Shown here piece after piece: positions 1 through 64,000 of a stretch of 64,000 bases of DNA. The notes below the pieces were generated by a model. The model ran no database searches. It saw only the letters and a list, made by a program, of their open reading frames with translations, and had not been told where the DNA came from. The stretch spans positions 1,674,001-1,738,000 of the forward strand of contig NZ_JACHBQ010000001.1 of the NCBI RefSeq assembly GCF_014200405.1, given 5' to 3'. The DNA is from Cryobacterium roopkundense. GTDB taxonomy: Bacteria > Actinomycetota > Actinomycetes > Actinomycetales > Microbacteriaceae. The translations under genes were made by a program, and so were the position numbers. Positions within the stretch are counted from its first letter, which is position 1; every line of letters starts with the position of its first letter.

Positions 1-289
1 TGCTTGATCAGGGGTTTTCTTCCTCAAAAATCGCCGAGATTTGATGATTTTTGGGTATGTTTTGGAGTCAATTCTTTGGGGAATCCAAAGAAGTGCCGCC
101 TGACCAGCACGTCTTCGGGTCTTCTGTAGGGACGGATTTGATGTTTTTGGTTCGTTTATGGGTTCAAGTCTCAGTTCGTTGAAAATACTGGACTTGATCA
201 AGTTTTTTCCTCCAATTTAGGGGAGCGTGGTTCACTGCCGATGACGTTTATCCACCGTCTATTCATAAAAGTGGTCCATTTCGGCCTTT
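1..289. other. Gene-free, AT-richer left edge
   Basis: No convincing coding sequence is visible here. The stretch is AT-richer than its surroundings and contains a TTGATCAAG-centred motif near 195-205. A similar motif occurs in the AT-rich stretch before the tyrosine recombinase (near 47850), which hints that both are remnants of the same kind of mobile DNA. No promoter can be assigned with confidence. Confidence 0.4.
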
Positions 290-547
290 TCTTGCGTGAC
301 TGCAAAATCGCGTTCGGTTGGTCTGGGTCCACCTCGAGCAGCTTCGGGTCGTTGAGACTTGAAAGGTTCTCCGTTCACTCGTGAGCTCACCAGGCATCGG
401 TTGAACCTGGAACGAACGTTGTGGTTCCAGAAGGACCAGAGTGGAGGCTTGCCTTCACTTGAGCGGTGAACTGCAGGGGTAATGCTGACGGGATTCTCGC
501 AGGAATCGCGGGGGAGAGGACGATTGCAGGCGTGCTGGAACCTCAGG
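290..547 (+). repeat. Dispersed repeat R2, copy a (left part, split by IS21)
   Basis: This segment is similar to 29155-29400 and 38340-38600. All share a diverged core with landmarks CTCGTGAGCTCACCAGGCAT near the start and CGCGGGGGAGAGGACGA near the end. The R2a unit is cut at 547 by the IS21 element and appears to resume at 3187, where CTCAGG is duplicated. Its identity is unknown. It has no coding potential of its own that I can recognise, and may be the decayed end of a larger mobile element. Confidence 0.6.
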
Positions 548-705
548 TGTGTTTTGTCAACTTGAAGCCGGCCATTTGAGCGATTAAAAACCTGCCAGTG
601 CGGCGTGGTTTCCGGCCAGTTGAGCACGGTGGTCAGAATGGCCGGTTTTCGGCGTCGTTCCAGCATTCTCGGCCAGCGCGGCCGTCGGCTGGGGTGGTGC
701 GGGGG

Positions 706-1437
706 TTATTTCATGAGGGCGTGTTTAACTCGGTAGGACTCGCCACGAAATTGCAGGAGCCGGCCGTGGTGCACGATGCGGTCGATGACGGCAGCGGCCA
801 TGTTGTCGTCGCCGAACACGGTTCCCCAGCGGGAGAATTCCAAATTTGTGGTTATGGCCAGGCTTCTTTTTTCATAACCGTCCGCAATGACCTGGAACAG
901 GAGCCGGGCGCCTTCGGTATCGATTGGTAAGTAGCCAAATTCGTCAATCACCACGAGCCGATTTTTGGCTATGGAGGCCAGCTCCCGATCGAGGCGCCCT
1001 TCGTCTTTGGCGCGGCGCAGCTGCATCACCAGCGACGAGGTGGTGAAGAAACGTGCCGGGATTCCCTCGCGGCAGGCGGCGGCGACCAGCGCGCTGGCGA
1101 GGTGGGTTTTCCCGGTGCCGACGTCACCGTAGAAGACAAGGTCCTCGGCCCGGTCGATGAAATCCAGCGAGGTCAGCTCGTCACGGCCGTAGTCCTCGGG
1201 GAACTTCACGCTCGAGTAGTCAAAACCCGTGAGTGACTTCAACGCCGGCAACCGGGCCGCTGTCAGCAGTCGTTGGCGGCGAGATGCTTGGCGGGATTCG
1301 TGCTCGGCCGTGAGCATTCCGTGCAGGTATTCGCGTTGCTTCGGGGTGCCTTTCTCGGCCCACTCGGCCAGCACGGTATTGGTCAGGGAGGCCTGCCGGC
1401 CGGTCTCGATGATGTTTTGAACGGTGATCAGGCTCAT
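706..1437 (-). CDS. istB: IS21 IstB transposition helper ATPase
   Basis: This 243-aa AAA+ ATPase assists the IstA transposase in target selection and strand transfer, as known for IS21. A Walker A motif (GDVGTGKTHLA, around residue 105) and a Walker B motif (LVVIDEFGYL) are both present. The C-terminus carries the IstB signature AVIDRIVHHGRLLQFRGESY. The ATG overlaps the istA stop as ATGA, so translation is probably coupled. The protein is full length for the family and nearly identical to the second copy at 49259-49990. Confidence 0.95.
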   Translation of the reverse strand: MSLITVQNIIETGRQASLTNTVLAEWAEKGTPKQREYLHGMLTAEHESRQASRRQRLLTAARLPALKSLTGFDYSSVKFPEDYGRDELTSLDFIDRAEDLVFYGDVGTGKTHLASALVAAACREGIPARFFTTSSLVMQLRRAKDEGRLDRELASIAKNRLVVIDEFGYLPIDTEGARLLFQVIADGYEKRSLAITTNLEFSRWGTVFGDDNMAAAVIDRIVHHGRLLQFRGESYRVKHALMK

Positions 1438-2927
1438 GCGATCTCTCCTGTCAGCGTGTTCACGGTGGTGAAGGCGTCGGCGGTGAAGATGTCATAAACG
1501 CTAAGGTCCACGTTCTCCGCCGCCGGGGCCGTGCCGTCGGCGAGGCGCCGGGCGAGCATGCTCAGCGCGGCGATATCGGGGGTGTCCCCACGCTGGATCA
1601 GCATGTCGGCGGCGCCGATTGCGGCGTCGAAACCGGCCGAACCGCTGGCGGCATCCACGGCGCTGAGGAGTCGCCGCCGGTTGGTGGCGGTGGCCGTATC
1701 GAGCCACTGCCGCACCGGATCTGGGACCAGGGGGCGCAGTTGGGAGTGACCCCAAGCGCCGGGCTTGGTCACCAGCAACGGCAGCAGCGACGCGGGTTCG
1801 AAGATCGTCTCGGTCTGTCGTCCGAACGCCCGAGGGAATGACCGCACCGGCGTGGCCTGCTCATCGAGGATCTCGACCACATCGTGTCGTAACCCCACTG
1901 TCAGGGTGCGGCTATGGAAGGAAGACCCGGCCGCATAGGTGTTCCCGTCGATGAGGAGGTTCCCGGTCTTGTCGGCGGTGCGGGACTCATAACGCACCGG
2001 GTCAAACCCGACCCCGGGCAGCGCGAGACTCGCGGCGACGTCCTGGGTAAAGAGCTCACCCACGGGCAGGCCCTTGCGATAGTGCACCGTCGAAGCCAAC
2101 GCCAGGCACCGCGCCAACAACACGTCGTTGAGGCCCTGCAACGTGGCCGCCTCCGGCTCGGGGACCATCAGGTTCCGGCGGAGGAACCCGACCGCGTTCT
2201 CCACGTTGCCTTTCTCATTGCCGGAGTACGGGTTGCAGTACCGAGACTCCGAGCGGTAATGCAGTTTGAATGCGCTGAACAGTTTCGTCTCGACGACCTT
2301 GGCCCCCACTCTCCGCCCGATCCCGGTCGCGTTGTCAAAGACCAAGTGCCGAGGTGCCGCACCGATGTGATCAAACACAGTCCGCAGGCCGTGGCAGACA
2401 CACTCGGATGTTTCGCCCCGGTAAGCCTGCACGAAGCGCATGTTCGAGAACGGGAACGTGACGACGAAGATATGTAGGACCTGCCGGACCCCCGCGATGA
2501 TGGCCTCGGCCTGCCCAAAATCGACCTGCGCCGTGCCGGCCGGCCAGACCAGTTCGGTGAATCCCTCCCCGGCCTGGCGGTGGCGGGTCTTCCATTTAGC
2601 GACGAAGCGTTGCACCGGCGAATAACTGCCGAAGTAGCCCTGCTCGACGACGAGGCGGTCAAAGACGCGCTTGGCCGTGTGGCGTTGCTTGCGCGGCCGG
2701 CGCTGGTCCTCGCCCAACCACAACTCAATGGTGTCTTCGAACCCTGTCAACACCGACCCGGCCGGCCGAGGCACCGGCGACGGTGGCTTGGGCGAGTAGT
2801 CCAGCTGGCCGGTGTATTTCGTTACCGCGTCGCGGCTGACGCCCAGTCGGCGGGCGATCTCTCGGCCCGCGATTCCGTGGGAGTCGAGAGTTCTGATATT
2901 TTCTTGCACGGACATGGGTACCGTCAT
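1434..2927 (-). CDS. istA: IS21 IstA transposase (DDE integrase)
   Basis: This is a 497-aa transposase. The N-terminus has a helix-turn-helix (residues about 8-38, with GIAGREIARRLGVSRDAV), followed by an rve-type DDE catalytic core. The first Asp is D136 in QVDFGQ, the second is in VFDNATG, and the Glu is in NEKGNVENAVGF. A Mu-like beta-barrel C-terminal region follows. The gene lies directly upstream of istB with a 4-nt overlap. Unlike its relative at 49987-51482, the reading frame is continuous to the end, so this copy is the likely source of active transposase. The start was chosen at the ATG of MTVPMSVQEN, which matches the other copy. Confidence 0.95.
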   Translation of the reverse strand: MTVPMSVQENIRTLDSHGIAGREIARRLGVSRDAVTKYTGQLDYSPKPPSPVPRPAGSVLTGFEDTIELWLGEDQRRPRKQRHTAKRVFDRLVVEQGYFGSYSPVQRFVAKWKTRHRQAGEGFTELVWPAGTAQVDFGQAEAIIAGVRQVLHIFVVTFPFSNMRFVQAYRGETSECVCHGLRTVFDHIGAAPRHLVFDNATGIGRRVGAKVVETKLFSAFKLHYRSESRYCNPYSGNEKGNVENAVGFLRRNLMVPEPEAATLQGLNDVLLARCLALASTVHYRKGLPVGELFTQDVAASLALPGVGFDPVRYESRTADKTGNLLIDGNTYAAGSSFHSRTLTVGLRHDVVEILDEQATPVRSFPRAFGRQTETIFEPASLLPLLVTKPGAWGHSQLRPLVPDPVRQWLDTATATNRRRLLSAVDAASGSAGFDAAIGAADMLIQRGDTPDIAALSMLARRLADGTAPAAENVDLSVYDIFTADAFTTVNTLTGEIA

Positions 2928-3186
2928 CTGCTTTCTGTTCCTTCCGGCGCGACCGCTTGGCAGTAGCTACGCCGTAAGGAACATATCTGGGGTGGCGGGC
3001 CCATGTCTCCGCGCACGGGAGAAGGGCCTCGGCCACCGGTGATCACTGTCTCGGCGCATTCCCCAAACCAACGTCTTGGCGGGGAATTGCCTGGCCTGAT
3101 TCTTAGCGCTCTTTTGGCAGGAAACCAGCCGCTAACTTGGCAGGATTCCAGCGCCGAAACGGCCTACAAAGAGTTGATCACACACA

Positions 3187-3513
3187 CTCAGGCGTGCTGG
3201 ACCTGGTTCGGTGCTGCCTCCCCCGTTTTCTGGCTGGGGCGTGTCGCCTATCTCCGAGGGCCATTCAAGGTCCAGCATTGCCGGAATTTGCGTGCGTCCA
3301 AGTGCTTGCCAGGCTGTACTGACTTTTGCGTATAAGGGAGGTCAGCGGGATTCTCTGCGCGACAGGGTAAACGCGACTCACCTGTCCACGTTGGCCACCA
3401 GGCACAGTCTCCGTGGGGCCATTCCCCTATGAGGTCCCCCTGCGACACGGCGTCCGCGAACTCGGCCTCCGGGTGCTGTGGCCTAAATCTGTTTCGTTCG
3501 AGGTCCGTTCAAG
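3187..3513 (+). repeat. R2a tail, R3 repeat and R1 copy A
   Basis: This gene-free stretch is built of repeat debris. Positions 3187-3320 look like the continuation of repeat R2a. Positions 3339-3425 hold R3 (GGTCAGCGGGATTCTCTGCG followed by ACAGGGTAAACGCGACTC), which recurs at 29536-29640 and, inverted and partial, at 51745-51765. Positions 3433-3496 hold the first, most diverged copy of R1 (TGCGACACGGCGTCCGCG ... GGCCTAAATCTGTTTCG). No gene is visible. Confidence 0.55.
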
Positions 3514-3648
3514 ATGACGCCGGCCAAGATTCGTCTGGCCATAGCCGCCGTGGGCCGGTCGGAGACGAAGGTCGGTGAACTTTGCGAGGAGCTTGGGATC
3601 ACCCGGCAGACGCTGTACCGCCATGTCTCACCGGCGGGGGGACCCGCG
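3514..3648 (+). pseudogene. Serine recombinase (resolvase/invertase) C-terminal remnant
   Basis: About 45 codons encode the end of a Hin/resolvase-type serine recombinase: MTPAKIRLAIAAVGRSETKV followed by a helix-turn-helix, GELCEELGITRQTLYRHVSP. In the family this helix-turn-helix is the DNA-binding C-terminus. The N-terminal catalytic domain with its serine is missing, and R1 copy A lies where it should be. The reading frame then runs on without family similarity to 3810. I interpret it as a non-functional fragment. Confidence 0.7.
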
Positions 3649-3817
3649 GCCCGATGGGGCGAGACTACTTTCCAAGAAATAGAACCCCGTCCGCGGGTCG
3701 GGCTATTGGATATGAGAATCGCTACCCCGTGCCATGTGCTTGAGGGTGGCCAGATTACGAGGTGTTTTCGCTCGACCAGGCAGGCTGAAGATCTCACATT
3801 TATGTCTTGATTCCAGT

Positions 3818-3940
3818 GGGAGATAGTCGTATATTTTGATTGTTTAGATCAGTCAGGGCGCCCTACACGGTGTGGCTGACCTCCCTTAGATCAGCTTGCG
3901 GCCCCTGCAGGCTGATCTAGTGGGTTAATGGCTCACTTCA
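3818..3940 (+). repeat. Dispersed repeat R4, copy 1
   Basis: Starts with GTCGTATATTTTGATTGTTT and continues with several GATCAG words and a CCTGCAGGCTGATC block. A diverged second copy lies at 63500-63620 (GTCGTATATTCTTCTTGTTC ... CCTGCAGGTCAGGCTGATCC). It sits just before the PAS-GGDEF-EAL gene, so it may also contain that gene's promoter. That is an inference from position only. Confidence 0.45.
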
Positions 3941-4019
3941 TGCGAAACACACTTTCCAGATCCAAACGGTGATCGTCCACCGATTTCCCTGCGGTTGATG
4001 CGCAACGTGGCTCTAGCCG

Positions 4020-4349
4020 ATGTGGATTGAGGATCAGATGGCTTCAAGGACACGCAAGTTCGAGAGTCTCTTCGAATCGGCGCCATACGCGTTGGCGGGA
4101 ACGGACCACGCGGGTGTCATTTGGTTTGTCAATCACCAGACGGAGTCGCTGTTCGGCTACGACCGTGCCGAGCTCGTCGGTCGGTCCATTCAGATGCTGC
4201 TACCTGAGTATGTTCCGGCGGTCCGTGGCGGCCATTCGAACGAATCCATTGCCGATCCAACTAGTCGGACTATGATGCGGGGGCTGAAGGGGCGGAAGCA
4301 AGACGGGAGCGAGATTCCGGTCGGTATCAGTTTGTCTGCCTTAGCCTGA
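4020..4349 (+). pseudogene. 5' fragment of PAS-GGDEF-EAL gene, cut by IS1380
   Basis: About 108 codons encode a PAS sensor domain (ESLFESAPYALAGTDHAGVI, then FGYDRAELVGRSIQMLLPE, then RKQDGSEIPVGISLSAL). The frame stops inside the IS1380 end. If the IS and one CTTAG duplicate are removed, the frame joins exactly to 6003 onward, giving ...GISLSALDTGDVLMMITAAS..., a normal PAS C-terminus. So this and 6020-8776 were one gene of roughly 1,030 codons. The fragment could still be translated as a lone PAS domain, but has no output module. Confidence 0.85.
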
Positions 4350-5997
4350 ATCCACCGATCGGGATCGAGATCTGACGGCGCGTTAAACCGAGAATGCCCA
4401 TCTGATCAGGTAAATTAGGACTTGTCAAGAGTTCAGATTTACCAACCAGAGGAGCATCTCGTAGATGCAAGTTTCCCACACCAACCGCGCCGTTTCTGCA
4501 TCATTCACCGACCCGAATCTCGTGTCGTCGGCGGGCTTGGTCCCGATCATGAAATTAGCCGCCCGTGCGGGGTTGGCGACCTTGGCCGATCAGTGGCTGA
4601 GCGTCCCCACCGACAAGGGCGCCAACGCCGGTCTGAAAGTCACGTCTCTGGTCGGCGGCATGGTCGCCGGCGCGGACTCCATCGACGACCTCGCCATTCT
4701 TCGTCACGGCGGCATGCGGAAAATCTTCAGCAACTGCTACGCGCCGTCAACGTTGGGGTCGTTTCTGCGCGCGTTCACGTTCGGTCACGTCCGGCAGCTC
4801 GACGCCGTCGCTTCCCGCTTCGTGCGGGGCCTGGCCGCGGAAACTCCGTTGCTCGTGCACGACACCGACGGCTACATGTTCCTCGACGTCGACGACACCA
4901 TCATCGAAGTTCACGGCCACCAGAAGGAAGGCTCCGGCTACGGGTACTCCGGGGTGCGCGGCCTCAACGCGATCCTCGCGACAGTCAAGACGGACGTATC
5001 GGCGCCGATCATCATCGGCCAGCGACTCCGGCGCGGTGCCTGCGGATCACCGCGCGGCGCGGCCCGTCTGATCCGTGACGCCCTCGCCACGATCAAACGG
5101 CTCCGCGGAGCGGGAAAAGCACGCGTGCTCTTTCGTGCCGACTCAGCGTTCTACGGGCACGCCTCCATCAGCGCAGCCCTCAAAGCCGGCGCCGACGTTT
5201 CGGTCACTGCCCGGATGGACCCCGCCATCAAACGAGCGATCGGAACGATCCCCGGCGCTGCCTGGACCGCAATTGAATACACCAACGCCATCTATGACGA
5301 AGGCAGCAAAACATGGATCAGTAACGCCGAAGTCGCCGAGGTCCCGTTCACCGCGTTCACCTCGCGCAAGAAGAGCGAGCACATCACCGGGCGCTTGGCC
5401 GTGCGGCGGATCCCGGAACTGAACAAGAAAAACCTCGACCAGCCAACCCTGTTCGACACCCACCGATTCCACGCCTTTTTCACCACCAGCACCCTCGACA
5501 CCGTCACCGCCGACAAAACCCACCGCGCCCACGCGGCGATCGAGCTCGTGAATTCCGACCTCAAAAGCAGCGCCCTGGCGCACCTACCCTCCGGTGTATT
5601 CACCGCCAACGCCGCCTGGCTGGTCATGGCCGTCATGGCGTTTAACCTCACCCGCGCCGCCGCGACGATCGCGGGAAACGGTCTCAGCCGATCGACCACC
5701 GCAACGATCCGCCGGAAACTTGTCAGCGTCCCCGCACGAATCTCAACCTCGGCGCGGCGCGTGACATTGCACCTGCCCGAACACTGGCCTTGGGAGAAAC
5801 CCTGGACGGCCCTGTTCACAAAGAACTTCCGGCCCCAACAACCCGCCCCCACCTGACCAACCAGCCGACACCGACATCAACAGGAGCACCAGTGGAACAC
5901 CCGGGCCGCGAGACCCGGACCACAACCACGCCCGAAACTCCGAAAGCTCGCCGAAACAAAATCAGGATCCGATCAGAGGTCGACCGGTGGATTCAGG
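4345..5997 (+). mobile_element. IS1380-family insertion sequence, copy 1
   Basis: A 1,653-bp element with terminal inverted repeats CCTGAATCCACCG... and ...CGGTGGATTCAGG. It is flanked by a perfect 5-bp duplication, CTTAG, at 4340-4344 and 5998-6002; 5-bp duplications are known for IS1380-family elements such as ISEcp1. The left end carries a block conserved in all three copies of the window (GGCGCGTTAAACCGAGAATG). One transposase gene fills the centre. The insertion broke a multi-PAS GGDEF-EAL gene. Confidence 0.93.
4465..5856 (+). CDS. IS1380-family transposase
   Basis: This 463-aa DDE transposase is full length for the IS1380 family. Likely catalytic acidic positions are visible in LDVDDTIIEVHGHQKEGSGY, in LFRADSAFYGH, and in a later AAIELVNSDLKSSALAHLPS block. 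The C-terminus is the family's AAWLVMAVMAFNLTRAA region. The ATG is preceded by GAGGAGCATCTCGTAG. It differs at many residues from the copies at 21658 and 38971, so these are related elements and not recent identical copies. Confidence 0.95.
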   Translation: MQVSHTNRAVSASFTDPNLVSSAGLVPIMKLAARAGLATLADQWLSVPTDKGANAGLKVTSLVGGMVAGADSIDDLAILRHGGMRKIFSNCYAPSTLGSFLRAFTFGHVRQLDAVASRFVRGLAAETPLLVHDTDGYMFLDVDDTIIEVHGHQKEGSGYGYSGVRGLNAILATVKTDVSAPIIIGQRLRRGACGSPRGAARLIRDALATIKRLRGAGKARVLFRADSAFYGHASISAALKAGADVSVTARMDPAIKRAIGTIPGAAWTAIEYTNAIYDEGSKTWISNAEVAEVPFTAFTSRKKSEHITGRLAVRRIPELNKKNLDQPTLFDTHRFHAFFTTSTLDTVTADKTHRAHAAIELVNSDLKSSALAHLPSGVFTANAAWLVMAVMAFNLTRAAATIAGNGLSRSTTATIRRKLVSVPARISTSARRVTLHLPEHWPWEKPWTALFTKNFRPQQPAPT

Positions 5998-6019
5998 CTT
6001 AGATACGGGAGATGTCTTG

Positions 6020-8776
6020 ATGATGATCACGGCTGCGTCCCCGGTAAACGCGGGCCCGGATGCGCTTGAGAAGTCCCAGCTTCTGGCAGCGATCATTGAG
6101 AACGCGAACGATGCCATCATCGCCAAGACTCTGGACGGCATCATCACAAGCTGGAATCCGGCAGCCGAGAGAATGTACGGCTATGCCAGCGGCGAGATCG
6201 TGGGCACGTCCGTCGAACGGCTGAGCCCGCAGGACCAGACCGGTGAGATCACCTCCGTCCTGGCTCAGGTCAAGGCGGGCGAGTACTGTGACGGATTTGA
6301 GACCCTCCGCGTCCGCAAAGACGGGACGGTGTTCCCGGCCTCACTCGCTGTGTCTCCCATCCGCAATGCCGACGGCGTCGTCGTTGGCGCATCCACAATC
6401 GCGCGGGATGTGACGTCGGCGAGGCGGGTGTTTGAGGCGGCGCGGTCGATGATTGAGTCGAGTCTGGATTCGTTGGTGGCGATCAGTCCGGAGGGGCTGA
6501 TTACGGATGCGAATGAGGCGACGGTGACGGCGACCGGTATTCCGCGGGTGGAGTTGATCGGCACGGCGTTCTCGGATTGTTTCACGGAGCCGGAGAAGGC
6601 GGAGGCGATTTACGAGCTGGTTTTTGAGAAGGGCATGGCCGTTGATTACCCGTTGACGATGCGTCATCGGGACGGCACGTTGATGGAGGTGTTGTATAAC
6701 GCGTCGGTGTACCGGGACGTTGAAGGCAACGTGCTGGGCGTGTTCGCTGCGGCGCGGGACGTGACAGCGGCGCGGAGGGCGTTCGTGGCGGCCCGGTCGA
6801 TGCTTGAGACGAGTTTGGATTCGTTGGTGGCGATCAGTCCGGAGGGGCTGATCACCGATGCGAATGAGGCAACGGTGAAGGCGATCGGTATTCCGCGGGT
6901 GGAGTTGATCGGGACGGCGTTTTCGGCTTACTTCACCGAACCGGAGAAGGCTGACGCGATTTACCGGCAGGTCTTCGAAAAGCGTATGGGCCTCGGTTAC
7001 CCGTTGACCCTCCGCCACCGGGATGGGACGCTGACCGAGGTGCTGTACAACGCATCGGTGTACCGGGACGCTAGTGGCAACGTGCTCGCCGTGTTCGCGG
7101 CGGCACGTGACGTGACAGCCCTGCGGAGAGCGTTTGAGGCGGCCCGGTCGATGATTGAGTCGAGTCTGGATTCGTTGGTGGCGATCAGTCCGGAGGGGCT
7201 GATCACCGATGCCAATGAGGCGACGGTGACGGCGACGGGCATTCCGCGGGTGGAGTTGATCGGTACGGCGTTCTCGGAGTGCTTCACGGAGCCGCAGAAG
7301 GCTGAGGCGATTTACCAGTTGGTGTTCGAGAAAGGCATGGCCGTTGATTACCCCCTCACGATGCGTCATCGTGATGGGACGTTGATGGAGGTGTTGTATA
7401 ACGCGTCGGTGTACCGGGATGTTGACGGCAACGTTTTGGGTGTGTTCGCCGCGGCACGCGATGTGACCGGGGTGAGGCAGGCGCAGGAGGCCCTGATCTA
7501 CCAGGCCTTCCATGATCCGCTGACCGGTTTGCATAACCGTGCCTGGATTCTGGACATCTTGGACGTCGATCTTCTCGCCGCGAAACGTGTGGGTCATGCG
7601 GTGGGGGCGCTATTCGTGGACCTGGACCACTTCAAGGCCGTCAACGACTCGCTGGGGCACGCGGCCGGCGACGAGGTGCTCACCACGGTGGCGCACCGGA
7701 TCGTGGCGGCCCTGCGCCCCGGGGACAGAGTCGGACGCATCGGCGGAGACGAGTTCGTCATCGTGATCCAGGACGTCCAAGATGTTCAAGATGCGCTGCG
7801 CTGCGCCGAGCGAGTGTCTGCCTCGATCTCGGCCGACATTGAGGTGCGCGGTCATCGAATCATGCCGACCGTGTCCATCGGCATCGCCACGTCGACGCCG
7901 ACGTCAAACTCCGACAGCTTGCTGCGCGACGCGGACTCCGCACTTTTTCGAGCCAAGGCCTCTGGGCGAGCCCGCTGGCACTTCTTCGATAGCGCCATGA
8001 ATGACCAAGCCGTGGCGCGTCGCACCCTCGAAGAAGACCTGCATGAGGGGATCGCTCGCAGCGAATTCGTCGTGTATTACCAGCCCATCGTGGCCCTGAC
8101 CGACGGCCGCGTCGTCGGCCACGAGGCGCTCGTGCGGTGGGCACACCCAAGTCGCGGGCTCCTACGTCCCGGGGACTTCCTCAACGTCGCTGAGGCCACC
8201 GGTCTGATCAAAGGCATCGGCGCGCAGGTACTGCGCCAGGTGTGCGCACTCCTTGCCGAGCGTTCCGACTTGCCGGGACCGGTCAGCGTGAACGTCTCGG
8301 CAGTTGAGCTGGCTGCGCCCGGCTGGCTTGCCAACGTGCAAGCCCTTCTGACTGATCACGGGGTCGACGCGGCACGGATCGTCATCGACGTGAACGAGAC
8401 CGCGGTGCTCAGCCTTACTGAGTCCGCGCGAGACGCGCTGGTGTCCGTGCGAGGCATCGGTGCGGGCATCCACCTGGACGACTTCGGCACCGGGTACTCG
8501 CCTATCTCGGTGTTGCGCCAACTGCCGGTCACCGGGGTCAAGCTCGACCTGCGATTGGTGCAGGAACTCACCGAGAGGGATAGCCCGGCCAATGCCTTCG
8601 CCCAAGGAATGAGCGGGCTGATCACAGGCTTACATCTCACCGGGATCGCGGAGGGGATCGAGACGCAGCTGCAGGCCGACCTCCTGCGCGCTCGGGGATG
8701 GGAATGCGGACAGGGCTACCTCTTCGGCAGACCGGCCCCACTCCCGGCAACGGAGAGAGAACTTCCTGGAAGGTAG
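6020..8776 (+). CDS. Multi-PAS GGDEF-EAL protein, 3' part of the split gene
   Basis: About 918 codons remain of a membrane-free cyclic-di-GMP signalling protein. There is one PAS domain (residues about 10-130), then three nearly identical PAS repeats of 117 aa, then a GGDEF domain and an EAL domain. The GGDEF motif is intact (RIGGDEF) with an inhibitory-site RxxD (RPGD) five residues upstream, so diguanylate cyclase activity is plausible. The EAL domain keeps GHEALVRW, SVNVSA, LDDFGTGYS and AEGIE, so phosphodiesterase activity is also plausible. Domain order and motifs are seen; activity is inferred. The original start is at 4020, beyond the IS1380 insertion. A GGGAG at 6007-6011 sits 8 nt before the ATG at 6020, so a shortened protein may still be made. 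A GTG at 5987, inside the IS end, is in frame and could also serve. Confidence 0.85.
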   Translation: MMITAASPVNAGPDALEKSQLLAAIIENANDAIIAKTLDGIITSWNPAAERMYGYASGEIVGTSVERLSPQDQTGEITSVLAQVKAGEYCDGFETLRVRKDGTVFPASLAVSPIRNADGVVVGASTIARDVTSARRVFEAARSMIESSLDSLVAISPEGLITDANEATVTATGIPRVELIGTAFSDCFTEPEKAEAIYELVFEKGMAVDYPLTMRHRDGTLMEVLYNASVYRDVEGNVLGVFAAARDVTAARRAFVAARSMLETSLDSLVAISPEGLITDANEATVKAIGIPRVELIGTAFSAYFTEPEKADAIYRQVFEKRMGLGYPLTLRHRDGTLTEVLYNASVYRDASGNVLAVFAAARDVTALRRAFEAARSMIESSLDSLVAISPEGLITDANEATVTATGIPRVELIGTAFSECFTEPQKAEAIYQLVFEKGMAVDYPLTMRHRDGTLMEVLYNASVYRDVDGNVLGVFAAARDVTGVRQAQEALIYQAFHDPLTGLHNRAWILDILDVDLLAAKRVGHAVGALFVDLDHFKAVNDSLGHAAGDEVLTTVAHRIVAALRPGDRVGRIGGDEFVIVIQDVQDVQDALRCAERVSASISADIEVRGHRIMPTVSIGIATSTPTSNSDSLLRDADSALFRAKASGRARWHFFDSAMNDQAVARRTLEEDLHEGIARSEFVVYYQPIVALTDGRVVGHEALVRWAHPSRGLLRPGDFLNVAEATGLIKGIGAQVLRQVCALLAERSDLPGPVSVNVSAVELAAPGWLANVQALLTDHGVDAARIVIDVNETAVLSLTESARDALVSVRGIGAGIHLDDFGTGYSPISVLRQLPVTGVKLDLRLVQELTERDSPANAFAQGMSGLITGLHLTGIAEGIETQLQADLLRARGWECGQGYLFGRPAPLPATERELPGR
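6424..7482 (+). repeat. Three tandem 351-bp repeats encoding PAS domains
   Basis: Three consecutive coding units of 351 bp (117 aa) each begin near AARSM(I/L)E(S/T)SLDSLVAIS and end near VFAAARDVT. The equivalent ATG codons are at 6449, 6800 and 7151. Units 1 and 3 are closer to each other than to unit 2, in DNA as well as protein (for example VTATGIPRVE in 1 and 3, VKAIGIPRVE in 2). This pattern suggests recent duplication with gene conversion. Such arrays can expand or contract by recombination. Confidence 0.9.
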
Positions 8777-8961
8777 GGCGAGTCTGTCCTAGGGGAGCGA
8801 GCAAGAATCGCGAGCCTGCTTGCTGTGCAGGCGACGGGGCCACGTCAGTTTCTAAGTTATGCGTCTCGGATTATTCGAACGAGTTGCACTGTTTTGCTCG
8901 AAGTCCGCCAATCAGGCAAGGCAAAGCGTGTTCAGTTATCAAGTCACCGGCGTCCCGTAGC

Positions 8962-9040
8962 GGGTTCCCCTCCGAAACAACGTCGGCGAAGTCGGCCGCC
9001 AGGTAGTTTGGCCCCAGATCTGTCGCGCTCGACGTCCGGC
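8962..9040 (+). repeat. Dispersed repeat R1, copy B
   Basis: Reads GGTTCCCCTCCGAAACAACG, then GTCGGCCGCCAGGTAG and TTGGCCCCAGATCTGTCGCG. It lies in the ~290-bp gap after the GGDEF-EAL gene, in which no gene is visible. This copy belongs to the subtype with the GGCCGCC...TTTGGCCCCAGATCTG core, together with copies C, D and F. Confidence 0.75.
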
Positions 9041-9067
9041 ATGCGACGCACCACCGGCCATGGCTTG

Positions 9068-9427
9068 TCAGATCACTCGACGGCTAAGACCGCCATCTAG
9101 CCATTCTCCGTGCGGCGACGGGCTGCCTTGATCAATCAATTCCTCGGGCCGGCCAACTTGCGTCATGCCGGGCCGGGTCCAGTCTGGGGTGGCGACGAGA
9201 GCGGCAACCCGTTTGACGCGGGGGTCGACACCGGCCAACGCGACGGAGATGTCACCGCCCATGGACACGCCGCCGGCGACGACATCGCTGCTCAGGTCGT
9301 GTGTCTCGATTGCCCAATCAACGATTCGGAGGGCATCGAGGGTGGTCTGTCCGAGGATGGGCCACATATGCCTGCGGAACCCACCGAACACTCGCGCCAT
9401 CAAGTCGTGGGGGGTGCCCCTATGTAG
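9068..9427 (-). pseudogene. 3' part of alpha/beta hydrolase gene cut by IS110
   Basis: About 115 codons encode the back half of an alpha/beta hydrolase of the dienelactone-hydrolase/BAAT-like type. The nucleophile elbow is visible as GGVSMGGD and is preceded by TTLDALRIVDWAIETHDLSS. The front half is at 10878-11116 on the same strand, on the other side of the IS110 element. Without the IS the two parts would make a protein of roughly 200 aa. The exact junction could not be fixed because IS110 elements make little or no target duplication. Confidence 0.8.
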
Positions 9428-9431
9428 TTCG

Positions 9432-10637
9432 TCAAGGGGTAGTGGGTGATTGGGCTTGATAAATTGTGCCGTCGCGGAGCATGGCGTAGAGGACATCGCA
9501 GCGACGTCGGGCGAGGGCGATGAGGGCTTGGTTGTGGCGTTTCCCTTGGGCGATCTTGCGGTCGTAGTACGTGCGGGAGACCGGGTCGCTGAGCGCCGCG
9601 AAAGCGGAGAGGAAGAGCGCGCGTTTGAGGGCTTTGTTCCCTCGTCTGGAGGGGTGCTCGCCGCGGATCGATGATCCTGATCGCCGGGTGACCGGGGCGA
9701 GGCCGGCGTAGGAGGCGAGGTGCCCGGCGGTGGCGAAGTCTTTGCCCGAGACTTCTGTGATCAGGCGGGCGGCGGTCCTCACGCCCACCCCGGGCATGCT
9801 GGTCAGGATCGGTTCCAGAGGGTGGGCGTCGACGAGCTCCTCAACCTCCACGGCGATCTCAGCGCGCTGGCGGCGGAGCGTCGCCAGCTGCTCGGCGAGG
9901 CGGGGCAACACGGCGCGCGTCGCGTTCGTGCCGCCCACGACGACGGTCTGTTCGGAGAGAGCCTGGAAGATTTCCTCGGCCAGGCGGCACCCGATCCGCG
10001 GCGCGAGCTTGAGCAGGCGCGTGCCGAGCCGGGTCAGGCCGGCGGCTTTCATCGCGGTCGGCGTCGGGTATTTCTGCAGCAGGTCCAGGACGGCAGGGTG
10101 GTCGAGGTGCGGGCCCAGAACCCGCTCGAGGGCTGGGTGGACCTGCATCAGTAGCCCCCGGATCCGGTTGCTGGTCGCGGTCATCTGACCGACGATGTCA
10201 TCGTCGAATCCGCACAGCATCGACAGCTCCGCCAGCTGCTCATCCTCGAGGCGCAACGGCCGCAGCGCATGCGGGAGGGTCCGGGCGGCCTCGGCGATGA
10301 TCGCGGCGTCGCGGGCGTCGGTCTTCGCTTCGCCGGGGTGCAGATCGGCGATGCGCCGCATCGCGAGGCCGGGTAGATACCCGACGAGGATGCCTTCGGT
10401 GTAGGCGACGGCGACGGCGACGGGCAAAGCACCGACGGTCTCGGGCTGGTCAACGACCAAGAGCACCTGGCCGCGGAGCTTGAGCTTGCGGATCACCGCG
10501 CGCAGTTGTACTTCGTCATTCGGGAGGGCCTTGTCGTAAAGTCGCTTCCCAGTGCGGTCCAACGCGACCGCGTTATGCTCGCTCTTCCCGACGTCAACAC
10601 TGATGAACACGTCAACGCTGTCGTAGTTCTCAATCAT
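9432..10637 (-). CDS. IS110-family transposase (DEDD recombinase)
   Basis: A 401-aa IS110 transposase. The N-terminal RuvC-like domain starts with VFISVDVGKSEHNAVAL (first catalytic Asp near residue 14) and contains LVVDQPETVG and GEAKTDARDAAIIAEAA. The C-terminal domain holds LTSMPGVGVRTAARLI and the conserved serine-containing stretch SIRGEHPSRRGNKALKRALF. The start is the ATG of MIENYDSVDV; the open frame continues upstream into non-conserved sequence, so the longer version is unlikely. The family is now known to be guided by a bridge RNA made from the element's non-coding end. Confidence 0.95.
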   Translation of the reverse strand: MIENYDSVDVFISVDVGKSEHNAVALDRTGKRLYDKALPNDEVQLRAVIRKLKLRGQVLLVVDQPETVGALPVAVAVAYTEGILVGYLPGLAMRRIADLHPGEAKTDARDAAIIAEAARTLPHALRPLRLEDEQLAELSMLCGFDDDIVGQMTATSNRIRGLLMQVHPALERVLGPHLDHPAVLDLLQKYPTPTAMKAAGLTRLGTRLLKLAPRIGCRLAEEIFQALSEQTVVVGGTNATRAVLPRLAEQLATLRRQRAEIAVEVEELVDAHPLEPILTSMPGVGVRTAARLITEVSGKDFATAGHLASYAGLAPVTRRSGSSIRGEHPSRRGNKALKRALFLSAFAALSDPVSRTYYDRKIAQGKRHNQALIALARRRCDVLYAMLRDGTIYQAQSPTTP

Positions 10638-10870
10638 GAGTTCCCCTGTCAGCCATGCGGACCGGTTGGCCTGTCCGCGGCATCGAGTCTCGGCATCCAC
10701 GTTACGTTCGGCCAAGAAACGAGTTCCAGTCGAGCCCCTATTAGCGATCACCCAATACCAGTCAGGCCCGGTGACAACACCCCCCGGATCATCAATGACT
10801 GGGGGCAATAACCATGCCGGGCCTAACAGGCCAACACCCTTCAGAAGCAAAGCTTCAAGGGCTACCTACA
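10638..10870 (-). ncRNA. Candidate IS110 bridge-RNA region
   Basis: This is the non-coding end upstream of the IS110 transposase, where bridge RNAs are encoded in this group of elements. It contains short inverted repeats able to form hairpins, such as CCCCCCGGATCATCAATGAC followed by TGGGGGC, and CCCTTCAGAAGC followed by AAGCTTCAAGGG. Placement follows established knowledge of IS110; that an RNA is made here, and where it starts, is inference. Confidence 0.4.
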
Positions 10871-10877
10871 AGGTAAC

Positions 10878-11116
10878 GGGGCTTCGGTCGATCGTTCGCC
10901 GTGCTGCCACGGGTCAAGGCTCACGGCGAGGTAGCCCGCGTCGGACAGGCGGCGCAAGAACGGTGCGACAGTCTCTTTGGTTCCTCCGAGGAAGGGAAGC
11001 CAGAGCGCGAGGCGACCAATCGCCACTTCGGACTCGGGCGTAGACCAAAGGACAGGGATGCCGTCTACGTTGGACGAGTGCAGGTCGGAAGCGGACTTGA
11101 GTGGCGGGGACGTCAT
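10878..11116 (-). pseudogene. 5' part of alpha/beta hydrolase gene cut by IS110
   Basis: About 75 codons from the ATG of MTSPPLKSASD encode the first strands of an alpha/beta hydrolase (IPVLWSTPE, LALWLPFLGGTKE, GYLAVSLDPWQHGER). The frame runs into the IS110 end and stops at 10862. The remainder of the gene is at 9068-9427. The protein family's usual DPWQHGER...RRHMWPILGQTT connection is exactly where the element sits. Confidence 0.8.
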
Positions 11117-11208
11117 GGGTTCAGGATATTGAGCGGGTCTGACACGAGGTCTAGTCTGTGTCTTTCGCCCAACCTGGTCCTGCAACAGCTTGTCCACCCC
11201 GGATCTCC

Positions 11209-11673
11209 CTAGACGTCTCGGATCTTGAACACGGGGAAGTCGGCTGCAATGGTCTCGAATGACGCGACCGGCTCCGACTGATCGACCGGAATGTGCGGTC
11301 TCGCGCCCGGCGCTTGGGCCAGGTAGGCCTCAAGAATCGGCGCGCGAGCATCCGCCCGAACCTCTTCGAGCACCACCGGTCGCCTGCGCCCCGCGCAGAT
11401 GACGGCTTTCCCATTCGCGGCCCGCACATTACGCACCCACCGCGAGCCCTGCCCCAGCATGGAGACCGCATACTCGTTGCCTTCGTAGCGGGCGACCACG
11501 AGGGGCAGGGTGAGCAATGTTCGCGACTTCGGATTGACGGTCTCAAGGGTGACAGCGCCGTGGCCAACGACGCCGAGCGAGAACACCATCGCACTTACTC
11601 GGTTCAAGAACCGCGCCCACCGGTTCGGGCGTCCGCCAGCGTACATGCGCCGTAGGGAATCTTCACGAATCAT
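11209..11673 (-). CDS. DUF385 / deazaflavin-dependent nitroreductase-like protein
   Basis: A 154-aa protein of the Ddn-like split-barrel family. It shows the family pattern GHGAVTLETVNPKSRTLLTL, then PLVVARYEGNEYAVSMLGQG, WVRNVRAANGKAVI and a late FPVFKIRDV. Related actinobacterial proteins bind F420 or other flavins, or fatty acids; which applies here is not visible. The start is placed at the ATG at 11673 (MIREDSLRRM). The frame is open further upstream but loses family similarity. It stands alone between the disrupted hydrolase and a GNAT gene. Confidence 0.75.
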   Translation of the reverse strand: MIREDSLRRMYAGGRPNRWARFLNRVSAMVFSLGVVGHGAVTLETVNPKSRTLLTLPLVVARYEGNEYAVSMLGQGSRWVRNVRAANGKAVICAGRRRPVVLEEVRADARAPILEAYLAQAPGARPHIPVDQSEPVASFETIAADFPVFKIRDV

Positions 11674-11959
11674 GACAGGGAACCGCGGACCTGAAAGCGG
11701 GTGATGTGCACGAATTCGGGCATCTGGGGTGTTGCCTTTCCGGTGCTTAAGGTTGACACCAGGACAGTGGCTCCGCCACCCGGCCGGCAGTACCGACACT
11801 ACCAGCGCGCAGACAGCGTTATCCCTGACCGATACCCGGTCCGACTGACCGGTCGTCGTGCTAAATCCGATCGGCAAGTCAGCCGGTCAGGGACGCATTT
11901 CGTTTCTCCGGACCAGGGAGGGCCCCTCCCCGGAGCGTTCTAGCGACGTTCGGCGTTTG
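11674..11959. other. Short gap without recognised gene
   Basis: No family-like coding sequence was seen on either strand. The stretch probably contains the promoter of the DUF385 gene, which reads leftward from 11673. Confidence 0.3.
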
Positions 11960-12469
11960 TTAGGACACCCACCGGGTCTCGCGGTCTTTCTCGGCGGAGA
12001 TCGGGCGTAGTGCTTGATTTCGAGCGACGCCCATCGAGGCGTGGTGCTCCGGATGGATATGTGCGGAGAAGCGGTTAACCTCGTGTGCTCGCAACCATCC
12101 GATCATCATCTGGGTAGCTTCGGAGGCTATGCCTTCGCCTTGGCGCCTCGGCGAAATGACCCAGGCGATCTCAGCAACGAGCATTGAACCGTCGCACTCA
12201 ACGGTTGCCTGCACGAAACCGACCGGCTCACCAGTGTCTCGGTAGGTGACTATCCAGTTCAGCCACCATTGGGAACCGTCATCAGACTGCCCTACGGTCT
12301 GTGCGGCATATTTGCGGTGGAGCAGGTCCAATGACGGGGCATCGCCGCCGGTATGCTCGTATAGCGACGGGTCGGCCAGAACGTCGACCATCGAAGCTGC
12401 ATGGGCCACCGCGAGTGGTTCAAGCAGGAGCCGCACAGAGCAGACGGGTTCAGGTCGAGGCCAATCCAT
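11960..12469 (-). CDS. GNAT-family acetyltransferase (RimJ-like)
   Basis: A 169-aa N-acetyltransferase. Family landmarks are RLLLEPLAVAHAASMVDVLA at the N-terminus, a GEPVGFVQATVE strand, and the acetyl-CoA-binding loop AWVISPRRQGEGIASEATQM. It ends with HASMGVARNQALRPISAEKD, typical of RimJ/RimL-like members. The substrate is unknown. The gene points away from the second GNAT gene at 12667, with about 200 bp between them. Confidence 0.8.
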   Translation of the reverse strand: MDWPRPEPVCSVRLLLEPLAVAHAASMVDVLADPSLYEHTGGDAPSLDLLHRKYAAQTVGQSDDGSQWWLNWIVTYRDTGEPVGFVQATVECDGSMLVAEIAWVISPRRQGEGIASEATQMMIGWLRAHEVNRFSAHIHPEHHASMGVARNQALRPISAEKDRETRWVS

Positions 12470-12666
12470 CTCCTGAGAATGGCACAGTCGCGGTTGGACG
12501 GATCAAATGCGCCTTTGGTGCAGCGGATCTCGCCCCAACGGGGCGCGCTAAGCGCGAGAGATCTGGGCCAGTGCCTCACCCAAGAGTTCATGCCCCCGTG
12601 CCTGTCCGCGCCCTGCCCTCGGAATCCGTCGGTGCAACTCGACGGTCGGCCTGGAAGAATTGAGAG

Positions 12667-13137
12667 ATGACCGTAACCCTGCAGCGAATCCTCGCCAGCG
12701 ACTTCCCGACGTGGATTGAGCAAAGCAGCGTGGAGTATGCCGGTGACTTACTTGCCCAGGGCCGATCACACGAGGAAGCTCGGCGCATAGCGGTCGAGAG
12801 CATGGCTCGTTCGTTCCCGGAGGGCACTCAGAGCCCCGGCAATGAGGTCTTTCACGTCACGAACGAGGTTGGTACGGCAGTGGGATATCTGTGGATCGGG
12901 CAGGATGTCACCACCGACCCGGGGGCGTGGTGGGTCTGGGACGTTTTCATCAACGCCGACCAGCGTGGCCAGGGTCATGGGAGAACAACGATGCTGCTCG
13001 GTGAGGAATACGCACGCTCCCACGGAGCGCGCTCTCTAGGCCTCAGCGTCTTCGGATTCAACACCGGTGCCAGGCGACTTTACGATTCCCTCGGCTACGA
13101 GACAACCTCGGTGAAGATGCTCAAGAAGCTCGACTGA
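12667..13137 (+). CDS. GNAT-family acetyltransferase
   Basis: A 156-aa N-acetyltransferase of a different subgroup from its neighbour. It has an N-terminal helix rich in acidic residues, then GTAVGYLWIGQDV, the central strand WWVWDVFINADQRGQGHGRT (acetyl-CoA pyrophosphate loop QRGQGHG) and the C-terminal LSVFGFNTGARRLYDSLGYE motif. The start is the ATG of MTVTLQRILA. The substrate cannot be predicted. Confidence 0.82.
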   Translation: MTVTLQRILASDFPTWIEQSSVEYAGDLLAQGRSHEEARRIAVESMARSFPEGTQSPGNEVFHVTNEVGTAVGYLWIGQDVTTDPGAWWVWDVFINADQRGQGHGRTTMLLGEEYARSHGARSLGLSVFGFNTGARRLYDSLGYETTSVKMLKKLD

Positions 13138-13306
13138 GCCTTCTCTTCGCTATCGCTGGTTGGCGTCACTGCAGGGCAGCGCCGAGATAGACACACGCAG
13201 GTGGAACCCGCAACGCGACTGGTCAAGGGCCGATCACCGAAAGATTATAGGGTCGATGCTTGTTCTAGGACGTTTCCTCTGGCGAGGATTCTGACGTCTC
13301 GGTTAG

Positions 13307-13570
13307 CTATTCACCGACCGTGCCGTCGATCGATTCGCGCAGAAAGTCGGCGTGTCCGGCGTGGCGGGCGGTCTCTTCGACAAGGTGAAACAGCACCCAT
13401 CGGAGCGAGAAGTTGCGACCGTCGCACAGCGCCTTGACCGACAGCTGATCTACGCTTGCTGATTTGGACACGACTGCCCGGCTCCATTCGCAGGCTTCGC
13501 GGTAGCGACTCCGGACATTTCGGTTCAGGATCGATTCGCATTCGCCCATCCTGCCATTGGGCGGAGACAC
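13307..13570 (-). pseudogene. DinB/DUF664 family fragment (C-terminal)
   Basis: The frame encodes the C-terminal half of a DinB-like protein: [20 protein letters not shown], then [20 protein letters not shown] with the conserved metal-binding histidines, then [11 protein letters not shown]. Family members of about 170 aa act as mycothiol- or metal-dependent hydrolases or transferases. Here the first ~90 residues are missing; the open frame upstream ([13 protein letters not shown]...) is unrelated and only ~40 bp separates it from the next gene. I interpret it as a truncated gene. Confidence 0.7.
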
Positions 13571-13604
13571 ATCGTTAGGGGAACCCCTGCGAGAAACAAT
13601 GGGA

Positions 13605-14420
13605 TCAGGCAGCAGCTTGTTTCTCTAGGATGCGCATGACGGTTGGTCCGGGATCAGTCGGCCTGCGACCGAGGAGATCGCCGAGGTCGGTAGTCGTGCG
13701 CGAAAGAAAACCGTGTGCCGCATTCGAATAGATTGAAAGCAGCATCGCTGGCTGAAAGGGCAACAGCCCACTCTGTTCGAGAACAGCGCGGTGACTGCCG
13801 AGCGCAGCTGGTCGGTAGAGCAAACCGGCCCCCTCGGCGATCTGGCCGGCAGTGACCGCAATCGACCCGACTAGGTCGTACACACGATTGATATGGCGGT
13901 CGGGTACGGCTGCCACGATGGCTGCTGCCTCGGCCAAATCTGCGCGAGTGACCACAGCCACAGAACCCGTGCCAAACGGCGCGGTAATGACGCCGTCTAT
14001 CGGCGCGAGCAATGACCCGAAAAGCTCGGCATAGAGGCCATTGCGCAGAATAGTCCACCGCAAAGTACTTTCCTGTATTCGCCGCTCGGTCCAGCGATGC
14101 GCGAGGGCGAAGCCCAGGTGGTCCCCGTGTGTGGCGACGCTGGTGTAAATCAGGTGCTGCACTCCGTCGCGTTCCGCAGCCGCGACGACGCTCTCATGCC
14201 GAGCAATCACCACATCATCCTCGGCATACCCAGCGGAGACCATGACTACCGTGGCGAAACCGGTGAAGTCCAAAGAACCGGGTTCGTCGAAGTCGACGCG
14301 TCGTTGCTCGCTGCCCTCGACTGGTCGTCGTGTGCCCGCCACGACTGGCTGGCCCCCGCCAGCCAGTCGTTCGACGATGGCACGGCCTAACTGGCCGGAT
14401 GCTCCTGTAACCAAAATCAT
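13605..14420 (-). CDS. NmrA/QOR2-like NAD(P)-binding protein
   Basis: A 271-aa protein with a Rossmann N-terminus [19 protein letters not shown] (GxxGxxG type), followed by [20 protein letters not shown] and a [15 protein letters not shown] segment. These features place it with the NmrA-like redox sensors/quinone oxidoreductases (YtfG-like). The short ATG start at 14420 fits the Rossmann fold. It is divergent from an HxlR regulator at 14502, the classical arrangement in which the regulator controls the reductase. An electrophile or quinone response is therefore likely, by inference. Confidence 0.85.
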
Positions 14421-14501
14421 GTGCAAGTCCCCTCGGTGGTTCTGAACAGTAACTAGACTCATCCTCGGGAACTCACCGGCACTCCACAAGGAGGCACTTT
14501 C
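14421..14501. promoter_or_regulatory. Divergent promoter region between NmrA-like and hxlR genes
   Basis: This 81-bp spacer must hold promoters for both divergent genes. It contains AGTAACTAGACT near 14446, a partly symmetric core that could be the HxlR operator, and an AAGGAGG ribosome-binding site at 14488-14494 before the hxlR ATG. Operator identity is inferred only from position. Confidence 0.4.
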
Positions 14502-14915
14502 ATGTCAGACAGTCACATTCAAGTAACCACCTTGATCGAACCCTGCGGCTTGGACGAGCACCCGGACTGCGGGATCCGCGACGTACTGACCCGGGTGGGC
14601 GACAAATGGTCCGTCCTGGTCATCGTTGAACTCGCCTCGGGCATACGCCGCTTCCGCGAATTACAACGCGGCATCGACGGAATCTCACAGCGGATGTTGA
14701 CCCTGACCGTGCGCCGGCTGGAGCGCGACGGCCTTGTCACCCGAACCGTGTACCCCACAGTCCCCGCCCAAGTCACGTACGAGCTGACGGCCCTGGGCAG
14801 CAGCCTGACCGACCTCGTCAAACAACTCGCCGACTGGTCACTCGACCACCGCGAAACCATTGGGCGTTCCCGAGCCCACTACGACGCCCAACACCCCGAC
14901 AACGAGATCCACTAA
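14502..14915 (+). CDS. HxlR-family transcriptional regulator
   Basis: A 137-aa winged-helix protein with the HxlR pattern: CGIRDVLTRVGDKWSVLVIV (including the reactive-type Cys near residue 26), FRELQRGIDGISQRMLTLTV recognition region, and RLERDGLVTRTVYPTVPAQV wing. HxlR/QorR/HypR-type regulators sense electrophiles, quinones or disulfide stress through N-terminal cysteines; two Cys residues (in EPCGLDEHPDCG) fit that. It very likely controls the divergent NmrA-like gene. Confidence 0.9.
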   Translation: MSDSHIQVTTLIEPCGLDEHPDCGIRDVLTRVGDKWSVLVIVELASGIRRFRELQRGIDGISQRMLTLTVRRLERDGLVTRTVYPTVPAQVTYELTALGSSLTDLVKQLADWSLDHRETIGRSRAHYDAQHPDNEIH

Positions 14916-14941
14916 ATACGGGCCGCCCGCAAGGGGGACCG

Positions 14942-15469
14942 TCAGTGCCTCGGCACTCGGCCCAGGAAGGCCAGCAGGCGATCGCTTGCGGAGGAGTTGC
15001 TGGGGACGTCGACCGGCGCAGCGAAGTTCTCCCCCCGCGAGCTGACGTTGAGGGTGGGTGAGACCAGCGCGAGGACGTCCTCGGCCAGCGACTCCGGGAT
15101 GCGGTGGGCGGGGTGGCGGGCCAGCCCGATATCCCAGCCGTGGGTCGTCAACTCGACCGCGCCGGCAATCGTTGCGTTCTCGACCCGCGTCGCATCGGCC
15201 GCGACAGTGAATGCGTGCGTCAGCTTTGCCAACCGCTCCTCCACCAGCGCCACTGGGCGGAGATCGTTGGTTCGTGGCGGCTGTGGAAGGGCGAGCATTC
15301 CCGTCTCGAGCAGACCGATTAGAGCGTCGATGACGTCGGCGAGGTGCAGGACGACCCGTCCCGCATTCCAGCCCTCACACGGCGTCGGTCGTCGGAGATC
15401 GTCGTTGGTCAGCTCGGACAGGACGCCACGCGCGTAGTTGGTGGCCCGGCCGAACAGCTCGGTGGTCAC
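14942..15469 (-). CDS. TIGR03086-type DinB/mycothiol maleylpyruvate isomerase-like protein
   Basis: A 175-aa protein starting at a GTG. The family pattern LRRPTPCEGWNAGRVVLHLA (with a metal-ligand His) and GAVELTTHGWDIGLARH (second His) are visible, as in TIGR03086 metal-binding proteins. These belong to the MDMPI N-terminal fold. The start codon overlaps the stop of the upstream ArsR-SRPBCC gene (GTGA), so the two are co-translated. The function may be in mycothiol-linked detoxification, by inference. Confidence 0.8.
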   Translation of the reverse strand: MTTELFGRATNYARGVLSELTNDDLRRPTPCEGWNAGRVVLHLADVIDALIGLLETGMLALPQPPRTNDLRPVALVEERLAKLTHAFTVAADATRVENATIAGAVELTTHGWDIGLARHPAHRIPESLAEDVLALVSPTLNVSSRGENFAAPVDVPSNSSASDRLLAFLGRVPRH

Positions 15470-16269
15470 GCGCGTGACCGCTCCGGCATGCTCCAGGGCG
15501 CCGTCGGCAGGATATCGCCGGTTTCCAGCAGGGACTTGAGGTTGGCGAGCACGGCAGGCCAGCCGCGCGAGATGCCGTTCAGCATGTCGGTGTTCGGGAG
15601 GTTCTCGTGGGTCACGGTCAGCCGGACGATGTTTTCGTGGGGCTCGACGAGGAACGTGACGACTGAAGGTCCGCCCGGCTTGTCGTCGTCGGAGTCCGCG
15701 AAGGTGATCACAAGCCGGGTGGGTGGCTCGGCCTCAAGTACCATGCCGGTCACGTCGATAGCGCCGGAACCGTCCACTCGCCGATGTTCCCAAGGGGAGC
15801 CGGGTTGCCAGTCGGACACATTGGCGTGTCCCCAGTAGCGCGCGGTCAGGTCGGCGTCGGTCAGGGCCTGCCAGACGTCTTCGCTGCTCGCACGGATATA
15901 GGTGACGTAAACGTACGTCAGCACTGATGTCCTAGTGTCTGTCATTGCATACTCCTCTGCTCGGTTTTTGATGGCGCTGATCGTGGCCAGCCGCGGTGCG
16001 TCGTAGGCCGCGATCCAGCGCTCGCCTATCTCGTGGATCGGTGCGGGGTTGAGGTAGTGCAAGCGCTCTCGCCCTTGCCGCACCACGTAGACGAGGTCTG
16101 CCTTGGCGAGGAGGTCGAGATGCTGCGTTGCCGACTGGCGGGCCATCTGAAGACTTCCGCAAAGCTCCGTGAGGGTCTGCCCGTTCCTGTCCCGGAGACG
16201 ATCGAGCAGGACGCGCCTGGTCGGGTCGGCCAACGCCTTGAACACCGGACCCAACGCTTCGTCAGTCAT
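15466..16269 (-). CDS. ArsR-type regulator fused to SRPBCC (AHSA1) domain
   Basis: A 267-aa fusion. Residues about 1-85 form an ArsR winged helix (VFKALADPTRRVLLDRLRDR, then LQMARQSATQHLDLLAKADL). Residues about 115-260 form an AHSA1/SRPBCC ligand-binding domain (IRASSEDVWQALTDADLTAR, later PHENIVRLTVTHENL and GWPAVLANLKSLLETGD). Such fusions are known in Actinobacteria and probably link binding of a hydrophobic ligand to repression. It is translationally coupled to the TIGR03086 gene, so it likely regulates its own two-gene operon. The ATG at 16269 was chosen because MTDEALGPVFKALADPTRR is the usual start. Confidence 0.87.
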   Translation of the reverse strand: MTDEALGPVFKALADPTRRVLLDRLRDRNGQTLTELCGSLQMARQSATQHLDLLAKADLVYVVRQGRERLHYLNPAPIHEIGERWIAAYDAPRLATISAIKNRAEEYAMTDTRTSVLTYVYVTYIRASSEDVWQALTDADLTARYWGHANVSDWQPGSPWEHRRVDGSGAIDVTGMVLEAEPPTRLVITFADSDDDKPGGPSVVTFLVEPHENIVRLTVTHENLPNTDMLNGISRGWPAVLANLKSLLETGDILPTAPWSMPERSRA

Positions 16270-16509
16270 ACATACATCATGCAGGCAAATACCTGCATGT
16301 GCAAGGGCGGCGGGCCACGGGTCTCGTTGACGAGCCAGCCCGCCGCCCCGACTTCCAGCGCCCAACTTGGTCCCTGCTCCCGGCGCCACGGACCAAGGTC
16401 GTCAGTCGTTCGTAAGAGGGACCTCTACGAACACGGCTCGGCGCTGAAATTCGATGGCGCTGAGCCGGATCCTCCGCCGGGCATCCCGTTGTGTAGTCGG
16501 TGGGGCTAT

Positions 16510-17643
16510 TTACGACGATCTCAGTGTTGCTTCGGTGGCGTTAGTGAACGCATCGAATAGTGCGGTAGACGGGGGCAGGACCTGAGTCATCAGGGCGACC
16601 GCGACATCGTGCTCTGGCCAGCTGTACCAGAGTGTGCCTAGTCCACCGCCCCATCCGTAGCGGCGTCCGAATTCCCCGTTCGTTATTCCCACTCCGTACC
16701 CCCATCCGCCTCCGTCCAGGAAGGCCTGCGCCGAGGGGCCGGATCGCTGCTCCGCAGTGAGTTGATCGGAGGTCATTGCCGCCGCCGATTCGGGGGATAA
16801 CAATCCGCCGCCGTTATTGAGCAGCATCCTGGCGAATCGCAGCATGTCACTCACTGTGGACACCAGGCCGCCGCGCGCGTCGGGGAATGCTGGCGGTGTC
16901 GACCACCGGCTGTCGAGGGCGCTGTCGAAGCGGACCAAACCGTTCTCGCTTTGAGCGAAGGCGGGCACGAGATGTCGCGGTGAGGCGACGAACCCGGTCT
17001 GGAACATGGCCAGTGACGTGAACAATCGCTCGCGCATCAGAACATCCAAAGGGCTTTCCGCGGCGCGGGAGAGCACGACTCCCAGCAGTGCGTAGGCGAG
17101 CTCGTAGCGCCATACCGTGCCTGGCTGTTCCAGCAGGGGCAGTGCTGCAAAGCGGGTCACCCAGTCGCTGGGCTCAAGCGTCCTCGAGGGGTCAGGAGGC
17201 CCAAACCCCAGCCCGGCCGCTGCGGCTGCCTCGACCGTCGGACAGGTGCTCTCGAAAACGAAACCAAAGCCCATTCGCATCGTCAGCAAATCCGCGATCG
17301 TCATCGAGCGTTGAGCTGGCACAGTCTCCTCGAGCGCGCCATCGAGCTGACGCAGAACGCGGCGGCCGGTCAGCTCCGGGACGAACTTTTCGACGGTGTC
17401 GTCGAGGTTCAGTACCCCGTCCTGAACAAGGAGCAGTGCGACAGCGGCCACCATTGGCTTCGTGTTTGAGCTGATACGCATGACAGCATTGACGGGCATC
17501 GCGACGGTTCCACCGGGTTCGGTCTGTCCGACGGCGGCCACGGACCTGTGGTTGCCATGCAAAACGCCTACGACAGCGCCCGGGACCTCCCCATCGTCCA
17601 CCAGCGGACGGATTGTCTCGATGAGCTGCTCCGCATCCACCAC
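16510..17643 (-). CDS. Serine hydrolase (beta-lactamase/esterase EstB family)
   Basis: A 377-aa protein of the class C beta-lactamase-like serine hydrolases. The catalytic SxxK is seen as ISSNTKPMVAAVALL, and a tyrosine motif as WRYELAYALLGVVLSRA. The late GYGVGITNG...RRYGWGGGLGTLWYSW block matches the esterase-type HGG/KTG region, here with WGGGLGT. No signal peptide is seen, so it is probably cytoplasmic and more likely an esterase than a resistance enzyme. The start is set at a GTG (VVDAEQLIETIRPL), since the open frame before it lacks similarity. Confidence 0.82.
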   Translation of the reverse strand: MVDAEQLIETIRPLVDDGEVPGAVVGVLHGNHRSVAAVGQTEPGGTVAMPVNAVMRISSNTKPMVAAVALLLVQDGVLNLDDTVEKFVPELTGRRVLRQLDGALEETVPAQRSMTIADLLTMRMGFGFVFESTCPTVEAAAAAGLGFGPPDPSRTLEPSDWVTRFAALPLLEQPGTVWRYELAYALLGVVLSRAAESPLDVLMRERLFTSLAMFQTGFVASPRHLVPAFAQSENGLVRFDSALDSRWSTPPAFPDARGGLVSTVSDMLRFARMLLNNGGGLLSPESAAAMTSDQLTAEQRSGPSAQAFLDGGGWGYGVGITNGEFGRRYGWGGGLGTLWYSWPEHDVAVALMTQVLPPSTALFDAFTNATEATLRSS

Positions 17644-17811
17644 TCGATCGTAACAGCGGCCTACAACGGAGTGAGCACCACACTGTGACAGCCCCACGAG
17701 CCGTAACGACCTATGCACAGTGGCCTACGACGGGCGATCGATGTTCGAAAATACACACATATGGCTAGGGAGGCCGGACGTCCTCGGCCCCGGCTTGGTA
17801 GTGTGACCGCC

Positions 17812-18156
17812 ATGGCAGGTGGAATCCGTTACACCTCGACGACGTCGGCTTGCCCCGATCCCGCAGCCTTGGCTGCGTTCTACGCAGACCTCACAGATGG
17901 GGAAGTCACTTTCGTCCACGAGGACGAGTGGGCAACGATGCGCTGCGAGGGAGCTCGGCTGGAGTTTATGGGAGTGAGCGACTACCGGGCCCCGCGCTGG
18001 CCCGAGGACTCCGCGCTGGTCCACGTCGATTTCTTTGTGCGCGATCTCCACGAGGCGGAGGCGCAAGCTGTGCGCTCCGGAGCTCGCCGTTTCGACCACC
18101 AGCCGAACGCCGCCCATTGCCTCCTTTTCGCGGATCCCGCTGGCCACCCTTTCTAG
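17812..18156 (+). CDS. VOC (glyoxalase-like) family protein
   Basis: A 114-aa single vicinal-oxygen-chelate domain of the glyoxalase/PhnB-like superfamily (SACPDPAALAAFYADLTDGE, then ALVHVDFFVRDLHEAEAQAV and a final LLFADPAGHPF). Relatives usually continue past GHPF with a few residues such as CL; here a TAG follows at once, a minor shortening that may be harmless. Substrate unknown. Confidence 0.75.
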   Translation: MAGGIRYTSTTSACPDPAALAAFYADLTDGEVTFVHEDEWATMRCEGARLEFMGVSDYRAPRWPEDSALVHVDFFVRDLHEAEAQAVRSGARRFDHQPNAAHCLLFADPAGHPF

Positions 18157-18239
18157 CCTCTCACCAGTCGACGAAGTCGGCTGATTCGCCTGCGCAGACG
18201 GTCTGCTCAGGCGACGACTCGGAGAACTGACTAGCACTG

Positions 18240-18340
18240 TCCCAAGAACCGAAGGTTGAGCGCCGCTACCTCAACAAGCGTCTCGCAGAAACAGCCGAGG
18301 TCCCCTCATCTGCACCTCAGTTCAACCAAAATACGCGCCC
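18240..18340 (+). pseudogene. C-terminal remnant of SigJ/DUF6596-type ECF sigma factor
   Basis: A short in-frame stretch reads SQEPKVERRYLNKRLAETAE, closely matching the last residues of the intact ECF sigma gene at 34611-35843 (SETEKRYLGRRLAETRR). It runs in frame into the YCII gene that follows. The intact sigma gene at 34611 is also coupled to a YCII gene. So a sigma/YCII pair probably once stood here, and its sigma part has been lost. Confidence 0.65.
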
Positions 18341-18362
18341 GATGACGGGTGCAGAGGAAAAA

Positions 18363-18701
18363 ATGAAACACCTCATATTGATTCCGAACAATGTTGATAC
18401 TTGGAAAGGGCTTCCCGCGGCCGAGATCGAGGGGATCATGCAGGCCCATACCTCCTTGCAGAAGGAGCTCACTGCGTCCGGAGAATTCGTGGAGGCACAT
18501 GAACCGGGCGAGGAGGCAAAGTTCGTCAAATCAGACGACGGCAGCTGTACCGTGACTGACGGTCCCTTCATGGAGACCAAGGAGATCGTGGCCGGCTACT
18601 ACATCGTCGATTGCGTTGATATGGAACGCGCGGTGGAAATCGCCGGGAAGCTCGGAGAGGCAAAACTATGGCCGATCGAGATACGCCGAATCGACGCATA
18701 A
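18363..18701 (+). CDS. YCII-related (DGPF/PhnB-like) protein
   Basis: A 112-aa YCII-domain protein starting MKHLILIPNNVDTW, with the DGPF signature VTDGPFMETKEIVAGYYIVD and a late LWPIEIRRI. In Actinobacteria these proteins are typically encoded next to ECF sigma factors of the SigJ/DUF6596 type and may act in the same response. The remnant of such a sigma factor lies directly upstream. Biochemical function is unknown. Confidence 0.8.
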   Translation: MKHLILIPNNVDTWKGLPAAEIEGIMQAHTSLQKELTASGEFVEAHEPGEEAKFVKSDDGSCTVTDGPFMETKEIVAGYYIVDCVDMERAVEIAGKLGEAKLWPIEIRRIDA

Positions 18702-18826
18702 TCCAGGGACGAGAATCGGCCCGCCCTACTAGATTCGAAGTTACCGCTGATTTTGGCGGTGCATCAACCTCTATGAAAAGGACCTGAAACCCCAAACGTT
18801 TCCATCACACATCAGGAGTTCACAGT

Positions 18827-19228
18827 ATGGCTGCACCTCTCGTATACATCAGCTTCCCCGGAACGGCCCGGGAAGCGCTGAGCTTCTACGCAGACGTCTT
18901 CGGGGGCGAGTTGTCCCTGCACTCTTACGAAGATTTTGGCAGGACCGACGGACCACCAAACGCCATAGCTCACGGCGTTCTCGGCGGTGACGTAGCTCTG
19001 GCGGGAGCCGACGCCCCGGCAGGAGAACAGACCGTGCGGTTCGAAGGCCTCACGCTTTCGCTGCTGGGAACCGCTGAACCGGCGATCCTCCACGAGTGGT
19101 TCGACAAGCTCTGCATCGGTGGGTCGGCGATCGACCCGTTGGTTCCAAAGCCGTGGGGCGCTTCAGACGGTCAGGTCACTGACCGCCACGGCCTTCGCTG
19201 GCTCATCGGATACGAGCCGCAAGCATGA
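18827..19228 (+). CDS. VOC family protein (PhnB-like)
   Basis: A 133-aa PhnB-type glyoxalase-fold protein: VYISFPGTAREALSFYADVF, then FGRTDGPPNAIAHGVLGGD, and the C-terminal WGASDGQVTDRHGLRWLIGY. These domains dimerise and often bind a metal, but the substrate is unknown. Its TGA overlaps the ATG of the following DinB gene (ATGA), so the two were one operon. Confidence 0.83.
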   Translation: MAAPLVYISFPGTAREALSFYADVFGGELSLHSYEDFGRTDGPPNAIAHGVLGGDVALAGADAPAGEQTVRFEGLTLSLLGTAEPAILHEWFDKLCIGGSAIDPLVPKPWGASDGQVTDRHGLRWLIGYEPQA

Positions 19229-19704
19229 GTGACGAGCTGCTGCTGACGCAACTGGCAAGCGAACGCGAGCATGCACGGCACGCCGTGGACGGGCTGACCG
19301 AAGCCGAGATGAATGCGCCGCTCGTCCCATCAGGGTGGACCATAACGCGCCTCCTCAACCACCTCGCCTTCGACGGTGAGATGTTTTGGATCTCGGCCGT
19401 TCTTGGCGGCGACCCCGAAGCGATCGCAGAACTTCACAACGGCTGGGCATCCCGTCCCATGCCGGGCGCCGAAGCCGTCAACATCTACAGACACCAGATC
19501 CGGCGCAGCAACCGAATCCTTGCGAAAGTTGACCTTGATGACCCACCCAGCTGATGGCCCCCCGCCAGCGAGTTCGCCGCACAACCGATGCGTGAGGGTC
19601 GCGAGGTCGTCTTTCGCGTGCTTGCAGAGACATCCACTCACGCAGGGCACCTCGACATCGTGCGCGAACTGATCGACGGACACCAAAATTTCGTCGTCAA
19701 CTGA
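19225..19704 (+). pseudogene. DinB-family gene with in-frame stop
   Basis: The 160-codon frame encodes a DinB/DUF664 protein (REHARHAVDGLTEAEMNAPL, GWTITRLLNHLAFDGEMFWI, later LAETSTHAGHLDIVRELIDG). A TGA at 19552-19554 (DPPS-stop-WPPASEF) splits it at codon 110. The frame is otherwise preserved to the natural TGA at 19702-19704, including the final His-containing THAGHLD motif. A single TGG-to-TGA change would explain it. The first 109 residues may still be translated as a short product from the ATG that overlaps the VOC gene. Confidence 0.8.
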
Positions 19705-19951
19705 GCCAGCGCCCAAAACGAAGGACGGGGAACTTCTTCGCAACCTGGGCACTCGGCCACGTAAACCCAACAGTTCCGCCCCAGGAGTCCACCCAAAACT
19801 AATTCTCCCACCCGCAGAGGTCGCTCCCCCGAGCATTCGCGATACAGCGGTGAACATGCGGACACCCGTCGCCCACTCCACTGCACCCTGCACGGAGACA
19901 CTGCAGCCACCGGCCCGACTAGCCGATCGACTTCACGAAAGGACCACCACA

Positions 19952-20308
19952 ATGCCGCAATTTGCCGTCCTCATCTATGCAGACGAGTCCCTCCATGCTG
20001 TCGACGCAGCTAAGGACGAACTCGAAGAGAACGACCAACACGCAAAGGATCTTTTAGCCTCAGGCACCATGTCGCTCGCCTATGCCCTGACACCTCGAGC
20101 TAGTGCGGTGTCCATCCGACGAGACAGCACCGACGCTGGACCGTTCGTTCAAGCCGACCAGTTCGTAGCAGGCTTCTACGTCCTAGATGCTCCCGATCTC
20201 ACCGCCGCTGTGGCGATTGCCCGCTTGAACCCAGCAGTCCGCACTCGCACCGGCGGCGTCGAAGTCCGCCCCGTGCACAGCGGAGGCATCACGGCCGATA
20301 ACAAGTAG
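19952..20308 (+). CDS. YCII-related protein
   Basis: A 118-aa YCII-family protein: MPQFAVLIYADESLHAVDAA, then STDAGPFVQADQFVAGFYVLD in place of the DGPF block, and a C-terminal GGVEVRPVHSGG. A GAAAGGA ribosome-binding site lies at 19937-19943. The 250 bp before it show no gene. As for other YCII proteins of this window, a link to stress-type sigma factors is known only from genomic context. Confidence 0.75.
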   Translation: MPQFAVLIYADESLHAVDAAKDELEENDQHAKDLLASGTMSLAYALTPRASAVSIRRDSTDAGPFVQADQFVAGFYVLDAPDLTAAVAIARLNPAVRTRTGGVEVRPVHSGGITADNK

Positions 20309-20395
20309 ACGATGCAGGCAGAGGTAGTGGCAGGCCGTCTCGGAAAATTACAGGTTTTCCATACACAAGTCCTGTCCAAATTGAGTCGTGTGTGA

Positions 20396-20455
20396 CTATG
20401 TCAAGGTGTTTGGGACCCACTAGGGCAATCTAAGTCGGACCCATCTTGGCTGTTG
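20396..20455 (+). repeat. Dispersed repeat R5, copy 1
   Basis: Reads GGGACCCACTAGGGCAATCT, then AAGTCGGACCCATCTTGGC. Related copies at 23262-23339 and 38641-38728 share (T)AAGTCGGACC and GGCAATCTAAGCGGGACC. The tandem arrangement of the GGCAATCTAAG-like motif resembles the subterminal repeats of IS21-type ends, so these may be relics of a lost IS21 element. It lies directly before cmtR. Confidence 0.5.
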
Positions 20456-20488
20456 GCGATTGGTCAGCATGCGATGTAATGTCAGTGG

Positions 20489-20842
20489 ATGCTGACTTTC
20501 GCTTCGCGTATTGACGTGATGAACCGGTTGGGTCGTGCGATGGCCGATCCGACCAGGTCTCGGATCCTGCTGTCTCTGCTGGAGGCCCCCGGGTATCCAG
20601 GTGCGCTGTCGCGTGATCTGGGGCTGACGCGGTCGAACGTGTCTAATCATCTGTCGTGCCTTCGCGGGTGCGGGATCGTGGCGGCGGTCCCCGAGGGCAG
20701 GTCGACCCGGTATGAGATCGCGGACCCGCATGTGACGCGGGCGTTGACGGCGTTGGTGGATGTTGTTATTGCCGTCGACGACGGCGTCGAGTGCGCCGAC
20801 GACGCATGTGATGTGCCGTTGTGCTGCGTGAACAGCGTATGA
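20489..20842 (+). CDS. cmtR: CmtR-type cadmium/lead-sensing ArsR repressor
   Basis: A 117-aa ArsR-family repressor closely similar to mycobacterial CmtR: MNRLGRAMADPTRSRILLSL, then YPGALSRDLGLTRSNVSNHL and SCLRGCGIVAAVPEGRSTRY. The metal-binding cysteines known in CmtR, C57 and C61 in the recognition helix, are present at the same positions, and C102 also matches the third ligand. The tail is unusually Cys-rich (C102, C107, C112, C113). Cd(II) or Pb(II) binding would release the DNA. The stop overlaps the start of the exporter gene as ATGA, so both are one operon. Confidence 0.9.
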   Translation: MLTFASRIDVMNRLGRAMADPTRSRILLSLLEAPGYPGALSRDLGLTRSNVSNHLSCLRGCGIVAAVPEGRSTRYEIADPHVTRALTALVDVVIAVDDGVECADDACDVPLCCVNSV

Positions 20843-21525
20843 GCGTGCCGGTCGCAGGCCCGGCCCGGGTCGTCGGACCGCTGCGAAAGCAGGTACTGCG
20901 GCGAAGGATCCGTTGGATCGTCGCGGCAACGATTGCCTATAACGTCGTGGAGGCGGTCATCGCCATCTCGGCTGGGACTGTCGCCTCGTCGGCTGCGCTG
21001 ATCGGCTTCGGCCTTGACTCTATTGTCGAGGTTCTGTCGGCTGGCGCGGTGGCATGGCAGTTCGCCGCCCCGGATCCGGAGAAGCGGGAGAAGGTCGCCC
21101 TCCGGTTTATCGCCTGGTCGTTCTTCGCTCTTGCCGCCTATGTCACCGTCGACGCCGGCCTGTCTCTGCTGGGCGTGCGGGCGGCGGAACACAGCCCGGT
21201 TGGCATTGTGCTGGCCGCGGTAAGCCTCGCCATCATGCCGTTCCTAAGCTTTGCTGAGCGACGCGCCGGCCGCGAGCTCGGCTCGGCGACCGCCGTCGCG
21301 GACTCGAAGCAGACCCTGATCTGCTCCTATCTCTCCGCAGCTCTGCTCGTCGGGCTGCTGCTGAACAGCCTCCTGGGGTGGGCCTGGGCAGACTCCGTCG
21401 CAGCCCTCGTGATTGTCGTCTTCGCCGTCCGCGAGGGGTTGGAGGCGTGGCGGGGCGACGCCTGTAAGGTGCCTGTGTCCGCCCTGACGGGTGAGCGCGA
21501 CGTCAAGAAGTGCGACTGCTGCTGA
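20839..21525 (+). CDS. Cation efflux (CDF-like) transporter
   Basis: A 228-aa integral membrane protein with five to six predicted transmembrane segments (for example WIVAATIAYNVVEAVIAISA, FIAWSFFALAAYVTVDAGLS, AALLVGLLLNSLLGWAWADS). Likely metal-site motifs of the cation diffusion facilitator fold are GFGLDSIVEVLSA in helix 2 and VADSKQTLICSYLSA in helix 5. It lacks the usual C-terminal cytoplasmic domain and ends with a Cys-rich tail, KKCDCC, which could handle soft metals. Co-translation with cmtR indicates Cd/Pb or Zn export. Confidence 0.85.
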   Translation: MSVPVAGPARVVGPLRKQVLRRRIRWIVAATIAYNVVEAVIAISAGTVASSAALIGFGLDSIVEVLSAGAVAWQFAAPDPEKREKVALRFIAWSFFALAAYVTVDAGLSLLGVRAAEHSPVGIVLAAVSLAIMPFLSFAERRAGRELGSATAVADSKQTLICSYLSAALLVGLLLNSLLGWAWADSVAALVIVVFAVREGLEAWRGDACKVPVSALTGERDVKKCDCC

Positions 21526-21537
21526 CCTGAGCCTTAG

Positions 21538-23185
21538 CCTCGATCCACCGGTCGAGTTGAGGTTGTAGCGGCGCGTTAAACCGAGAATGCCACTCGGATC
21601 AGGAAAAATAGAACTTACTTAGGGTTCATTTCGACCGATTCGAGAGGCATCTCGTAGATGCAACTTTTCCACAGTTCCAGCCGCTTGTCAGCCACCTTCG
21701 ACGACACAAATCTCGTGTCGGCTGCGGGGCTGGTCCCTGCGATGGCGTTGGCGGTGAAAACCGGCCCCAGCGACCTCGCCGATGCCTGGCTGACCCTGCC
21801 GGGGTACTTCGGCGCGAACTCCGGGTTGAAAGTCACCGCGTTGGTCGCCGGGATGCTCGCTGGAGCCGATTCGATCGACGACATGGCGTTGCTGCGGCAC
21901 GGCGGGATGAAGAAACTCTTCGTCGGGACGTATGCCCCGTCGACGTTGGGATCTTTCCTGCGGTCGTTCACGTTCGGTCACGTCCGGCGACTGGACGCCG
22001 TCGCCTGGCGCTGGCTAGTCAACGTCGCCGCACACACTCCGATCGTGACGGGAATCGATGATTATGCTCTGGTGGACATCGACGACACGATCAAGGAAGT
22101 CCACGGTTATCAGAAGCAAGGCTCCGGTTACGGCTACTCCGGAGTGCGCGGTTTGAACGCTCTGATCGGCATCGTCTCCACACCCCAGGCGGCCCCGATC
22201 ATCATCGGGTCCCGGCTGCCGAAAGGAGCGGCAGGTTCCCCGCGCGACGCGGGAAAGTTCGTGGGAGATGTCCTCGCCACCGTGAAACGCCTCCGCAGCC
22301 AGACGGCCGCCGGCCTGATGCTGCTGCGCGCCGACAGCGCGTTCTACGGCCACGCGGTCGTCGCGGCCGCGCATCGGGCTGGCGCGAAAGTCTCCATCAC
22401 AGCCCGGATGGACCCGGCCGTGAAACGAGCTATCGGCACGATCACGGATGACCAATGGACGACTATCAACTACACCGACGCGATCCGTGACGAGGCCACC
22501 GGCGCGTGGATCTCATCCGCCGAAGTCGCGGAAGTTCGGTTCACCGCCTTCAGTTCACGCAAGAAAGCCGAACGCATCGTGGGGCGCCTGGTCGTGCGCC
22601 GGATCCCGGAACTGAATCAGAAGGCCACCGAAGGGCAGCCGACCCTGTTCGACACGCACCGGTTTCACGCGTTCTTCACCACGAGTGACCTGGATACCGT
22701 CACCGCGGATCAGACCCACCGGCAGCATGCCATCATCGAGCAGATTAATGCCGATCATAAGGACAGTGCGCTGGCGCACCTGCCATCCGGGGTGTTCACG
22801 GCCAACGCGGCCTGGCTCGTGCTGGCCACGATCGCGTTCAACCTCTCGCGCGCCGTTGGTTCGCTGGCCGGCGCAGATCTGGGCAAGGCACGCAGCGGCA
22901 CAATCCGTCGCAAACTCATCAGTATCCCCGCCCGCATCTCCACTTCGGCGCGGAAGATCACCCTGCACCTGCCGACAAGCTGGCCGTGGGAACCCGGATG
23001 GACGGCCGCGTTTGCGGCGGCCTGCGGCCCGCCGCAAACCGCCGCCACCTAACCACCAGCCATACGGCGAACGAAGACTTGGAACACCACCGGCAGCAAG
23101 GCCGGCAGCCTCGCCCTACCCGCCACCAAAACCCGGTTCTGAATTCAGCGACGCCGCTCACTCAAGGCGGAGCGGTGGATCGAGG
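21538..23185 (+). mobile_element. IS1380-family insertion sequence, copy 2
   Basis: A 1,648-bp element with ends CCTCGATCCACCGGT... and ...GGTGGATCGAGG, flanked by 5-bp duplications CTTAG at 21533-21537 and 23186-23190. It uses the same target word as copy 1. It landed 8 bp after the stop codon of the CDF gene, so no gene is broken, but it separates the exporter from the thioredoxin-like gene downstream. Confidence 0.92.
21658..23052 (+). CDS. IS1380-family transposase
   Basis: A 464-aa transposase aligned end to end with the other two in the window, including DIDDTIKEVHGYQKQGSGYG, LLRADSAFYGHAVV and AIIEQINADHKDSALAHLPS. It starts at the ATG after GGCATCTCGTAG. It diverges mainly in the first 60 residues (HSSSRLSATFDDTNL). 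Confidence 0.95.
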   Translation: MQLFHSSSRLSATFDDTNLVSAAGLVPAMALAVKTGPSDLADAWLTLPGYFGANSGLKVTALVAGMLAGADSIDDMALLRHGGMKKLFVGTYAPSTLGSFLRSFTFGHVRRLDAVAWRWLVNVAAHTPIVTGIDDYALVDIDDTIKEVHGYQKQGSGYGYSGVRGLNALIGIVSTPQAAPIIIGSRLPKGAAGSPRDAGKFVGDVLATVKRLRSQTAAGLMLLRADSAFYGHAVVAAAHRAGAKVSITARMDPAVKRAIGTITDDQWTTINYTDAIRDEATGAWISSAEVAEVRFTAFSSRKKAERIVGRLVVRRIPELNQKATEGQPTLFDTHRFHAFFTTSDLDTVTADQTHRQHAIIEQINADHKDSALAHLPSGVFTANAAWLVLATIAFNLSRAVGSLAGADLGKARSGTIRRKLISIPARISTSARKITLHLPTSWPWEPGWTAAFAAACGPPQTAAT

Positions 23186-23261
23186 CTTAGATTGCCTTGG
23201 TGGGTCCTAATAACGCAGCCATAGTCAGCCCCTCAAAGTCCAACATTCTGAAGAAATAGCT

Positions 23262-23339
23262 GGCTATGTCAACCTAAGTCGGCCCCGTTTCGGCAATGTA
23301 AGCGGGAACCGGGGTCAGGTCGCAACGAGTGATACTGGA
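23262..23339 (+). repeat. Dispersed repeat R5, copy 2
   Basis: Carries CCTAAGTCGGCCCCGTTTCG, GCAATGTAAGCGGGAACC and then a GGTCAGGTCGCAACGAGTGA block that leads into the thioredoxin-like gene. The last block is identical before the broken paralogue at 38729, so it was duplicated together with the gene and may contain its promoter. Confidence 0.55.
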
Positions 23340-23341
23340 GT

Positions 23342-23650
23342 ATGCGCGTACAGATTCTTCATATTGATGAGTGTCCGAACTGGGTCGAGGCGGCGAAGCG
23401 GGTGGAGGCGGCCCTGAACGAGCTGGGTCGTAGTGACGTCGAGCTGACATACTGCCTGCTAGCGGACAGCGTCGAGGCCGCGGCGTTCCCGTTCGCAGGT
23501 TCGCCGACGATCCTTCTCAATGGTGTGGACGCGTTCCCGACAGGTGTTCGAGTTTCCGATCTGGCGTGCCGGGTCTATCGCACTGACGGCGGTTTCGCTG
23601 GCGTGCCCACTGTCGCGCAGATCGTCGAGGCGATCCAGAACCAGGCCTGA
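23342..23650 (+). CDS. Small thioredoxin-like protein of metal-resistance type
   Basis: A 102-aa protein with a thioredoxin-like beta-alpha-beta start, VQILHIDECPNWVEAAKRVE, and a cis-proline region, FPFAGSPTILLNGVDAFPTG. The active site has a single Cys (ECPNW) in place of CxxC, plus a later DLACRVY Cys. Similar proteins are usually encoded near mercury or cadmium resistance genes, sometimes annotated as alkylmercury-lyase-like. The neighbours cmtR and the CDF exporter support a role in thiol or metal handling. A paralogue at 38729-40698 is disrupted by IS1380. Confidence 0.75.
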   Translation: MRVQILHIDECPNWVEAAKRVEAALNELGRSDVELTYCLLADSVEAAAFPFAGSPTILLNGVDAFPTGVRVSDLACRVYRTDGGFAGVPTVAQIVEAIQNQA

Positions 23651-23689
23651 CCTTGGCTCGTTCCGGTGTCGAGGACGCCACTATCAGGC

Positions 23690-23830
23690 GCGCGGTATTG
23701 CTGTGCGTTGCTTTCGGGCGCGGGCGAACCGGCAGGAATCGGTTCGGGTTTCGATGATGGTGCAGATATATGTCAGCCGATCAACGATCGCCGCGTAGAG
23801 CCTTCCCTCCCCTGACACAGTTGGCATCGG
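23690..23830 (-). pseudogene. IstB C-terminal remnant of another IS21 element
   Basis: The minus strand reads LYAAIVDRLTYICTIIETRT followed by DSCRFARARKQRT. This matches the end of IstB proteins (compare AAVIDRIVHHGRLLQFRGES in the intact copies), but belongs to a different IS21 lineage. Walker motifs and istA are gone. It supports the idea that repeat R5 nearby derives from IS21 ends. Confidence 0.6.
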
Positions 23831-24390
23831 TCCGGGTCGATCGCGCTTTCGGGCTGTAATGTCGCACTGGCCGTGCCCGGCGTCACCGAAGGCCGGTTGG
23901 GCCAACGGAGAACCGTGGGGAACTCTCGCGGGAGCGGTCGCGTTTCTTGGCGTGTAAGTGTTCATTCAGGCGTGCCTAAGGCAGTTGCTGGTGCGACTGT
24001 CGATCTTCCGGATCCCGAATCTCGCCGCGGCCCATTTTTCGTCGACGCACGCCGGATTCACAGGTGAGGTCGCCTAACCCAGCCCTAAAACGCAGGGGCA
24101 GATCGATGAGGGACATACTGCGATCCCGTTGGCTTCACCCGGCCGGAGTACCTCGGGCTGGACTCGTGATCAAGGTAGGTTGGTGCGGGTCAGCTCGAGC
24201 ACAAGCCGATAATCGCCCGATTTCCTTCTGTGTTCGCCGAGGATGTGGTGGTCGGCGATGACCCTCCACACCGGTGTTAGGCACTCTGAAGAAATTCCTT
24301 GCCGCGCTGACCTCCGCGAGGGGGATAATGGTCGGGTCGGCGCCGTCACAGCAGTGTCGAGAAGCTTCAGCAACGATGCTAGGAGACCGC
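23831..24390. other. Gap before the radical-SAM operon
   Basis: No convincing gene is present. The last ~200 bp must contain the promoter and leader of the operon that starts at 24391. A small leftward frame (24170-24373, ending TRTNLP) has no recognised family. An AGGAGACC ribosome-binding site is at 24381-24388. I looked for riboswitch-like conserved cores and saw none that I could name. Confidence 0.4.
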
Positions 24391-25524
24391 ATGATCATGA
24401 CGCACTCGACCCTCCAAGAGGCTGTAGGGCAGGTAACCGCGGTAGCTTCCGCCCACGCCCAACAGGTAGATAGCGAGGGCACGTACCCCGTCGATTCAGT
24501 CGCGGCTCTCCGGTCGAGCGGACTGCTCGGTCTGGTGATCGGCGAGGAAGCTGGCGGCATGGGGGCCGGTCCTGTTGAGTTCACGGAGGTGCTGGGCGCG
24601 ATCGCGGCGGCGTGCGGATCGACCGCGATGATTTACCTGATGCATGTCGCGGCTGCCGTGACGGTGGCATCCGCCCCGCCCGCAGCAATGCCGGACCTGC
24701 TTGCGCGGATGGCTTCCGGAGAGGTACTCGGCACGCTCGCGTTCAGTGAGAAAGGGTCGCGATCGCACTTTTGGGCTCCGGTGTCGGAGTCGGTCGCGGA
24801 CGGTGACGACGTTCTCTTCTCTGCCTATAAAAGCTGGGTCACCTCGGCTGGCTACGCCGATGTCTACGTCATGTCGTCCAAGAGTGCGGTCGACCCGGAG
24901 ACGGTCGACCTGTATGCGATCCCGGCCGGTACCGTGGGCTTGGATATCGCCGGTCCTTGGAGCGGACTGGGGCTTCGGGGCAATGCATCGAGCCCGATGT
25001 CAGTAGAGGTGACCATTCCGGCGAGTTATCGCATCGGTGAACCGGGCAGCGGGTTCGGCACAATGATGGCCACGGTGCTGCCGTGGTTCAATCTGGGCAA
25101 TTCGGCCGTGTCGCTCGGGCTCTCCACCGCAGCAGTGGATGCCGCTGTCGCGCACGTCACCGGTGCCCGGCTCGAGCACCTGGATCAGGCGCTTTCCGCA
25201 TTGCCGACTATCCGGGCGCAGATTGCGAAGATGAGCATCACGTTGGCGGCGCAGACGTCCTATCTCGCGCAGGCGGCCGCGAAAGTGGCAACCCCGGCCG
25301 GAGACACGGCGCTGTTCGTGCTCGGGGTGAAGGCCTCGGCGAACGATGCCGCGCTGATCATCACCGAATCGGCCATGCGGGTATGTGGCGGTGCGGCGTT
25401 CTCGAAACATCTGCCCATCGAGCGGGCCTTCCGGGATGCGCGCGCGGGGTCGGTCATGGCGCCGACCGCAGACGTGCTCTACGACTTCTACGGTAAGGCC
25501 TTGACCGGCCTTCCGCTGTTCTGA
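24391..25524 (+). CDS. Acyl-CoA-dehydrogenase-like flavoprotein
   Basis: A 377-aa member of the acyl-CoA dehydrogenase superfamily, full length for the fold. The N-terminal helical domain (DSVAALRSSGLLGLVIGEEA, FTEVLGAIAAACGSTAMIYL), the middle beta domain (GTLAFSEKG, then FSAYKSWVTSAGYADVYVMS, IAGPWSGLGLRGNASSPM) and the C-terminal helical bundle ending VCGGAAFSKHLPIERAFRDA are all visible. The superfamily also includes flavin monooxygenases of sulfur compounds and amines (DszC/SfnC type), so the reaction cannot be read from sequence alone. It is the first gene of a five-gene operon; the next starts 7 bp later. The ATG at 24391 is chosen because of the AGGAGACC before it. Confidence 0.85.
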   Translation: MIMTHSTLQEAVGQVTAVASAHAQQVDSEGTYPVDSVAALRSSGLLGLVIGEEAGGMGAGPVEFTEVLGAIAAACGSTAMIYLMHVAAAVTVASAPPAAMPDLLARMASGEVLGTLAFSEKGSRSHFWAPVSESVADGDDVLFSAYKSWVTSAGYADVYVMSSKSAVDPETVDLYAIPAGTVGLDIAGPWSGLGLRGNASSPMSVEVTIPASYRIGEPGSGFGTMMATVLPWFNLGNSAVSLGLSTAAVDAAVAHVTGARLEHLDQALSALPTIRAQIAKMSITLAAQTSYLAQAAAKVATPAGDTALFVLGVKASANDAALIITESAMRVCGGAAFSKHLPIERAFRDARAGSVMAPTADVLYDFYGKALTGLPLF

Positions 25525-25531
25525 GGTTCGA

Positions 25532-26356
25532 ATGTCGAAACTCATCGGAGCCCCCTTGCTCATCGGAGCGGTCGCATACACCCCTAATGTTGTTCCCATT
25601 TGGGAAGGCATCCGCGAGTACTTCGACGAACCCGACACGGCGATGGACTTCGTGTTGTTCTCGAACTATGGACGTCTCGTCGACGCTCTTCAGGCCGGGA
25701 TGATCGATATCGCCTGGAATACAAATCTTGCGTATGCGCGGTCAGTGCTTCAGACCGATGGGCACGTGCGGGCGCTAGCCATGCGCGACACCGACGCCAA
25801 CTTTTCCACGGTGTTTGTCGGGGCGGCGGGAAGCGGCTGGTTCGGTCCCGAGGACATTGCGACCCGGCGATTGGCCCTCGGGTCGGCGGACTCGGCTCAC
25901 GCCGCGATTCTGCCTCTACATTATCTGCGCGCGGCCGGGGTGGCTGTCGATCAAATGCATATCCAGCGCTTCAACAGCGACATCGGCAAACACGGTGACA
26001 CCGGTCGCAGCGAGCTGGACGCGATCGATGCGGTGCTGGCTGGCGATGCTGATGTCGCCGCAATCGGCATCACGGTGTGGGAGAACATCGGCCGTGGCGA
26101 CCTGATGCCGGGGATGCTCGAGCCGGTCTGGCAGACCGAGTCCTACTCACACTGCATGTTCACTGCCCTCGACACTCTGCCTGAGGCGGTTTACGCACCG
26201 TGGGTGGCGAAACTGCTCGACATGGACTGGAACGTGCCGGCGCACCGACGAATCCTCGAGCTGGAGGGACTCACCCGATGGGTCGGGCCGCACCTCGAAG
26301 GCTACGAGGGGCTATTTCAAGCGATCAAAGAACAGGGGGTCGACTCCCGATGGTAA
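25532..26356 (+). CDS. PhnD/SsuA-fold substrate-binding-like protein without signal peptide
   Basis: A 274-aa periplasmic-binding-protein fold. Features include LLIGAVAYTPNVVPIWEGIR, FVLFSNYGRLVDALQAGMID (typical of phosphonate/sulfonate binders), a lobe-2 LALGSADSAHAAILPLHYLR and ADVAAIGITVWEN. It starts at MSKLIGAPLLIGA and has neither a Sec/lipoprotein signal nor an upstream in-frame extension that would give one, so it should be cytoplasmic. No ABC permease or ATPase gene is near. It may instead act as a ligand-binding or enzyme-like protein in the operon's pathway. Its TAA overlaps the start of the radical SAM gene. Confidence 0.8.
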   Translation: MSKLIGAPLLIGAVAYTPNVVPIWEGIREYFDEPDTAMDFVLFSNYGRLVDALQAGMIDIAWNTNLAYARSVLQTDGHVRALAMRDTDANFSTVFVGAAGSGWFGPEDIATRRLALGSADSAHAAILPLHYLRAAGVAVDQMHIQRFNSDIGKHGDTGRSELDAIDAVLAGDADVAAIGITVWENIGRGDLMPGMLEPVWQTESYSHCMFTALDTLPEAVYAPWVAKLLDMDWNVPAHRRILELEGLTRWVGPHLEGYEGLFQAIKEQGVDSRW

Positions 26357-27348
26357 TCATGGCGCTGATGCGCACTCTCGAGCAAATGGCCGAGGGTGAT
26401 ACGGCAGAGTTTGCGGTGTCGTCGGCGAGCGAACTGGACCTCGTGCGCCGATGGTGTGAAAAGACGGGCAACACCCTCGTGAGCACCCTGATGGTCGAAC
26501 AGGACACTGGCCAGGTGACCGTCGGCCGAGGCCGCCCGCGAAACCCCGGCAGCATGATTCCCCCCGACCGGATGCCCGGAGCGCGCCTGTGGCTGTACAC
26601 GAACTTCCACTGCAACCTGGCCTGCGACTATTGCTGCGTCGCGTCGTCGCCGAAGGCCGATCCGCGACTGCTCGGCATCGACAACATCCAGGCGCTCGTC
26701 ACTGAGGCCGCCGACTGGGGCGTGCAGGAGCTGTACCTCACCGGCGGCGAACCGTTCCTGCTCCCCGACATCGACGTTATCGTGCGCGCCTGCGTCGACC
26801 GGCTGCCGACCACACTGCTGACCAACGGGATGCTGTTCCGCGGCCAGGGGTTGCGGAAACTGCAGGCGATGCCGCGGCAGGGCTTTGCACTGCAAATCAG
26901 TGTGGACTCGCCGACCGCCGAGGTGCATGACGCACACCGCGGCGCCGGGAGTTGGGGACGGGCCCTTGCCGGGATTCGAGTGGCGCTCGATGAGGGATTC
27001 ACCGTGAGGGTGGCCGCGACAATCTCGGCGAATGATGATCCGGCCCTTGACGAGCTGCATGCGCTGTTCGACGGGCTCGGAATCCCGCGAGCGGATCAGA
27101 TCATCCGTCCGATCGCCCTTCAAGGCGTCGCCGAAGAGGGGGTCGCATTCACGCGCGAATCGCTGATCCCCGAGGTGACCGTGACGGCGGAAGGTATCTA
27201 CTGGCACCCCGTTGCAGCTCTTGACGAGAAGGCACTGGTGAGCCGCCAGATACTGCCTCTGGCTCCCGCACTCGACCGGGTGAGTGAACTCTTCACCGAA
27301 CAGTGGTCCTCGGTCACGTCTGCCACGTCCATGTTCGCCTGCGCCTGA
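26350..27348 (+). CDS. Radical SAM protein with N-terminal TusA-like domain
   Basis: A 332-aa protein. Residues about 1-60 resemble a TusA/SirA sulfur-carrier fold: VIMALMRTLEQMAEGDTAEF, then LVRRWCEKTGNTLVS, lacking the N-terminal CPxP active-site cysteine but keeping the RWCEKTG cysteine (C36). Residues about 78-290 form the radical SAM barrel, with the cluster motif CNLACDYC (C88, C92, C95, followed by C96) and GGEP at 132-135 (LTGGEPFLLP). It ends in ...SMFACA with a final Cys. It could modify a peptide, a cofactor or a sulfur compound; no precursor peptide was found. The ATG at 26350 overlaps the upstream stop codon, indicating tight coupling. The longer frame upstream overlaps the previous gene and is not credible. 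Confidence 0.85.
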   Translation: MVIMALMRTLEQMAEGDTAEFAVSSASELDLVRRWCEKTGNTLVSTLMVEQDTGQVTVGRGRPRNPGSMIPPDRMPGARLWLYTNFHCNLACDYCCVASSPKADPRLLGIDNIQALVTEAADWGVQELYLTGGEPFLLPDIDVIVRACVDRLPTTLLTNGMLFRGQGLRKLQAMPRQGFALQISVDSPTAEVHDAHRGAGSWGRALAGIRVALDEGFTVRVAATISANDDPALDELHALFDGLGIPRADQIIRPIALQGVAEEGVAFTRESLIPEVTVTAEGIYWHPVAALDEKALVSRQILPLAPALDRVSELFTEQWSSVTSATSMFACA

Positions 27349-27365
27349 CACGAAACGGGAGCGCC

Positions 27366-27914
27366 ATGACCAAGACCACCCCCACCACCGCACTGCCATT
27401 CATCAACCAGATCGAGACCGGGCGTCCCACTCGCGTGGTTCTGGCCGCCGTCCGGATCGCAGTGGGGTTGATGTGGCTACAGAATGTGAATTGGAAACGC
27501 CCGCCCGACTTCGGGCAGGCTGCCGACAACGGCCTCTACCAGTACACGGCGGATGCGGTGAAGCATCCGGTGCTCGGGGCGTTCAGTTGGCTGGTTGAGA
27601 ACGTCATTTTTCCCAGCTTCGCGCTCTTCGGCTGGGGTGTGCTGATCGCGGAATTCTGTCTTGGCGCTTTCCTGCTCGTGGGCTTCCTGACCCGCTTCTG
27701 GGCGGCCATCGGCATCCTGCAGACCCTTGCCATCACCCTCTCTGTGCTGAACACCCCCGGAGAGTGGCAGTGGAGTTACTACCTGATGTTCGTCGCACAA
27801 TTCGTGATTCTGGCAACGGCCGCCGGGCGGATCGCCGGCGTCGATGGCCTGCTGAGACCCCGATGGTCGCTCACCCGCGGTCGACCGGCTCGGATTGCGA
27901 TGACGCTGTCATGA
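27366..27914 (+). CDS. DoxX-family membrane protein
   Basis: A 182-aa membrane protein with four predicted helices (VVLAAVRIAVGLMWLQNVNW, IFPSFALFGWGVLIAEFCLG, FWAAIGILQTLAITLSVLNT, YYLMFVAQFVILATAAGRIA). This is the DoxX/DoxD type, whose members serve thiosulfate:quinone oxidoreductase in archaea, or membrane redox and thiol-stress complexes in mycobacteria. It starts 17 bp after the radical SAM gene. Together with the TusA-like domain it suggests a link to sulfur or quinone redox chemistry. Confidence 0.85.
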   Translation: MTKTTPTTALPFINQIETGRPTRVVLAAVRIAVGLMWLQNVNWKRPPDFGQAADNGLYQYTADAVKHPVLGAFSWLVENVIFPSFALFGWGVLIAEFCLGAFLLVGFLTRFWAAIGILQTLAITLSVLNTPGEWQWSYYLMFVAQFVILATAAGRIAGVDGLLRPRWSLTRGRPARIAMTLS

Positions 27915-28303
27915 ACGCCAGCAGACGCACCGGTGCCACACCTTCCACCTCTGAGGTCTGGCGTACCCGTGGCCTGATAGTCGCCGGTCTCACCGTGCTC
28001 AGTTCGTTGTTCTCGGTGCTTCACTACACGCCGCTGCAGTTCGTCTCGGTGAACCTGATACAAGCACTCGTGCTGGTCGTACTCGGTGCCATCGCCGCGC
28101 TTGGCTGTCTACTGAGGTTGCCCGTGCTCCTGCTTGCAAGCGGAGCAATCCTGATTGTCGTCGGGCTGGTGCGCCTCGTCACCTACGATGCGACGATCGG
28201 CATCATTTCCGGCTCGGTCAACGCCGCCGCCCTAATGGTCGGACTGGGTATCGCCCTCATCTCCATTTGGACTACCTCTCGGCCAATGCCGGAGAAGAAT
28301 TAA
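27911..28303 (+). CDS. Small four-helix membrane protein
   Basis: A 130-aa protein of unknown family, made almost entirely of hydrophobic helices (TRGLIVAGLTVLSSLFSVLH, NLIQALVLVVLGAIAALGCL, LPVLLLASGAILIVVGLVRL, SGSVNAAALMVGLGIALISI). Its ATG overlaps the DoxX stop codon as ATGA, so it is the last gene of the operon. It could form a complex with the DoxX protein; nothing more can be said from the sequence. Confidence 0.75.
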   Translation: MNASRRTGATPSTSEVWRTRGLIVAGLTVLSSLFSVLHYTPLQFVSVNLIQALVLVVLGAIAALGCLLRLPVLLLASGAILIVVGLVRLVTYDATIGIISGSVNAAALMVGLGIALISIWTTSRPMPEKN

Positions 28304-28313
28304 CAACTCCTTG

Positions 28314-28481
28314 ATGAGCAACCGAAGCGGGGCGTTGCGTATCCGCAACTTCTTCGCCGAGCTCCTGCCCGCGGGCACCGCACTCGACCCTCTCGCGGCC
28401 GAGATGAGGGTGTGCAGTGACGACGTCATCGCGCTGTTGGCCCAATTCGGCCGGGAAGTCGTGGGTGGCGTTCAGATTTAG
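28314..28481 (+). pseudogene. HipA N-terminal domain fragment
   Basis: A 55-codon frame reads LRIRNFFAELLPAGTALDPL, AAEMRVCSDDVIALLAQFGR and EVVGGVQI, the pattern of the HipA N1 domain (NFF.LLPEG ... LL..FG.D..GA(V/L)). The kinase domain and the true N-terminus are missing. It starts 10 bp after the operon's last gene and is a relic unrelated to it. The intact hipB with another truncated hipA follows at 28862. Confidence 0.65.
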
Positions 28482-28609
28482 GACCCGGAGTCGCTGGGGG
28501 AGCCGCGCACTCCCGCACTCGCCCCGCGTGACGCGACCGAAGTCCGGCGGCACGATCCTGGCAGGGGTGCGAGACAAGATCGTGCTTGCTCGACAGGGCG
28601 ATCATCGGC

Positions 28610-28788
28610 AACGCGTCATCGAGCGGTACGAACGATCACAATCGACCCACGCAAACACAATCGTGCGCTGGAGCGATGTCGGCAACCGCGGCGGCCACTT
28701 CGCCGCCCTCGAAGAGCCGCAACTCCTCATCGACGACCTCCGCAGCGAAGTCCTTATGGTGCCCGGATGGCGCGTGACGGGAATATGA
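28610..28788 (+). pseudogene. Epoxide-hydrolase-like C-terminal remnant
   Basis: Near the end of an open frame the stretch RGGHFAALEEPQLLIDDLRS appears, the characteristic C-terminus of epoxide-hydrolase-like alpha/beta hydrolases, including the catalytic His in GGHFAALEEP. Upstream, ANTIVRWSDVGNRGG fits poorly, and the N-terminal 250 residues are absent. A 380-bp stretch (28482-28861) otherwise holds only this fragment and the promoter of hipB. Confidence 0.6.
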
Positions 28789-28861
28789 CCGGCCGCTTGC
28801 TTGACGGTAATTTGACTGTCAGGCATTCTGAAGGGGATAAGGCCGTCACGAGGAGAGTGTT

Positions 28862-29131
28862 ATGACTGCACGTGGAGAAGTGAAGGGTCCCGAGGGTCTG
28901 GGCCGAATGTTGCAGCAGGGGCGCCTTGTGAGTGGGCTGACGCAGCGAGACCTTGCCGAGAAGCTGGATACGGACCAGAAGTATATTTGGGGTTTGGAGT
29001 CGGGCAAGAACACGATTGTGCTCGAGCGCATTTTTGCGATCATGCGGGAGACCGGTGTTCGTATGTACATGGAGGTTGACGACCGGGCGGATGAGTCCGG
29101 TCCCGGCGGGGAGGAGGAGGCCCGTGGCTGA
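28862..29131 (+). CDS. hipB: HipB-like antitoxin (XRE helix-turn-helix)
   Basis: An 89-aa Xre-family protein: GRMLQQGRLVSGLTQRDLAE, KLDTDQKYIWGLESGKNTIV, LERIFAIMRETGVRMYMEVD. This is the HipB-type antitoxin pattern. It is preceded by an AGGAGAG ribosome-binding site and by a candidate -35 (TTGACG at 28802) and repeat TTGACTGTCA that may be its operator. The hipA toxin gene starts inside it (GTG at 29124) but is truncated, so the antitoxin is probably an orphan. Confidence 0.8.
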   Translation: MTARGEVKGPEGLGRMLQQGRLVSGLTQRDLAEKLDTDQKYIWGLESGKNTIVLERIFAIMRETGVRMYMEVDDRADESGPGGEEEARG

Positions 29132-29240
29132 CCTACGCGTGGAAGTCTACGGCGAGCTCGAAATCGCATTCGGCTGGTCTGGGTTCACCCTGAGCAGCTT
29201 CGGGTCGTTGGGGGTTGGCAACTTGTACGTTCGGTCGTGA
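29124..29240 (+). pseudogene. hipA: hipA toxin gene truncated by repeat R2
   Basis: The GTG start overlaps the hipB stop as in intact hipBA operons. The first residues, VADLRVEVYGE, match HipA proteins. After about 13 codons the sequence changes to repeat R2 (AAATCGCATTCGGCTGGTCT), and the frame closes at 29240. The kinase is therefore absent. The junction marks the exact end of an R2 insertion or deletion event. Confidence 0.8.
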
Positions 29241-29400
29241 GCTCGATAGGCATCGATGGATCTGGGCACATTCGTCCAGGTTCAGGCAAGAATGAAGCGG
29301 AAATTAGCCTCCATTTGTGCAGGAAAGCTGCGGGTTCAGGCCGTAGCCGAACGACGCAGAAATCGCGGGGGAGAGGACGACGGCGGGCTTGCTGGACATG
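29155..29400 (+). repeat. Dispersed repeat R2, copy b
   Basis: Starts with AAATCGCATTCGGCTGGTCT and GAGCAGCTTCGGGTCGTTG, shared with positions 290-350, and ends with AAATCGCGGGGGAGAGGACG, shared with 505-525 and 38500-38520. It truncates hipA. No coding function is recognised. Confidence 0.6.
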
Positions 29401-29529
29401 CCAAGGCCGTCGGCGCTCAGCGCTCTGACTGATGCGTGCGGTGTGTTTGCGCGTGCCACTCACGGTCCACCGTCAAGCAGAGATGATGGGTGTCCAAGAG
29501 CCCGCCAGCCTGAAATGGTTGGCGCGTAT

Positions 29530-29650
29530 GAGCCAGGTCAGCGGGACTGACCTGCGGACAGGGTAAACGGGACTCTCTTGACGACGCGGGCCGTATAGAC
29601 CAGTCACCTTGGGGTCATTCCCATATGGGTCCGGCTTGCGGGCAGCTGGT
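29530..29650 (+). repeat. Dispersed repeat R3, copy 2
   Basis: Reads GGTCAGCGGGACTGACCTGC, then GACAGGGTAAACGGGACTC and later GGGGTCATTCCCATATGGGT. The same order of blocks occurs at 3339-3440. The ~430-bp gap between hipA and the next gene (29241-29669) contains only R2b and R3. Confidence 0.5.
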
Positions 29651-29669
29651 CGAGAGAACTATCTCGCCG

Positions 29670-29987
29670 TTAGATGCCTGGTGACGCCTTTGACCAAACG
29701 GGGACAAGCTGCTTGACGTCAGGAGGCCCCAGGAGGAAGGGGGTGACCTCGTGCTCGTAGTCGCGATAGGCGGCGGTGGTCAGGAAAGCGGCGGAGGCGG
29801 CCGCATCGCGATACACCTGGAATGCACACACGACGTCCGGGACGGCGGGGTCGACGCAGTAAAAGTAGGCGTCGTGGCCGTCGTTGGCCTGGACGGCCGG
29901 GGCCATGTGCCGGTGCCAGATCGCACGAACGGCATCGCGTTGACCAGGCTTGGTCCTGTGCGTGATCAATACGGCGATCTGAGACAT
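29670..29987 (-). CDS. ABM-domain (antibiotic biosynthesis monooxygenase-like) protein
   Basis: A 105-aa protein starting MSQIAVLITHRTKPGQRDAV, with a ferredoxin-like ABM fold: FYCVDPAVPDVVCAFQVYRD and a final LLGPPDVKQLVPVWSK. ABM domains include quinol monooxygenases such as YgiN. It is divergent from a TetR regulator 81 bp away and is likely controlled by it through the operator between them. Confidence 0.82.
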   Translation of the reverse strand: MSQIAVLITHRTKPGQRDAVRAIWHRHMAPAVQANDGHDAYFYCVDPAVPDVVCAFQVYRDAAASAAFLTTAAYRDYEHEVTPFLLGPPDVKQLVPVWSKASPGI

Positions 29988-30008
29988 GGTTGCCCTTTCG
30001 AATCTATC

Positions 30009-30057
30009 GAAACGAAGCGTTTCAGTTGGCAGCCTACACGGATCGTTTCGTTTCGTT
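30009..30057. promoter_or_regulatory. Candidate TetR operator between ABM and TetR genes
   Basis: A perfect 15-bp inverted repeat GAAACGAAGCGTTTC lies at 30009-30023, followed by a second related block, CGTTTCGTTTCGTTAG, at 30044-30059. Both are in the 81-bp spacer between the divergent genes. Symmetric half sites of this size are typical for TetR proteins. Binding is inferred. Confidence 0.65.
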
Positions 30058-30068
30058 AGACTCGCCCT

Positions 30069-30752
30069 ATGACCGATCAACACCGCGAGAACCCGATTCC
30101 TCCCTCTCGGCGTTCATCAAGCACACACGAAGCGATTTTGAGGGCGGCGATCGAGCTATTCGAAACATCTGGATACTCACGCATGACCATCGACGCGATC
30201 GCGGACCGGGCTGGCGCGAGCAAAGCCACAATCTACCGATGGTGGGCGGGCAAAGGACCGATACTTCTCGAAGCGTTCCTGTCTGGGGTCGAAGCTGACA
30301 TTGCTTTTCCTGACAGTGGGACCCTGCGGGAGGACCTTGTTGCACAGGTGTCCGCTCTCGCACACGTGCTCGGACAAACCAATCTGGGGCGGATGGCTGT
30401 CGCGCTGTTGGGCGAGGCCCAGCACGACACGCAGCTAGCGGCGGCATTCAGGTCGGGGTGGCTGGAGCCGCGGCGGACAGTCGGGCGCGAGGTCCTCTTC
30501 CGCGCCACTGAGCGTGGTGAACTGCGTGCTGATGTCGACCTCGAAGTCGTGCTCGACGGCCTGTACGGACCCGTGTACCTGCGGTTACTGTTCGGCCACG
30601 GTCCTCTGGACAGGCCCACGATCGAGACGTTGGTCGACCAGGTTCTGCAGGGAATTGCACGCCAGAAAGACGCTACAAGGAAGTGTTCGCCGGCCCACGC
30701 GAATCCGTCGGTGGAAACGGAACGCTGGGCCATCCTCACAGATGGCGCATGA
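30069..30752 (+). CDS. TetR-family transcriptional repressor
   Basis: A 227-aa regulator with the TetR DNA-binding domain at residues about 17-63: THEAILRAAIELFETSGYSR, MTIDAIADRAGASKATIYRW. A TetR_C-type ligand domain follows (LGRMAVALLGEAQHDTQLAA, LDGLYGPVYLRLLFGHGPLD). The regulator lies divergent from the ABM gene and probably represses it and itself. The ligand is unknown. Confidence 0.92.
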   Translation: MTDQHRENPIPPSRRSSSTHEAILRAAIELFETSGYSRMTIDAIADRAGASKATIYRWWAGKGPILLEAFLSGVEADIAFPDSGTLREDLVAQVSALAHVLGQTNLGRMAVALLGEAQHDTQLAAAFRSGWLEPRRTVGREVLFRATERGELRADVDLEVVLDGLYGPVYLRLLFGHGPLDRPTIETLVDQVLQGIARQKDATRKCSPAHANPSVETERWAILTDGA

Positions 30753-30983
30753 GACCCACTCGTCCCGTAAGGGGGTCCGTCTTCGACGCCTCAGGTTTAG
30801 GGCCGGCTTCTTCAACGTGATCTCGATGGGGCCCGCGAATGGTCTAAAGCCGACATGAGCGGGCGATTCGGCTCGTGCACGCGGTGGACCAGGCGGTCAC
30901 GCCCGCGAGCAGCCGCGTCGTCGGGCACGACGGAGTGGTGCGTCTTGAGCGCTGGGCGAGCTCTCACGTTGTAATCTTTTGTC

Positions 30984-31595
30984 GTGGAATTTGAATCGAT
31001 GCCCGCGGTGGCGAGTTGGTTGCACCGAGATGTTCGCTCCGGGTTCGAGGTGTTGTTCGTGGAGACCAGCCCCGGTCGGATATCTCTTCGCGGCACGACG
31101 ACCGCTGTCGAGGGCAACTCAACCTGGGCAGTGGGCTATGTCGTCGACCTTGACGAACACTGGAATACGCAAGGAGTTGTGGCGACAAACGCGACGGTGC
31201 GCGGCGAAGCCCGCCGTGCAATCCAGCGCCTCGGTGCCGGACGCTGGGCGATCGACGGAGTGCACGACCCTGCTCTGGACGGATGCTCCGACGTCGATTT
31301 CGAATCGTCGAGTGTCACCAACGCCATCCCGATCCACAGGATGGCGTTCGATGTCGGAGAGACCGTCGAAGCGCCCGCCGCATTCGTGCGCGCTGACGAC
31401 CTGTCTGTGGTGCGCATCGAGCAGCAGTACACCCTCGTAGGCATTGGTGACCGCGAGATCACCTTCGATTACATCTCGGTGACCTTCGGTTTTGCCTGCC
31501 GACTGACCTTCGACGCGAGCGGGCTCATTCTCGACTACCAGGTATCGCGGTTCGTCACGGCTAGCGGACGCTACCGGCAGCCAGGCCGAGGATGA
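30984..31595 (+). CDS. Putative glycolipid-binding (DUF1089) protein
   Basis: A 203-aa protein starting at a GTG, with the family features SWLHRDVRSGFEVLFVE near the start, WAVGYVVDLDEHWNTQGVVA, then GRWAIDGVHDPALDGCSDVD and VRIEQQYTLVGIGDREITFDY. This matches the 'putative glycolipid-binding' beta-barrel family. No signal peptide is seen. It stands alone, with about 230 bp of unassigned DNA before it. Confidence 0.82.
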   Translation: MEFESMPAVASWLHRDVRSGFEVLFVETSPGRISLRGTTTAVEGNSTWAVGYVVDLDEHWNTQGVVATNATVRGEARRAIQRLGAGRWAIDGVHDPALDGCSDVDFESSSVTNAIPIHRMAFDVGETVEAPAAFVRADDLSVVRIEQQYTLVGIGDREITFDYISVTFGFACRLTFDASGLILDYQVSRFVTASGRYRQPGRG

Positions 31596-31746
31596 TAAAC
31601 GTCGAATGCCACGATTGCTGGCGAATCCCCCTACCTGAGCACCAAAGCTTGGACTTTGAAGTGGTTTTCGGTGTGCCCGCTGTCCTTAACTGGCCCAGCC
31701 CGTTGGGGGGTTCCTCAATGGTGTGGTTTCGTCCTGCTGCAGGGCG

Positions 31747-32262
31747 CTAGTCGGTTACGGCGCGCTCGGGGCTGAGGTCGCGCAGCATGACGAGCTCGCG
31801 CTGGCCACCTGGCAACAGATCGCCGGGTTCGTCGGAGAGGGCAAAGCCGTTTCTTTCGTAAGTTCGTCGGGCTGCTAGATTGTCCGGCATCACGGAGAGG
31901 GCGAGCGTCGCTGCGCCAGTAGTCGCCGCCCAGTGCGCGATGGCCGTAATGAGCGCAGTGGCGACACCACGACTGCGAACGGCGGGGTCGACCCACATTG
32001 AGATGAGTTCGGCGCGGCTGGCGGGGTCGGCGGAGGGGGTCCCCGTGGCCATGCCGACGGGAACGTTCCCGTCGATGTTGACGGCTAGTAAATCGATCGC
32101 TCCTGGGATGGACAGACGGTCACGCCATCGGTCATCCGGTGCGTCGGCCCACTCTTGCAGGCGTGAGCCGAAAGCGCTGGGTGCATCGGTCAGGGCCGCG
32201 AGCCGCACCGTCCGCCATTCCCGCCAGTCGTCGACGGATAGGGTGCGCAACTCGATGGTCAT
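31747..32262 (-). CDS. GNAT-family acetyltransferase
   Basis: A 171-aa N-acetyltransferase: LRTLSVDDWREWRTVRLAAL at the start, NVPVGMATGTPS, the acetyl-CoA loop MWVDPAVRSRGVATALITAI, and LSVMPDNLAARRTYERNGFA. This order is typical of RimI-like GNATs acting on small molecules or proteins. Substrate unknown. About 150 bp without a gene lies between its stop and the end of the DUF1089 gene, the two genes being convergent. Confidence 0.87.
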   Translation of the reverse strand: MTIELRTLSVDDWREWRTVRLAALTDAPSAFGSRLQEWADAPDDRWRDRLSIPGAIDLLAVNIDGNVPVGMATGTPSADPASRAELISMWVDPAVRSRGVATALITAIAHWAATTGAATLALSVMPDNLAARRTYERNGFALSDEPGDLLPGGQRELVMLRDLSPERAVTD

Positions 32263-32450
32263 GGCCCGACACTACCGACTGGCACGACGTCGTGTGAAGC
32301 GACGATCACGATGGAGAGAGAGCTTCCCGAGTGAGTCTGTTGCTCCCAATGAGTGTCAAGCGGCTACGGGAGGGCGGCCGCGAGCCGCAATTTCGTCAAG
32401 CGTCCCCGTGCTGTGTCGAGGATCCGCACCGCCCATGGAACGATGGCCAC

Positions 32451-32885
32451 ATGGCATTTGGGTTGCATCACATTGAGATTTGGGTCGGTGACCTCGACAG
32501 CGCTCGAGAATCTTGGGGCTGGCTTCTCGCGCAGCTCGGATGGTCGGTCGATCAGGAGTGGGACAACGGCACCTCGTGGCGATGCGGCGACGTCTACCTC
32601 GTGACCACACGACCGCCGGCCCTCTCCGGTGACACACATGACCGGAGGCTCCCCGGATTGAACCACGTTGCGCTCCTCGGAGGCGCTCCGGCTGACATCG
32701 ACCGCTTGGCTGGAGAAGCAGCAAGCCACGGCTGGAGCTCCCTATACGCAGATCGCTACCCCCACGCGGGAGGCCCCGCCCACTACGCCGTCTACCTCGA
32801 AAACGAAGCTGGCTTCAAAGTCGAGGTAGTGGGCGCATCCTGCCCCGCTCAGGGTTCCCAACTGACACGGCATCGACGCAGTTAG
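32451..32885 (+). CDS. VOC family protein whose 3' end runs into repeat R1
   Basis: A 144-aa glyoxalase-like protein: FGLHHIEIWVGDLDSARESW, then LLAQLGWSVDQEWDNGTSW, GLNHVALLGGAPADIDRLAG and YAVYLENEAGFKVEVVGASC. The fold is complete at VEVVGA. The last ten or so residues (PAQGSQLTRHRRS) are encoded by repeat R1 copy C, which begins at 32853, so the natural C-terminus has been replaced. The ATG at 32451 gives the family's usual N-terminus. Confidence 0.8.
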   Translation: MAFGLHHIEIWVGDLDSARESWGWLLAQLGWSVDQEWDNGTSWRCGDVYLVTTRPPALSGDTHDRRLPGLNHVALLGGAPADIDRLAGEAASHGWSSLYADRYPHAGGPAHYAVYLENEAGFKVEVVGASCPAQGSQLTRHRRS

Positions 32886-32955
32886 CCACCGCGTGGTGTA
32901 GCCCCAGATCTGTTGCGCTGGCCGTCACCCTACGGGCGCGATAAGGAGCCGTCAG
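32853..32955 (+). repeat. Dispersed repeat R1, copy C
   Basis: Reads GGTTCCCAACTGACACGGCA ... GTGGTGTAGCCCCAGATCTG ... TGGCCGTCACCCTACGGGCG. The left edge lies within the VOC gene and supplies its stop codon. Together with copy D at 33566 it brackets a 610-bp block that holds only a truncated aminotransferase gene. Confidence 0.75.
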
Positions 32956-33009
32956 TGGCTTGAATCAACATTGCAAGTAACTTCTGAAAGCAGCCAGAAC
33001 GGGTACTGC

Positions 33010-33565
33010 TCAGACGCTTGCGAGGTGCTCGTGCATGTAGGCAGAGTGGAGAAGACCTGTGAACTCGGCATCCGCTATCAGTCGACGATCACCGATGCGG
33101 AATCGGCGATGCCAGGAGTCCACGAATTCATGACTACGCCGGCCATCTGCCCAACAGATTCGTTTCGACGAATGGGTTGGGTCTTCTGATCCACGCCAAG
33201 AGCATTGAGTTGGCGCTTGAGAATCTGCATTATTTCGCCGGAGAGGATGTCGGCTTCGGGCCAAATTACCGAGCTTCCATCCCAAAAAGCCAGGTTCCAA
33301 ATCGTCGCTTCGCTCAGTCGTCCTTCAGAATCCTCAAAGGCGGCATCATCAAATCCTTGCAGGCTGGCCTGGTGAAGAAGCAGCGTCTTGGCCACTTCGC
33401 CGACGTGCTTGACATGTGGCAGGTCGCGCTGGTGGGAAACAACGTCTAACTCCAACGGTCCCACTGGAGCCGCGGCGGCGTCTGTGGTTCTGGTCAGCAC
33501 GTCCAGATGAACCTCAGAGCGAGGGACAGCGAACTCTCCCGGGTGCGACGTGATGAAACAAGTTA
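33010..33565 (-). pseudogene. Class IV aminotransferase fragment with frameshift
   Basis: The minus strand encodes the C-terminal ~170 residues of a class IV (branched-chain-type, PLP) aminotransferase: DLPHVKHVGEVAKTLLLHQA, GFDDAAFEDSEGRLSEATIW, NLAFWDGSSVIWPEADILSG and MAGVVMNSWTPGIA. Around 33085-33110 the match shifts to another frame, which continues RIGDRRLIADAEFTGLLHSA to the stop at 33010. The N-terminus, including the lysine region, is cut off at repeat R1 copy D. The gene is broken at both points. Confidence 0.75.
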
Positions 33566-33670
33566 AGGTCGCCCTGTGACACAACATCGGCGCACCCTGC
33601 CGCCAGGTGGTTTGGCCCCAGATCTGTCGCGGTAGCCGTCCCCCTGCGGGCGATCAGTCGCCCTTAATCG
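33566..33670 (+). repeat. Dispersed repeat R1, copy D
   Basis: The best-preserved copy: CTGTGACACAACATCGGCG, then GCCGCCAGGTGGTTTGGCCC, CAGATCTGTCGCGGTAGCCG and a closing inverted repeat GGGCGATCAGTCGCCC at 33648-33663. The perfect inverted repeat at the end is absent or decayed in other copies. Confidence 0.78.
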
Positions 33671-33780
33671 ATTTCCAATCTGGAATGCTCGGTTAGCTCC
33701 GAAATCAGTCGTGCCCTAATGCACCTCCGAGCGTGTGCAAAATGTCGATTGGGTCGAGTTGAGGGCGCAATGTGGGCATC

Positions 33781-34611
33781 TCAGTCCATTTCGGCCTGTT
33801 GTCGCAACCAGTCCATGGCCAAAATGCTGGCGTTCAGAATTGAGACGTGGCCGTCTCGTGGCCGGATCCAGAGTTCGCCGTCGGGGAGGTGTTCGAGGAG
33901 CCACTGGGAGTGGGCGGGAGGGACGATGCGGTCATCGCCACCGTGTGCGAGGAGTACGGGTGTCCGGGCGCCTGACAGATCAACGTCCCATGGTTTTACG
34001 AAGGCAAGGTCGTCGGCGATCAGCCCCTCGGGGCCAGCTGCCGTCGCGGTCCCGGCGTCTGCGTTGAGTGATGCCCACTCCGATTTCAGCGCGGCGTAGT
34101 CTCGCGAATTGAAACTGTCTTCATCGAAGTTGGAAGTTCGTTCGTAGAGTACGCGGGCATCTTCTCCGTGTTGCGCCGCACGCAGGGACGGCCCACCGCC
34201 GGCCATTCCGGCGAACCAGTTGAAGTCCGTCGTGAAGGGCGCGAGACTCGCGAACGTTGCTGCAGCCCACACCCTGTCACCCAGAGTCGCGGCGCAGGCC
34301 AGGGCATGTGGGCCGCCCCCGGATGCGCCCATGACGGCGATCTGGTCGATGCCCATCGCATTGATGAGTTGCTCGACGGCGGCTGCGGCGTTATTGACGG
34401 TGCGACCGGGTTGAGCGGACGAGTCTCCGTAGCTTGGTCGTGCGTATGAGATCCAGCGGATGCCGCGCAGCGCAGCGGCTCGCAGGTGCGGTTCGAGGGC
34501 TGCTCCGGTTTGTGGCGAGCCGTGGTGCCAGACAACGGTGAGGGGAGCGTGAACTCCGTTGGTGCTGTCGTGAACATCCAGTGTTCGCCCGTCCGTAATG
34601 GTGATGTGCAT
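33781..34611 (-). CDS. Alpha/beta hydrolase
   Basis: A 276-aa hydrolase: VVWHHGSPQTGAALEPHLRA (oxyanion HG), IRWISYARPSYGDSSAQPGR, nucleophile elbow AVMGASGGGPHALACA with the catalytic Ser, VLLAHGGDDRIVPPAHSQWL with the acid, and RPRDGHVSI with the His. The triad is complete. Its ATG overlaps the stop of the upstream sigma gene, so it belongs to the YCII-sigma-hydrolase operon at 36160-33781. Substrate unknown. Confidence 0.88.
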   Translation of the reverse strand: MHITITDGRTLDVHDSTNGVHAPLTVVWHHGSPQTGAALEPHLRAAALRGIRWISYARPSYGDSSAQPGRTVNNAAAAVEQLINAMGIDQIAVMGASGGGPHALACAATLGDRVWAAATFASLAPFTTDFNWFAGMAGGGPSLRAAQHGEDARVLYERTSNFDEDSFNSRDYAALKSEWASLNADAGTATAAGPEGLIADDLAFVKPWDVDLSGARTPVLLAHGGDDRIVPPAHSQWLLEHLPDGELWIRPRDGHVSILNASILAMDWLRQQAEMD

Positions 34612-35843
34612 CAGCGTCTCGTTTCTGCCAGGCGTCTGCCCAGGTAGCGTTTCTCGGTCTCTGATGGGGCCAGTTGAAGTGCATTTTCGTATTCGTTTGC
34701 GGCTTCGGTCCTTCGACCCATCCTGCGCAGCAGATCGGCGCGTGTCGCCGGGAGAAGGTAGTAGTCGTCCATACCCCGAGAGGTTACGAGCGCGTCGACA
34801 AGGCGTAGGCCGACTTCTAGTCCTTGGGACATGGCCACCGCAACCGCGCGATTGAGTTCCACGACCGGTGAGGGATCGATGACGGCGAGAGCGTCGTACA
34901 GTTCAGCGATGCGCGCGAAGTTAGTGCTTGAAGCCTCCGGAGCCTCGAGGTGGCAGGCGGCAATGCGGGCCTGCAGCTCATACCGGCCCGCGCGCGGTAC
35001 CAGCGACCGAAGGATGGTGAGGGCCTCGGTGATGGCATCCCGGTCCCACAACGATCTGTCTTGCTCTTCGAGGGTGACGATATCTCCGACAGCGTCGGTG
35101 CGAGCTGCGGTACGCGCATGATGCAGCAACATCAGGGCAAGGAGCGCGCGAACTTCGTCGTCGTCGGGCATCAGCTCAACAAGCAGTCGGGTGAGGCGGA
35201 GTGCTTCACGAAGGAGACGAACTCGGATGAGAACCGCCCCGCCGGTAGCGGAGTACCCCTCGGTAAACAACAAGTACAGCACCGCCAGCACACCGTCCCG
35301 CCGTTCCGGCATGAGGTGGGGCGGTGGCACACGGTAGGGGATGCCCGCGTGCTTGATCCTTGCCCTGGCACGCACCAGTCTTTTTTCCATCGCCGGTTCG
35401 GTGACGAGAAAGGCACGCGCGATCTGCGCGGGAGTGAGGCCCGCTATCGTTCGCAGCGTCAAGGCAACGCGGGCATCCATTGGAAGTGCGGGGTGGCAGC
35501 AGGTGAAAATGAGACGAAGACGATCATCGATATCTCCACCAGTGTTCGGATCGGGCTCGACCGGTTCGTACTCTTTGACGGCAACCCGCCGAAGCGCGCG
35601 ATCTTCCGCGCCCGCATGCCGAAGCAGGTCGATCGCCCGCCTCTTGGCCACCGTGGTCAGCCACGCGCCAGGATTGTCCGGAATACCACCTTTGCGCCAG
35701 TCAGAGAACGCCCTCACAAACGCGTCCTGTGCACAATCCTCGGCAAGGGCGAAGTCGCCTGTTATCCGAAGAACAGTGGAGATAATGCGCGCAGTTTCCT
35801 CGGCAGAGGCACGAGCGACAGCATCCGCTACTCGATCGGCCAC
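34611..35843 (-). CDS. ECF sigma factor (SigJ/DUF6596 type)
   Basis: A 410-aa sigma factor. Region 2 is at the N-terminus (ISTVLRITGDFALAEDCAQD, AFVRAFSDWRKGGIPDNPGA, WLTTVAKRRAIDLLRHAGAE). Region 4 follows (MDARVALTLRTIAGLTPAQI, ARAFLVTEPAMEKRLVRARA). Then comes a long C-terminal DUF6596/TPR-like part ending SETEKRYLGRRLAETRR. Such ECF41/42-like factors pair with YCII/DGPF proteins instead of classical anti-sigma factors. The GTG start lies 16 nt inside the end of the YCII gene, so they are co-translated. Confidence 0.93.
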   Translation of the reverse strand: MADRVADAVARASAEETARIISTVLRITGDFALAEDCAQDAFVRAFSDWRKGGIPDNPGAWLTTVAKRRAIDLLRHAGAEDRALRRVAVKEYEPVEPDPNTGGDIDDRLRLIFTCCHPALPMDARVALTLRTIAGLTPAQIARAFLVTEPAMEKRLVRARARIKHAGIPYRVPPPHLMPERRDGVLAVLYLLFTEGYSATGGAVLIRVRLLREALRLTRLLVELMPDDDEVRALLALMLLHHARTAARTDAVGDIVTLEEQDRSLWDRDAITEALTILRSLVPRAGRYELQARIAACHLEAPEASSTNFARIAELYDALAVIDPSPVVELNRAVAVAMSQGLEVGLRLVDALVTSRGMDDYYLLPATRADLLRRMGRRTEAANEYENALQLAPSETEKRYLGRRLAETRR

Positions 35844-36160
35844 ATCGGCCTGATCTCGATCTGACCGAGCTGGGCCATCGGATGCCTCGACGCGATCTCA
35901 ATCGCCTCGTCGAGGTCGCCGCACTCGATTACGTCATATCCAGCGATCCATTCCGTCGTTTCAGCGAACGGCCCAGCAGTGACGCTGAGGCACCCACCAC
36001 GCAGTTTTACCGTGGTCGCAGCGTTCGCCGGGCGCAGACGGTCGCCGTGACGCCTGGTGCCCCCATCAGTTGTTTCGGCTACCCATTCCTCGATGGTGTG
36101 GACAGTCGGCTCGGTCGTCGGCGCCGTCGAGTCTGTGCAGATGAATAGCATGTATTCCAT
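35828..36160 (-). CDS. YCII (DGPF) protein coupled to the sigma factor
   Basis: A 110-aa YCII protein starting MEYMLFICTDSTAPTTEPT, with GGCLSVTAGPFAETTEWIAG as the DGPF-type signature and QIEIRPMWPIE at the end. It is the first gene of the leftward operon and overlaps the sigma gene. It is likely a partner or sensor of that sigma factor, by known context of the family. Confidence 0.87.
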   Translation of the reverse strand: MEYMLFICTDSTAPTTEPTVHTIEEWVAETTDGGTRRHGDRLRPANAATTVKLRGGCLSVTAGPFAETTEWIAGYDVIECGDLDEAIEIASRHPMAQLGQIEIRPMWPIE

Positions 36161-36296
36161 AAGTCGCTCCTTTGCTTGTCGTTGTGTGAATTCGACGTAC
36201 TGGATGAACACCTCAGGACAGCGCGTCAAAACGCGGTGTCCTCATAGTCTTTCGCTGTACGTCGCAGTAAGAAAGACATTACTGAAGGAGATCCCA
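36161..36296. promoter_or_regulatory. Divergent promoter region between two YCII genes
   Basis: The 136-bp spacer must carry promoters for the leftward YCII-sigma-hydrolase operon and the rightward YCII gene. A self-regulated ECF promoter would be expected here, but I could not single out a -35/-10 pair with confidence. AAGGAG at 36285-36290 serves the rightward gene. Confidence 0.4.
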
Positions 36297-36632
36297 TTGA
36301 AGTACATGATTTTGATCCACGCGAGTGCAGCCAGCGAACTTGCGATCCAAAGCGAAGCACTCGCTGAGTTCGAAGCCGCCCACGGCGCAGTTATCGGCGA
36401 GCTCTCAACCACCGGCGAGTTGATCGACACGCACGAGCTGGAAGTCCCCGGCGCGAAAGTGGTTCGCACTAACGGCGGTCTTTCAGTAACCGATGGACCA
36501 TTCGCGGAAACGACCGAATGGGTGGGCGGACACTACATCATCGACGTCGCAAGCGAAGATCGCGCGATCGAGATTGCTGCACGCTTCGTTGAAGCCCGCT
36601 ACGCGGCGGTCGAAGTGCGCGCCCTCGGTTAG
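36297..36632 (+). CDS. YCII (DGPF) protein
   Basis: A 111-aa protein beginning at a TTG (LKYMILIHASAASELAIQSE) placed 6 nt after an AAGGAG site; an ATG three codons later is the alternative. The DGPF signature is clear: NGGLSVTDGPFAETTEWVGG, HYIIDVASEDRAIEIAARFV. It is divergent from the similar gene at 35828-36160, so the sigma factor has a YCII protein on each side of a shared promoter region. Confidence 0.85.
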   Translation: MKYMILIHASAASELAIQSEALAEFEAAHGAVIGELSTTGELIDTHELEVPGAKVVRTNGGLSVTDGPFAETTEWVGGHYIIDVASEDRAIEIAARFVEARYAAVEVRALG

Positions 36633-36776
36633 GGGCTGGCTGTGTTCTACGGAACCGGACTTGTGATCGAAACGCCGGTCATCGCGATTCTTCTGGTCGT
36701 GCCCAGGACGGTTGGCTACGATGACCGACTCGGAATCAGCGCCCACAACGAGATTGGCATGTGGTGTCGCGTTGGA

Positions 36777-36866
36777 GGTTCCCCTCTGACACGGCCTCAG
36801 AGTTTTGGGCAGTTGCGCGGATCAGCCCTAGATCTGTTGCAGTTGCCGTCTGTCTTGCGGACATCA
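36777..36866 (+). repeat. Dispersed repeat R1, copy E
   Basis: Reads GGTTCCCCTCTGACACGGCC, TTTTGGGCAGTTGCGCGGAT and AGCCCTAGATCTGTTGCAGT. It belongs to the second subtype (with G and H), in which the middle is TTTTGGGCAGTTGCGC and the core is CCTAGATCTGT. It lies in an otherwise gene-free gap after the YCII gene. Confidence 0.75.
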
Positions 36867-36966
36867 CGCCGGACGGGAGACCATCCGTGCATTCATCTTC
36901 CACTACGAACGATTGATGAGTCTCGATCGCGAGGGTGGTGCGTCCAGCGTTGGAGCAGGTCGACGA

Positions 36967-37200
36967 TCATGCGATATGGCGCAGTTCGCCGCGTGCGAAG
37001 GCGTAGCTGCGTTGCACGAGCCGCCAGACGGTGTCGAGTTCGTCCGCGGTGCGTGGCCCATAGACCATCACCATCACCGGCGGCCAAATGCCCATGTCGA
37101 CGACCGGATGGTATTTGCCCTAACCCTTGTCGATCACGTCCCGCGCTTCTGATTGAGGGAGGTTGATGTGCACGCTGCCGCCGCGGGTTGAATACGAGGC
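36967..37200 (-). pseudogene. Luciferase-domain (DUF5519-like) remnant with in-frame stop
   Basis: The minus strand reads VASYSTRGGSVHINLPQSEA, RDVIDKG-stop-GKYHPVVDM, then GIWPPVMVMVYGPRTADELD and TVWRLVQRSYAFARGELRHI. This matches the end of small 'luciferase domain' (DUF5519) proteins, where a Trp is expected at the stop position. A TGG-to-TAG change at 37120-37122 would explain it. The N-terminal part is not recognisable upstream. The following ~430 bp (37200-37628) contain no gene that I can support. Confidence 0.65.
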
Positions 37201-37628
37201 CACGCCTCTTGGCCTCTCGTTGCAGCCAGCGTTTGAACGGCTTCTCCAGTGGTCTGAGGTGCATCTGGATCAAGTTGCGAAGGCTCGCAGAAATTTTGAA
37301 GCCCTGAGTCAGGACTGATCGAACGATGTGCGTACTATCGCGCCCAGCGCTAGTGTCATTCACGGCGCAACGCCCTTCTGGCCCGCAGAGGGTTTCCCCG
37401 GGATCGGAGCGAGAGTCAATGCTCGACGGTGTGGAGTTTGGCGATTACTGGCGGCGTTCTGTGGCTGCTCGATGTCGCATGCCTGGGCTTTGAGTCGTCT
37501 TACATCTCAGCACCAAGGCACTTCGGTCAATGCCTCGAAGTGTTGCCGGGGCCGAATGCGGCTATCGGGCGCTAGATGAATCCAAACAGGGGCATGCTTC
37601 CTTGCGTGCCCTGTCAGCCGAAGTCGAC

Positions 37629-38186
37629 TCAATCGGCCGGTGCGTAGCGGAGCGCGACCACGCCACTGGCGAATCGCGTTAGCCCGAGCAGGCGCAAAGC
37701 GGGAGCGCCCTCGACGTCTTCAAACAGGCGTTGCTTGACCGAACCAACAGCCATCGGCGTGAGCCAGAAATGATACTCGTCAACCAATTTGTGCTGCAGG
37801 AGCAGTCGGTCCAGCGGCCCGGTGCCGTATTTGATGATGTTTTTGCCGGATTGGGATTTCAAGTCCCGGACAAACTCGACAAGATCCCCCACGATCGGCT
37901 CGGCGTTCCAGGTGAGGTCCGTCAGCGTGGTCGTGGCGACGTGCTTGCGGATGGTGTTCATCCGACCCACGAAGTCGCCGAAGACGCTGTCCGCTGGGGC
38001 ATCCATGCTGGGGTAGGCCGAGGAGAGCCCTTCGTAGGTTTTTCGGCCGAGAAGGAGCGCATCTGCTGATTCGAGGAGATCTCGGGAGTACCGGTTGTGT
38101 TCGTCATCGAGATACGGAGTTGTCCACTCCAAGTCACCGACCTCGCCGCCAAGGGAGACATGTGTGGCTTCGATCAGTTTTCTCAT
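37629..38186 (-). CDS. Dihydrofolate-reductase-family (RibD C-terminal-like) protein
   Basis: A 185-aa protein starting MRKLIEATHVSLGGEVGDLE. It contains LLESADALLLGRKTYEGLSS, the NADPH-binding-type segment, then NTIRKHVATTTLTDLTWNAE, LKSQSGKNIIKYGTGPLDRL and DEYHFWLTPMAVGSVKQRLF. These are the standard features of stand-alone RibD_C/DHFR-like reductases common in Actinobacteria. The reaction is unknown. Confidence 0.87.
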   Translation of the reverse strand: MRKLIEATHVSLGGEVGDLEWTTPYLDDEHNRYSRDLLESADALLLGRKTYEGLSSAYPSMDAPADSVFGDFVGRMNTIRKHVATTTLTDLTWNAEPIVGDLVEFVRDLKSQSGKNIIKYGTGPLDRLLLQHKLVDEYHFWLTPMAVGSVKQRLFEDVEGAPALRLLGLTRFASGVVALRYAPAD

Positions 38187-38339
38187 TGTGATTCCTCTCG
38201 AGCGTAGTCACAGCGCTGTAAAGATCCGGCAATTGATTCGACGCACCAGCACGACCCGCATTTGCCTTGCAGGCACCAGCAATTTCAGACTTTGATCTCA
38301 GACTACGGTTTACTTGTAGAAACTCCACCCCTCATCGGG

Positions 38340-38640
38340 ACGTGACCCGGTCATTGCGGCTTGAAGGCTTCTCTGTCCACTCGTGACCTCGCCAAGCATC
38401 GATTGAACTCGGAACCAACGTCGCGGTTCCGGAGAGACCGAAGTGGAGGTTGGCCTTCATTTCCGCGGGAAGCTGCAGAGTCCATGCGCACTCCAATCGC
38501 GCAGAAGTTGCGGGGGAGTGGACGACGGCGACCTAGTTGGTCACGCTCCGGAGGTCACGCTCCGGAGGTCACGCTCCGTTTTCTGAATGTGGTCCGTGTG
38601 GCGTATTTGGGAGAGCCCTCAAGGTTCAACATCGTTAAGA
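38340..38640 (+). repeat. Dispersed repeat R2, copy c, with 14-bp tandem repeats
   Basis: Shares CTCGTGACCTCGCCAAGCAT, GCGGTTCCGGAGAGACCGAA and TTGCGGGGGAGTGGACGACG with copies a and b. Inside it GGTCACGCTCCGGA occurs twice and a partial third time at 38539-38578. Its tail (GAGAGCCCTCAAGGTTCAAC, ATCGTTAAGAAATGGC) is also found before the intact thioredoxin-like gene (about 23200-23260) and after IS21 copy 1 (about 3255). Confidence 0.6.
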
Positions 38641-38728
38641 AATGGCTGTTTAAGTAAACCCAACTCGGACCAATTTGGGCAATCCAAGCGGGACCCCCAG
38701 GTCAGGTCGCAACGAGTGATACTGAATT
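38641..38728 (+). repeat. Dispersed repeat R5, copy 3
   Basis: Reads AACTCGGACCAATTTGGGCA, ATCCAAGCGGGACCCCC, GGTCAGGTCGCAACGAGTGA. It immediately precedes the broken thioredoxin-like gene, in the same order as copy 2 before the intact paralogue. So repeat and gene were duplicated as one segment. Confidence 0.55.
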
Positions 38729-38850
38729 ATTCGCGTAGAGGTTCTTTATATTGATGAGTGTCCGAACTGGGTCGAGGAGGGGAAGCGGGTGGAGGCGGCC
38801 CTGACCGTGGTTGGTCTTGGTAACGTCGAGGTGACGCATCGCACGCTAAA

Positions 38851-40506
38851 CCTGAATCCACCGGTCGACCTCAGATTCTGACGGCGCGTTAAACCGAGAA
38901 TACCCCTCTGATCAGCTAAAATAGTTGTTACTTAGACAAACTATTCAACGATCAAGGAGGCATCTCGTAGATGCAACTTTCTCACACTCACCGGTCCTTT
39001 TCTGCATCCTTCGACGACCCCAATCTCGTGTCGTCGGCCGGACTGGTGCCCACGATGGCTCTGGCCGAGAAAACAGGCCTCGGCGCGCTGGTCGATGAGT
39101 GGGTGAAACTGCCCGGTTACTTCGGCGCGAATGCCGGCCTGAAAGCGCTGGCACTGGTCGCAGGAATGCTCACCGGCGCCGACTCCATCGACGATATGGC
39201 CGTGCTCCGGCACGGCGCTCTCCGGAAATTGTTCACCGGAACCTATGCGCCCTCGACCCTGGGATCGTTCCTGCGCGCGTTCGCTTTTGGCCATGTCCGC
39301 CAGCTCGACGCCGCCGCGTCCCGGTGGCTGCAGAACCTCGGCGCCGTCACGCCGATCGTGACCGGTATCGACGACCTCGCCCTGGTCGATATTGACGACA
39401 CCATCAGGGAAGTGCACGGATATAAGAAGCAAGGCGCCGGGTTTGGCTACTCCGGTGTTCGCGGCCTCAACGCCCTGCTCGCCATCGTCAGCACCGGATC
39501 GGCCGCTCCGATCATCGTCAGCTCCCGGCTACGCAAAGGCCCCACCAACTCCGCCCGCGGCGCAAAGAAATTCGTCTCCGACACCCTCGCGACCGTGAAA
39601 CGACTGCGCAGCCCAACCGCAAAAGGAATGCTTCTCCTCCGAGCCGACAGCGCCTACTACGTCAGCGCCGTCATCCAAGCTGCCCTCCGTGCCGGGGCGA
39701 TGGTTTCGATCACGGCACGCCTGAATTCATTGGTGAAAGCGGGTATCAGCACCATCCCCGATACCGCGTGGACCCCGATCAAATACACCAATGCGATCTT
39801 CGACGACGCCACCGGGCGGTGGATCTCCGACGCGGAAGTCGCCGAAATCCCCTTCACCGCGTTCGGCTCCAAGAAGAAGAGCGAACAAATCCCTGGACGC
39901 CTCGTCGTGCGCCGCATCCCGGAACTGAACAAGACCGTCGCCGCCGGGCAAGGCACCCTTTTCGACCTGTTCCGCTTTCACGCGTTCTTCACCACCAGCA
40001 CCCTGAACACCGTTGACGCCGACAAAACCCACCGCCACCATGCGATCATCGAAAATTTGAACGCCGACATGAAAGCGTCGGCGATGGCGCACTTCCCGTC
40101 CGGCGTATTCACGGCCAACGCCGCCTGGCTGGTGCTGGCCTGCATCACGTTCAATCTCACCCGCGCCGCCGGCACCCTCGCCAATCCCGCCCTCGGAAAA
40201 GCCGTCACCGCGACCGTTCGCCGCAAACTCATCAACGTCGCCGCCAGAGTATCCACGTCGGCACGACGCGTCACATTGCACCTGCCCGAAAGCTGGCCCT
40301 GGGAAGAAGGCTGGTCGGCGCTGTTCACCAGCGTTTGCAACCCGCCCGGCCGCGCCGCCACCTAACCATCGAGCCCGACCGGGCGCAACCAGGAACCCCA
40401 GTGGAACACCCAGGCATCAAGGCCCACAGCTCGACCGAGCCCAAAACCCCGAAAAAGGATCGCGCCCAAATCAAGAATTCATCAGAGGCCAACCGGTGGA
40501 TTCAGG
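38851..40506 (+). mobile_element. IS1380-family insertion sequence, copy 3
   Basis: A 1,656-bp element with inverted ends CCTGAATCCACCGGT and ACCGGTGGATTCAGG, flanked by CTAAA at 38846-38850 and 40507-40511. The target word differs by two bases from the CTTAG used by the other two copies. The left end contains the conserved block GGCGCGTTAAACCGAGAATA. Confidence 0.93.
38971..40365 (+). CDS. IS1380-family transposase
   Basis: A 464-aa transposase, collinear with the other two: DIDDTIREVHGYKKQGAGFG, LLRADSAYYVSAVIQAALRA, AIIENLNADMKASAMAHFPS. Compared with the other copies it has AYYVSAV where they have AFYGHA, next to the catalytic Asp; whether this alters activity is unknown. The frame is intact. 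Confidence 0.94.
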   Translation: MQLSHTHRSFSASFDDPNLVSSAGLVPTMALAEKTGLGALVDEWVKLPGYFGANAGLKALALVAGMLTGADSIDDMAVLRHGALRKLFTGTYAPSTLGSFLRAFAFGHVRQLDAAASRWLQNLGAVTPIVTGIDDLALVDIDDTIREVHGYKKQGAGFGYSGVRGLNALLAIVSTGSAAPIIVSSRLRKGPTNSARGAKKFVSDTLATVKRLRSPTAKGMLLLRADSAYYVSAVIQAALRAGAMVSITARLNSLVKAGISTIPDTAWTPIKYTNAIFDDATGRWISDAEVAEIPFTAFGSKKKSEQIPGRLVVRRIPELNKTVAAGQGTLFDLFRFHAFFTTSTLNTVDADKTHRHHAIIENLNADMKASAMAHFPSGVFTANAAWLVLACITFNLTRAAGTLANPALGKAVTATVRRKLINVAARVSTSARRVTLHLPESWPWEEGWSALFTSVCNPPGRAAT

Positions 40507-40804
40507 CTAAAGGACAGCGTCGAGGCTGCGGCGGTCCCGTTCGCAGGTTCCCCGACGATCCTTCTCGATGGTGCGGACGCGTTCCCGACAGGTGTTCGAA
40601 TTGCCGATCTGGCGTGCCGCGTGTATCGCACTGACAGCGGTTTCGCTGGCGTTCCCTCCGTCGCGCAGCTCGTCGGGGCGATCCAGAACCAGGCCTGACC
40701 CTGGGTCGACTCTACGATGGCCTATGAGTAGGCCCACTGACCGTCGATGCCTTCGAGTGCAACTGTTCCTGTGTTCATACGCCACTTCTCGCGTACGTGA
40801 GGGC

Positions 40805-42307
40805 TTAGGAGGTTTGGTAGCCGAGAATTGTCATCATCCCGGCCTCCGCGTGGTAGATGTTGTGGCAGTGCGCCGCCCACAACCCCGGGTTGTCGGCGTC
40901 GAAAATGACGGACAGGGACGTTCCCGGGAGTACGATCGAGGTGTCTTTACGGGGCCCTGCTTCGGAGTGCTGATAGGTATGCCCGTGCAGGTGGAACGGA
41001 TGCCACATCTGCGTTGTGTTCTTGATGCGCAGCCGTACGCGTTCGCCCTGAATCACTCCGAGCGCGCCAGCCAAAGGCTTGGCTGGGTCGAACTGGCGGC
41101 CGTTAATGGCCCAGTCGTACGCCATCATCGATCCCGACAACGTTGCCGTCAACTCAGGGTCGATCGAGCGCGTCGGGAGAGCCGCGTTAGCTGTGGCGAC
41201 CAGCGCGTCGGCAGTGAGGACCGATCGGGTCAGCTCGGGAATTGTCACCGAGGCGGACGGGGTGTCACCCGGCCCTGAACGCACGATGGCCAGCGCCCTA
41301 TCGCCCTTACCTTCCGCCATTGCAACGAATGGGAAAACCCCGTCGCCCAGTGTGACAAGAACGTCGTAACGCTCGCCCATACCGATCAGGATCGCATCTG
41401 TGTTCACGGAGTTCACCGGGAATCCATCGCTATGGGTGACCGTCAGCCGGTGCCCGCCCAGGGCCACGCGGAACGCCGTGTCGCTTCCGGCGTTGATGAT
41501 TCTGATCCGCACGCGCTTGCTTGGCGCACTGGCGAACGTCTCCGGGTCTGCGGGCGGGCGGCCGTTGATGAGAAAATGTGGGTATCGGACATCACCCGCA
41601 TCCCCGCCCAGCAGGTCTGAGCGGGCACCCATCATCATGTGACTACCTGTGCCGCCGCTGCCCATCATCCCGCCCATGCCGCCGCGAAGTTCATCCAAGA
41701 CCTCGTCTGGGGTACCTGTGACCCCGTCAAGCCAGTCGTCCAGTACGACGACCCATTCGTCGTCGTAGTGAAGTGGTTCGTCCGGATCCTCAACGATGAG
41801 TGCACCGTAGAGACCCCGATCAAGTTGCGGGCCGACGTGCGGGTGGAGCCAGTAGGTTCCCGGTTGAGCGGTGACGAACTCGTAGGTGAACTTCTTGCCG
41901 ACGCCGATCGGCGCTTGTGTCGCTCCGGGAACGCCGTCCATGTCGTTGCGCAACGCCAGGCCGTGCCAATGGACTGAGGTGTTGTCCGGGAGTTGATTGT
42001 GGACGGTTGCACGGAGGGTATCTCCCGCAGTGAGTCGGATCGTTGGCGCTGGAATCGCTCCGAAACTCCAGGTATTCGCCGTTGTGCCAGCGAGGTCGAT
42101 CTGGTTCTCAGCGGAGACCAGGCCGACGCGGGTGACATGGCCTGTTCCGCCTCGGGCGAGTTCCGCTTGGCCGACGGGCGCACCACCCGGAGTGATGAAC
42201 CGGGGCGTCGGCGTGCACGAAGCGAGGGCGATTGTGGCGAGGGCGCCCGTACCGACGGCAATGAAGCCGCGTCTGGTCAGGTTTGCGTTGAAACTTCCGG
42301 GTCTCAC
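40805..42307 (-). CDS. Multicopper oxidase (copper resistance)
   Basis: A 500-aa multicopper oxidase exported by the Tat route: the N-terminus shows LTRRGFIAVGTGALATIALA followed by a lipobox-like LASC. All four copper motifs are present: SVHWHGLALR, YWLHPHVGPQ, MWHPFHLHGHTYQ and AAHCHNIYHAEAGMM. A Met/Gly-rich insert (GGMGGMMGSGGTGSHMMMGA) is typical of cuprous oxidases. It probably oxidises Cu(I) outside the membrane. The GTG at 42307 is chosen because the signal peptide then sits at the N-terminus. It is divergent from the copper chaperone, with operators between them. Confidence 0.92.
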   Translation of the reverse strand: MRPGSFNANLTRRGFIAVGTGALATIALASCTPTPRFITPGGAPVGQAELARGGTGHVTRVGLVSAENQIDLAGTTANTWSFGAIPAPTIRLTAGDTLRATVHNQLPDNTSVHWHGLALRNDMDGVPGATQAPIGVGKKFTYEFVTAQPGTYWLHPHVGPQLDRGLYGALIVEDPDEPLHYDDEWVVVLDDWLDGVTGTPDEVLDELRGGMGGMMGSGGTGSHMMMGARSDLLGGDAGDVRYPHFLINGRPPADPETFASAPSKRVRIRIINAGSDTAFRVALGGHRLTVTHSDGFPVNSVNTDAILIGMGERYDVLVTLGDGVFPFVAMAEGKGDRALAIVRSGPGDTPSASVTIPELTRSVLTADALVATANAALPTRSIDPELTATLSGSMMAYDWAINGRQFDPAKPLAGALGVIQGERVRLRIKNTTQMWHPFHLHGHTYQHSEAGPRKDTSIVLPGTSLSVIFDADNPGLWAAHCHNIYHAEAGMMTILGYQTS

Positions 42308-42423
42308 ATCGGTCCGATCTATCTGGAATACCAATTTTGCGGACAAGCCTGATCCAACACTGCCGCCAGTTGACTGCGGAAAACCAGAGGCGAAGGTCCC
42401 CGCCCGGGGCCGGCTCCATCCCA

Positions 42424-42466
42424 ATACCCACTGGGGGTATATACTCCAGAATACCCCTAGGGGGTA
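42424..42466. promoter_or_regulatory. Two CsoR-type operators between mco and copZ
   Basis: Two inverted repeats lie side by side: ATACCCACTGGGGGTAT at 42424-42440 and ATACCCCTAGGGGGTA at 42451-42466. They match the known CsoR binding pattern of G/C tracts flanked by TA. A promoter for either direction could overlap them. Copper-induced expression of both divergent genes is expected. Confidence 0.8.
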
Positions 42467-42522
42467 AGTGCTAGCGGGCGGTCTGTAACAAAATCGCAAC
42501 GGAACGAAAGGGTTATCTACTC

Positions 42523-42852
42523 ATGTGCTCCAACACCAACACCAACGACCTCGGTTTGACCGACGCATCCTGCTCTTGTGGCACCCACGCGCACAATTCT
42601 GCAGGAGCGACGGTGACTGGCGTCGGATTGACTACGCACACGTACGAGGTGTCAGGGATGACGTGCGGACACTGTGTGTCCAGTGTGACCGAGGAGGTCA
42701 GCCGTCTCGATGGAGTCTCAAAAGTTGATGTTCAGCTGGTCCCCGGCGGGGCCTCACTGCTAACTGTCTTGAGTGCGGTCGAGCTTGATCGTGGTGCAGT
42801 CGCCGCAGCGATCGATGAGGCGGGCTACGCGTTGGCGGCCGAACCCCAATAG
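42523..42852 (+). CDS. copZ: Copper chaperone with heavy-metal-associated domain
   Basis: A 109-aa protein. Residues about 38-105 form an HMA domain with the metal motif SGMTCGHCVSSVTEEV. The first 35 residues are extra and carry additional ligands (MCSNTNTN, ASCSCGTHAHN). This N-terminal Cys/His extension is not part of ordinary CopZ and may bind more copper or dock a partner. It is probably cytoplasmic and CsoR-controlled. Confidence 0.87.
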   Translation: MCSNTNTNDLGLTDASCSCGTHAHNSAGATVTGVGLTTHTYEVSGMTCGHCVSSVTEEVSRLDGVSKVDVQLVPGGASLLTVLSAVELDRGAVAAAIDEAGYALAAEPQ

Positions 42853-42940
42853 GACGGTGTAACGCGGAGCGGAGAGATGCCGGGAGTGCGCAGGCTTAGA
42901 CTGCGCAGAATTACGGCCTACGACGACGTCATCGGGCGTG

Positions 42941-43192
42941 CTATCGATCCTCGCCGAGTATTCGTAAGTGATCGCGATACTGCTCCGCCGTGAGTTCACC
43001 TCGCGCGAAACGCTCGTCCAGGATGTGCCGCGCATCGCTCGACTCAAGCGAACTGTCTGTCGAGGGTGGACCTTCGCCCCCAGGCGTCTTCGACAGCGAG
43101 CGAACGACGACGTAAACGATCAGGGCAATGAACGCTATCGCCAGTAATCCGAATCCCCAGGACCACCCCATACTTGATGTATCCCACATCAT
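42941..43192 (-). CDS. Small membrane protein with SHOCT domain
   Basis: An 83-aa protein: a short Trp/Met-rich start (MMWDTSSMGWSWGFG), one transmembrane helix (LLAIAFIALIVYVVVRSL) and a C-terminal SHOCT motif (ARHILDERFARGELTAEQYR, DHLRIL). Such proteins are common in actinobacterial copper clusters. A CsoR-type operator lies just upstream at 43232-43251. Confidence 0.85.
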   Translation of the reverse strand: MMWDTSSMGWSWGFGLLAIAFIALIVYVVVRSLSKTPGGEGPPSTDSSLESSDARHILDERFARGELTAEQYRDHLRILGEDR

Positions 43193-43231
43193 CAGATTTC
43201 GTTCCTTTCGATCGGCCTATTCACGACCACG

Positions 43232-43251
43232 ATATACCCAGAGGGGTATAT
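43232..43251. promoter_or_regulatory. CsoR-type operator upstream of SHOCT gene
   Basis: The inverted repeat ATATACCCAGAGGGGTATAT is the third CsoR-like site of the cluster, about 40 bp before the ATG of the SHOCT gene. It lies between that gene and the end of the F510-type gene, indicating a separate copper-responsive promoter. Confidence 0.78.
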
Positions 43252-43298
43252 CAGATTCGGACAATAACGACAGTATCGGTGCGATGCCCCCGAAGGGA

Positions 43299-44264
43299 TC
43301 AGTCGGCCATCGAAACCAGTTCCGTCCAGGTGACGCCATAGTCGTCGCTGGCAGCAATACCGCTGGCGTCCGCAACCAGGATCCATGGCGAGGAACCGCC
43401 GACAAAAGCAAACGCTTCCGGCGGCCCGTTGGTCGTCCCTCCCCGTGTCCAGGTACCAGAAGTGCCGTCTTCGCTCCACACCGCGCCCGACGCGTCAATT
43501 CCTACCAAACCTCCGCCGGCAGCATCATCGACTGCGTCGACCAGAAGAAGCGCGGGCGCGCCAGCCACGAGGCGGAAAGTTCGGCCGACATCAACGCTCA
43601 TCGCGAGGCCGTCAGCCGTCGTCGCGAAGACGCGATCAGGTCGTGACGGAGATGCGGTCAGGTCGCGTAGCGCCAGTACCGCGCCGTTAGACCACGTCGC
43701 GCCTGAATCATCGCTCACCAGGATGGTCCCGGCACCGGCGTCGTACCCATATATGCGCAGCGTTTCATCCAAGGGGACTGCCACCAGATCGTGGAAATCC
43801 GTCTCCCCCTCCAGCGACAGGGCGGTCCAAGACTCGGCGCCGTCGGTACTGGAGATCAGGCCGAGGTTGGGCAGGTTCAGATCGGTCTGCTGACCCGGCG
43901 ACGGGTGCCCAGACGCCAGCAGGTGACCGGGCGCCGCGACGGTGAACCCCATCGTGTCTTGCGCTAAGCGGGCGATCTGGACCGGCTCGACCCCAGGGCC
44001 GCGCGGTGTTCCCTCAAGATAGGTGTCAGGCAGGGGCCCCGTCGGGATGAGCCAGACTCCGTGGTGGGTGGCCGCATACGTGTTTCCCGTCAGGGGATCG
44101 GCGCCGAGGCCATGGACATGCTCGAATGCGTTGACCGGCGTGTTCCCCGGCGAGCCACTGCTCTGCCCGGTAGACGCACTCGCGCAACCCGCGAGGGCAA
44201 GGATACTGAACGCTGCTGCGGCCAGCCCCGTCGTGTAGCGCTGTGGGCTGTTGAATTTAGCCAA
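43299..44264 (-). CDS. F510_1955-type lipoprotein with BNR/photosystem-like repeats
   Basis: A 321-aa lipoprotein: signal peptide with lipobox (ILALAGCASAS), then a beta-propeller-like series (AFEHVHGLGADPLTGNTYAA, GLISSTDGAESWTALSLEGE, TILVSDDSGATWSNGAVLAL, GIAASDDYGVTWTEL). It matches the family annotated as F510_1955 glycosylhydrolase, frequently encoded in actinobacterial copper islands, although enzymatic activity is unproven. The TTG at 44264 is preferred (AAGGGGAG before it). It overlaps the preceding M23 gene by a few bases. Confidence 0.8.
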   Translation of the reverse strand: MAKFNSPQRYTTGLAAAAFSILALAGCASASTGQSSGSPGNTPVNAFEHVHGLGADPLTGNTYAATHHGVWLIPTGPLPDTYLEGTPRGPGVEPVQIARLAQDTMGFTVAAPGHLLASGHPSPGQQTDLNLPNLGLISSTDGAESWTALSLEGETDFHDLVAVPLDETLRIYGYDAGAGTILVSDDSGATWSNGAVLALRDLTASPSRPDRVFATTADGLAMSVDVGRTFRLVAGAPALLLVDAVDDAAGGGLVGIDASGAVWSEDGTSGTWTRGGTTNGPPEAFAFVGGSSPWILVADASGIAASDDYGVTWTELVSMAD

Positions 44265-44769
44265 GTGTGACTCCCCTTGCACTCATGACGGATTGTGGAT
44301 TCACACGCGCACCGTTGACGCGCGTTTCACAGTGCACGTGACAGCCCGAGGACGCGCCTGTCGTACCGACGAGAGCCACTGTCGCACCCGCGGAAACCTG
44401 CTGTCCGTGGGTCACCAACACTGAACTGTTATGGGCGCACCCGGTCTGAGTGCCGTCTCCACGGTGGATGAGAACCCTATTGCCGTATGAGCCGAGCCAC
44501 CCGGCATAGGCGACGGTCCCTGACGATGCGGCGTGCACACCCTGACCACACCCCGCCGCAATATCTGTGCCAAAGTGAAACGCTCCGACGCCTGCGACCG
44601 GTTTGTTGGGCCGGGGGCCGTCGGCGGAGCTGATCCAACGTGAGCCCGGCAACGCCCACCCCTGGCCACCGGTAACGCTCTGGCCGCCGGACGACGGTCC
44701 CGGGCAAATTGCTTCGGCTGCGGCCTGGGCGGCACGAGCGGTATGAGTAATTGTTGCCCACTTAGCCAA
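44257..44769 (-). CDS. M23 peptidase, shorter second copy
   Basis: A 170-aa LytM/M23 zinc-peptidase domain: PNKPVAGVGAFHFGTDIAAG (His and Asp ligands), VHAASSGTVAYAGWLGSYGN, VALVGTTGASSGCHVHCETR. It closely resembles the gene upstream but lacks the signal peptide and N-terminal linker and has HCE in place of the usual HFE. The start appears to be TTG (LAKWATI), which overlaps the stop of the first copy. It looks like a tandem duplicate; export and activity are doubtful. Confidence 0.7.
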   Translation of the reverse strand: MAKWATITHTARAAQAAAEAICPGPSSGGQSVTGGQGWALPGSRWISSADGPRPNKPVAGVGAFHFGTDIAAGCGQGVHAASSGTVAYAGWLGSYGNRVLIHRGDGTQTGCAHNSSVLVTHGQQVSAGATVALVGTTGASSGCHVHCETRVNGARVNPQSVMSARGVTLG

Positions 44770-45613
44770 GAGACACTCCTTGTGCGCTCATGAATGTCTC
44801 CGGGTTGATACGCGTTCCGTTCACCCGAGTTTCAAAATGCACGTGGCATCCGCTCGAGGACCCCGTGCTCCCTACGAGTGCGATGACGTCGCCAGCGGCG
44901 ACACTCTGCCCGGCGTCGACGAGGACCTTGCTGTTGTGGGCGTACCCGGTTTCGACACCGCCCCCATGGTCGATCAGAACCCAATTGCCGTACGAGCCCT
45001 GGTATCCGGAATCGACCACTGTTCCTCCCGTCGCGGCGAACACGGGTTGCCCGCAGGGAGCCGCGATGTCGGTCCCATTGTGGTAGTCGCCGACGCCCGC
45101 GACTGGCTTATCTGGACGAGGGCCAAAGGGGCTCGTAATACGGCCCAGCACCGGCAAAGCCCACCCCTGAGCCGTCAGCTGACTCTGATCAAGACTGGCC
45201 CACTTGCCGTCGCTCGCGGGCTCCGTGTAAGACGCTGGTTTGGGAATGTCGGTGACAGTGAACCCATCCCGTTGGATGCGCGCCGACGCCATACTGGAAA
45301 AACTGAGGCTTTGCGCGGCCTCAGACTCGACAGCGGAGGTCGCCAGAGCCTGTGGCGCTTCGGTGTTCACCGCCAGGGCAGGGAGGGACGCTGCCACGGT
45401 GAAAAGTGCGATCATCGCCATGGCGGCACCGGCGGACGCGCGTTGGCGAATCGAGGCCCGCTTGGGTACTGTTCGCGGCGGTCTCGGTAGCGGTGGGGTG
45501 GTGGATCGGCTCGCGCTCAAGCGGCTCTCGAGCGCGCGTATGTCTCGACGTGACATCACGGGTGGCGGACCGGGCACCGCTGGGGCGGTCGCAATGTGGT
45601 TTGTACTATCCAC
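44762..45613 (-). CDS. M23 peptidase, membrane-anchored/secreted
   Basis: A 283-aa protein with a long proline-rich cytoplasmic N-terminus (residues 1-55), a transmembrane or signal segment (SAGAAMAMIALFTVAASLPA) and a C-terminal M23 domain: GRITSPFGPRPDKPVAGVGD, YHNGTDIAAPCGQPVFAATG, LVGSTGSSSGCHVHFETRVN. The zinc ligands H...D and HxH are complete. It should cleave peptidoglycan cross-links. Its presence in copper clusters may reflect wall remodelling for export systems. Confidence 0.85.
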   Translation of the reverse strand: MDSTNHIATAPAVPGPPPVMSRRDIRALESRLSASRSTTPPLPRPPRTVPKRASIRQRASAGAAMAMIALFTVAASLPALAVNTEAPQALATSAVESEAAQSLSFSSMASARIQRDGFTVTDIPKPASYTEPASDGKWASLDQSQLTAQGWALPVLGRITSPFGPRPDKPVAGVGDYHNGTDIAAPCGQPVFAATGGTVVDSGYQGSYGNWVLIDHGGGVETGYAHNSKVLVDAGQSVAAGDVIALVGSTGSSSGCHVHFETRVNGTRINPETFMSAQGVSLG

Positions 45614-45755
45614 GAGTGTCCGTCCGGGTCACAATCTGGGGTCGAGCAGAAAGGAAGGAATGCATCAAGAAACGTCCTTGGGGAGATTTGGTCAACGAAA
45701 CAGTCACTCAAGCAGAGGCGTCACCAGAAAACGGTGGAGATCACCTCGCGGTCAC

Positions 45756-46349
45756 CTACTGGGCTGCGAGAAGCTCCGCCATGACGGCAATTTCTGCGGT
45801 CTGCGTCGTTACGATCGTTTCCGCCATTGCCTGCGCGTCCGTGTTCTCGCCATTGTCGATTTCGATCTGTGCCATCGCGATGGCGCCCTCGTGATGCACC
45901 GTCATCTGCTCGAGGAAGAGCTGCCCTGCGTCGGTTCCGGCGGCGTCCTGAAGAGCCATCATGTCGTCGTCTGACATCATGCCATCGGAGCCATCACCCA
46001 TGTCGTGCATCCCCGACATGCTGTTGTCTTCCGCATCCCACTCGGTCAGCCAGGCGTTCAGCTGGGCGATTTCGGGCTCCTGTGCGGCCTTGATCTCGGT
46101 GGCGAGATCGACAACATCTTGGTCGATGCCATCCTTGGCGAGCAGATCATCGCTCATCTCGACAGCCTGCTCGTGGTGGGGGATCATCATTTGCGCAAAC
46201 GTCACGTCGGCGTCGTTGAAAACGGCCACCGATGCATCCGCTGACGAGCTCGCCGAGGTACCGGCGGGGCTGCCGCCAGCGCACGAGCTGAGAGCGAGGG
46301 CTGCGGCCACTGCTACTGCGGCAGAGAAAAGGGTACGAGTTTTGAGCAT
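45756..46349 (-). CDS. DUF305 copper-associated lipoprotein
   Basis: A 197-aa lipoprotein with lipobox ALALSSCAGG. The DUF305 ferritin-like fold repeats are visible: FAQMMIPHHEQAVEMSDDLL and FLEQMTVHHEGAIAMAQIEI, separated by a Met/Asp-rich loop (MSGMHDMGDGSDGMMSDDDM). The His pairs and Met-rich loop are suited to copper binding outside the membrane. It lies downstream of the peptidase gene set in the opposite direction of copZ. Confidence 0.9.
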   Translation of the reverse strand: MLKTRTLFSAAVAVAAALALSSCAGGSPAGTSASSSADASVAVFNDADVTFAQMMIPHHEQAVEMSDDLLAKDGIDQDVVDLATEIKAAQEPEIAQLNAWLTEWDAEDNSMSGMHDMGDGSDGMMSDDDMMALQDAAGTDAGQLFLEQMTVHHEGAIAMAQIEIDNGENTDAQAMAETIVTTQTAEIAVMAELLAAQ

Positions 46350-46415
46350 TGTTCATCCATTCATCGTCAAAGGGTAGACCGAGCGGCCGCAGGTGCGGCG
46401 GAGCACAGGCTCGGT

Positions 46416-46850
46416 CTAAACGCGACTGATGGAGAGAACAGTGAGACTGGGACGAGGCAGGGGCACCACGACTAGGTCGACGACCCTGAGTAGGGCGCCA
46501 CCCGCGTCACGAAGCCGCCGATACGTGGCCGGCAATCGGGTGAGAAACACGAGGGCGATGAGCACCAGCAACAAAACACACGCCATGGCCAACAACGCGC
46601 AATCGAGCATTCCATTGTGGGTGCCAGCAGAGAGGGACGCGACTACGGGGGCGGTCCAGGCAACCCCGACCGCAGCGACCTCCACAGGGGCACTTGCACC
46701 GGCAGGCGTCGACGAACCGGCCGTGTGCATGTCGTGTCCGGTTGCCTCCGAGTGCATTGCGAAGACTGCGAAGAGCAAGGCGGTCAAGGCCAAAAGGCTG
46801 ACGAAAGGTGACAGGAACGTCGTTGAAGCTATTCGCGTTCCTCGATTCAC
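46416..46850 (-). CDS. DUF6153-type membrane protein
   Basis: A 144-aa protein with two hydrophobic segments (SPFVSLLALTALLFAVFAMH and LLAMACVLLLVLIALVFLTR) and a histidine/methionine stretch between them (MHSEATGHDMHTAG). These proteins are regular members of actinobacterial copper clusters. It is upstream of DUF305 with a 66-bp gap, in the same direction, and probably the first gene of that transcript. Confidence 0.78.
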   Translation of the reverse strand: MNRGTRIASTTFLSPFVSLLALTALLFAVFAMHSEATGHDMHTAGSSTPAGASAPVEVAAVGVAWTAPVVASLSAGTHNGMLDCALLAMACVLLLVLIALVFLTRLPATYRRLRDAGGALLRVVDLVVVPLPRPSLTVLSISRV

Positions 46851-47049
46851 GCTGATGTCACCACCATTCTTCAGTCAGGCCCCGGGCACATAGATCCCGA
46901 GGCTCACTTCGAACACTAGCCCATGCCGTTCTCGCGAGCCTGAGAGTGCTTGCGTTATCGCTGGGCGCCTTTCCCAAGACGTTAGTGGTTTCGCGCGATC
47001 TACTCGCTCGCCTGGCATGCCTAGGTCGGAGTTGAACGCATCTCGGGGG

Positions 47050-47369
47050 TCAGACAGAAATGTCGTCAGCATAGAAATCGGCCGCGGTTTGGCGTCGTTG
47101 GGTGACGTCGTAGACGACGAACTGGGTCAAGTCCTGGAGAACCCCGTACTCGACCATTGCCCGCACGCGGTGGCTCACCGCCGGCTGGCTCAGGCGCACG
47201 GCGGTGGCGAGCGCCCGACGAGAGCCCTGCCACCTGGGCTGTCAATGACCATTCCGAACAGCTGCACCCTGGTCGGATCCGTCAACACCTTCAAGCGGCG
47301 AGCGATGCCTTCCGCAGCCTCCCGGCTGGCCACGAGGGGCCTGTCGGCGTCGCGAGTGGTCGCGGCCAT
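47050..47369 (-). pseudogene. ArsR-family regulator with +1 frameshift
   Basis: The minus strand encodes REAAEGIARRLKVLTDPTRV, QLFGMVIDSPGG and, one frame over, RALATAVRLSQPAVSHRVRA, MVEYGVLQDLTQFVVYDVTQ. Together these form a complete ArsR winged helix of about 105 residues, with the frameshift around codon 47. The first part begins at the ATG at 47369. A one-base change restores the frame. It may have regulated metal genes nearby; which ones is unknown. Confidence 0.78.
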
Positions 47370-47468
47370 GAGTGGGAGCCCAGTCGCGGCAGTGCCCCAT
47401 CATCGGCCTCACGCTGTGTCATTGGAGCCGCCGCACCAAGGGTGTCTGCGCAAATTCACACAGATGGT

Positions 47469-47636
47469 CTACTGCACGCGCAAGAGTTCCGGGAATTCGT
47501 CCGCCAAAGCGAGCTGCTCCTGGAGCTTCGCCCTGCGCTTGTCAGCATCGGCGATGAAGGAGTCCAGTTCGCGCCGCACAGCAGGGTGAGCTGTCGCCGT
47601 GCTGTCGCAGCCGCTGGAGATGTCATCACGTGCAGC
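47469..47636 (-). pseudogene. Possible MerR-type regulator tail
   Basis: The minus strand reads SSGCDSTATAHPAVRRELDS, then FIADADKRRAKLQEQLALAD and EFPELLRVQ-stop. The Cys before a long coiled-coil helix is reminiscent of the C-terminal dimerisation helix and sensor loop of metal-sensing MerR proteins. No helix-turn-helix precedes it, as a TGA closes the frame at about 47640. I treat it as a remnant; the family assignment is tentative. Confidence 0.4.
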
Positions 47637-48062
47637 AGGTCAGTAAATAGCCTTTGATCAAGGATCTTCTTAGCAAAATATTGTCAATATCTGATGTTTT
47701 GGCGCATCGGTCTCGGGTTCAACTCGTCGGTGCCTGGTCGAAAAATATCGTTGATCAGGGCTTCTAGGATGCCGTGACCCAGGTTGGATTCGCTGAATCG
47801 CGTTCGGTCTTGAATTCAAGCTTCGCTCAACTCACTCGAAATATAGTTTGATCAAGTTTTCTTGTCCTAGAAAGAGAGGACAAGAATTGATCCAACCATT
47901 GTTTGTCCATTGTTTATTGCAAAATTGGTGCCTGTTACAGGCGTTCGAACATAACGTGCACGGCCCGGTTCGAGTGGTCTGGGCGGATGTCGAGGGGCTT
48001 CGGCCTGTTCGGCGGCAGTCGACGCCAGGCTCGTGTGTCGGCGGCCGAAGGGACGTTCGGTG
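47637..48062. other. AT-rich gap before the tyrosine recombinase
   Basis: No gene is supported. The stretch is AT-rich compared with its surroundings and has TTGATCAAG-like words (47650, 47848) and GTCCTAGAAAGAGAGGAC, a short inverted repeat near 47865. An attachment site for the adjacent recombinase could lie here, since att sites commonly flank integrase genes. I found no matching second att site within the window. Confidence 0.4.
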
Positions 48063-49063
48063 ATGGCCGGTCGACCCCGTCTTCCGATCGGCACCTTCGG
48101 GTCGATCACGGCGATCAGGCTCGGTCCCAGACGGTTCCGGGCAACGACGGCGTTCCGTGACGTGGACGGCCAGATACGTCGGGTGTGCGCTACGCGTTCG
48201 AGCCGCAGTGCAGCTCAGGCAGCTCTCAAAGTCACGCTGGTGGAGCGCGTGCGCGCAGGCGGAGTCGGCGACTCACTGACGGCGACTTCGCCATTCCTGC
48301 GGCTCGCCAAGGCATGGCTCGAGGACGTGGTGCTCGACGTAGACCGCACCCAAAGCACGAAGGACACCTACCAGCGTGCGGTACGCAGTCTCGTGCTTCC
48401 CTTCTTCGAACACTTCACCGTTGGCGAGGTGAGCGTCGGCCGGATCGAGCGATTCCTGAAGCTGCAGCGTGAGAAGTCCTATACGCGGGCGAAGCAGTCG
48501 CGTGCCATCCTGTCCATGATCTTAGGCTTCGCGGTGCGACGGGAGATCATCCAGCGCAATCCCGTGAAAGAAACGTCGCGCATGAAGAAGCCCCCGCATA
48601 CCCCGAAAGCGCTCACGACGGAGCAGATCGCAGCAATTCGTGTCGCAGCGCGCGAGTGGCGCGTGGCGGAGAGAACGATGGGGCCCCGCGCTGACGGTCA
48701 GGTGCGGGACATCATCGAGGTGATGCTCAGTACGGCGACGCGCATCGGCGAAGCACTCGCGCTTCGCCAGTGCGACGTCGACCTAGGCGCTGAACCGCCA
48801 CGGGTGCGCACTACGGGGACGATTGTCGTGCACAACCGTGCCGGCATGTTCCGTCAGAAGCATCCCAAAACACACGAATCGAACCGGATCATCCGCGTGC
48901 CCCCCTTCGTCGTCGACGTGATTCGTCAGCGCCTGAAGCTGATCGATCCGGAAGACACCGAGCACCTCCTGTTCTCCTCACGCACGGGCACTCCACTCAC
49001 GCCGTATAACGTAAGGCAAACATTCCGGGGCACGCTCAGGAGCGCTGGCCTCGACGGCCTGAC
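48063..49063 (+). pseudogene. Tyrosine recombinase truncated by IS21
   Basis: About 333 codons of a phage-type integrase. There is an N-terminal arm-binding-like part (GRPRLPIGTFGSITAIRLGP), a SAM-like core-binding domain (TKDTYQRAVRSLVLPFFEHF, RIERFLKLQREKSYTRAKQS) and the start of the catalytic domain with the first catalytic Arg (MLSTATRIGEALALRQCDVD). The frame enters the IS21 end after RSAGLDGLT, before the HxxR and Tyr motifs, so it cannot be active. The lost end is not found on the far side of the IS. Confidence 0.88.
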
Positions 49064-49258
49064 TGTGTTTTGTCAACTTGAAGCCGGCCATTTCAGCGCT
49101 AATTCACCGGCCAGTTCGGCACCGTTTCCGGCCAGTTGAGCACCGCGGTCCCAACGGCCGGTTTCTGGGGTCGGTTTCGTCGCTGTGCCCTCGGCGGAGT
49201 GGCGTTTGCGGTCGGCCGGGCCGGCTTCAGGATCGAGGTCGGCCGGGCTGGTGCGGGG

Positions 49259-49990
49259 TTATTTCATGAGGGCGTGCTTGACGCGGTAGGACTCGCCGCG
49301 AAACTGGAGGAGCCGGCCGTGGTGCACGATGCGGTCGATGACGGCCGCGGCCATGTTGTCGTCACCGAACACCGTTCCCCAGCGCGAAAACTCCAAATTT
49401 GTGGTGATGATCAGGCTTCTTTTTTCATAGCAGTCCGCGATGACTTGAAACAGGAGCCGAGCGCCCTCGGTATCAATCGGTAGGTAGCCAAATTCGTCAA
49501 TTGCGAGTAATCGGTTTTTCGCTATGTTGGCCAGTTCCCGATCGAGGCGGCCTTCGTCTTTGGCGCGGCGCAGCTGCATGACCAGCGACGAGGTCGTGAA
49601 GAAGCGTGCCGGGATTCCTTCGCGGCAGGCGGCGGCGACCAGGGCACTGGCGAGGTGGGTTTTGCCGGTGCCAACATCGCCGTAGAGGACGAAGTCCTCG
49701 GCTCCGTTGATGAATTCCAACGACGTCAGCTCTTCCCGGCCGTAATCCTCGGGGAACCTGACGCTCGAGTAGTCGAAACCCGTGAGTGATTTCAGCGCCG
49801 GCAGCCGGGCCGCCGTCAACAGCCGGTGCCGGCGTGAGGCTTGCCGGGATTCGTGCTCGGCGAGGAGCATTCCGTGCGGGTACTCGCGTTGTTTCGGGGT
49901 GCCTTTCTCGGCCCATTCGGCCAGCACGGGGGTGGTCAGCGATGCCTGGCGGCCGGTCTCGATGATGTCTTGAACGGTGACGGGGGTCAT
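49259..49990 (-). CDS. istB: IS21 IstB helper ATPase, copy 2
   Basis: A 243-aa protein nearly identical to 706-1437, with GDVGTGKTHLA and LLAIDEFGYL (Val-to-Ala in Walker B). The ATG at 49990 (MTPVTVQDIIETGRQ) matches copy 1; the longer open frame upstream is the frameshifted istA tail read in another frame. Confidence 0.93.
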   Translation of the reverse strand: MTPVTVQDIIETGRQASLTTPVLAEWAEKGTPKQREYPHGMLLAEHESRQASRRHRLLTAARLPALKSLTGFDYSSVRFPEDYGREELTSLEFINGAEDFVLYGDVGTGKTHLASALVAAACREGIPARFFTTSSLVMQLRRAKDEGRLDRELANIAKNRLLAIDEFGYLPIDTEGARLLFQVIADCYEKRSLIITTNLEFSRWGTVFGDDNMAAAVIDRIVHHGRLLQFRGESYRVKHALMK

Positions 49991-51482
49991 GCGATTTTTC
50001 CCGTCAGGGTGTTCACGGTGGTGAAGGCGTCGGTGGTGAAGATGTCGTAAACACTCAAGTCCACGTTCTCCGCCGCCGGGGTGCTGCCATCGGCCAGGCG
50101 ACGGGCGCCGGGCGAGCATGCCCCACGCGGCGATCTCGGGGGTGTCTCCGCGTTGAATGAGCATGTCGGCAGCTGGCGGCGTCGAAACCGGCTGATCCCG
50201 ATGCGGCATCGACGGCGTTGAGCTGTCGGCGCCGATTGGTGGCCGTGGCCTTGTCGAGCCAGTCCCGCCCCGGCTCGGGGACCAACGGCCGCAGTTGGGA
50301 ATGGCCCCAGGCTCCGGGCTTGGTTACCAGCAACGGCAGCAGCGACGCCGGCTCGAAGATCGTCTCCGTCTGCCGACCAAACGCCCGTGGGAAGGAACGG
50401 ACGGGCGTGGCCTGCTCGTCGAGGATCTCGACGACGTCGTGGCGCAACCCGACCGTGAGAGTGCGGCTGTGAAAGGACGACCCTGCCGCGTAGGTGTTCC
50501 CGTCAATGAGCAAGTTCCCCTTCTTATCAGCCGTGCGGGACTCATAACGCACCGGGTCAAAGCCGACCCCGGGCAGCGCCAGACTGGCGGCAACGTCCTG
50601 GGCAAAGAGCTCGCTAATCGCCAGGCCCTTCCGATAGTGCGTGGCCTCAGCCAACGCCATGCACCGCGTCAACAGCACGTCGTTCAGGCCCTGCAACGTG
50701 GCCGCCTCGGGCTCAGGGACCATCAGATTCCGGCGGAGAAACCCGACGGCGTTTTCGACGTTGCCCTTCTCATTGCCCGAGTACGGATTGCAGTACCGAG
50801 ACTCCGACCGGTAATGCAACTTGAACGCGCTGAACAGTTTCGTCTCGACGACCTTCTGCCCCACTCTTCGCCCGATCCCGGTGGCGTTGTCAAAAACCAG
50901 GTGCCGGGGCGCGGCACCGATGTGATCGAAAACGGTGCGCAGCCCATGGCAGACGCACTCGGAGGTTTCACCGCGGTAAGCCTGCACGAAGCGCATGTTC
51001 GAGAACGGAAACGTGACAACGAAGATATGCAGAACCTGACGGAGCCCGCCGATGATGGCCTCCGCCTGCCCAAAGTCAACCTGCGCCGTGCCAGCCGGCC
51101 AGACCAGTTCGGTGAAGCCCTCCCCAGCCTGGCGATGAAGGTCGTTCCACTTCTTCACGAAACGTTGCACCGGCGAATAACTGCCGGTGAAACCCCTCTC
51201 GACGACCAGGCGGTCAAAGCCCCGTTTGGCCGTATGGCGTTGCTTCCGAGGCCGGCGCTGATCCTCGCCCAACCACGTTTCAACGGTCGTTTCGAACCCG
51301 GTCATCGCCGAGCCGGCAGGCCGGAGCACCGGGGCCGGAGGCTGGGGTGAGTAGTCGCGTTGCCCGGTGTATTTCACCACCGCGTCGCGGCTCACTCCGA
51401 GCCGGCGGGCAATTTCCCGGCCCGCGATTCCGTGGGAGTCGAGAGTTCTGATATTTTCTTGCACGGACATGGGTACCTTCAT
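49987..51482 (-). pseudogene. istA: IS21 IstA transposase, copy 2, frameshifted near its end
   Basis: The first ~440 codons match istA of copy 1, with DDE motifs intact (QVDFGQ, VFDNATG, NEKGNVENAVGF). Near 50180 a small deletion shifts the frame: copy 1 has GFDAAIGAADMLIQRG while here GFDAASCRHAHSTRR follows. ADMLIQRGDTPEIAAWGMLARR continues in a second frame, and an insertion near 50105 shifts again before the natural end at 49987. The open product of 475 aa stops at 50055. Catalytic residues are retained, so activity is not excluded. Confidence 0.85.
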
Positions 51483-51763
51483 CTGCTTCCTGGTTCCTTC
51501 CGGCGCGACCGCTTGGCAGTTGCTGCGCCGTTAGGAACCTACTGGGGGTGGCGGGCCCATGTCTCCAGCTCGCTGAAGAGGGCCTCGGCCACCGGTGATC
51601 TCAATCTCTGCGTCTTCCCCAAATCCACGGTCTTGGAGGGGAATCGACTGGCCTGATTCTTAGTGCTCTTTTGGCAGGAAACCAGCCGCTAACTTGGCAG
51701 GATTCCAGCGCTGAAACGGCCTATAAAGAGTTGATCACACACACGCGTAGAGAATCCCGCTGA

Positions 51764-51832
51764 CCTCCCCGAGTGACACGGCATCAGTGGGCGCGGCCGC
51801 CGGGCGGTTTGGCCCCAGATCTGTCCCGCAGT
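51764..51832 (+). repeat. Dispersed repeat R1, copy F
   Basis: Reads CCTCCCCGAGTGACACGGCA, GGCCGCCGGGCGGTTTGGCC, CCAGATCTGTCCCGCAGTCC. It follows the IS21 end by 20 bp, and the bases between (GTAGAGAATCCCGCTGACCT) are an inverted piece of repeat R3. The photolyase-like gene follows. Confidence 0.75.
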
Positions 51833-51931
51833 CCGGCGGCGAATTCAACAATTCGTTGCGACGAGCGGTTGAGTTCGCCGTTCTGGGTGGCCCAGGGGGG
51901 CGATCGGGACCTTTTCAAATTCACATGGTGC

Positions 51932-53155
51932 ATGATGAGAGGAATGTTCACTCCTACCCGAGCTGCCGGCCTCGAAACCCTTGGCCTGTTCGTCCCTCAT
52001 GCGGGGTTGGATTACGCGCGAGACCGCAATCACGACACTGGACCCTCGCGTGAAAACGTCTCCGGTCTCTCTCCGTATCTCCGCCACAGACTCCTGACCG
52101 AGCGTGAAGTGGTTTCGGCTGTGCTTGAACGGCATCGGTTCGGTGCATGCGAGAAATTTGTGCAGGAAGTCTTCTGGCGGACGTATTGGAAGGGGTGGCT
52201 CGAGCAGAATCCCGAGGTGTGGCGACGGTATCGTCGCGATGTGGCCGAGTTCGGGCTCGCTTCTGACACACGTTCCGGGGGTTACCGCGAAGCTATCGCT
52301 GGGCACACCGGCATTGATGCGATGGATGCGTGGGTGCGTGAGCTTGTGGACACCGGATACCTGCACAACCACACCCGCATGTGGTTTGCGAGCATCTGGA
52401 TCTTCACGCTCGGCCTGCCGTGGCAACTCGGTGCGGACTTCTTCTATCGACACCTTCTTGATGGCGATGCCGCCTCCAACACGCTCTCCTGGCGGTGGGT
52501 TGCCGGGCTCCAGACAGCCGGAAAGACCTACCTCGCGACGGCATCGAACATTTCTCGCTACACCGAGGGCCGGTTCTCGCCATCGGGACTCGCCACGTCG
52601 GCACGAGCGATCATCGAAGAGCCACTGCCAACGAGGTCACCGATTGCTCTCGCCGAGTGCACCTCATTGGGTGCCCGAGTGGGGCTGTTGTTGCACGAAG
52701 AGGATTTGGACGCGGCAAGCCTGCGCGCCGAGTTTTCCTGGTTGGATTCGAACAGCCGACTGGTGGCTATCGCCGGATCCGCCGATCCCGGCGAGCGCTC
52801 GCCCTCCGGTGCCTCGGATGCAGTGCGGCGATTCACGGTATCAGCCCTCGATGACGCTGCCAAGCGGGCCTTAGACGCCTTCGGGCGACCGGCGAGAGTG
52901 CTGCCCGACGCGCTCCCCTCCACGGTTCTGAAGTGGGCGGAGTCCGAACGCCTCGATACGGTGGTTGTGCCGAACGCACCGGTAGGCCCGGTGCAGCAAC
53001 GGATGCTGACGCTCGGCGCAGCTCTCGCCTCGGAGGGAATAACGGTCACGATCGTCAGGCGGCGCTGGGACACGCTCGCTTGGCCCTACGCCGCGCGCGG
53101 GTTCTTCCCTTTCAGCGAGCGTATTCCTGAACTGCTGCACCAGCACGGCTTGTAG
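51932..53155 (+). CDS. Photolyase/cryptochrome-like FAD-binding protein with C-terminal Rossmann-like part
   Basis: A 407-aa protein. Residues about 40-240 correspond to the helical FAD-binding domain of photolyases (CEKFVQEVFWRTYWKGWLEQ, TGIDAMDAWVRELVDTGYLH, NHTRMWFASIWIFTLGLPWQ, LSWRWVAGLQTAGKTYLATA). The usual N-terminal alpha/beta photolyase domain is missing before it. Instead residues about 250-400 look alpha/beta-like (ARVGLLLHEEDLDAASLRAE, PSTVLKWAESERLDTVVVPN, LTLGAALASEGITVTIVRRR), which suggests a permuted domain order. The start lies between ATGs 51932 and 51944. The role may be DNA repair or light sensing. Confidence 0.82.
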   Translation: MMRGMFTPTRAAGLETLGLFVPHAGLDYARDRNHDTGPSRENVSGLSPYLRHRLLTEREVVSAVLERHRFGACEKFVQEVFWRTYWKGWLEQNPEVWRRYRRDVAEFGLASDTRSGGYREAIAGHTGIDAMDAWVRELVDTGYLHNHTRMWFASIWIFTLGLPWQLGADFFYRHLLDGDAASNTLSWRWVAGLQTAGKTYLATASNISRYTEGRFSPSGLATSARAIIEEPLPTRSPIALAECTSLGARVGLLLHEEDLDAASLRAEFSWLDSNSRLVAIAGSADPGERSPSGASDAVRRFTVSALDDAAKRALDAFGRPARVLPDALPSTVLKWAESERLDTVVVPNAPVGPVQQRMLTLGAALASEGITVTIVRRRWDTLAWPYAARGFFPFSERIPELLHQHGL

Positions 53156-53254
53156 ACCCGGGACCTTGACACAGGGCGATCTGGCCTTGTCGGGGAGCGT
53201 CGTAGGTGAGCGCGTGGGTGGTCACAGGTTGGCAACGAGCCGTACCGCGCAATC

Positions 53255-53722
53255 TTGGCTGGGTTACTGTCAAGTGTGCGGAAACTCTGGGTGGGTGCGT
53301 TTCTCGTGTTGTCGAGTCTGAGTCTGACGGCGTGCGCGCCTTCCGGGTTCGCGTGTTCCGCCGTTGGGTACCCAAGCGTGGCCAAGATCGCTTTGGCTGA
53401 GCCGAAGGCGGGCGTCGCGCTTGAGCTGTGTGATGGTGTGGGTTGCGTGCCGGGACCGCCGATGGCGCCAGTCAAGTTGCAGCCAGCGGGCACAACAGTG
53501 GAGCCGATTATTGAAGAAACGGGTGTGTTCACTCTCGTCGGAGACGGTATTTCAGGTTGGAGAGCGGACTTTGTCGGCGGCCAATCGATGGTGGGATATC
53601 GATTGACTGACACGGTCGGTGGCGTGGTTGCCGAAGGCGCCATCGACGTCGACTGGGTTCGTGTCGGCGGAACTGAACGGTGTGGTGGGCCCAGGGAAGC
53701 GGACATCGAACTGCCCTCCTGA
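53255..53722 (+). CDS. Small lipoprotein of unknown function
   Basis: A 155-aa (or slightly shorter) protein with a signal peptide and lipobox, WVGAFLVLSSLSLTACAPSG. The mature part is a single beta-rich domain with three further Cys (FACSAVGYP, LELCDGVGCVPG, TERCGGP) that may form disulfides. I do not recognise a family. The start could be the TTG at 53255 or a GTG at 53276 closer to the signal peptide. Confidence 0.7.
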   Translation: MAGLLSSVRKLWVGAFLVLSSLSLTACAPSGFACSAVGYPSVAKIALAEPKAGVALELCDGVGCVPGPPMAPVKLQPAGTTVEPIIEETGVFTLVGDGISGWRADFVGGQSMVGYRLTDTVGGVVAEGAIDVDWVRVGGTERCGGPREADIELPS

Positions 53723-53869
53723 AGAGCCCCGCCGATCGTCCGAGTGAATTATCGGGTCAACCTCCGCATGCACTGCGTCTGCGAGCCCGACGTGTACTTC
53801 CAGTGTTTCGCGTCGATCGGTGGAAGTGCCGTCAGCTTCTCGGCTGCTGGGTGGAATTGTTGGCGATGA

Positions 53870-54190
53870 TGGCCGTGCCAGGAAGCAAAGGCACTATCGC
53901 GGATACGGCCCAATCTGGCTCGCCCATACGAGGTGATCCGATTTTCCATCACGCGATCAAACTTGGCCAGACGCTGCCGCATCGAGGCAGGGGATTCGGG
54001 TTCTGCCGATGACGGCGAAGCTGTCGGGGTGGAGGGCGTCAGGCACGGTTTCGATGACGGGGTGGGAACGGAGTCGGTGTAGGCGCCCAGACGTCCCAGG
54101 TGATTATGAAGGTTGTTTTGTCCCATCCGGCGCCGTCGATGACGGGTTGCACGCGCTCCCAGACCGGAGCACAACTCAGGCCGGTTCGGT
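53870..54190 (-). pseudogene. Phosphoesterase (phospholipase C-like) remnant
   Basis: On the minus strand two adjoining frames read APVWERVQPVIDGAGWDKTT, FIITWDVWAP and, after a frameshift, HPVIETVPDALHPDSFAVIG, RTRIPCL. This matches the region of alkaline-phosphatase-superfamily phosphoesterases with the TWDDWGGYDDHV motif, here damaged (TWDVWAPTPTP). Both ends of the gene are gone. The gap of ~660 bp between the lipoprotein and the next frame contains only this relic. Confidence 0.6.
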
Positions 54191-54383
54191 TGGCAGTCAA
54201 CTGAATGCCTCCTATCGATTCAGATTGATCGCCGGCGGGCTCTGCGCTGTCTGACTCAGGCCTCCGCGGCAGATCAGCTCAGGGCCAACGGCCACGTCTG
54301 GACGACATATATCCGCTCCTGGGAACACCCCCATTTCGGCCGTTCTGTCGACTTGTTATGGGGTGGGGTGGAAAGCACACCTT

Positions 54384-54599
54384 ATGAGATCCGAAGAAGA
54401 GGCTGTTGCGGTTGCGAAGGTTATTGACCGGATGAGTGAACGCTTCCCTGGTGTAGCGCAGGCGAGCGTTGAAGAAGTGGTGTAGTCGGAATACCAACTT
54501 TTCGAGGGCCACCCTGTTCGTAATTTCGTTCCGATTCTGGTGGAGCGAGCGGCAAAGACACGTCTGAGCGGCCGGCCTGTATCCGCGCTAGTCGCCTAG
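54384..54599 (+). pseudogene. Three-helix-bundle dimerisation protein with in-frame TAG
   Basis: A 71-codon frame reads RSEEEAVAVAKVIDRMSERF, PGVAQASVEEVV-stop-SEYQ, then LFEGHPVRNFVPILVERAAK. This is the actinobacterial 'three-helix bundle dimerisation domain' pattern. TAG at 54483-54485 interrupts it at codon 34; the rest of the frame is perfectly kept to the natural TAG at 54597-54599. Either a recent nonsense mutation or, less likely, read-through. Confidence 0.7.
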
Positions 54600-54902
54600 C
54601 TCTGATTACACTCACGCATTCGGGATGCAACGTCACGCAGCATCACGTGCACGGTAGCCGTATACGTGAAGCTGGTTGGAACGGGGCCTCGGGGATTGGA
54701 GAACTTCTCTGCGAGACGGCCGTGCCTGCTCACTGGCTGGTGCCACGGCCTGTGCACACTCCGGCTTCGCGATGAGACTGACATTGTTCAGGCGCGATGA
54801 GTCACAGAACCCGTGTGCGCGTCGCTGAAGGTGAAGTACTCCCGCCGGTTGGACCGGACGGCCGTGATGGGAGCATCGCGGCGCATGACCGCCGCGACCC
54901 GC
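54600..54902. other. Gap without recognised gene
   Basis: About 300 bp in which neither strand shows family-like coding sequence. It lies downstream of both the small dimerisation-domain relic and the leftward parA, so terminators are expected, but I saw no clear hairpin-plus-T-tract. Confidence 0.3.
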
Positions 54903-55665
54903 CTATTCGTGCCGCGATCCCCGTTTGACCTTTGGCGCGGGGTAAACGTGCTTCCAGAGTTGGGTGAAGACGCGTGCGGCTTCGGTTCCCGGTGCGTAGA
55001 TTCCGATCGGGGCGCGTTCTGACCCCATCCGCTCGATGATGACGGTCGAGGGTAAAACAAGGTCGATCACCTGGGGGTTGTCCCGTGACAACGTCTGAGC
55101 TGCGGTGCGATGCACGAGTTTGCGGCGGTCCACCATTGAGAGGAATGCGAACACCTTCGGGGGTCTGTCGGAGGCTGCGACGATGTCGTTGACCTGGTTC
55201 AGTGACCGAACCGAGAGCGGCGACGGAACGAGCGGCACCACGACGAGGTCGGCGGCGTGGAGCGCGTTCTCGGCGACGAGGGACGCCCCGGGTGGGCAGT
55301 CCAGGATGAAGACATCGTATTCAGATGACACCGATTCGAGCACCTTCGCGATGCGGTGCGTTGACTTCTTGGCCGCGTCGAGCACGAGGTCGAGCGCACG
55401 ATATGTTTCGTCAGCCGGGAGCACATCGAGGTTCGGGTACGACGTGGAACGGATAGCGGCGTCCATCTCTGTTTTGCCGCGAAGGAGGGCAGTCACGCCG
55501 CCCTTGACCCTCGGTTTCACATTGAGGAGATAGGTGGAGGCGCCTTGTGGGTCCAAATCCCAGAGGAGAACCCGGCATGCACGGGAGGCCTCCCAGGCGA
55601 GATTCACCGCTGTCGTTGTTTTGCCCACCCCCACCCTTGGTGCTGTACAGTGCAACGGTCTTCAT
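54903..55665 (-). pseudogene. parA: ParA-type ATPase with frameshift in the P-loop
   Basis: A ParA/Soj-like partition ATPase of about 253 aa. The N-terminus MKTVALYSTKGGG is in one frame and GKTTTAVNLAWEASRACRVL in another. A run of five G (55631-55637 region) has one base too many; with four, the deviant Walker A KGGVGKTTTA is restored. Other motifs are intact: LLWDLDPQGASTYLLNVKP, VFILDCPPGASLVAENALHA and FAFLSMVDRRKLVHRTAAQT. No parB follows. The error could be a real mutation or a homopolymer sequencing error; if the latter, the gene is functional. Confidence 0.85.
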
Positions 55666-56097
55666 CACCCCATCCTAGGAGGGCGGCTTTCAGGCCAGGG
55701 GAAGAATTGTTCTGCTCAGGAGGTGCACGTCTGAGATGACGACCATTCGATCAGGGCTCGATTGAGGCATCGTAGGGCGAACACGGCAACGTCGGGAGGG
55801 TTGTTCAGGCCGGAGCCGAGCATCACAACCCGCGTCGATCACCCTGCTGCGCCGAGCAGGTTGACGAGCGTGAATGTTGGGCGTGGCATCTTGCCCACTC
55901 CTGCGGCGACGGGCGCGAAGGATCGTATAGCGGTACCAAGTGTGCGATCGTGACGGCCGCCGGGCGAAGCCGTCAAAGAAGCCTGGTGTTCTGATCGTAC
56001 TTTTTCGGCTGAAGCGGCCGGGGTTGGGTCGTTCGTCGCCACTCGTCACTGAACGGTGAAACGGACGGACAAGACGCGCGGTTCCCGTCCCACAGAA
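55666..56097. other. Gap with possible MOSC-domain relic
   Basis: No intact gene is seen. A rightward frame at about 55844-55953 reads SRLTSVNVGRGILPTPAATG, AKDRIAVPSV, which resembles the start of MOSC-domain proteins (SVNVG.....TGIDKRPV), but it is short and closes at once. Promoter sequences for parA should be near 55700. Confidence 0.3.
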
Positions 56098-56190
56098 GGT
56101 TCCCCTCTGACACCGCCTCCGGGCATTGGGAAGTTGCATGGAGCAGCACTAGATCTGTCGCAGTGGCCGTCCACCTGTGAGCCGGCTGAC
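56098..56190 (+). repeat. Dispersed repeat R1, copy G
   Basis: Reads GGTTCCCCTCTGACACCGCC, TTGGGAAGTTGCATGGAGCA and CACTAGATCTGTCGCAGTGG, ending GCCGTCCACCTGTGAGCCGG. Second subtype, like E and H. It separates the parA block from the GyrI/ANTAR block. Confidence 0.75.
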
Positions 56191-56222
56191 TGAACCGTCC
56201 CTGATTTCCTGCCGTATAGTTT

Positions 56223-56687
56223 TTGGGTAAGCGAGTAAAACGTTCGGGGCCAAGCTTGGGAGGCATCGGTGAGACTGCCGTCATCGGAATCGAAGTTGTC
56301 GCTTACTTCGGCCAGCTACGTTCCGAGATGCCTGCGGTCTGGCGTGAGTTGTTTTCGCGTCAAGATGAGCTGCCCGCCTCAGGTGCCGACGTCTTCGTCG
56401 AGACCAGCAACTATTTAGGCGACGGCCTTTACCGCGAGACTGTTGGAGCAGTAGCGGTCGTCGACGTTCCAGTGCCTGATGGTATGGCTGTGGCCTTCCT
56501 GCCCGGTGGCAGATTCGTCCAGCACCGGCATGAGGGTTCGGTGGCCACCATCACAGGCGGTTTCCAGAGCATTTATGACTGGGCTGCAGAGCAGGGGTTG
56601 ACTCTCGGGAACCGCAAACTCGATGTTGGATACACGGCCGACGGTGTTCAACAACCGCACGAACTATACGTCGACATTCTCATCTGA
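56223..56687 (+). CDS. GyrI-like small-molecule-binding domain protein
   Basis: A protein of up to 154 aa with an effector-binding (GyrI-like/AraC-E-bind) fold: IEVVAYFGQLRSEMPAVWRE, DVFVETSNYLGDGLYRETVG, MAVAFLPGGRFVQHRHEGSV and YDWAAEQGLTLGNRKLDVGY. The known start may have been lost: the frame opens with a TTG at 56223, close behind repeat R1 copy G. It could be a stand-alone binder or the remaining effector domain of a MerR/AraC regulator. Confidence 0.75.
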   Translation: MGKRVKRSGPSLGGIGETAVIGIEVVAYFGQLRSEMPAVWRELFSRQDELPASGADVFVETSNYLGDGLYRETVGAVAVVDVPVPDGMAVAFLPGGRFVQHRHEGSVATITGGFQSIYDWAAEQGLTLGNRKLDVGYTADGVQQPHELYVDILI

Positions 56688-57050
56688 CGGCCTTCCCCGT
56701 CACGACGGAATCACACTATATCCGGCCGAAGCGCCGTGCAATGCCGGCGATTCACGCAGCTGTCGTAGGCGACCGGATGAGGGAGCCTCGTCTCCCTGGT
56801 GAGAACGGCGCGAACAGCCCATTGGCCGTGGCTGGGCGGGATTTCACTCCGGGACGGGTCAGTGTCCGGGCACCTTTGCTCCCATGGGGCGCGTGGTGCC
56901 GTCTTCGCGGGGCCGTTGCCGTCAGGTTCGGCGAATGCAACCAGTGTGCGGTGGAGGTTGATTTTTCTTTGTCGGACGTTGCCAAGGATGCCGTCACCGC
57001 GTGGCCATTTCTTTCGTCGCCGGTTCACACTTCTTGTCGGCCGGATCGTT
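56688..57050. other. Gap without recognised gene
   Basis: Neither strand shows a family-like frame. It is downstream of two convergent transcripts (GyrI-like from the left, the GAF-ANTAR pair from the right), so no promoter is expected. Confidence 0.35.
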
Positions 57051-57764
57051 TCAGAGGCGGAGGTCGCCTTCGACGAGTCGTTGGGCGACGCTGCTGAGTG
57101 TTGCCTGTTGCGATCGGGCGTAGTGGCGGAGGCGTTGGAACGCGTCGTCCATCGACAGGTGTGAGGTTTCGGAGACGACTCCTTTGGCTTGCTCGATGAC
57201 GATCCGGCTGGAGAGCGCGTTCTGGAGCTGGTCGCGGATGGCAAAGGAACCGTGGATGGTGCGTTCTTGGAGGATGCCGATGGTGGCGACGTCGGCGAGG
57301 GCCTGGGCCGCGCGGATATCGTGCTGGTTCAGCTCGCCGCGTTCTTTGCGCATCAGATTGAGAGTCCCGATGGTGGTCTCGCGCAACCGCAGTGGGATGG
57401 CATAGACGGAGAGGATACCGTGGGCGCGGGCTGTGGTGCAGAAGTCTGGCCAGCGGTCAGATCCGATGTCGATGTCGGGCAGAGACACGACGGTGCGGGT
57501 GCGGAAGCATTCCAAGCAGGGACCGGCTTTGGCGTCGAGCTGCATGATGTCCACGAGCGTGTTCGCTTCACTGGTAGAGGCAACAACTTCCAGGGTGTTG
57601 TCGCTCCTGAGCAGCAAGATGCCGGCAGAGTCCACGTCGAGGAGGTCGTGGCAGTTCTCGACCAGGGTCTGCAGCAGGTCGAGGACGTCATATCCGACAA
57701 CGAGGCTGTCTGCGAGCGTGGCGAACGCTTCGAAAAGCTGCGCCGCGCGGTCGATGCTACTCAC
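57051..57764 (-). CDS. GAF-ANTAR RNA-binding antitermination regulator
   Basis: A 237-aa protein: GAF sensor (residues about 10-165: VGYDVLDLLQTLVENCHDLL, KAGPCLECFRTRTVVSLPDI, IPLRLRETTIGTLNLMRKER), a helix, and a C-terminal ANTAR domain (ALSSRIVIEQAKGVVSETSH, LSMDDAFQRLRHYARSQQAT). ANTAR domains bind paired hexaloop hairpins in leader RNAs and prevent termination. The GTG start overlaps the stop of the next GAF-ANTAR gene (GTGA), forming a two-gene operon. Confidence 0.92.
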   Translation of the reverse strand: MSSIDRAAQLFEAFATLADSLVVGYDVLDLLQTLVENCHDLLDVDSAGILLLRSDNTLEVVASTSEANTLVDIMQLDAKAGPCLECFRTRTVVSLPDIDIGSDRWPDFCTTARAHGILSVYAIPLRLRETTIGTLNLMRKERGELNQHDIRAAQALADVATIGILQERTIHGSFAIRDQLQNALSSRIVIEQAKGVVSETSHLSMDDAFQRLRHYARSQQATLSSVAQRLVEGDLRL

Positions 57765-58465
57765 GGTATGTCCTCACCGTGATCGACGGCTTCAGTGAAG
57801 CGGATCCGACGCGCGACGATGTCCTCGGAAACCTCCTGCATCGACCGGTTCTCCGCGAAAGCGCGAACTTTGATGATCAGGTAGGCGTCGGCGGCAGCAA
57901 TCCCGAGTTGAGCCAAGACCATCCCGGTGGCTTGATGAATCAGGCGCCTCGAGAACGTCGAGGTGTCGATTGTTCTGCCGGCGGTCTGAATGGCATGACT
58001 GAGGACGCTGCGGCTGACCATCGCCGACAATTCCAAGACCTCGTGTTGCTGACCAGGAGTGAGTGTGACCGGGTCAATGGAATACAAGTCGACCGCTCCG
58101 ATCTCAAGCGGGCCGAAGACGAGGGGGAAGGCGAAGAGCGCTCCGACGTTCTCTGCCCGGATCGCGTCCGTGAACGCTGGCCAGGACGCGCCGGTGCGGG
58201 TAGCGAAGTTGGCTTCTAAGACGGGCTGCCTTGTCGCCAACGCATCCCAGCACGGGCCCTCGCCCAGGTCAAACTGGAGTTCGTCGACACGTCTCGCTTG
58301 TTCATCGGTAGCGGAGATCGTCTCAGTGCCCATAAGTGGCCCGAACGTAGAGATGGATGCGCCCGTCACCGGGAGGAACTGCGTGAACGGGTAGGCGAGT
58401 TTTGAGCCTGGGATGTCAAAGTGAGACAGAGTATCCGATGCGGCCAGGAATGAATGGTTCGACAT
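57761..58465 (-). CDS. GAF-ANTAR regulator
   Basis: A 234-aa GAF-ANTAR protein of a second type: ISATDEQARRVDELQFDLGE, GPCWDALATRQPVLEANFAT, LFAFPLVFGPLEIGAVDLYS in the GAF part and DTSTFSRRLIHQATGMVLAQ, LGIAAADAYLIIKVRAFAEN in the ANTAR part. It is the first gene of the leftward pair. The ATG at 58465 is preferred over a longer frame because GAF similarity begins close behind it. Confidence 0.9.
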   Translation of the reverse strand: MSNHSFLAASDTLSHFDIPGSKLAYPFTQFLPVTGASISTFGPLMGTETISATDEQARRVDELQFDLGEGPCWDALATRQPVLEANFATRTGASWPAFTDAIRAENVGALFAFPLVFGPLEIGAVDLYSIDPVTLTPGQQHEVLELSAMVSRSVLSHAIQTAGRTIDTSTFSRRLIHQATGMVLAQLGIAAADAYLIIKVRAFAENRSMQEVSEDIVARRIRFTEAVDHGEDIP

Positions 58466-58883
58466 TAAAACACCTCGTCTGTTTTTCATGAAGCTATTCC
58501 TAAATGCCACCGGTTTCTAGGGCTACCCGCCGACAACGAGCCATTCGACACGATAGACATTCCCCTGCGACATAGAGGGCATCGGTCATGGACCATCACC
58601 CTTCCCCGCTGAATTGGCGCATTGGTCGTTCTCCTCTGACACGGTCTCCGCGTTTTGGGCAGTTGCGCTGACTAGGCCTAGATCTGTCGCAGAAGTCTAT
58701 GTGGCACATGCCCGCCGCGGTGCTGCCCGGACCCCGGAGATCCACATTATCTTCGTGCGCCGGACGACTTTAGTGTCGGTATGACGACCGGAGCCACGCA
58801 GACAGATGCAGACAAACTGCCAAAACACTGACACTTGGGCCGAATGCGCTCCCGTTTGAGTAATCGGGTGCAAAGTACAGTGC
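58466..58883. other. Divergent gap with R1 copy H
   Basis: This ~420-bp gap separates the leftward GAF-ANTAR pair from the rightward GAF-ANTAR gene. R1 copy H lies at 58627-58695 (GTTCTCCTCTGACACGGTCT, TTTTGGGCAGTTGCGCTGAC, CCTAGATCTGTCGCAGAAG). The remainder should contain the two promoters; none is obvious enough to call. Confidence 0.45.
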
Positions 58884-59606
58884 ATGATACGTATGAAGCG
58901 CACGTCACGCGCCTCGCTGGTCAGCGGGGCATTCGTAGAACTCGCTGACGCACTGGTCGGAGAATACGACGTGCTCGATTTGTTGCGCACTCTTGTCGAT
59001 CAATGTGTTGTGTTGCTAGACGCCAGCGCAGCGGGCGTGGTGTTGGTGGATCAAAACGGCCAACTACAGGTTCTCGCCTCGTCGAGCGAAGAAGGCCACA
59101 TCGTTGAAATAATGCAGCACCGAGCCGGTGCAGGTCCCTGCGTCGACGCGTATCTGACCGGGGAGGTGGTCACACTGAGTGACATTGAAGCGGAGGGACA
59201 CCGATACCCTGCTTTTCAGATGGTTGCGCTCAGCCAAGGTTTCCAATCAGTTCATGCCATTCCGATGCGCTTGCGCCCAAATACCATCGGGGCACTGAAC
59301 CTGTTCCGAACGCACAAAGGCGTACTGAGTGATGAAGACGCGACAATCGGTCAGGCATTGGCAGACGTCGCGACCATCAGTCTTCTGCATGAAAGCGCCG
59401 CTCGGGAAAGTACGGCGGTGAACGAACAACTACAACGCGCGCTGAACAGTCGTGTCTTTATCGAGCAGGCCAAAGGCGTCATCGCCCAACGTAATGGCAT
59501 CAGTATGGAGGATGCTTTCAAGCGTCTGCGCCAGCACGCCCGGTCACGCCAGGAGCCCATGCACGTCAGCGCCGCAAACATCATCGATAACCTCATCTTG
59601 ATTTAG
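58884..59606 (+). CDS. GAF-ANTAR regulator
   Basis: A 240-aa protein closely related to the one at 57051 (VGEYDVLDLLRTLVDQCVVL, GAGPCVDAYLTGEVVTLSDI, IPMRLRPNTIGALNLFRTHK; ANTAR: ALNSRVFIEQAKGVIAQRNG, ISMEDAFKRLRQHARSRQEP). The similar domain order and motifs suggest duplication; the two now lie in opposite directions around R1 copy H. It may act on the same or a related leader RNA. Confidence 0.92.
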   Translation: MIRMKRTSRASLVSGAFVELADALVGEYDVLDLLRTLVDQCVVLLDASAAGVVLVDQNGQLQVLASSSEEGHIVEIMQHRAGAGPCVDAYLTGEVVTLSDIEAEGHRYPAFQMVALSQGFQSVHAIPMRLRPNTIGALNLFRTHKGVLSDEDATIGQALADVATISLLHESAARESTAVNEQLQRALNSRVFIEQAKGVIAQRNGISMEDAFKRLRQHARSRQEPMHVSAANIIDNLILI

Positions 59607-59609
59607 GGT

Positions 59610-59819
59610 GTGGAAGGTGACGTCGACTTTCAGGGCGGGCTGGTCGCACCAATAATGGTCGCGGTCCCGGTACTGGACCAAGAGCTTGGACAGCTGCGCC
59701 AGCGATTCGGGCGAGCACGTCTGTTGTTCGACATTTGGCTATCCACACCGGTGGAACTGCGTCGCGGCACCTCTCGTATCACCGCGGTGCTACAGATCGG
59801 AGAGGACGAGAGAGCCTAG
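59610..59819 (+). CDS. Small unassigned ORF after GAF-ANTAR gene
   Basis: A 69-codon frame starting at a GTG three bases after the GAF-ANTAR stop. It reads VEGDVDFQGGLVAPIMVAVP, VLDQELGQLRQRFGRARLLF and so on. I recognise no family. Its close spacing is the main argument for it being real. It could equally be a chance frame. Confidence 0.3.
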   Translation: MEGDVDFQGGLVAPIMVAVPVLDQELGQLRQRFGRARLLFDIWLSTPVELRRGTSRITAVLQIGEDERA

Positions 59820-59830
59820 CGAAAGAGCAC

Positions 59831-60139
59831 TTAGAGGGGGCGTGTGTGGTGCTGCGAGGTGACAGCCCAGGCAGTGGATAAGACGATGGATTGCGTTGAA
59901 CCCGATTGATCATTCAGCGCGGCGGCGTGGCTCCATATGAAGATCCAGGTCCTCACCATGGCTTTGTCGGCCGCCGACGGGTTCGCCAAGTTGTGCAGGC
60001 AAATGGCATAGGTTTCAACCACGACGGCGTCATAGAGGTTGCCGAAGGCGAGGGCATCGCCGGCGGCAACTCGTTCAAGAAGCAGATGACCGCCGACACC
60101 GTCCCCTGGAGCATGCGGCTGCGTTTCAGCGGCGGTCAC
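59831..60139 (-). CDS. Short sigma-70 region-2-like protein, paralogue 1
   Basis: A 102-aa protein starting at GTG (VTAAETQPHAPGDGV). Residues about 15-75 match the start of ECF sigma factors of the SigK type (HLLLERVAAGDALAFGNLYD, AVVVETYAICLHNLANPSAA), but region 2.3-2.4 is degenerate (MVRTWIFIWSHAAALNDQSG), and region 4 is missing. It is either a truncated sigma factor or a regulator derived from one. The sequence upstream, including promoter and leader ORF, is conserved before a second paralogue at 63838, which argues that it is expressed. Confidence 0.7.
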   Translation of the reverse strand: MTAAETQPHAPGDGVGGHLLLERVAAGDALAFGNLYDAVVVETYAICLHNLANPSAADKAMVRTWIFIWSHAAALNDQSGSTQSIVLSTAWAVTSQHHTRPL

Positions 60140-60180
60140 GGTGTGGCCCAAGACGATGATCGGCGGACAGCTGTAAACAA
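60136..60180 (-). CDS. 14-codon leader ORF overlapping the sigma-like gene
   Basis: Reads from a TTG: MFTAVRRSSSWATP-stop, with AGGGAG upstream at 60185-60190. Its TGA overlaps the GTG of the sigma-like gene. The corresponding leader before paralogue 2 reads MTTLNVRSSGTTS-stop and overlaps in the same manner. Conservation of position, size and the V-R-(R)-S-S core suggests that it is translated and couples or tunes translation of the sigma-like gene. Function inferred. Confidence 0.5.
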   Translation of the reverse strand: MFTAVRRSSSWATP

Positions 60181-60236
60181 GGCACTCCCTAGAAATGGTG
60201 AGTGAATCCGGTCACAGAATCTGGAAAGACACAAGA

Positions 60237-60266
60237 AATATAGGAGGGCTAAATCGGGTGTGTCAA
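60237..60266 (-). promoter_or_regulatory. Housekeeping-type promoter of sigma-like gene 1
   Basis: On the minus strand TTGACA (60261-60266) is followed after 18 bp by TATATT (60237-60242). The same arrangement precedes paralogue 2 (TTGACA, 17 bp, TAGATT), within a segment that is conserved on to the leader ORF. It therefore looks like a functional sigma-A-type promoter. Confidence 0.7.
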
Positions 60267-60608
60267 GGCCGCGGACGAAGAAATAGGTGATGGGACGCCG
60301 TCGAAATACACGATCTGCCCGTGCGGTTCAGGAGGCAGTACCTCAACAAATGAGGCACTGAATGAATGAACTCGGCCCGCCAGGAAGGGCGATCAATCTG
60401 ATCCGAATAGGTGACCAGCAAGCGCAAACGTAGGCCCGATTTCGCGGCGCATGCACCCCAAACTCGACGAGATGGTCCTTGAGCTGCCGCTCCGACGCGT
60501 CCCGGTCGTTGGCCAGAAACTCGAGCGTGATCGATCCGTCGTGATCTGCTGAGAGCGCGCACGCGACGCTTCCGAGCGCATATGGGAAGAGAGAGTTAGG
60601 GTGACAGC
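60267..60608. other. Gap with unassigned leftward frame
   Basis: A leftward frame at about 60343-60600 reads ALGSVACALSADHDGSITLE, FLANDRDASERQLKDHLVEF, which looks protein-like but matches no family that I recognise and continues into poor sequence. Divergent promoters for the sigma-like gene and the hydrolase at 60609 lie at the two edges. Confidence 0.3.
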
Positions 60609-61244
60609 ATGGCCATCGTGCCCATTGCATTCCACGGGACTACCCTCGAATACGGGACCCCAGATCAGCCGTTGGTTCTCGTACTGCACGACTGGTACGG
60701 CCGGCTAAACGGCCTGGAAGACTATGGCAGGTCTCTTGCCCAACAAGGCTTTCACGTGGTCATCCCGGATCTTTACGACGGGTGGGCTGCCACCGACGAT
60801 GAGGATGCGGCAGTTCTCGCCCGGCTCAGCCTGCCGATGGCCGTGGTGAGGATTCAAGAGTTCGTGCGCGCTGGGCGTGCAGGCGACGCGCCAGGAATAG
60901 GGGTGGTCGGCTTTTCGATGGGTGGCTGGCTCGCACTTCTCATAGCTCAATCCGGGTCCGTCGATGCCATCGTCGTCCATGACGCGATGCTCAGTAACGT
61001 GGATCAAGGGGTGGTGCCCTGCCCTGTTCAACTCCATTTTGCGGGGGCTGACACTCCTCATTCTGACGCTTTCGTCGTCCGGCTCATCGGCGACGGGACG
61101 ACCCTGGAACGCTTCGACTATGTCAGGTCAGAACAACCCTTCGCAAACGCGAGTGTTCCCCGCACCATGACGCCAGCATCTGCAATTCTCGCCCGAACAC
61201 GCACAGCGTCGTTTCTCCAGAAATACCTCGCAGAACGTCACTGA
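60609..61244 (+). CDS. Dienelactone-hydrolase-family protein
   Basis: A 211-aa alpha/beta hydrolase: [38 protein letters not shown], nucleophile elbow [15 protein letters not shown], and a C-terminal LQKYLAERH. The nucleophile is Ser, not the Cys of classical dienelactone hydrolases, so it is likely an esterase of the family. The acid and His positions are plausible ([13 protein letters not shown]) but the final His is less clear. Confidence 0.82.
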
Positions 61245-61346
61245 CGTAAGCGGATGCCGGGTGCTGCTTGGGTGATGCTCGCCCCTTGGCAAGGATGTTC
61301 TTTGGTACAAGGATGGAGAACGTACTCGTGCCGGTTGGAGGGCATC

Positions 61347-61628
61347 GTGACCATCGAGGGCCAAATCATTGTTACGTTACTCGGACAGACCGCGATGAAG
61401 AGGTCCAAGACCGTCTCGTTGAGCATGAATCAGTTTGGCCAACTGCCCACTGTTCTGATCAACCCGAGGAGCAATGCTGGTCGCGCTATTTCAGGCATTT
61501 GGCTGGGCGATCCCCAAGATTTCACGACTGACGGAACGACGTACCGGTGGATAGCTATCGTTGACTACGTTTCGCTGCTCAACTGGGGGAACAGTGAGAT
61601 TGACGAAACGGTGAATCCGGACACCTAG
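61347..61628 (+). CDS. Hypothetical protein (ASCH-like length), unrecognised
   Basis: A 93-aa frame starting at a GTG with GGAGGG 5 bases before it. It reads VTIEGQIIVTLLGQTAMKRS, KTVSLSMNQFGQLPTVLINP, then IWLGDPQDFTTDGTTYRWIA and IVDYVSLLNWG. The composition is beta-rich and looks like a real small protein. I do not recognise a family, and an ATG-independent longer frame from 61254 is less convincing. Confidence 0.5.
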   Translation: MTIEGQIIVTLLGQTAMKRSKTVSLSMNQFGQLPTVLINPRSNAGRAISGIWLGDPQDFTTDGTTYRWIAIVDYVSLLNWGNSEIDETVNPDT

Positions 61629-61873
61629 TGAGACCTCGGTGAGTGGGAGTCGTCGCACACAGCAACTGACACAGTCCATTTTCGGCAGAGACAAGCGTCT
61701 GTGCGGAAGTCCACGCTGTGATGAGACGCCGTGGAACAACCCAGACGAGAATATGCGGCGGCGGCTGATGACGAGTGCGGCCATCGTTCAGCTCGATCTC
61801 AGCGAACCCCGATTATCGTGAATCCACTAGCTGAGTTACCTCCCACGAACTACCCCGATCACGAGGAGAGAAC

Positions 61874-62722
61874 ATGCCCTTCATCACCGTCCCCAGTAAC
61901 AACGAGCCTGACGTTGAGCTGAACTACGAAGACGTCGGCACAGGCAAGCCCGTAGTGCTGATTCACGGCTGGCCGCTCAGCGGCAGATCGTGGGAGGGTC
62001 AAGTACCCGCGTTGGTCGACGCCGGACACAGGGTCATCACCTACGACCGTCGGGGGTTTGGCCAGTCATCACAGCCGTGGAACGGGTACAACTACGACAC
62101 TTTTGCCGCTGACCTGAAGGCCGTTCTTGACACCCTCGACCTGCAGGAGGTCACCCTCATTGGATTCTCCATGGGCGGCGGTGAGCTGGCCCGATACGTC
62201 AGCACATATGGCACCGACCGCATCGCGAAGCTCGTCTTCGCCAGTGCCGTGCCGCCGTACCTGTGGAAATCGGATGACAACCCTGACGGAGGTATCGACG
62301 CCGAGCTGGCCCAATGGTTCCACGACGGCCTGACCGGAGACCGGCCCGCGTTCCTGCACGAATTTCTTCAGCTGTTCTTCACCGCCGGCAAGCCCTCACT
62401 TCTCAATAAGCCGAAGGTCAGTCCCGAACAGATTGCCTACAACCTCGACATCGCCCAGACGGCGTCGCCGAAGGGCACGCTCGACTGCACAACCGCATTC
62501 GCGACGACGGATTTCCGTGACGACTTGGCAAAAATCACCGTTCCGACCCTGGTGATACACGGTGACTCCGACATCATTGTGCCGTTCGAAGTCAGTGGGA
62601 AGCGCACTCATGAGGCCATCTCCGGCAGCGAGCTGGTCTTGATCGAAGACGCCCCGCACGGTCTCACGCTTTCACACAAAGACGAATGGAACCAGCACGT
62701 CCTCGCATTCCTCGCGAAGTAG
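61874..62722 (+). CDS. Alpha/beta hydrolase, non-haem chloroperoxidase type
   Basis: A 282-aa protein of the cofactor-free haloperoxidase/esterase family: PVVLIHGWPLSGRSWEGQVP, YDRRGFGQSSQPWNGYNYDT, elbow LIGFSMGGGELARYVSTYGT, acid in LVIHGDSDIIVPFEVSGKRT, His in EDAPHGLTLSHKDEWNQ. Triad complete and full length. A GAGGAGAG ribosome-binding site is at 61862-61869. Such enzymes are esterases or perhydrolases in vivo; true halogenation is unlikely. Confidence 0.92.
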   Translation: MPFITVPSNNEPDVELNYEDVGTGKPVVLIHGWPLSGRSWEGQVPALVDAGHRVITYDRRGFGQSSQPWNGYNYDTFAADLKAVLDTLDLQEVTLIGFSMGGGELARYVSTYGTDRIAKLVFASAVPPYLWKSDDNPDGGIDAELAQWFHDGLTGDRPAFLHEFLQLFFTAGKPSLLNKPKVSPEQIAYNLDIAQTASPKGTLDCTTAFATTDFRDDLAKITVPTLVIHGDSDIIVPFEVSGKRTHEAISGSELVLIEDAPHGLTLSHKDEWNQHVLAFLAK

Positions 62723-63499
62723 CGATGCTGAGGTCAGCAATTCTCGCCTAGTCCTGCTTGCCGTCTTCAACGGTGACGCCGTTGATGTTGTCGTGGCGTC
62801 GGTCGGCGATTCCGTACCCAATTCGGTACCGGAATAGGCGGCGGCTCGACGTCCGCGCCACCGTCTTGGACCTCGCGCTGAACGTTTCTGGTATCCACGG
62901 GTTGTCGCATCGGATTCAACGCTCGAAGAGACGGCAGGGCGGCTGGAGTCGCTTGGGATCCGGAGGTGAGGGTGATGCAACAGCGCAGCACTCAGGGAAA
63001 GTGCTCCTGGGATTTTCTCCCCTGGTCGCGGGCTGTCGTTCAAAGCGCAGGACAGCCCAAGAAGGTGGCGGATCGCAACCATGACCCGTGCACAGCAGCA
63101 GACCTCGAATTGTGTCTTCTTTCCGACCGCGAGTGGAGAGTGGGCGACCGACGGCAAGTCGAGCAATCACCCGAGAAGGTCCTCGGGTCCATCAACCACA
63201 GCGGTTCAAGATTTGAAGTCCTCAATATCGACGCCCCACGCCGACACCTCACCTCACCTTTGGACACCTTCACACAGCCGTGGCGTCCTTCGTGGCCGCA
63301 TCAAACCGCTGACGTCCCTACGAACAGGGGTGACGGGAATCCTCTGGCCGACGAACCGTTGGGGGTGGACGTCCAAGGGCGTTGGAGTTGACTCGTGATC
63401 ATTTCTCTCGCCTCGTCTGTCTGGAATTGATCGACGATCCGGATGCCCACGGGGGCACTGCAAAACATGAGAAGTCCTCATCAACTGCTTGATTCTGCC
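62723..63499. other. Long gap without supported gene
   Basis: Several open frames exist on both strands, but none shows a recognisable domain, and their composition is that of chance frames in GC-rich DNA. A leftward stretch near 62755-62830 ends NGVTVEDGKQD and may be the tail of a lost gene. I see no RNA gene. Confidence 0.4.
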
Positions 63500-63620
63500 G
63501 TGAGGGCGTCGTATATTCTTCTTGTTCAGATCAGCTTCATCGTCTTACGGATCATGGGCTGAACTGCTTTTGGATCAGTCTGGTCGCCCTGCAGGTCAGG
63601 CTGATCCATCTGTTTAGGGC
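63500..63620 (+). repeat. Dispersed repeat R4, copy 2
   Basis: Starts GTCGTATATTCTTCTTGTTC, with GATCAG words and a block GCCCTGCAGGTCAGGCTGAT, matching 3818-3940. It lies ~100 bp before the promoter of the second sigma-like gene. Confidence 0.45.
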
Positions 63621-63712
63621 GTAGAAATTGTCGAGACCGCCGCTTGTGAGTCCCACTGGTCAATGGCCGAGCTCCGGAAGGGATGGTGACCGAACCACCG
63701 TCGTTAATCATC

Positions 63713-63741
63713 TTGACACGCCTGCGTTGGTGACCTAGATT
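63713..63741 (+). promoter_or_regulatory. Housekeeping-type promoter of sigma-like gene 2
   Basis: TTGACA at 63713-63718 and TAGATT at 63736-63741, 17 bp apart. The downstream leader is similar base by base to that of paralogue 1 (for example GGATTCAGCCACCA against GGATTCACTCACCA). Supported by conservation between the two loci. Confidence 0.7.
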
Positions 63742-63799
63742 TTCTTCTGTTCCACCCAGACGCTGTCACTGGATTCAGCCACCACGTTCAGGGAGGCCC

Positions 63800-63841
63800 A
63801 TGACTACACTCAACGTTCGATCATCCGGAACGACCTCGTGA
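63800..63841 (+). CDS. 13-codon leader ORF overlapping sigma-like gene 2
   Basis: ATG start with GGGAGG 4 bases before; reads MTTLNVRSSGTTS-stop. The TGA overlaps the GTG at 63838. Matches the leader before paralogue 1 in position, length and overlap, and shares the V-R-S-S core. Confidence 0.5.
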   Translation: MTTLNVRSSGTTS

Positions 63842-64000
63842 CCGCCGCAGAGACCGAGCCGCATTCAGCCAAGGGCGGCTCCGGCCAGCACCTCGTCCTC
63901 GAACGCGTGGCGGCCGGTGACAGGGTCGCCTTCGGCAACCTTTATGACGCCTTCGCAACCGAGACATATGCGATCTGCTTATACCACTCGGCGAACCAGA
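63838..64000 (+). CDS. Sigma-70 region-2-like protein, paralogue 2 (cut by window end)
   Basis: The first 54 codons are visible: VTAAETEPHSAKGGSGQHLV, LERVAAGDRVAFGNLYDAFA, TETYAICLYHSANQ. They match paralogue 1 along the whole visible length and the start of SigK-type ECF factors. Whether this copy has regions 2.4 and 4 cannot be seen, as the window ends. Confidence 0.75.
   Translation, partial: MTAAETEPHSAKGGSGQHLVLERVAAGDRVAFGNLYDAFATETYAICLYHSANQ

What the first reader, a model, noticed from the sequence alone, without database searches (positions are those of the whole stretch)
24391..28303. Five-gene operon: ACAD-like, cytosolic PhnD/SsuA-fold, TusA-radical SAM, DoxX, membrane protein
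Seen: five genes in one direction, with gaps or overlaps of +7, -7, +17 and -4 bp, so they should be co-transcribed and co-translated. Known: acyl-CoA dehydrogenase-fold enzymes include flavin monooxygenases of organosulfur compounds; PhnD/SsuA folds bind phosphonates or sulfonates; TusA carries persulfide sulfur; DoxX/DoxD serve thiosulfate or membrane redox systems. Inferred: the set may form a small pathway that handles a sulfur- or phosphorus-containing small molecule or makes a cofactor, with electrons passed at the membrane. I know of no described system with this gene combination, and no precursor peptide or ABC transporter is present.
Basis: partly seen in the sequence, partly recalled or inferred. 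Interest (0 to 1): 0.78.

Follow-up and report, generated by a model that had tools for sequence, protein, structure and literature searches.

The report
Radical-SAM cassette tied to surface thio-sugars
Five co-directional genes in an actinobacterium form a little-studied cassette, also present in the tuberculosis bacterium, that keeps company with genes for an unusual sulfur-bearing cell-surface sugar, and whose key radical enzyme has relatives that appear to carry selenocysteine at their very tail.

Summary
In detail: five ORFs, one strand, gaps +7, -7, +17, -4 bp. The set is not unknown: genes 1, 2, 3 and 5 pass NCBIfam cut-offs for M. tuberculosis Rv1679 (FadE16), Rv1680, Rv1681 (MoeX) and the Rv1678 C-terminus; genes 4+5 look like a split Rv1678. 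Across 80 named loci (of 247 found) the SBP-like protein accompanies the radical SAM in 80, the acyl-CoA-dehydrogenase-like protein in 75. New is the company: phosphorylase, TIGR04282, GT2, SDR epimerase and membrane glycosyltransferases, as in the methylthioxylose (MTX) cluster of mycobacteria. All 10 cassette genomes among 350 drawn from two families (two of the 10 were the chosen centres) carry the MTX-type GT2; overall 114 of 350 do. The window's genome has such a cluster 1.1 Mb away. The radical SAM ends in a conserved FxCA tail; a sister clade, mostly in the same clusters, reads TGA-Ala-stop there with a covarying SECIS-like hairpin: a candidate selenoprotein whose listed database entries stop two residues short. 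Best reading: an accessory module that makes or tailors a 5'-modified adenosine, or its sugar, for a surface glycan, in the manner of ArsS. The chemistry is inferred.

The parts
24391..25524 (+). A: acyl-CoA-dehydrogenase-fold flavoprotein, Rv1679/FadE16 family; canonical catalytic-Glu position (recalled) is Ala (A357 in 71 of 71 aligned)
   Evidence: (NF049984 632.6 bits)
25532..26356 (+). B: PhnD/PtxB-fold protein without evident signal peptide (by eye), Rv1680 family; invariant GKHGDTG loop; T, S, H of the phosphite site replaced
26350..27348 (+). C: radical SAM protein, Rv1681/MoeX family; CX3CX2C at C88/C92/C95, extra C96, terminal FxC(331)A(332)
   Evidence: (NF049973 504.3 bits)
27366..27914 (+). 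D: DoxD/DoxX-like membrane protein = N-terminal part of Rv1678-type proteins
   Evidence: D-E fusion tested on the Rhodococcus copy L045
27911..28303 (+). E: small membrane protein = C-terminal domain of Rv1678-type proteins
   Evidence: NF049986 81.6 bits, cut-off 50

Best explanation
The five genes are a Rv1678-Rv1681-type cassette that serves as an accessory module of an MTX-type pathway. That pathway turns a 5'-modified adenosine into a 5-deoxy-5-substituted pentofuranose and places it on a surface glycan. SHOWN: family identity; conserved A-B-C co-occurrence across at least four phyla; frequent linkage to clusters with phosphorylase, TIGR04282 CofC-like protein, SDR epimerase, polyprenyl-P-sugar-type GT2 and membrane glycosyltransferase, and nesting within genomes that hold the GT2; a nearly invariant C-terminal Cys in C (78 of 79) that is replaced by UGA plus a SECIS-like hairpin in a sister clade, mostly inside the same clusters. 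INFERRED: C makes a 5'-deoxyadenosyl radical; its terminal Cys/Sec holds or activates a soft acceptor (S, Se or As species) or quenches a radical; A and B make or deliver that acceptor; the 5'-substituted adenosine (MTA itself or an analogue) then enters phosphorylase, CofC-like activation, epimerase, GT2 and membrane GT. D/E is a membrane redox or export partner. Step confidences: link to the pathway about 0.75; ArsS-like adenosyl transfer about 0.3.
For: Four curated Rv167x/168x families over cut-off. Co-occurrence with C in 80 loci: B 80, A 75, D 66. MTX-type neighbours within at most 10 kb in the same 80: GT2 34, TIGR04282-type 30, GT87 20, SDR 13, GT-C 9, PNP-type phosphorylase 8, MTAP 6 (own profiles, over 45 bits), in about 15 genus-level lineages of Actinomycetota, Pseudomonadota, Acidobacteriota and Myxococcota (titles, several of them MAGs). 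In Mycolicibacterium pyrenivorans (L053) MTAP-SDR sit directly upstream of Rv1678-79-80-81 homologues. 26 of 26 cassette genomes hold a TIGR04282-type gene, none over its cut-off (4 of 14 control genomes ring). 20 of these 26 regions were fetched: GT2+TIGR04282 in 17, SDR in 19 (one a fragment), MTAP in 16. Own genome: GT87/MTase/TIGR04282/GT2/RR/HK/SDR/MTAP at C1:2797-2807 kb. Nesting: cassette in 4/151 Mycobacteriaceae and 6/199 Microbacteriaceae, all 10 GT2+; GT2 in 58/151 and 56/199. Fisher 0.020 and 0.0004; without the two chosen centres 0.053 and 0.0014. Sister clade: TGA-GCN-stop in 8 of 8 loci; GGTC 18-20 nt after TGA in 7 of 8; covariation; GGTC hairpin of 5 bp or more in 6 of 8 against 0 of 77 Cys-type genes. 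MTX chemistry: PMC8780516 and PMC11127046 (passages).
Against: No enzyme assay; the substrate is unknown. The MTX-type GT2 is much commoner than the cassette, and in 14 cassette-free regions GT2, TIGR04282 and GT-C are tagged in 14, SDR in 13, MTAP in 7, so the cassette is not essential to that pathway. Two of the 10 nesting positives (G000, G150) were chosen centres known to bear the cassette; collapsed to genera the Microbacteriaceae test gives 0.030, without the own genus 0.093. In the window's genome the two clusters are about 1.1 Mb apart. In 46 of 80 loci no tagged GT2 lies within the flanks held (some cut by contig ends). MTAP homologues tested (L077, L132) and the 26 TIGR04282-type genes score below their curated cut-offs. 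Sec-clade loci lack tagged A and B except Miltoncostaea, so A and B need not share C's step; one Sec locus (L182) shows no MTX genes in the 10 kb held upstream. SelB passes its cut-off in 5 of 7 Sec-clade genomes but also in 5 of 13 Cys-type genomes. The Sec clade scores 202-226 bits on NF049973 (cut-off 380) in the five tested. In one search, 27 of 500 shuffles reach the number of double-changed pairs and 64 of 500 the number of pair types; two of the seven rows are 95% identical proteins. That the fetched clusters are Rv0535-Rv0541c rests on synteny and recall, not on M. tuberculosis sequence.
Confidence: 0.5

Rival explanations
1. C is a radical epimerase: the 5'-deoxyadenosyl radical abstracts H from the ribose-derived sugar (e.g. 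C3) and the terminal Cys/Sec returns H to the other face, giving xylo- from ribo-configuration in MTX.
Against: An SDR epimerase is tagged in most MTX-type regions fetched, with (19 of 20) and without (13 of 14) the cassette. Most Bradyrhizobium, Acidobacteria and Myxococcus cassette loci show no SDR yet keep A and B, which an epimerase does not obviously need. EpeE is one of many similar-ranking folds.
Confidence: 0.13
2. The cassette controls the oxidation state of the methylthio group (MTX to methylsulfinyl-xylose and back): A is an S-oxygenase of the acyl-CoA-dehydrogenase fold, D/E and neighbouring thiol enzymes are redox partners.
For: A lacks the canonical catalytic Glu (Ala357, 71/71; MCAD motif recalled). 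M. tuberculosis rv1676 and dsbF lie beside the redox regulator Cmr (PMC5499769 passages). The own MTX-type cluster has a membrane molybdopterin oxidoreductase weakly like SoxC/MsrP (48.6 and 33.2 bits, far below cut-offs).
Against: Does not explain the radical SAM or B. MTX is added outside the membrane, while A, B and C have no evident export signal (by eye). The methylsulfinyl form is recalled, not seen in a call.
Confidence: 0.12
3. Free-standing organosulfur or phosphonate use: B binds a sulfonate/phosphonate, A oxidises it, DoxX passes electrons.
For: B is of the PhnD/PtxB/AioX/ArrX fold; A has weak similarity to SfnB and 3-sulfinopropanoyl-CoA desulfinase (76.4 and 100.6 bits).
Against: No ABC transporter beside it; T, S and H of the phosphite site not kept; strong association with sugar genes instead.
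Confidence: 0.1
4. Molybdopterin biosynthesis, as in the name MoeX.
Against: MoaA model 58.6 bits against cut-off 284.05; conserved Cys columns are 36, 88, 92, 95, 96, 148 and 331, without MoaA's C-terminal three-Cys cluster motif (recalled).
Confidence: 0.02

Closest known systems
M. tuberculosis Rv1678-Rv1681 (NCBIfam NF049986, NF049984, NF049985, NF049973)
   Same: All four families over curated cut-off; A-B-C adjacent in that order
   Different: D and E are separate genes here and follow C; in the mycobacterial loci one longer D-type gene lies upstream of A (L046 and related). No Crp/Fnr or peroxiredoxin-like gene noted beside the window copy (by eye)
MTX capping pathway of lipoarabinomannan (Rv0535-Rv0541c; MtxS Rv0539, MtxT Rv0541c)
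   Same: Nested co-occurrence, and physical linkage in several genera
   Different: The passages seen do not name the cassette as part of that pathway; the primary paper was not held
ArsS, radical SAM (seleno)protein of arsenosugar biosynthesis (TIGR04167)
   Same: Radical SAM with Sec/Cys forms; glycosyltransferases of the TIGR04282/04283 kind nearby; adenosylation of arsenic by a radical SAM enzyme reported (PMC12159101 passage)
   Different: Sec clade scores only 35-49 bits on ArsS; tail is C/U-A-stop, not the GxxU motif listed for TIGR04167
PhnD1/PtxB/AioX/ArrX oxyanion-binding proteins
   Different: No transporter beside it; of the S, T, S, H ligands only the first S is kept; invariant KHGDTG loop
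HpnH + HpnG (adenosylhopane, then ribosylhopane) and the futalosine route
   Same: Logic of adenosyl radical addition followed by base removal (recalled)
   Different: HpnH model 59 bits against cut-off 225; no hopanoid or menaquinone acceptor implied

Membership tests
Rv1678-Rv1681 cassette | A over NF049984 cut-off | tested here: met
   632.6 vs 600 bits
Rv1678-Rv1681 cassette | B over NF049985 cut-off | tested here: met
   470.5 vs 400 bits
Rv1678-Rv1681 cassette | C over NF049973 cut-off | tested here: met
   504.3 vs 380 bits
Rv1678-Rv1681 cassette | Rv1678 C-terminal domain, NF049986 | tested here: met
   81.6 vs 50 bits, gene E
Rv1678-Rv1681 cassette | A-B-C adjacent and co-directional | tested here: met
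MTX-type pathway (own genome) | Clustered homologues of MTA phosphorylase, SDR, MtxS-like GT2 and CofC-like protein (own profiles) | tested here: met
   L132
MTX-type pathway (own genome) | Curated cut-offs of MTAP (TIGR01694) and TIGR04282 | tested here: not met
   260.1 vs 274.85 and 104 vs 134 bits; hence called MTX-type, not MTX
MTX-type pathway (own genome) | MtxT-like GT-C | tested here: inconclusive
   A GT87-tagged membrane protein instead; mycobacterial L142 has the GT-C form
MTX-type pathway (own genome) | Product is methylthioxylose on a glycan | not testable with these tools
   needs glycan analysis
ArsS (TIGR04167) | Score over curated cut-off 300 | tested here: not met
   not among the 25 shown of 66 families for C; 35-49 bits for the Sec clade
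MoaA / molybdopterin | MoaA cut-off and C-terminal cluster cysteines | tested here: not met
   58.6 vs 284.05 bits; no such Cys set (motif recalled)
TusA sulfurtransferase | Catalytic CPxP cysteine | tested here: not met
   match 20.2 bits below cut-off 28.6, profile 13-57 only (motif recalled)
Phosphite/phosphonate-binding protein | STS-H oxyanion ligands | tested here: not met
   S121 kept; then A/G122, H/Q123 and E/D161 in 79 rows (ligands from PMC5700983 passage)
Acyl-CoA dehydrogenase (dehydrogenating) | Catalytic Glu in the C-terminal domain | tested here: not met
   A357 in 71 of 71 at the MCAD-Glu position (position recalled; a Glu elsewhere is not excluded)
Bacterial selenoprotein (sister clade of C) | In-frame UGA aligned with a conserved Cys of homologues | tested here: met
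   8 of 8 loci
Bacterial selenoprotein (sister clade of C) | bSECIS: loop 3-9 nt with G in first two places, 16-37 nt after UGA, stem of 4 bp or more | tested here: met
   GGTC at 18-20 nt in 7 of 8; unbroken stem of 6 bp or more with any allowed loop in 7 of 8, all but L012; but 14 of 77 Cys-type genes also have such a general hairpin, 0 of 77 the GGTC one; model from PMC13188914 passage
Bacterial selenoprotein (sister clade of C) | Genome decodes Sec (SelB, tRNA-Sec) | tested here: inconclusive
   SelB over cut-off 5 of 7, tRNA-Sec above 60 bits 3 of 7; L188's genome not tested; most are fragmented assemblies

The most novel reading that the evidence does not exclude
C and its selenocysteine sister are a second, non-ArsS lineage of adenosyl-transferring radical SAM enzymes. 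Their terminal Cys or Sec presents a chalcogen or arsenic acceptor to the 5'-deoxyadenosyl radical, giving a 5'-substituted adenosine that the MTX-type machinery converts into an undescribed thio-, seleno- or arseno-pentofuranose on the surface of many soil bacteria and some mycobacteria. The Sec form would be a selenoprotein family whose Sec is the penultimate residue and is therefore missed in databases.
Probability: 0.27. Interest if true: 0.88.

Novelty: new variant of a known kind. Interest (0 to 1): 0.72.

Why it matters
It gives a pathway context for the little-understood genes Rv1678-Rv1681. Of 19 papers listed that mention one of them, I read passages of two, and there the roles are only annotations: a putative phosphonate transporter component (PMC8562490) and molybdopterin synthesis (PMC4202705). 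It bears on a remark in print that it is unclear whether the MTX reaction exists outside lipoarabinomannan assembly (PMC11127046 passage): the MTX-type GT2 marker is found in 56 of 199 Microbacteriaceae genomes drawn, and in the own genome it sits in a full-looking cluster. It adds a candidate selenoprotein family. It makes a concrete question testable: what does the terminal Cys/Sec of this radical SAM family hold?

Tried and rejected
TusA persulfide carrier and molybdopterin roles: rejected, see Membership tests. Arsenic-only reading: an ArsM-like gene lies near L086 (224.4 bits, cut-off 263), distant ArsM-like methyltransferases are tagged in 13 of 80 loci (mostly Bradyrhizobium; tested copy 34 bits on PRK11873), and TIGR04283/TIGR04282 genes over cut-off lie beside phosphatase-fused relatives, but I did not search for ars genes as such; kept as a sub-case. 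First gene caller (longest ORFs) lost many C genes to antisense ORFs; replaced by profile search on all ORFs and a codon-scored caller; an intermediate count with overlap filtering gave B 71, A 76, GT2 33, TIGR04282 29. Rfam on the Sec loci: no match at E up to 1. Viral contigs: 25 matches of 21-37% over part of the protein, taken as unrelated radical SAM enzymes. Whole-phylum search with NF049973: 3 of 396 over cut-off, own genome included. Class searches for more Sec forms: 3 of 66, 3 of 24 and 1 of 3 genomes, only L188 new. The model of C leaves the terminal tail unordered (328-332 below pLDDT 50), so its place near the active site could not be judged.

Not found in print, as far as searched: (open-licence library only; Angala 2017 and Haft & Tolstoy 2025 are not held).
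Full report
1. The observation. Five ORFs lie at the stated coordinates on the + strand, with ATG starts and gaps of +7, -7, +17 and -4. Family searches place gene 1 in NF049984 (Rv1679 FadE16), gene 2 in NF049985 (Rv1680 SBP-like), gene 3 in NF049973 (Rv1681 radical SAM) and gene 5 in NF049986 (Rv1678 C-terminal membrane domain), all over curated cut-off. Gene 4 is DoxD/DoxX-like. In the mycobacterial and rhodococcal loci one longer gene-4-type protein (302-332 aa where cleanly bounded) stands upstream of A; the Rhodococcus copy L045 also carries the gene-5 domain (74 bits). So genes 4+5 look like a split Rv1678.

2. Distribution. A scan of one genome per species found 247 relatives of gene 3; the best 80 were kept. 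By record title they are from Actinomycetota, Bradyrhizobium and one other alphaproteobacterial MAG, Acidobacteriota, Myxococcota and Verrucomicrobiota. The closest are Cryobacterium, Frigoribacterium, Paenarthrobacter, Arthrobacter and an Aeromicrobium MAG (85-95%). In these 80, B is tagged in 80, A in 75, D in 66 and E in 31. Order is A-B-C in the Actinomycetota loci (with D and E between A and B in L086); C faces B-A in most Bradyrhizobium and in the Acidobacteriota and Verrucomicrobiota loci. Copies also sit on three plasmids of 72,556 searched, and the window itself is rich in transposase-like genes (by eye).

3. The company. Recurrent neighbours were sought without prior choice by clustering all other ORFs. 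The largest group, in 34 loci, was the TIGR04282/GT2 group (identified). Targeted counts in the 80 loci gave GT2 34, TIGR04282-type 30, GT87 20, SDR 13, GT-C 9, PNP-type phosphorylase 8, MTAP 6. Typical clusters: Phytoactinopolyspora L079 = MTAP, GT2, TIGR04282, RR, HK, GT-C, SDR, D, E, A, B, C; M. pyrenivorans L053 = MTAP, SDR, D, A, B, C... HK, RR, GT2, TIGR04282, MTase, GT-C. In two Glycomyces loci the TIGR04282 and GT2 proteins are one ORF (L070, L077). No background rate of neighbours was measured; the GT2 profile finds one gene per positive genome (one split case), so chance adjacency within 20 kb should be well under 1%.

4. What that set is. The layout matches the methylthioxylose cluster of M. 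tuberculosis, Rv0535-Rv0541c. Passages read: MtxT is Rv0541c and MtxS is Rv0539 (PMC8780516). MTX is added outside the membrane from a decaprenyl-phosphate donor and starts from 5'-methylthioadenosine, and whether this exists outside lipoarabinomannan is called unclear (PMC11127046). In M. simulans the fetched cluster is flanked by menE, menA and fabH homologues, as recalled for Rv0533c-Rv0542c, and lies within about 20 kb of the cassette on the same contig. The primary paper was not held.

5. Co-occurrence test. TIGR04282-type genes occur in 26 of 26 cassette genomes tested, all below the curated cut-off; 4 of 14 control genomes ring. Twenty of these 26 regions were fetched: GT2 and TIGR04282 both tagged in 17, SDR in 19, MTAP in 16. 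The own genome has GT87, MTase, TIGR04282, GT2, RR, HK, SDR and MTAP at C1:2797-2807 kb. Family draws: Mycobacteriaceae B 4/151, GT2 58/151, 4 of 4 B-positive also GT2-positive; Microbacteriaceae B 6/199, GT2 56/199, 6 of 6. Fisher one-sided 0.020 and 0.0004. The centres G150 and G000 were known cassette bearers; without them 0.053 and 0.0014. Collapsed to genera, Microbacteriaceae give 0.030, and 0.093 without the own genus. Relatedness is not otherwise corrected, so the physical linkage in section 3 is the stronger argument. In 14 cassette-free regions (L158-L171) GT2, TIGR04282 and GT-C are tagged in 14, SDR in 13 and MTAP in 7. So the cassette is an accessory found inside the set of MTX-type genomes, not a required part.

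6. The proteins. C: C88, C92, C95 and C96 in 79 of 79 rows, C331 in 78, A332 and F329 in 77 (two of 81 rows dropped by a length filter). The predicted structure (pLDDT 83.9) is an ordinary radical SAM core near SuiB, SkfB, BlsE and MoaA; the tail is not ordered. B: pLDDT 90.2, nearest PhnD1, ArrX, PtxB, HtxB and AioX. The phosphite ligands S, T, S, H of PhnD1 (PMC5700983 passage) align with S121, A/G122, H/Q123 and E/D161, so the site is rebuilt; an invariant GKHGDTG loop and H207/C208 stand out. A: the usual catalytic-Glu place (recalled) is Ala in 71 of 71 rows (five of 76 dropped by length); A may be a monooxygenase-like flavoprotein (inference).

7. The selenocysteine sister. More distant relatives found, 35-42% identical to five cassette enzymes, end ...I[R/K]-TGA-GC[G/T]-[TGA/TAG] (FR in L175), where the cassette enzymes end C331-A332-stop. 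Eight loci in eight genomes or records do so (two, L011 and L013, are 95% identical), including a Miltoncostaea oceani plasmid where selD, selA and selB lie 2-4 kb upstream on the other strand and A and B lie downstream. A GGTC follows at 18-20 nt in 7 of 8. Over those seven, 97.6% of cells pair, 3 of 6 pairs have double changes; 0 of 500 shuffles reach the percentage paired or the covariation score, 27 of 500 the number of double-changed pairs, 64 of 500 the number of pair types (the stem was read off these same sequences). With one script, an unbroken GGTC hairpin of 5 bp or more is in 6 of 8 Sec loci (L012 has a mismatch, L175 another loop) and 0 of 77 Cys-type genes; a looser hairpin is in 7 of 8 and 14 of 77. 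The published bSECIS limits on loop and distance are met (PMC13188914 passage). In L011, L012 and L013 the TGA also overlaps a possible GTG start of the next gene; in L014, L015, L016 and L175 it does not appear to; L188 was not examined for this. The 120 listed database proteins of this clade (of 3105 hits) all stop at I[R/K/Q] or II, with no CA end, while 119 of the 120 listed cassette-type proteins end in CA and one in CS; DNA behind those 120 was not seen. The 2026 review passages with the words radical SAM list TIGR04167 and TrsS only. SelB passes in 5 of 7 such genomes and tRNA-Sec in 3 of 7. Five Sec loci (L181, L183, L184, L185, L175) lie in MTX-type clusters with a DoxX-type gene and an AhpD-like gene next to C (AhpD by eye; a domain match for L175; the L180 copy matched no family at E 1e-10). 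L180 and L182, on short contigs, show only AhpD-like, C, D and E.

8. A third branch. Relatives fused to a calcineurin-like phosphoesterase (by eye; L006-L010, three aligned) also end in CA or CA plus one residue and lie beside TIGR04283 (L009, L010) and TIGR04282 (L007) genes that pass their cut-offs. Thus three branches of one radical SAM family share the C/U-A tail and this kind of glycosyltransferase company.

9. Mechanism. A Cys that can become Sec is usually redox-active or nucleophilic (general knowledge). ArsS, also a Sec/Cys radical SAM, is credited with adenosylating arsenic (PMC12159101 passage), and the TIGR04282/TIGR04283 names tie such glycosyltransferases to arsenosugars. The simplest reading is that C makes or modifies a 5'-substituted adenosine that the phosphorylase opens to a sugar-1-phosphate, followed by CofC-like activation, epimerisation, polyprenyl transfer and surface transfer. 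Which atom is attached, and what A and B do, is open. The epimerase and sulfoxide rivals remain possible.

10. Verdict. Real, conserved, already named by family but without a tested function that I could find; the pathway context and the selenocysteine sister are new here as far as searched. The chemistry is a hypothesis with clear tests.

Noticed in passing
L011-L016, L188, L175: Candidate selenoprotein family: radical SAM with penultimate Sec (U-A-stop); the 120 listed database proteins of the clade all stop just before it.
   Followed up: yes
L181:15378-16703 (+): A second gene in the same cluster is interrupted by TGA: an AhpD-like peroxidase-related protein that reads on in frame (TIGR01926 115.4 bits, cut-off 81.8, when read through).
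   Followed up: partly
window 706-2927, 4465-5856, 9432-10715, 21658-23052, 39055-40365, 49259-51482: Transposase- and IstAB-like ORFs on both sides of the cassette, plus ParA-like (54903-55607) and integrase-like (48240-49139) ORFs; judged by eye, suggesting a mobile region.
   Followed up: no
window 23342-23650: Small thioredoxin-like protein matching NF049942 DF family (seleno)protein at 61.4 bits (cut-off 70), Cys form.
   Followed up: no
window 20489-21525: ArsR-like regulator and cation-efflux-like gene upstream of the cassette (by eye).
   Followed up: no
L091, L094, L095, L097-L101, L104, L106, L107, L109, L110: Bradyrhizobium-type clusters hold a second radical SAM; the L097 copy has a SPASM domain and is nearest to the tungsten-cofactor maturase model (146.7 bits, cut-off 380).
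   Followed up: no
L174 (Mycolicibacterium vanbaalenii plasmid): Cassette with Crp/Fnr regulator, peroxiredoxin-like, deiodinase-like, carboxymuconolactone-decarboxylase-like, CcdA, TrsS-like radical SAM (335.5 bits, cut-off 490) and a methyltransferase.
   Followed up: partly
L175:7583-8767: TIGR04282-type protein (126.2 bits, cut-off 134) fused to a Nudix (NudE-like) domain in Miltoncostaea.
   Followed up: no
L086:3166-4528 (-): ArsM-like methyltransferase (224.4 bits) with TusA-like and DsrE-like ORFs (by eye) near a cassette.
   Followed up: no
PMC4202705 passage: States that moeX (Rv1681) is unique to the M. tuberculosis complex; searches show relatives of the same family in many other bacteria, which matters for its use as a marker.
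   Followed up: partly
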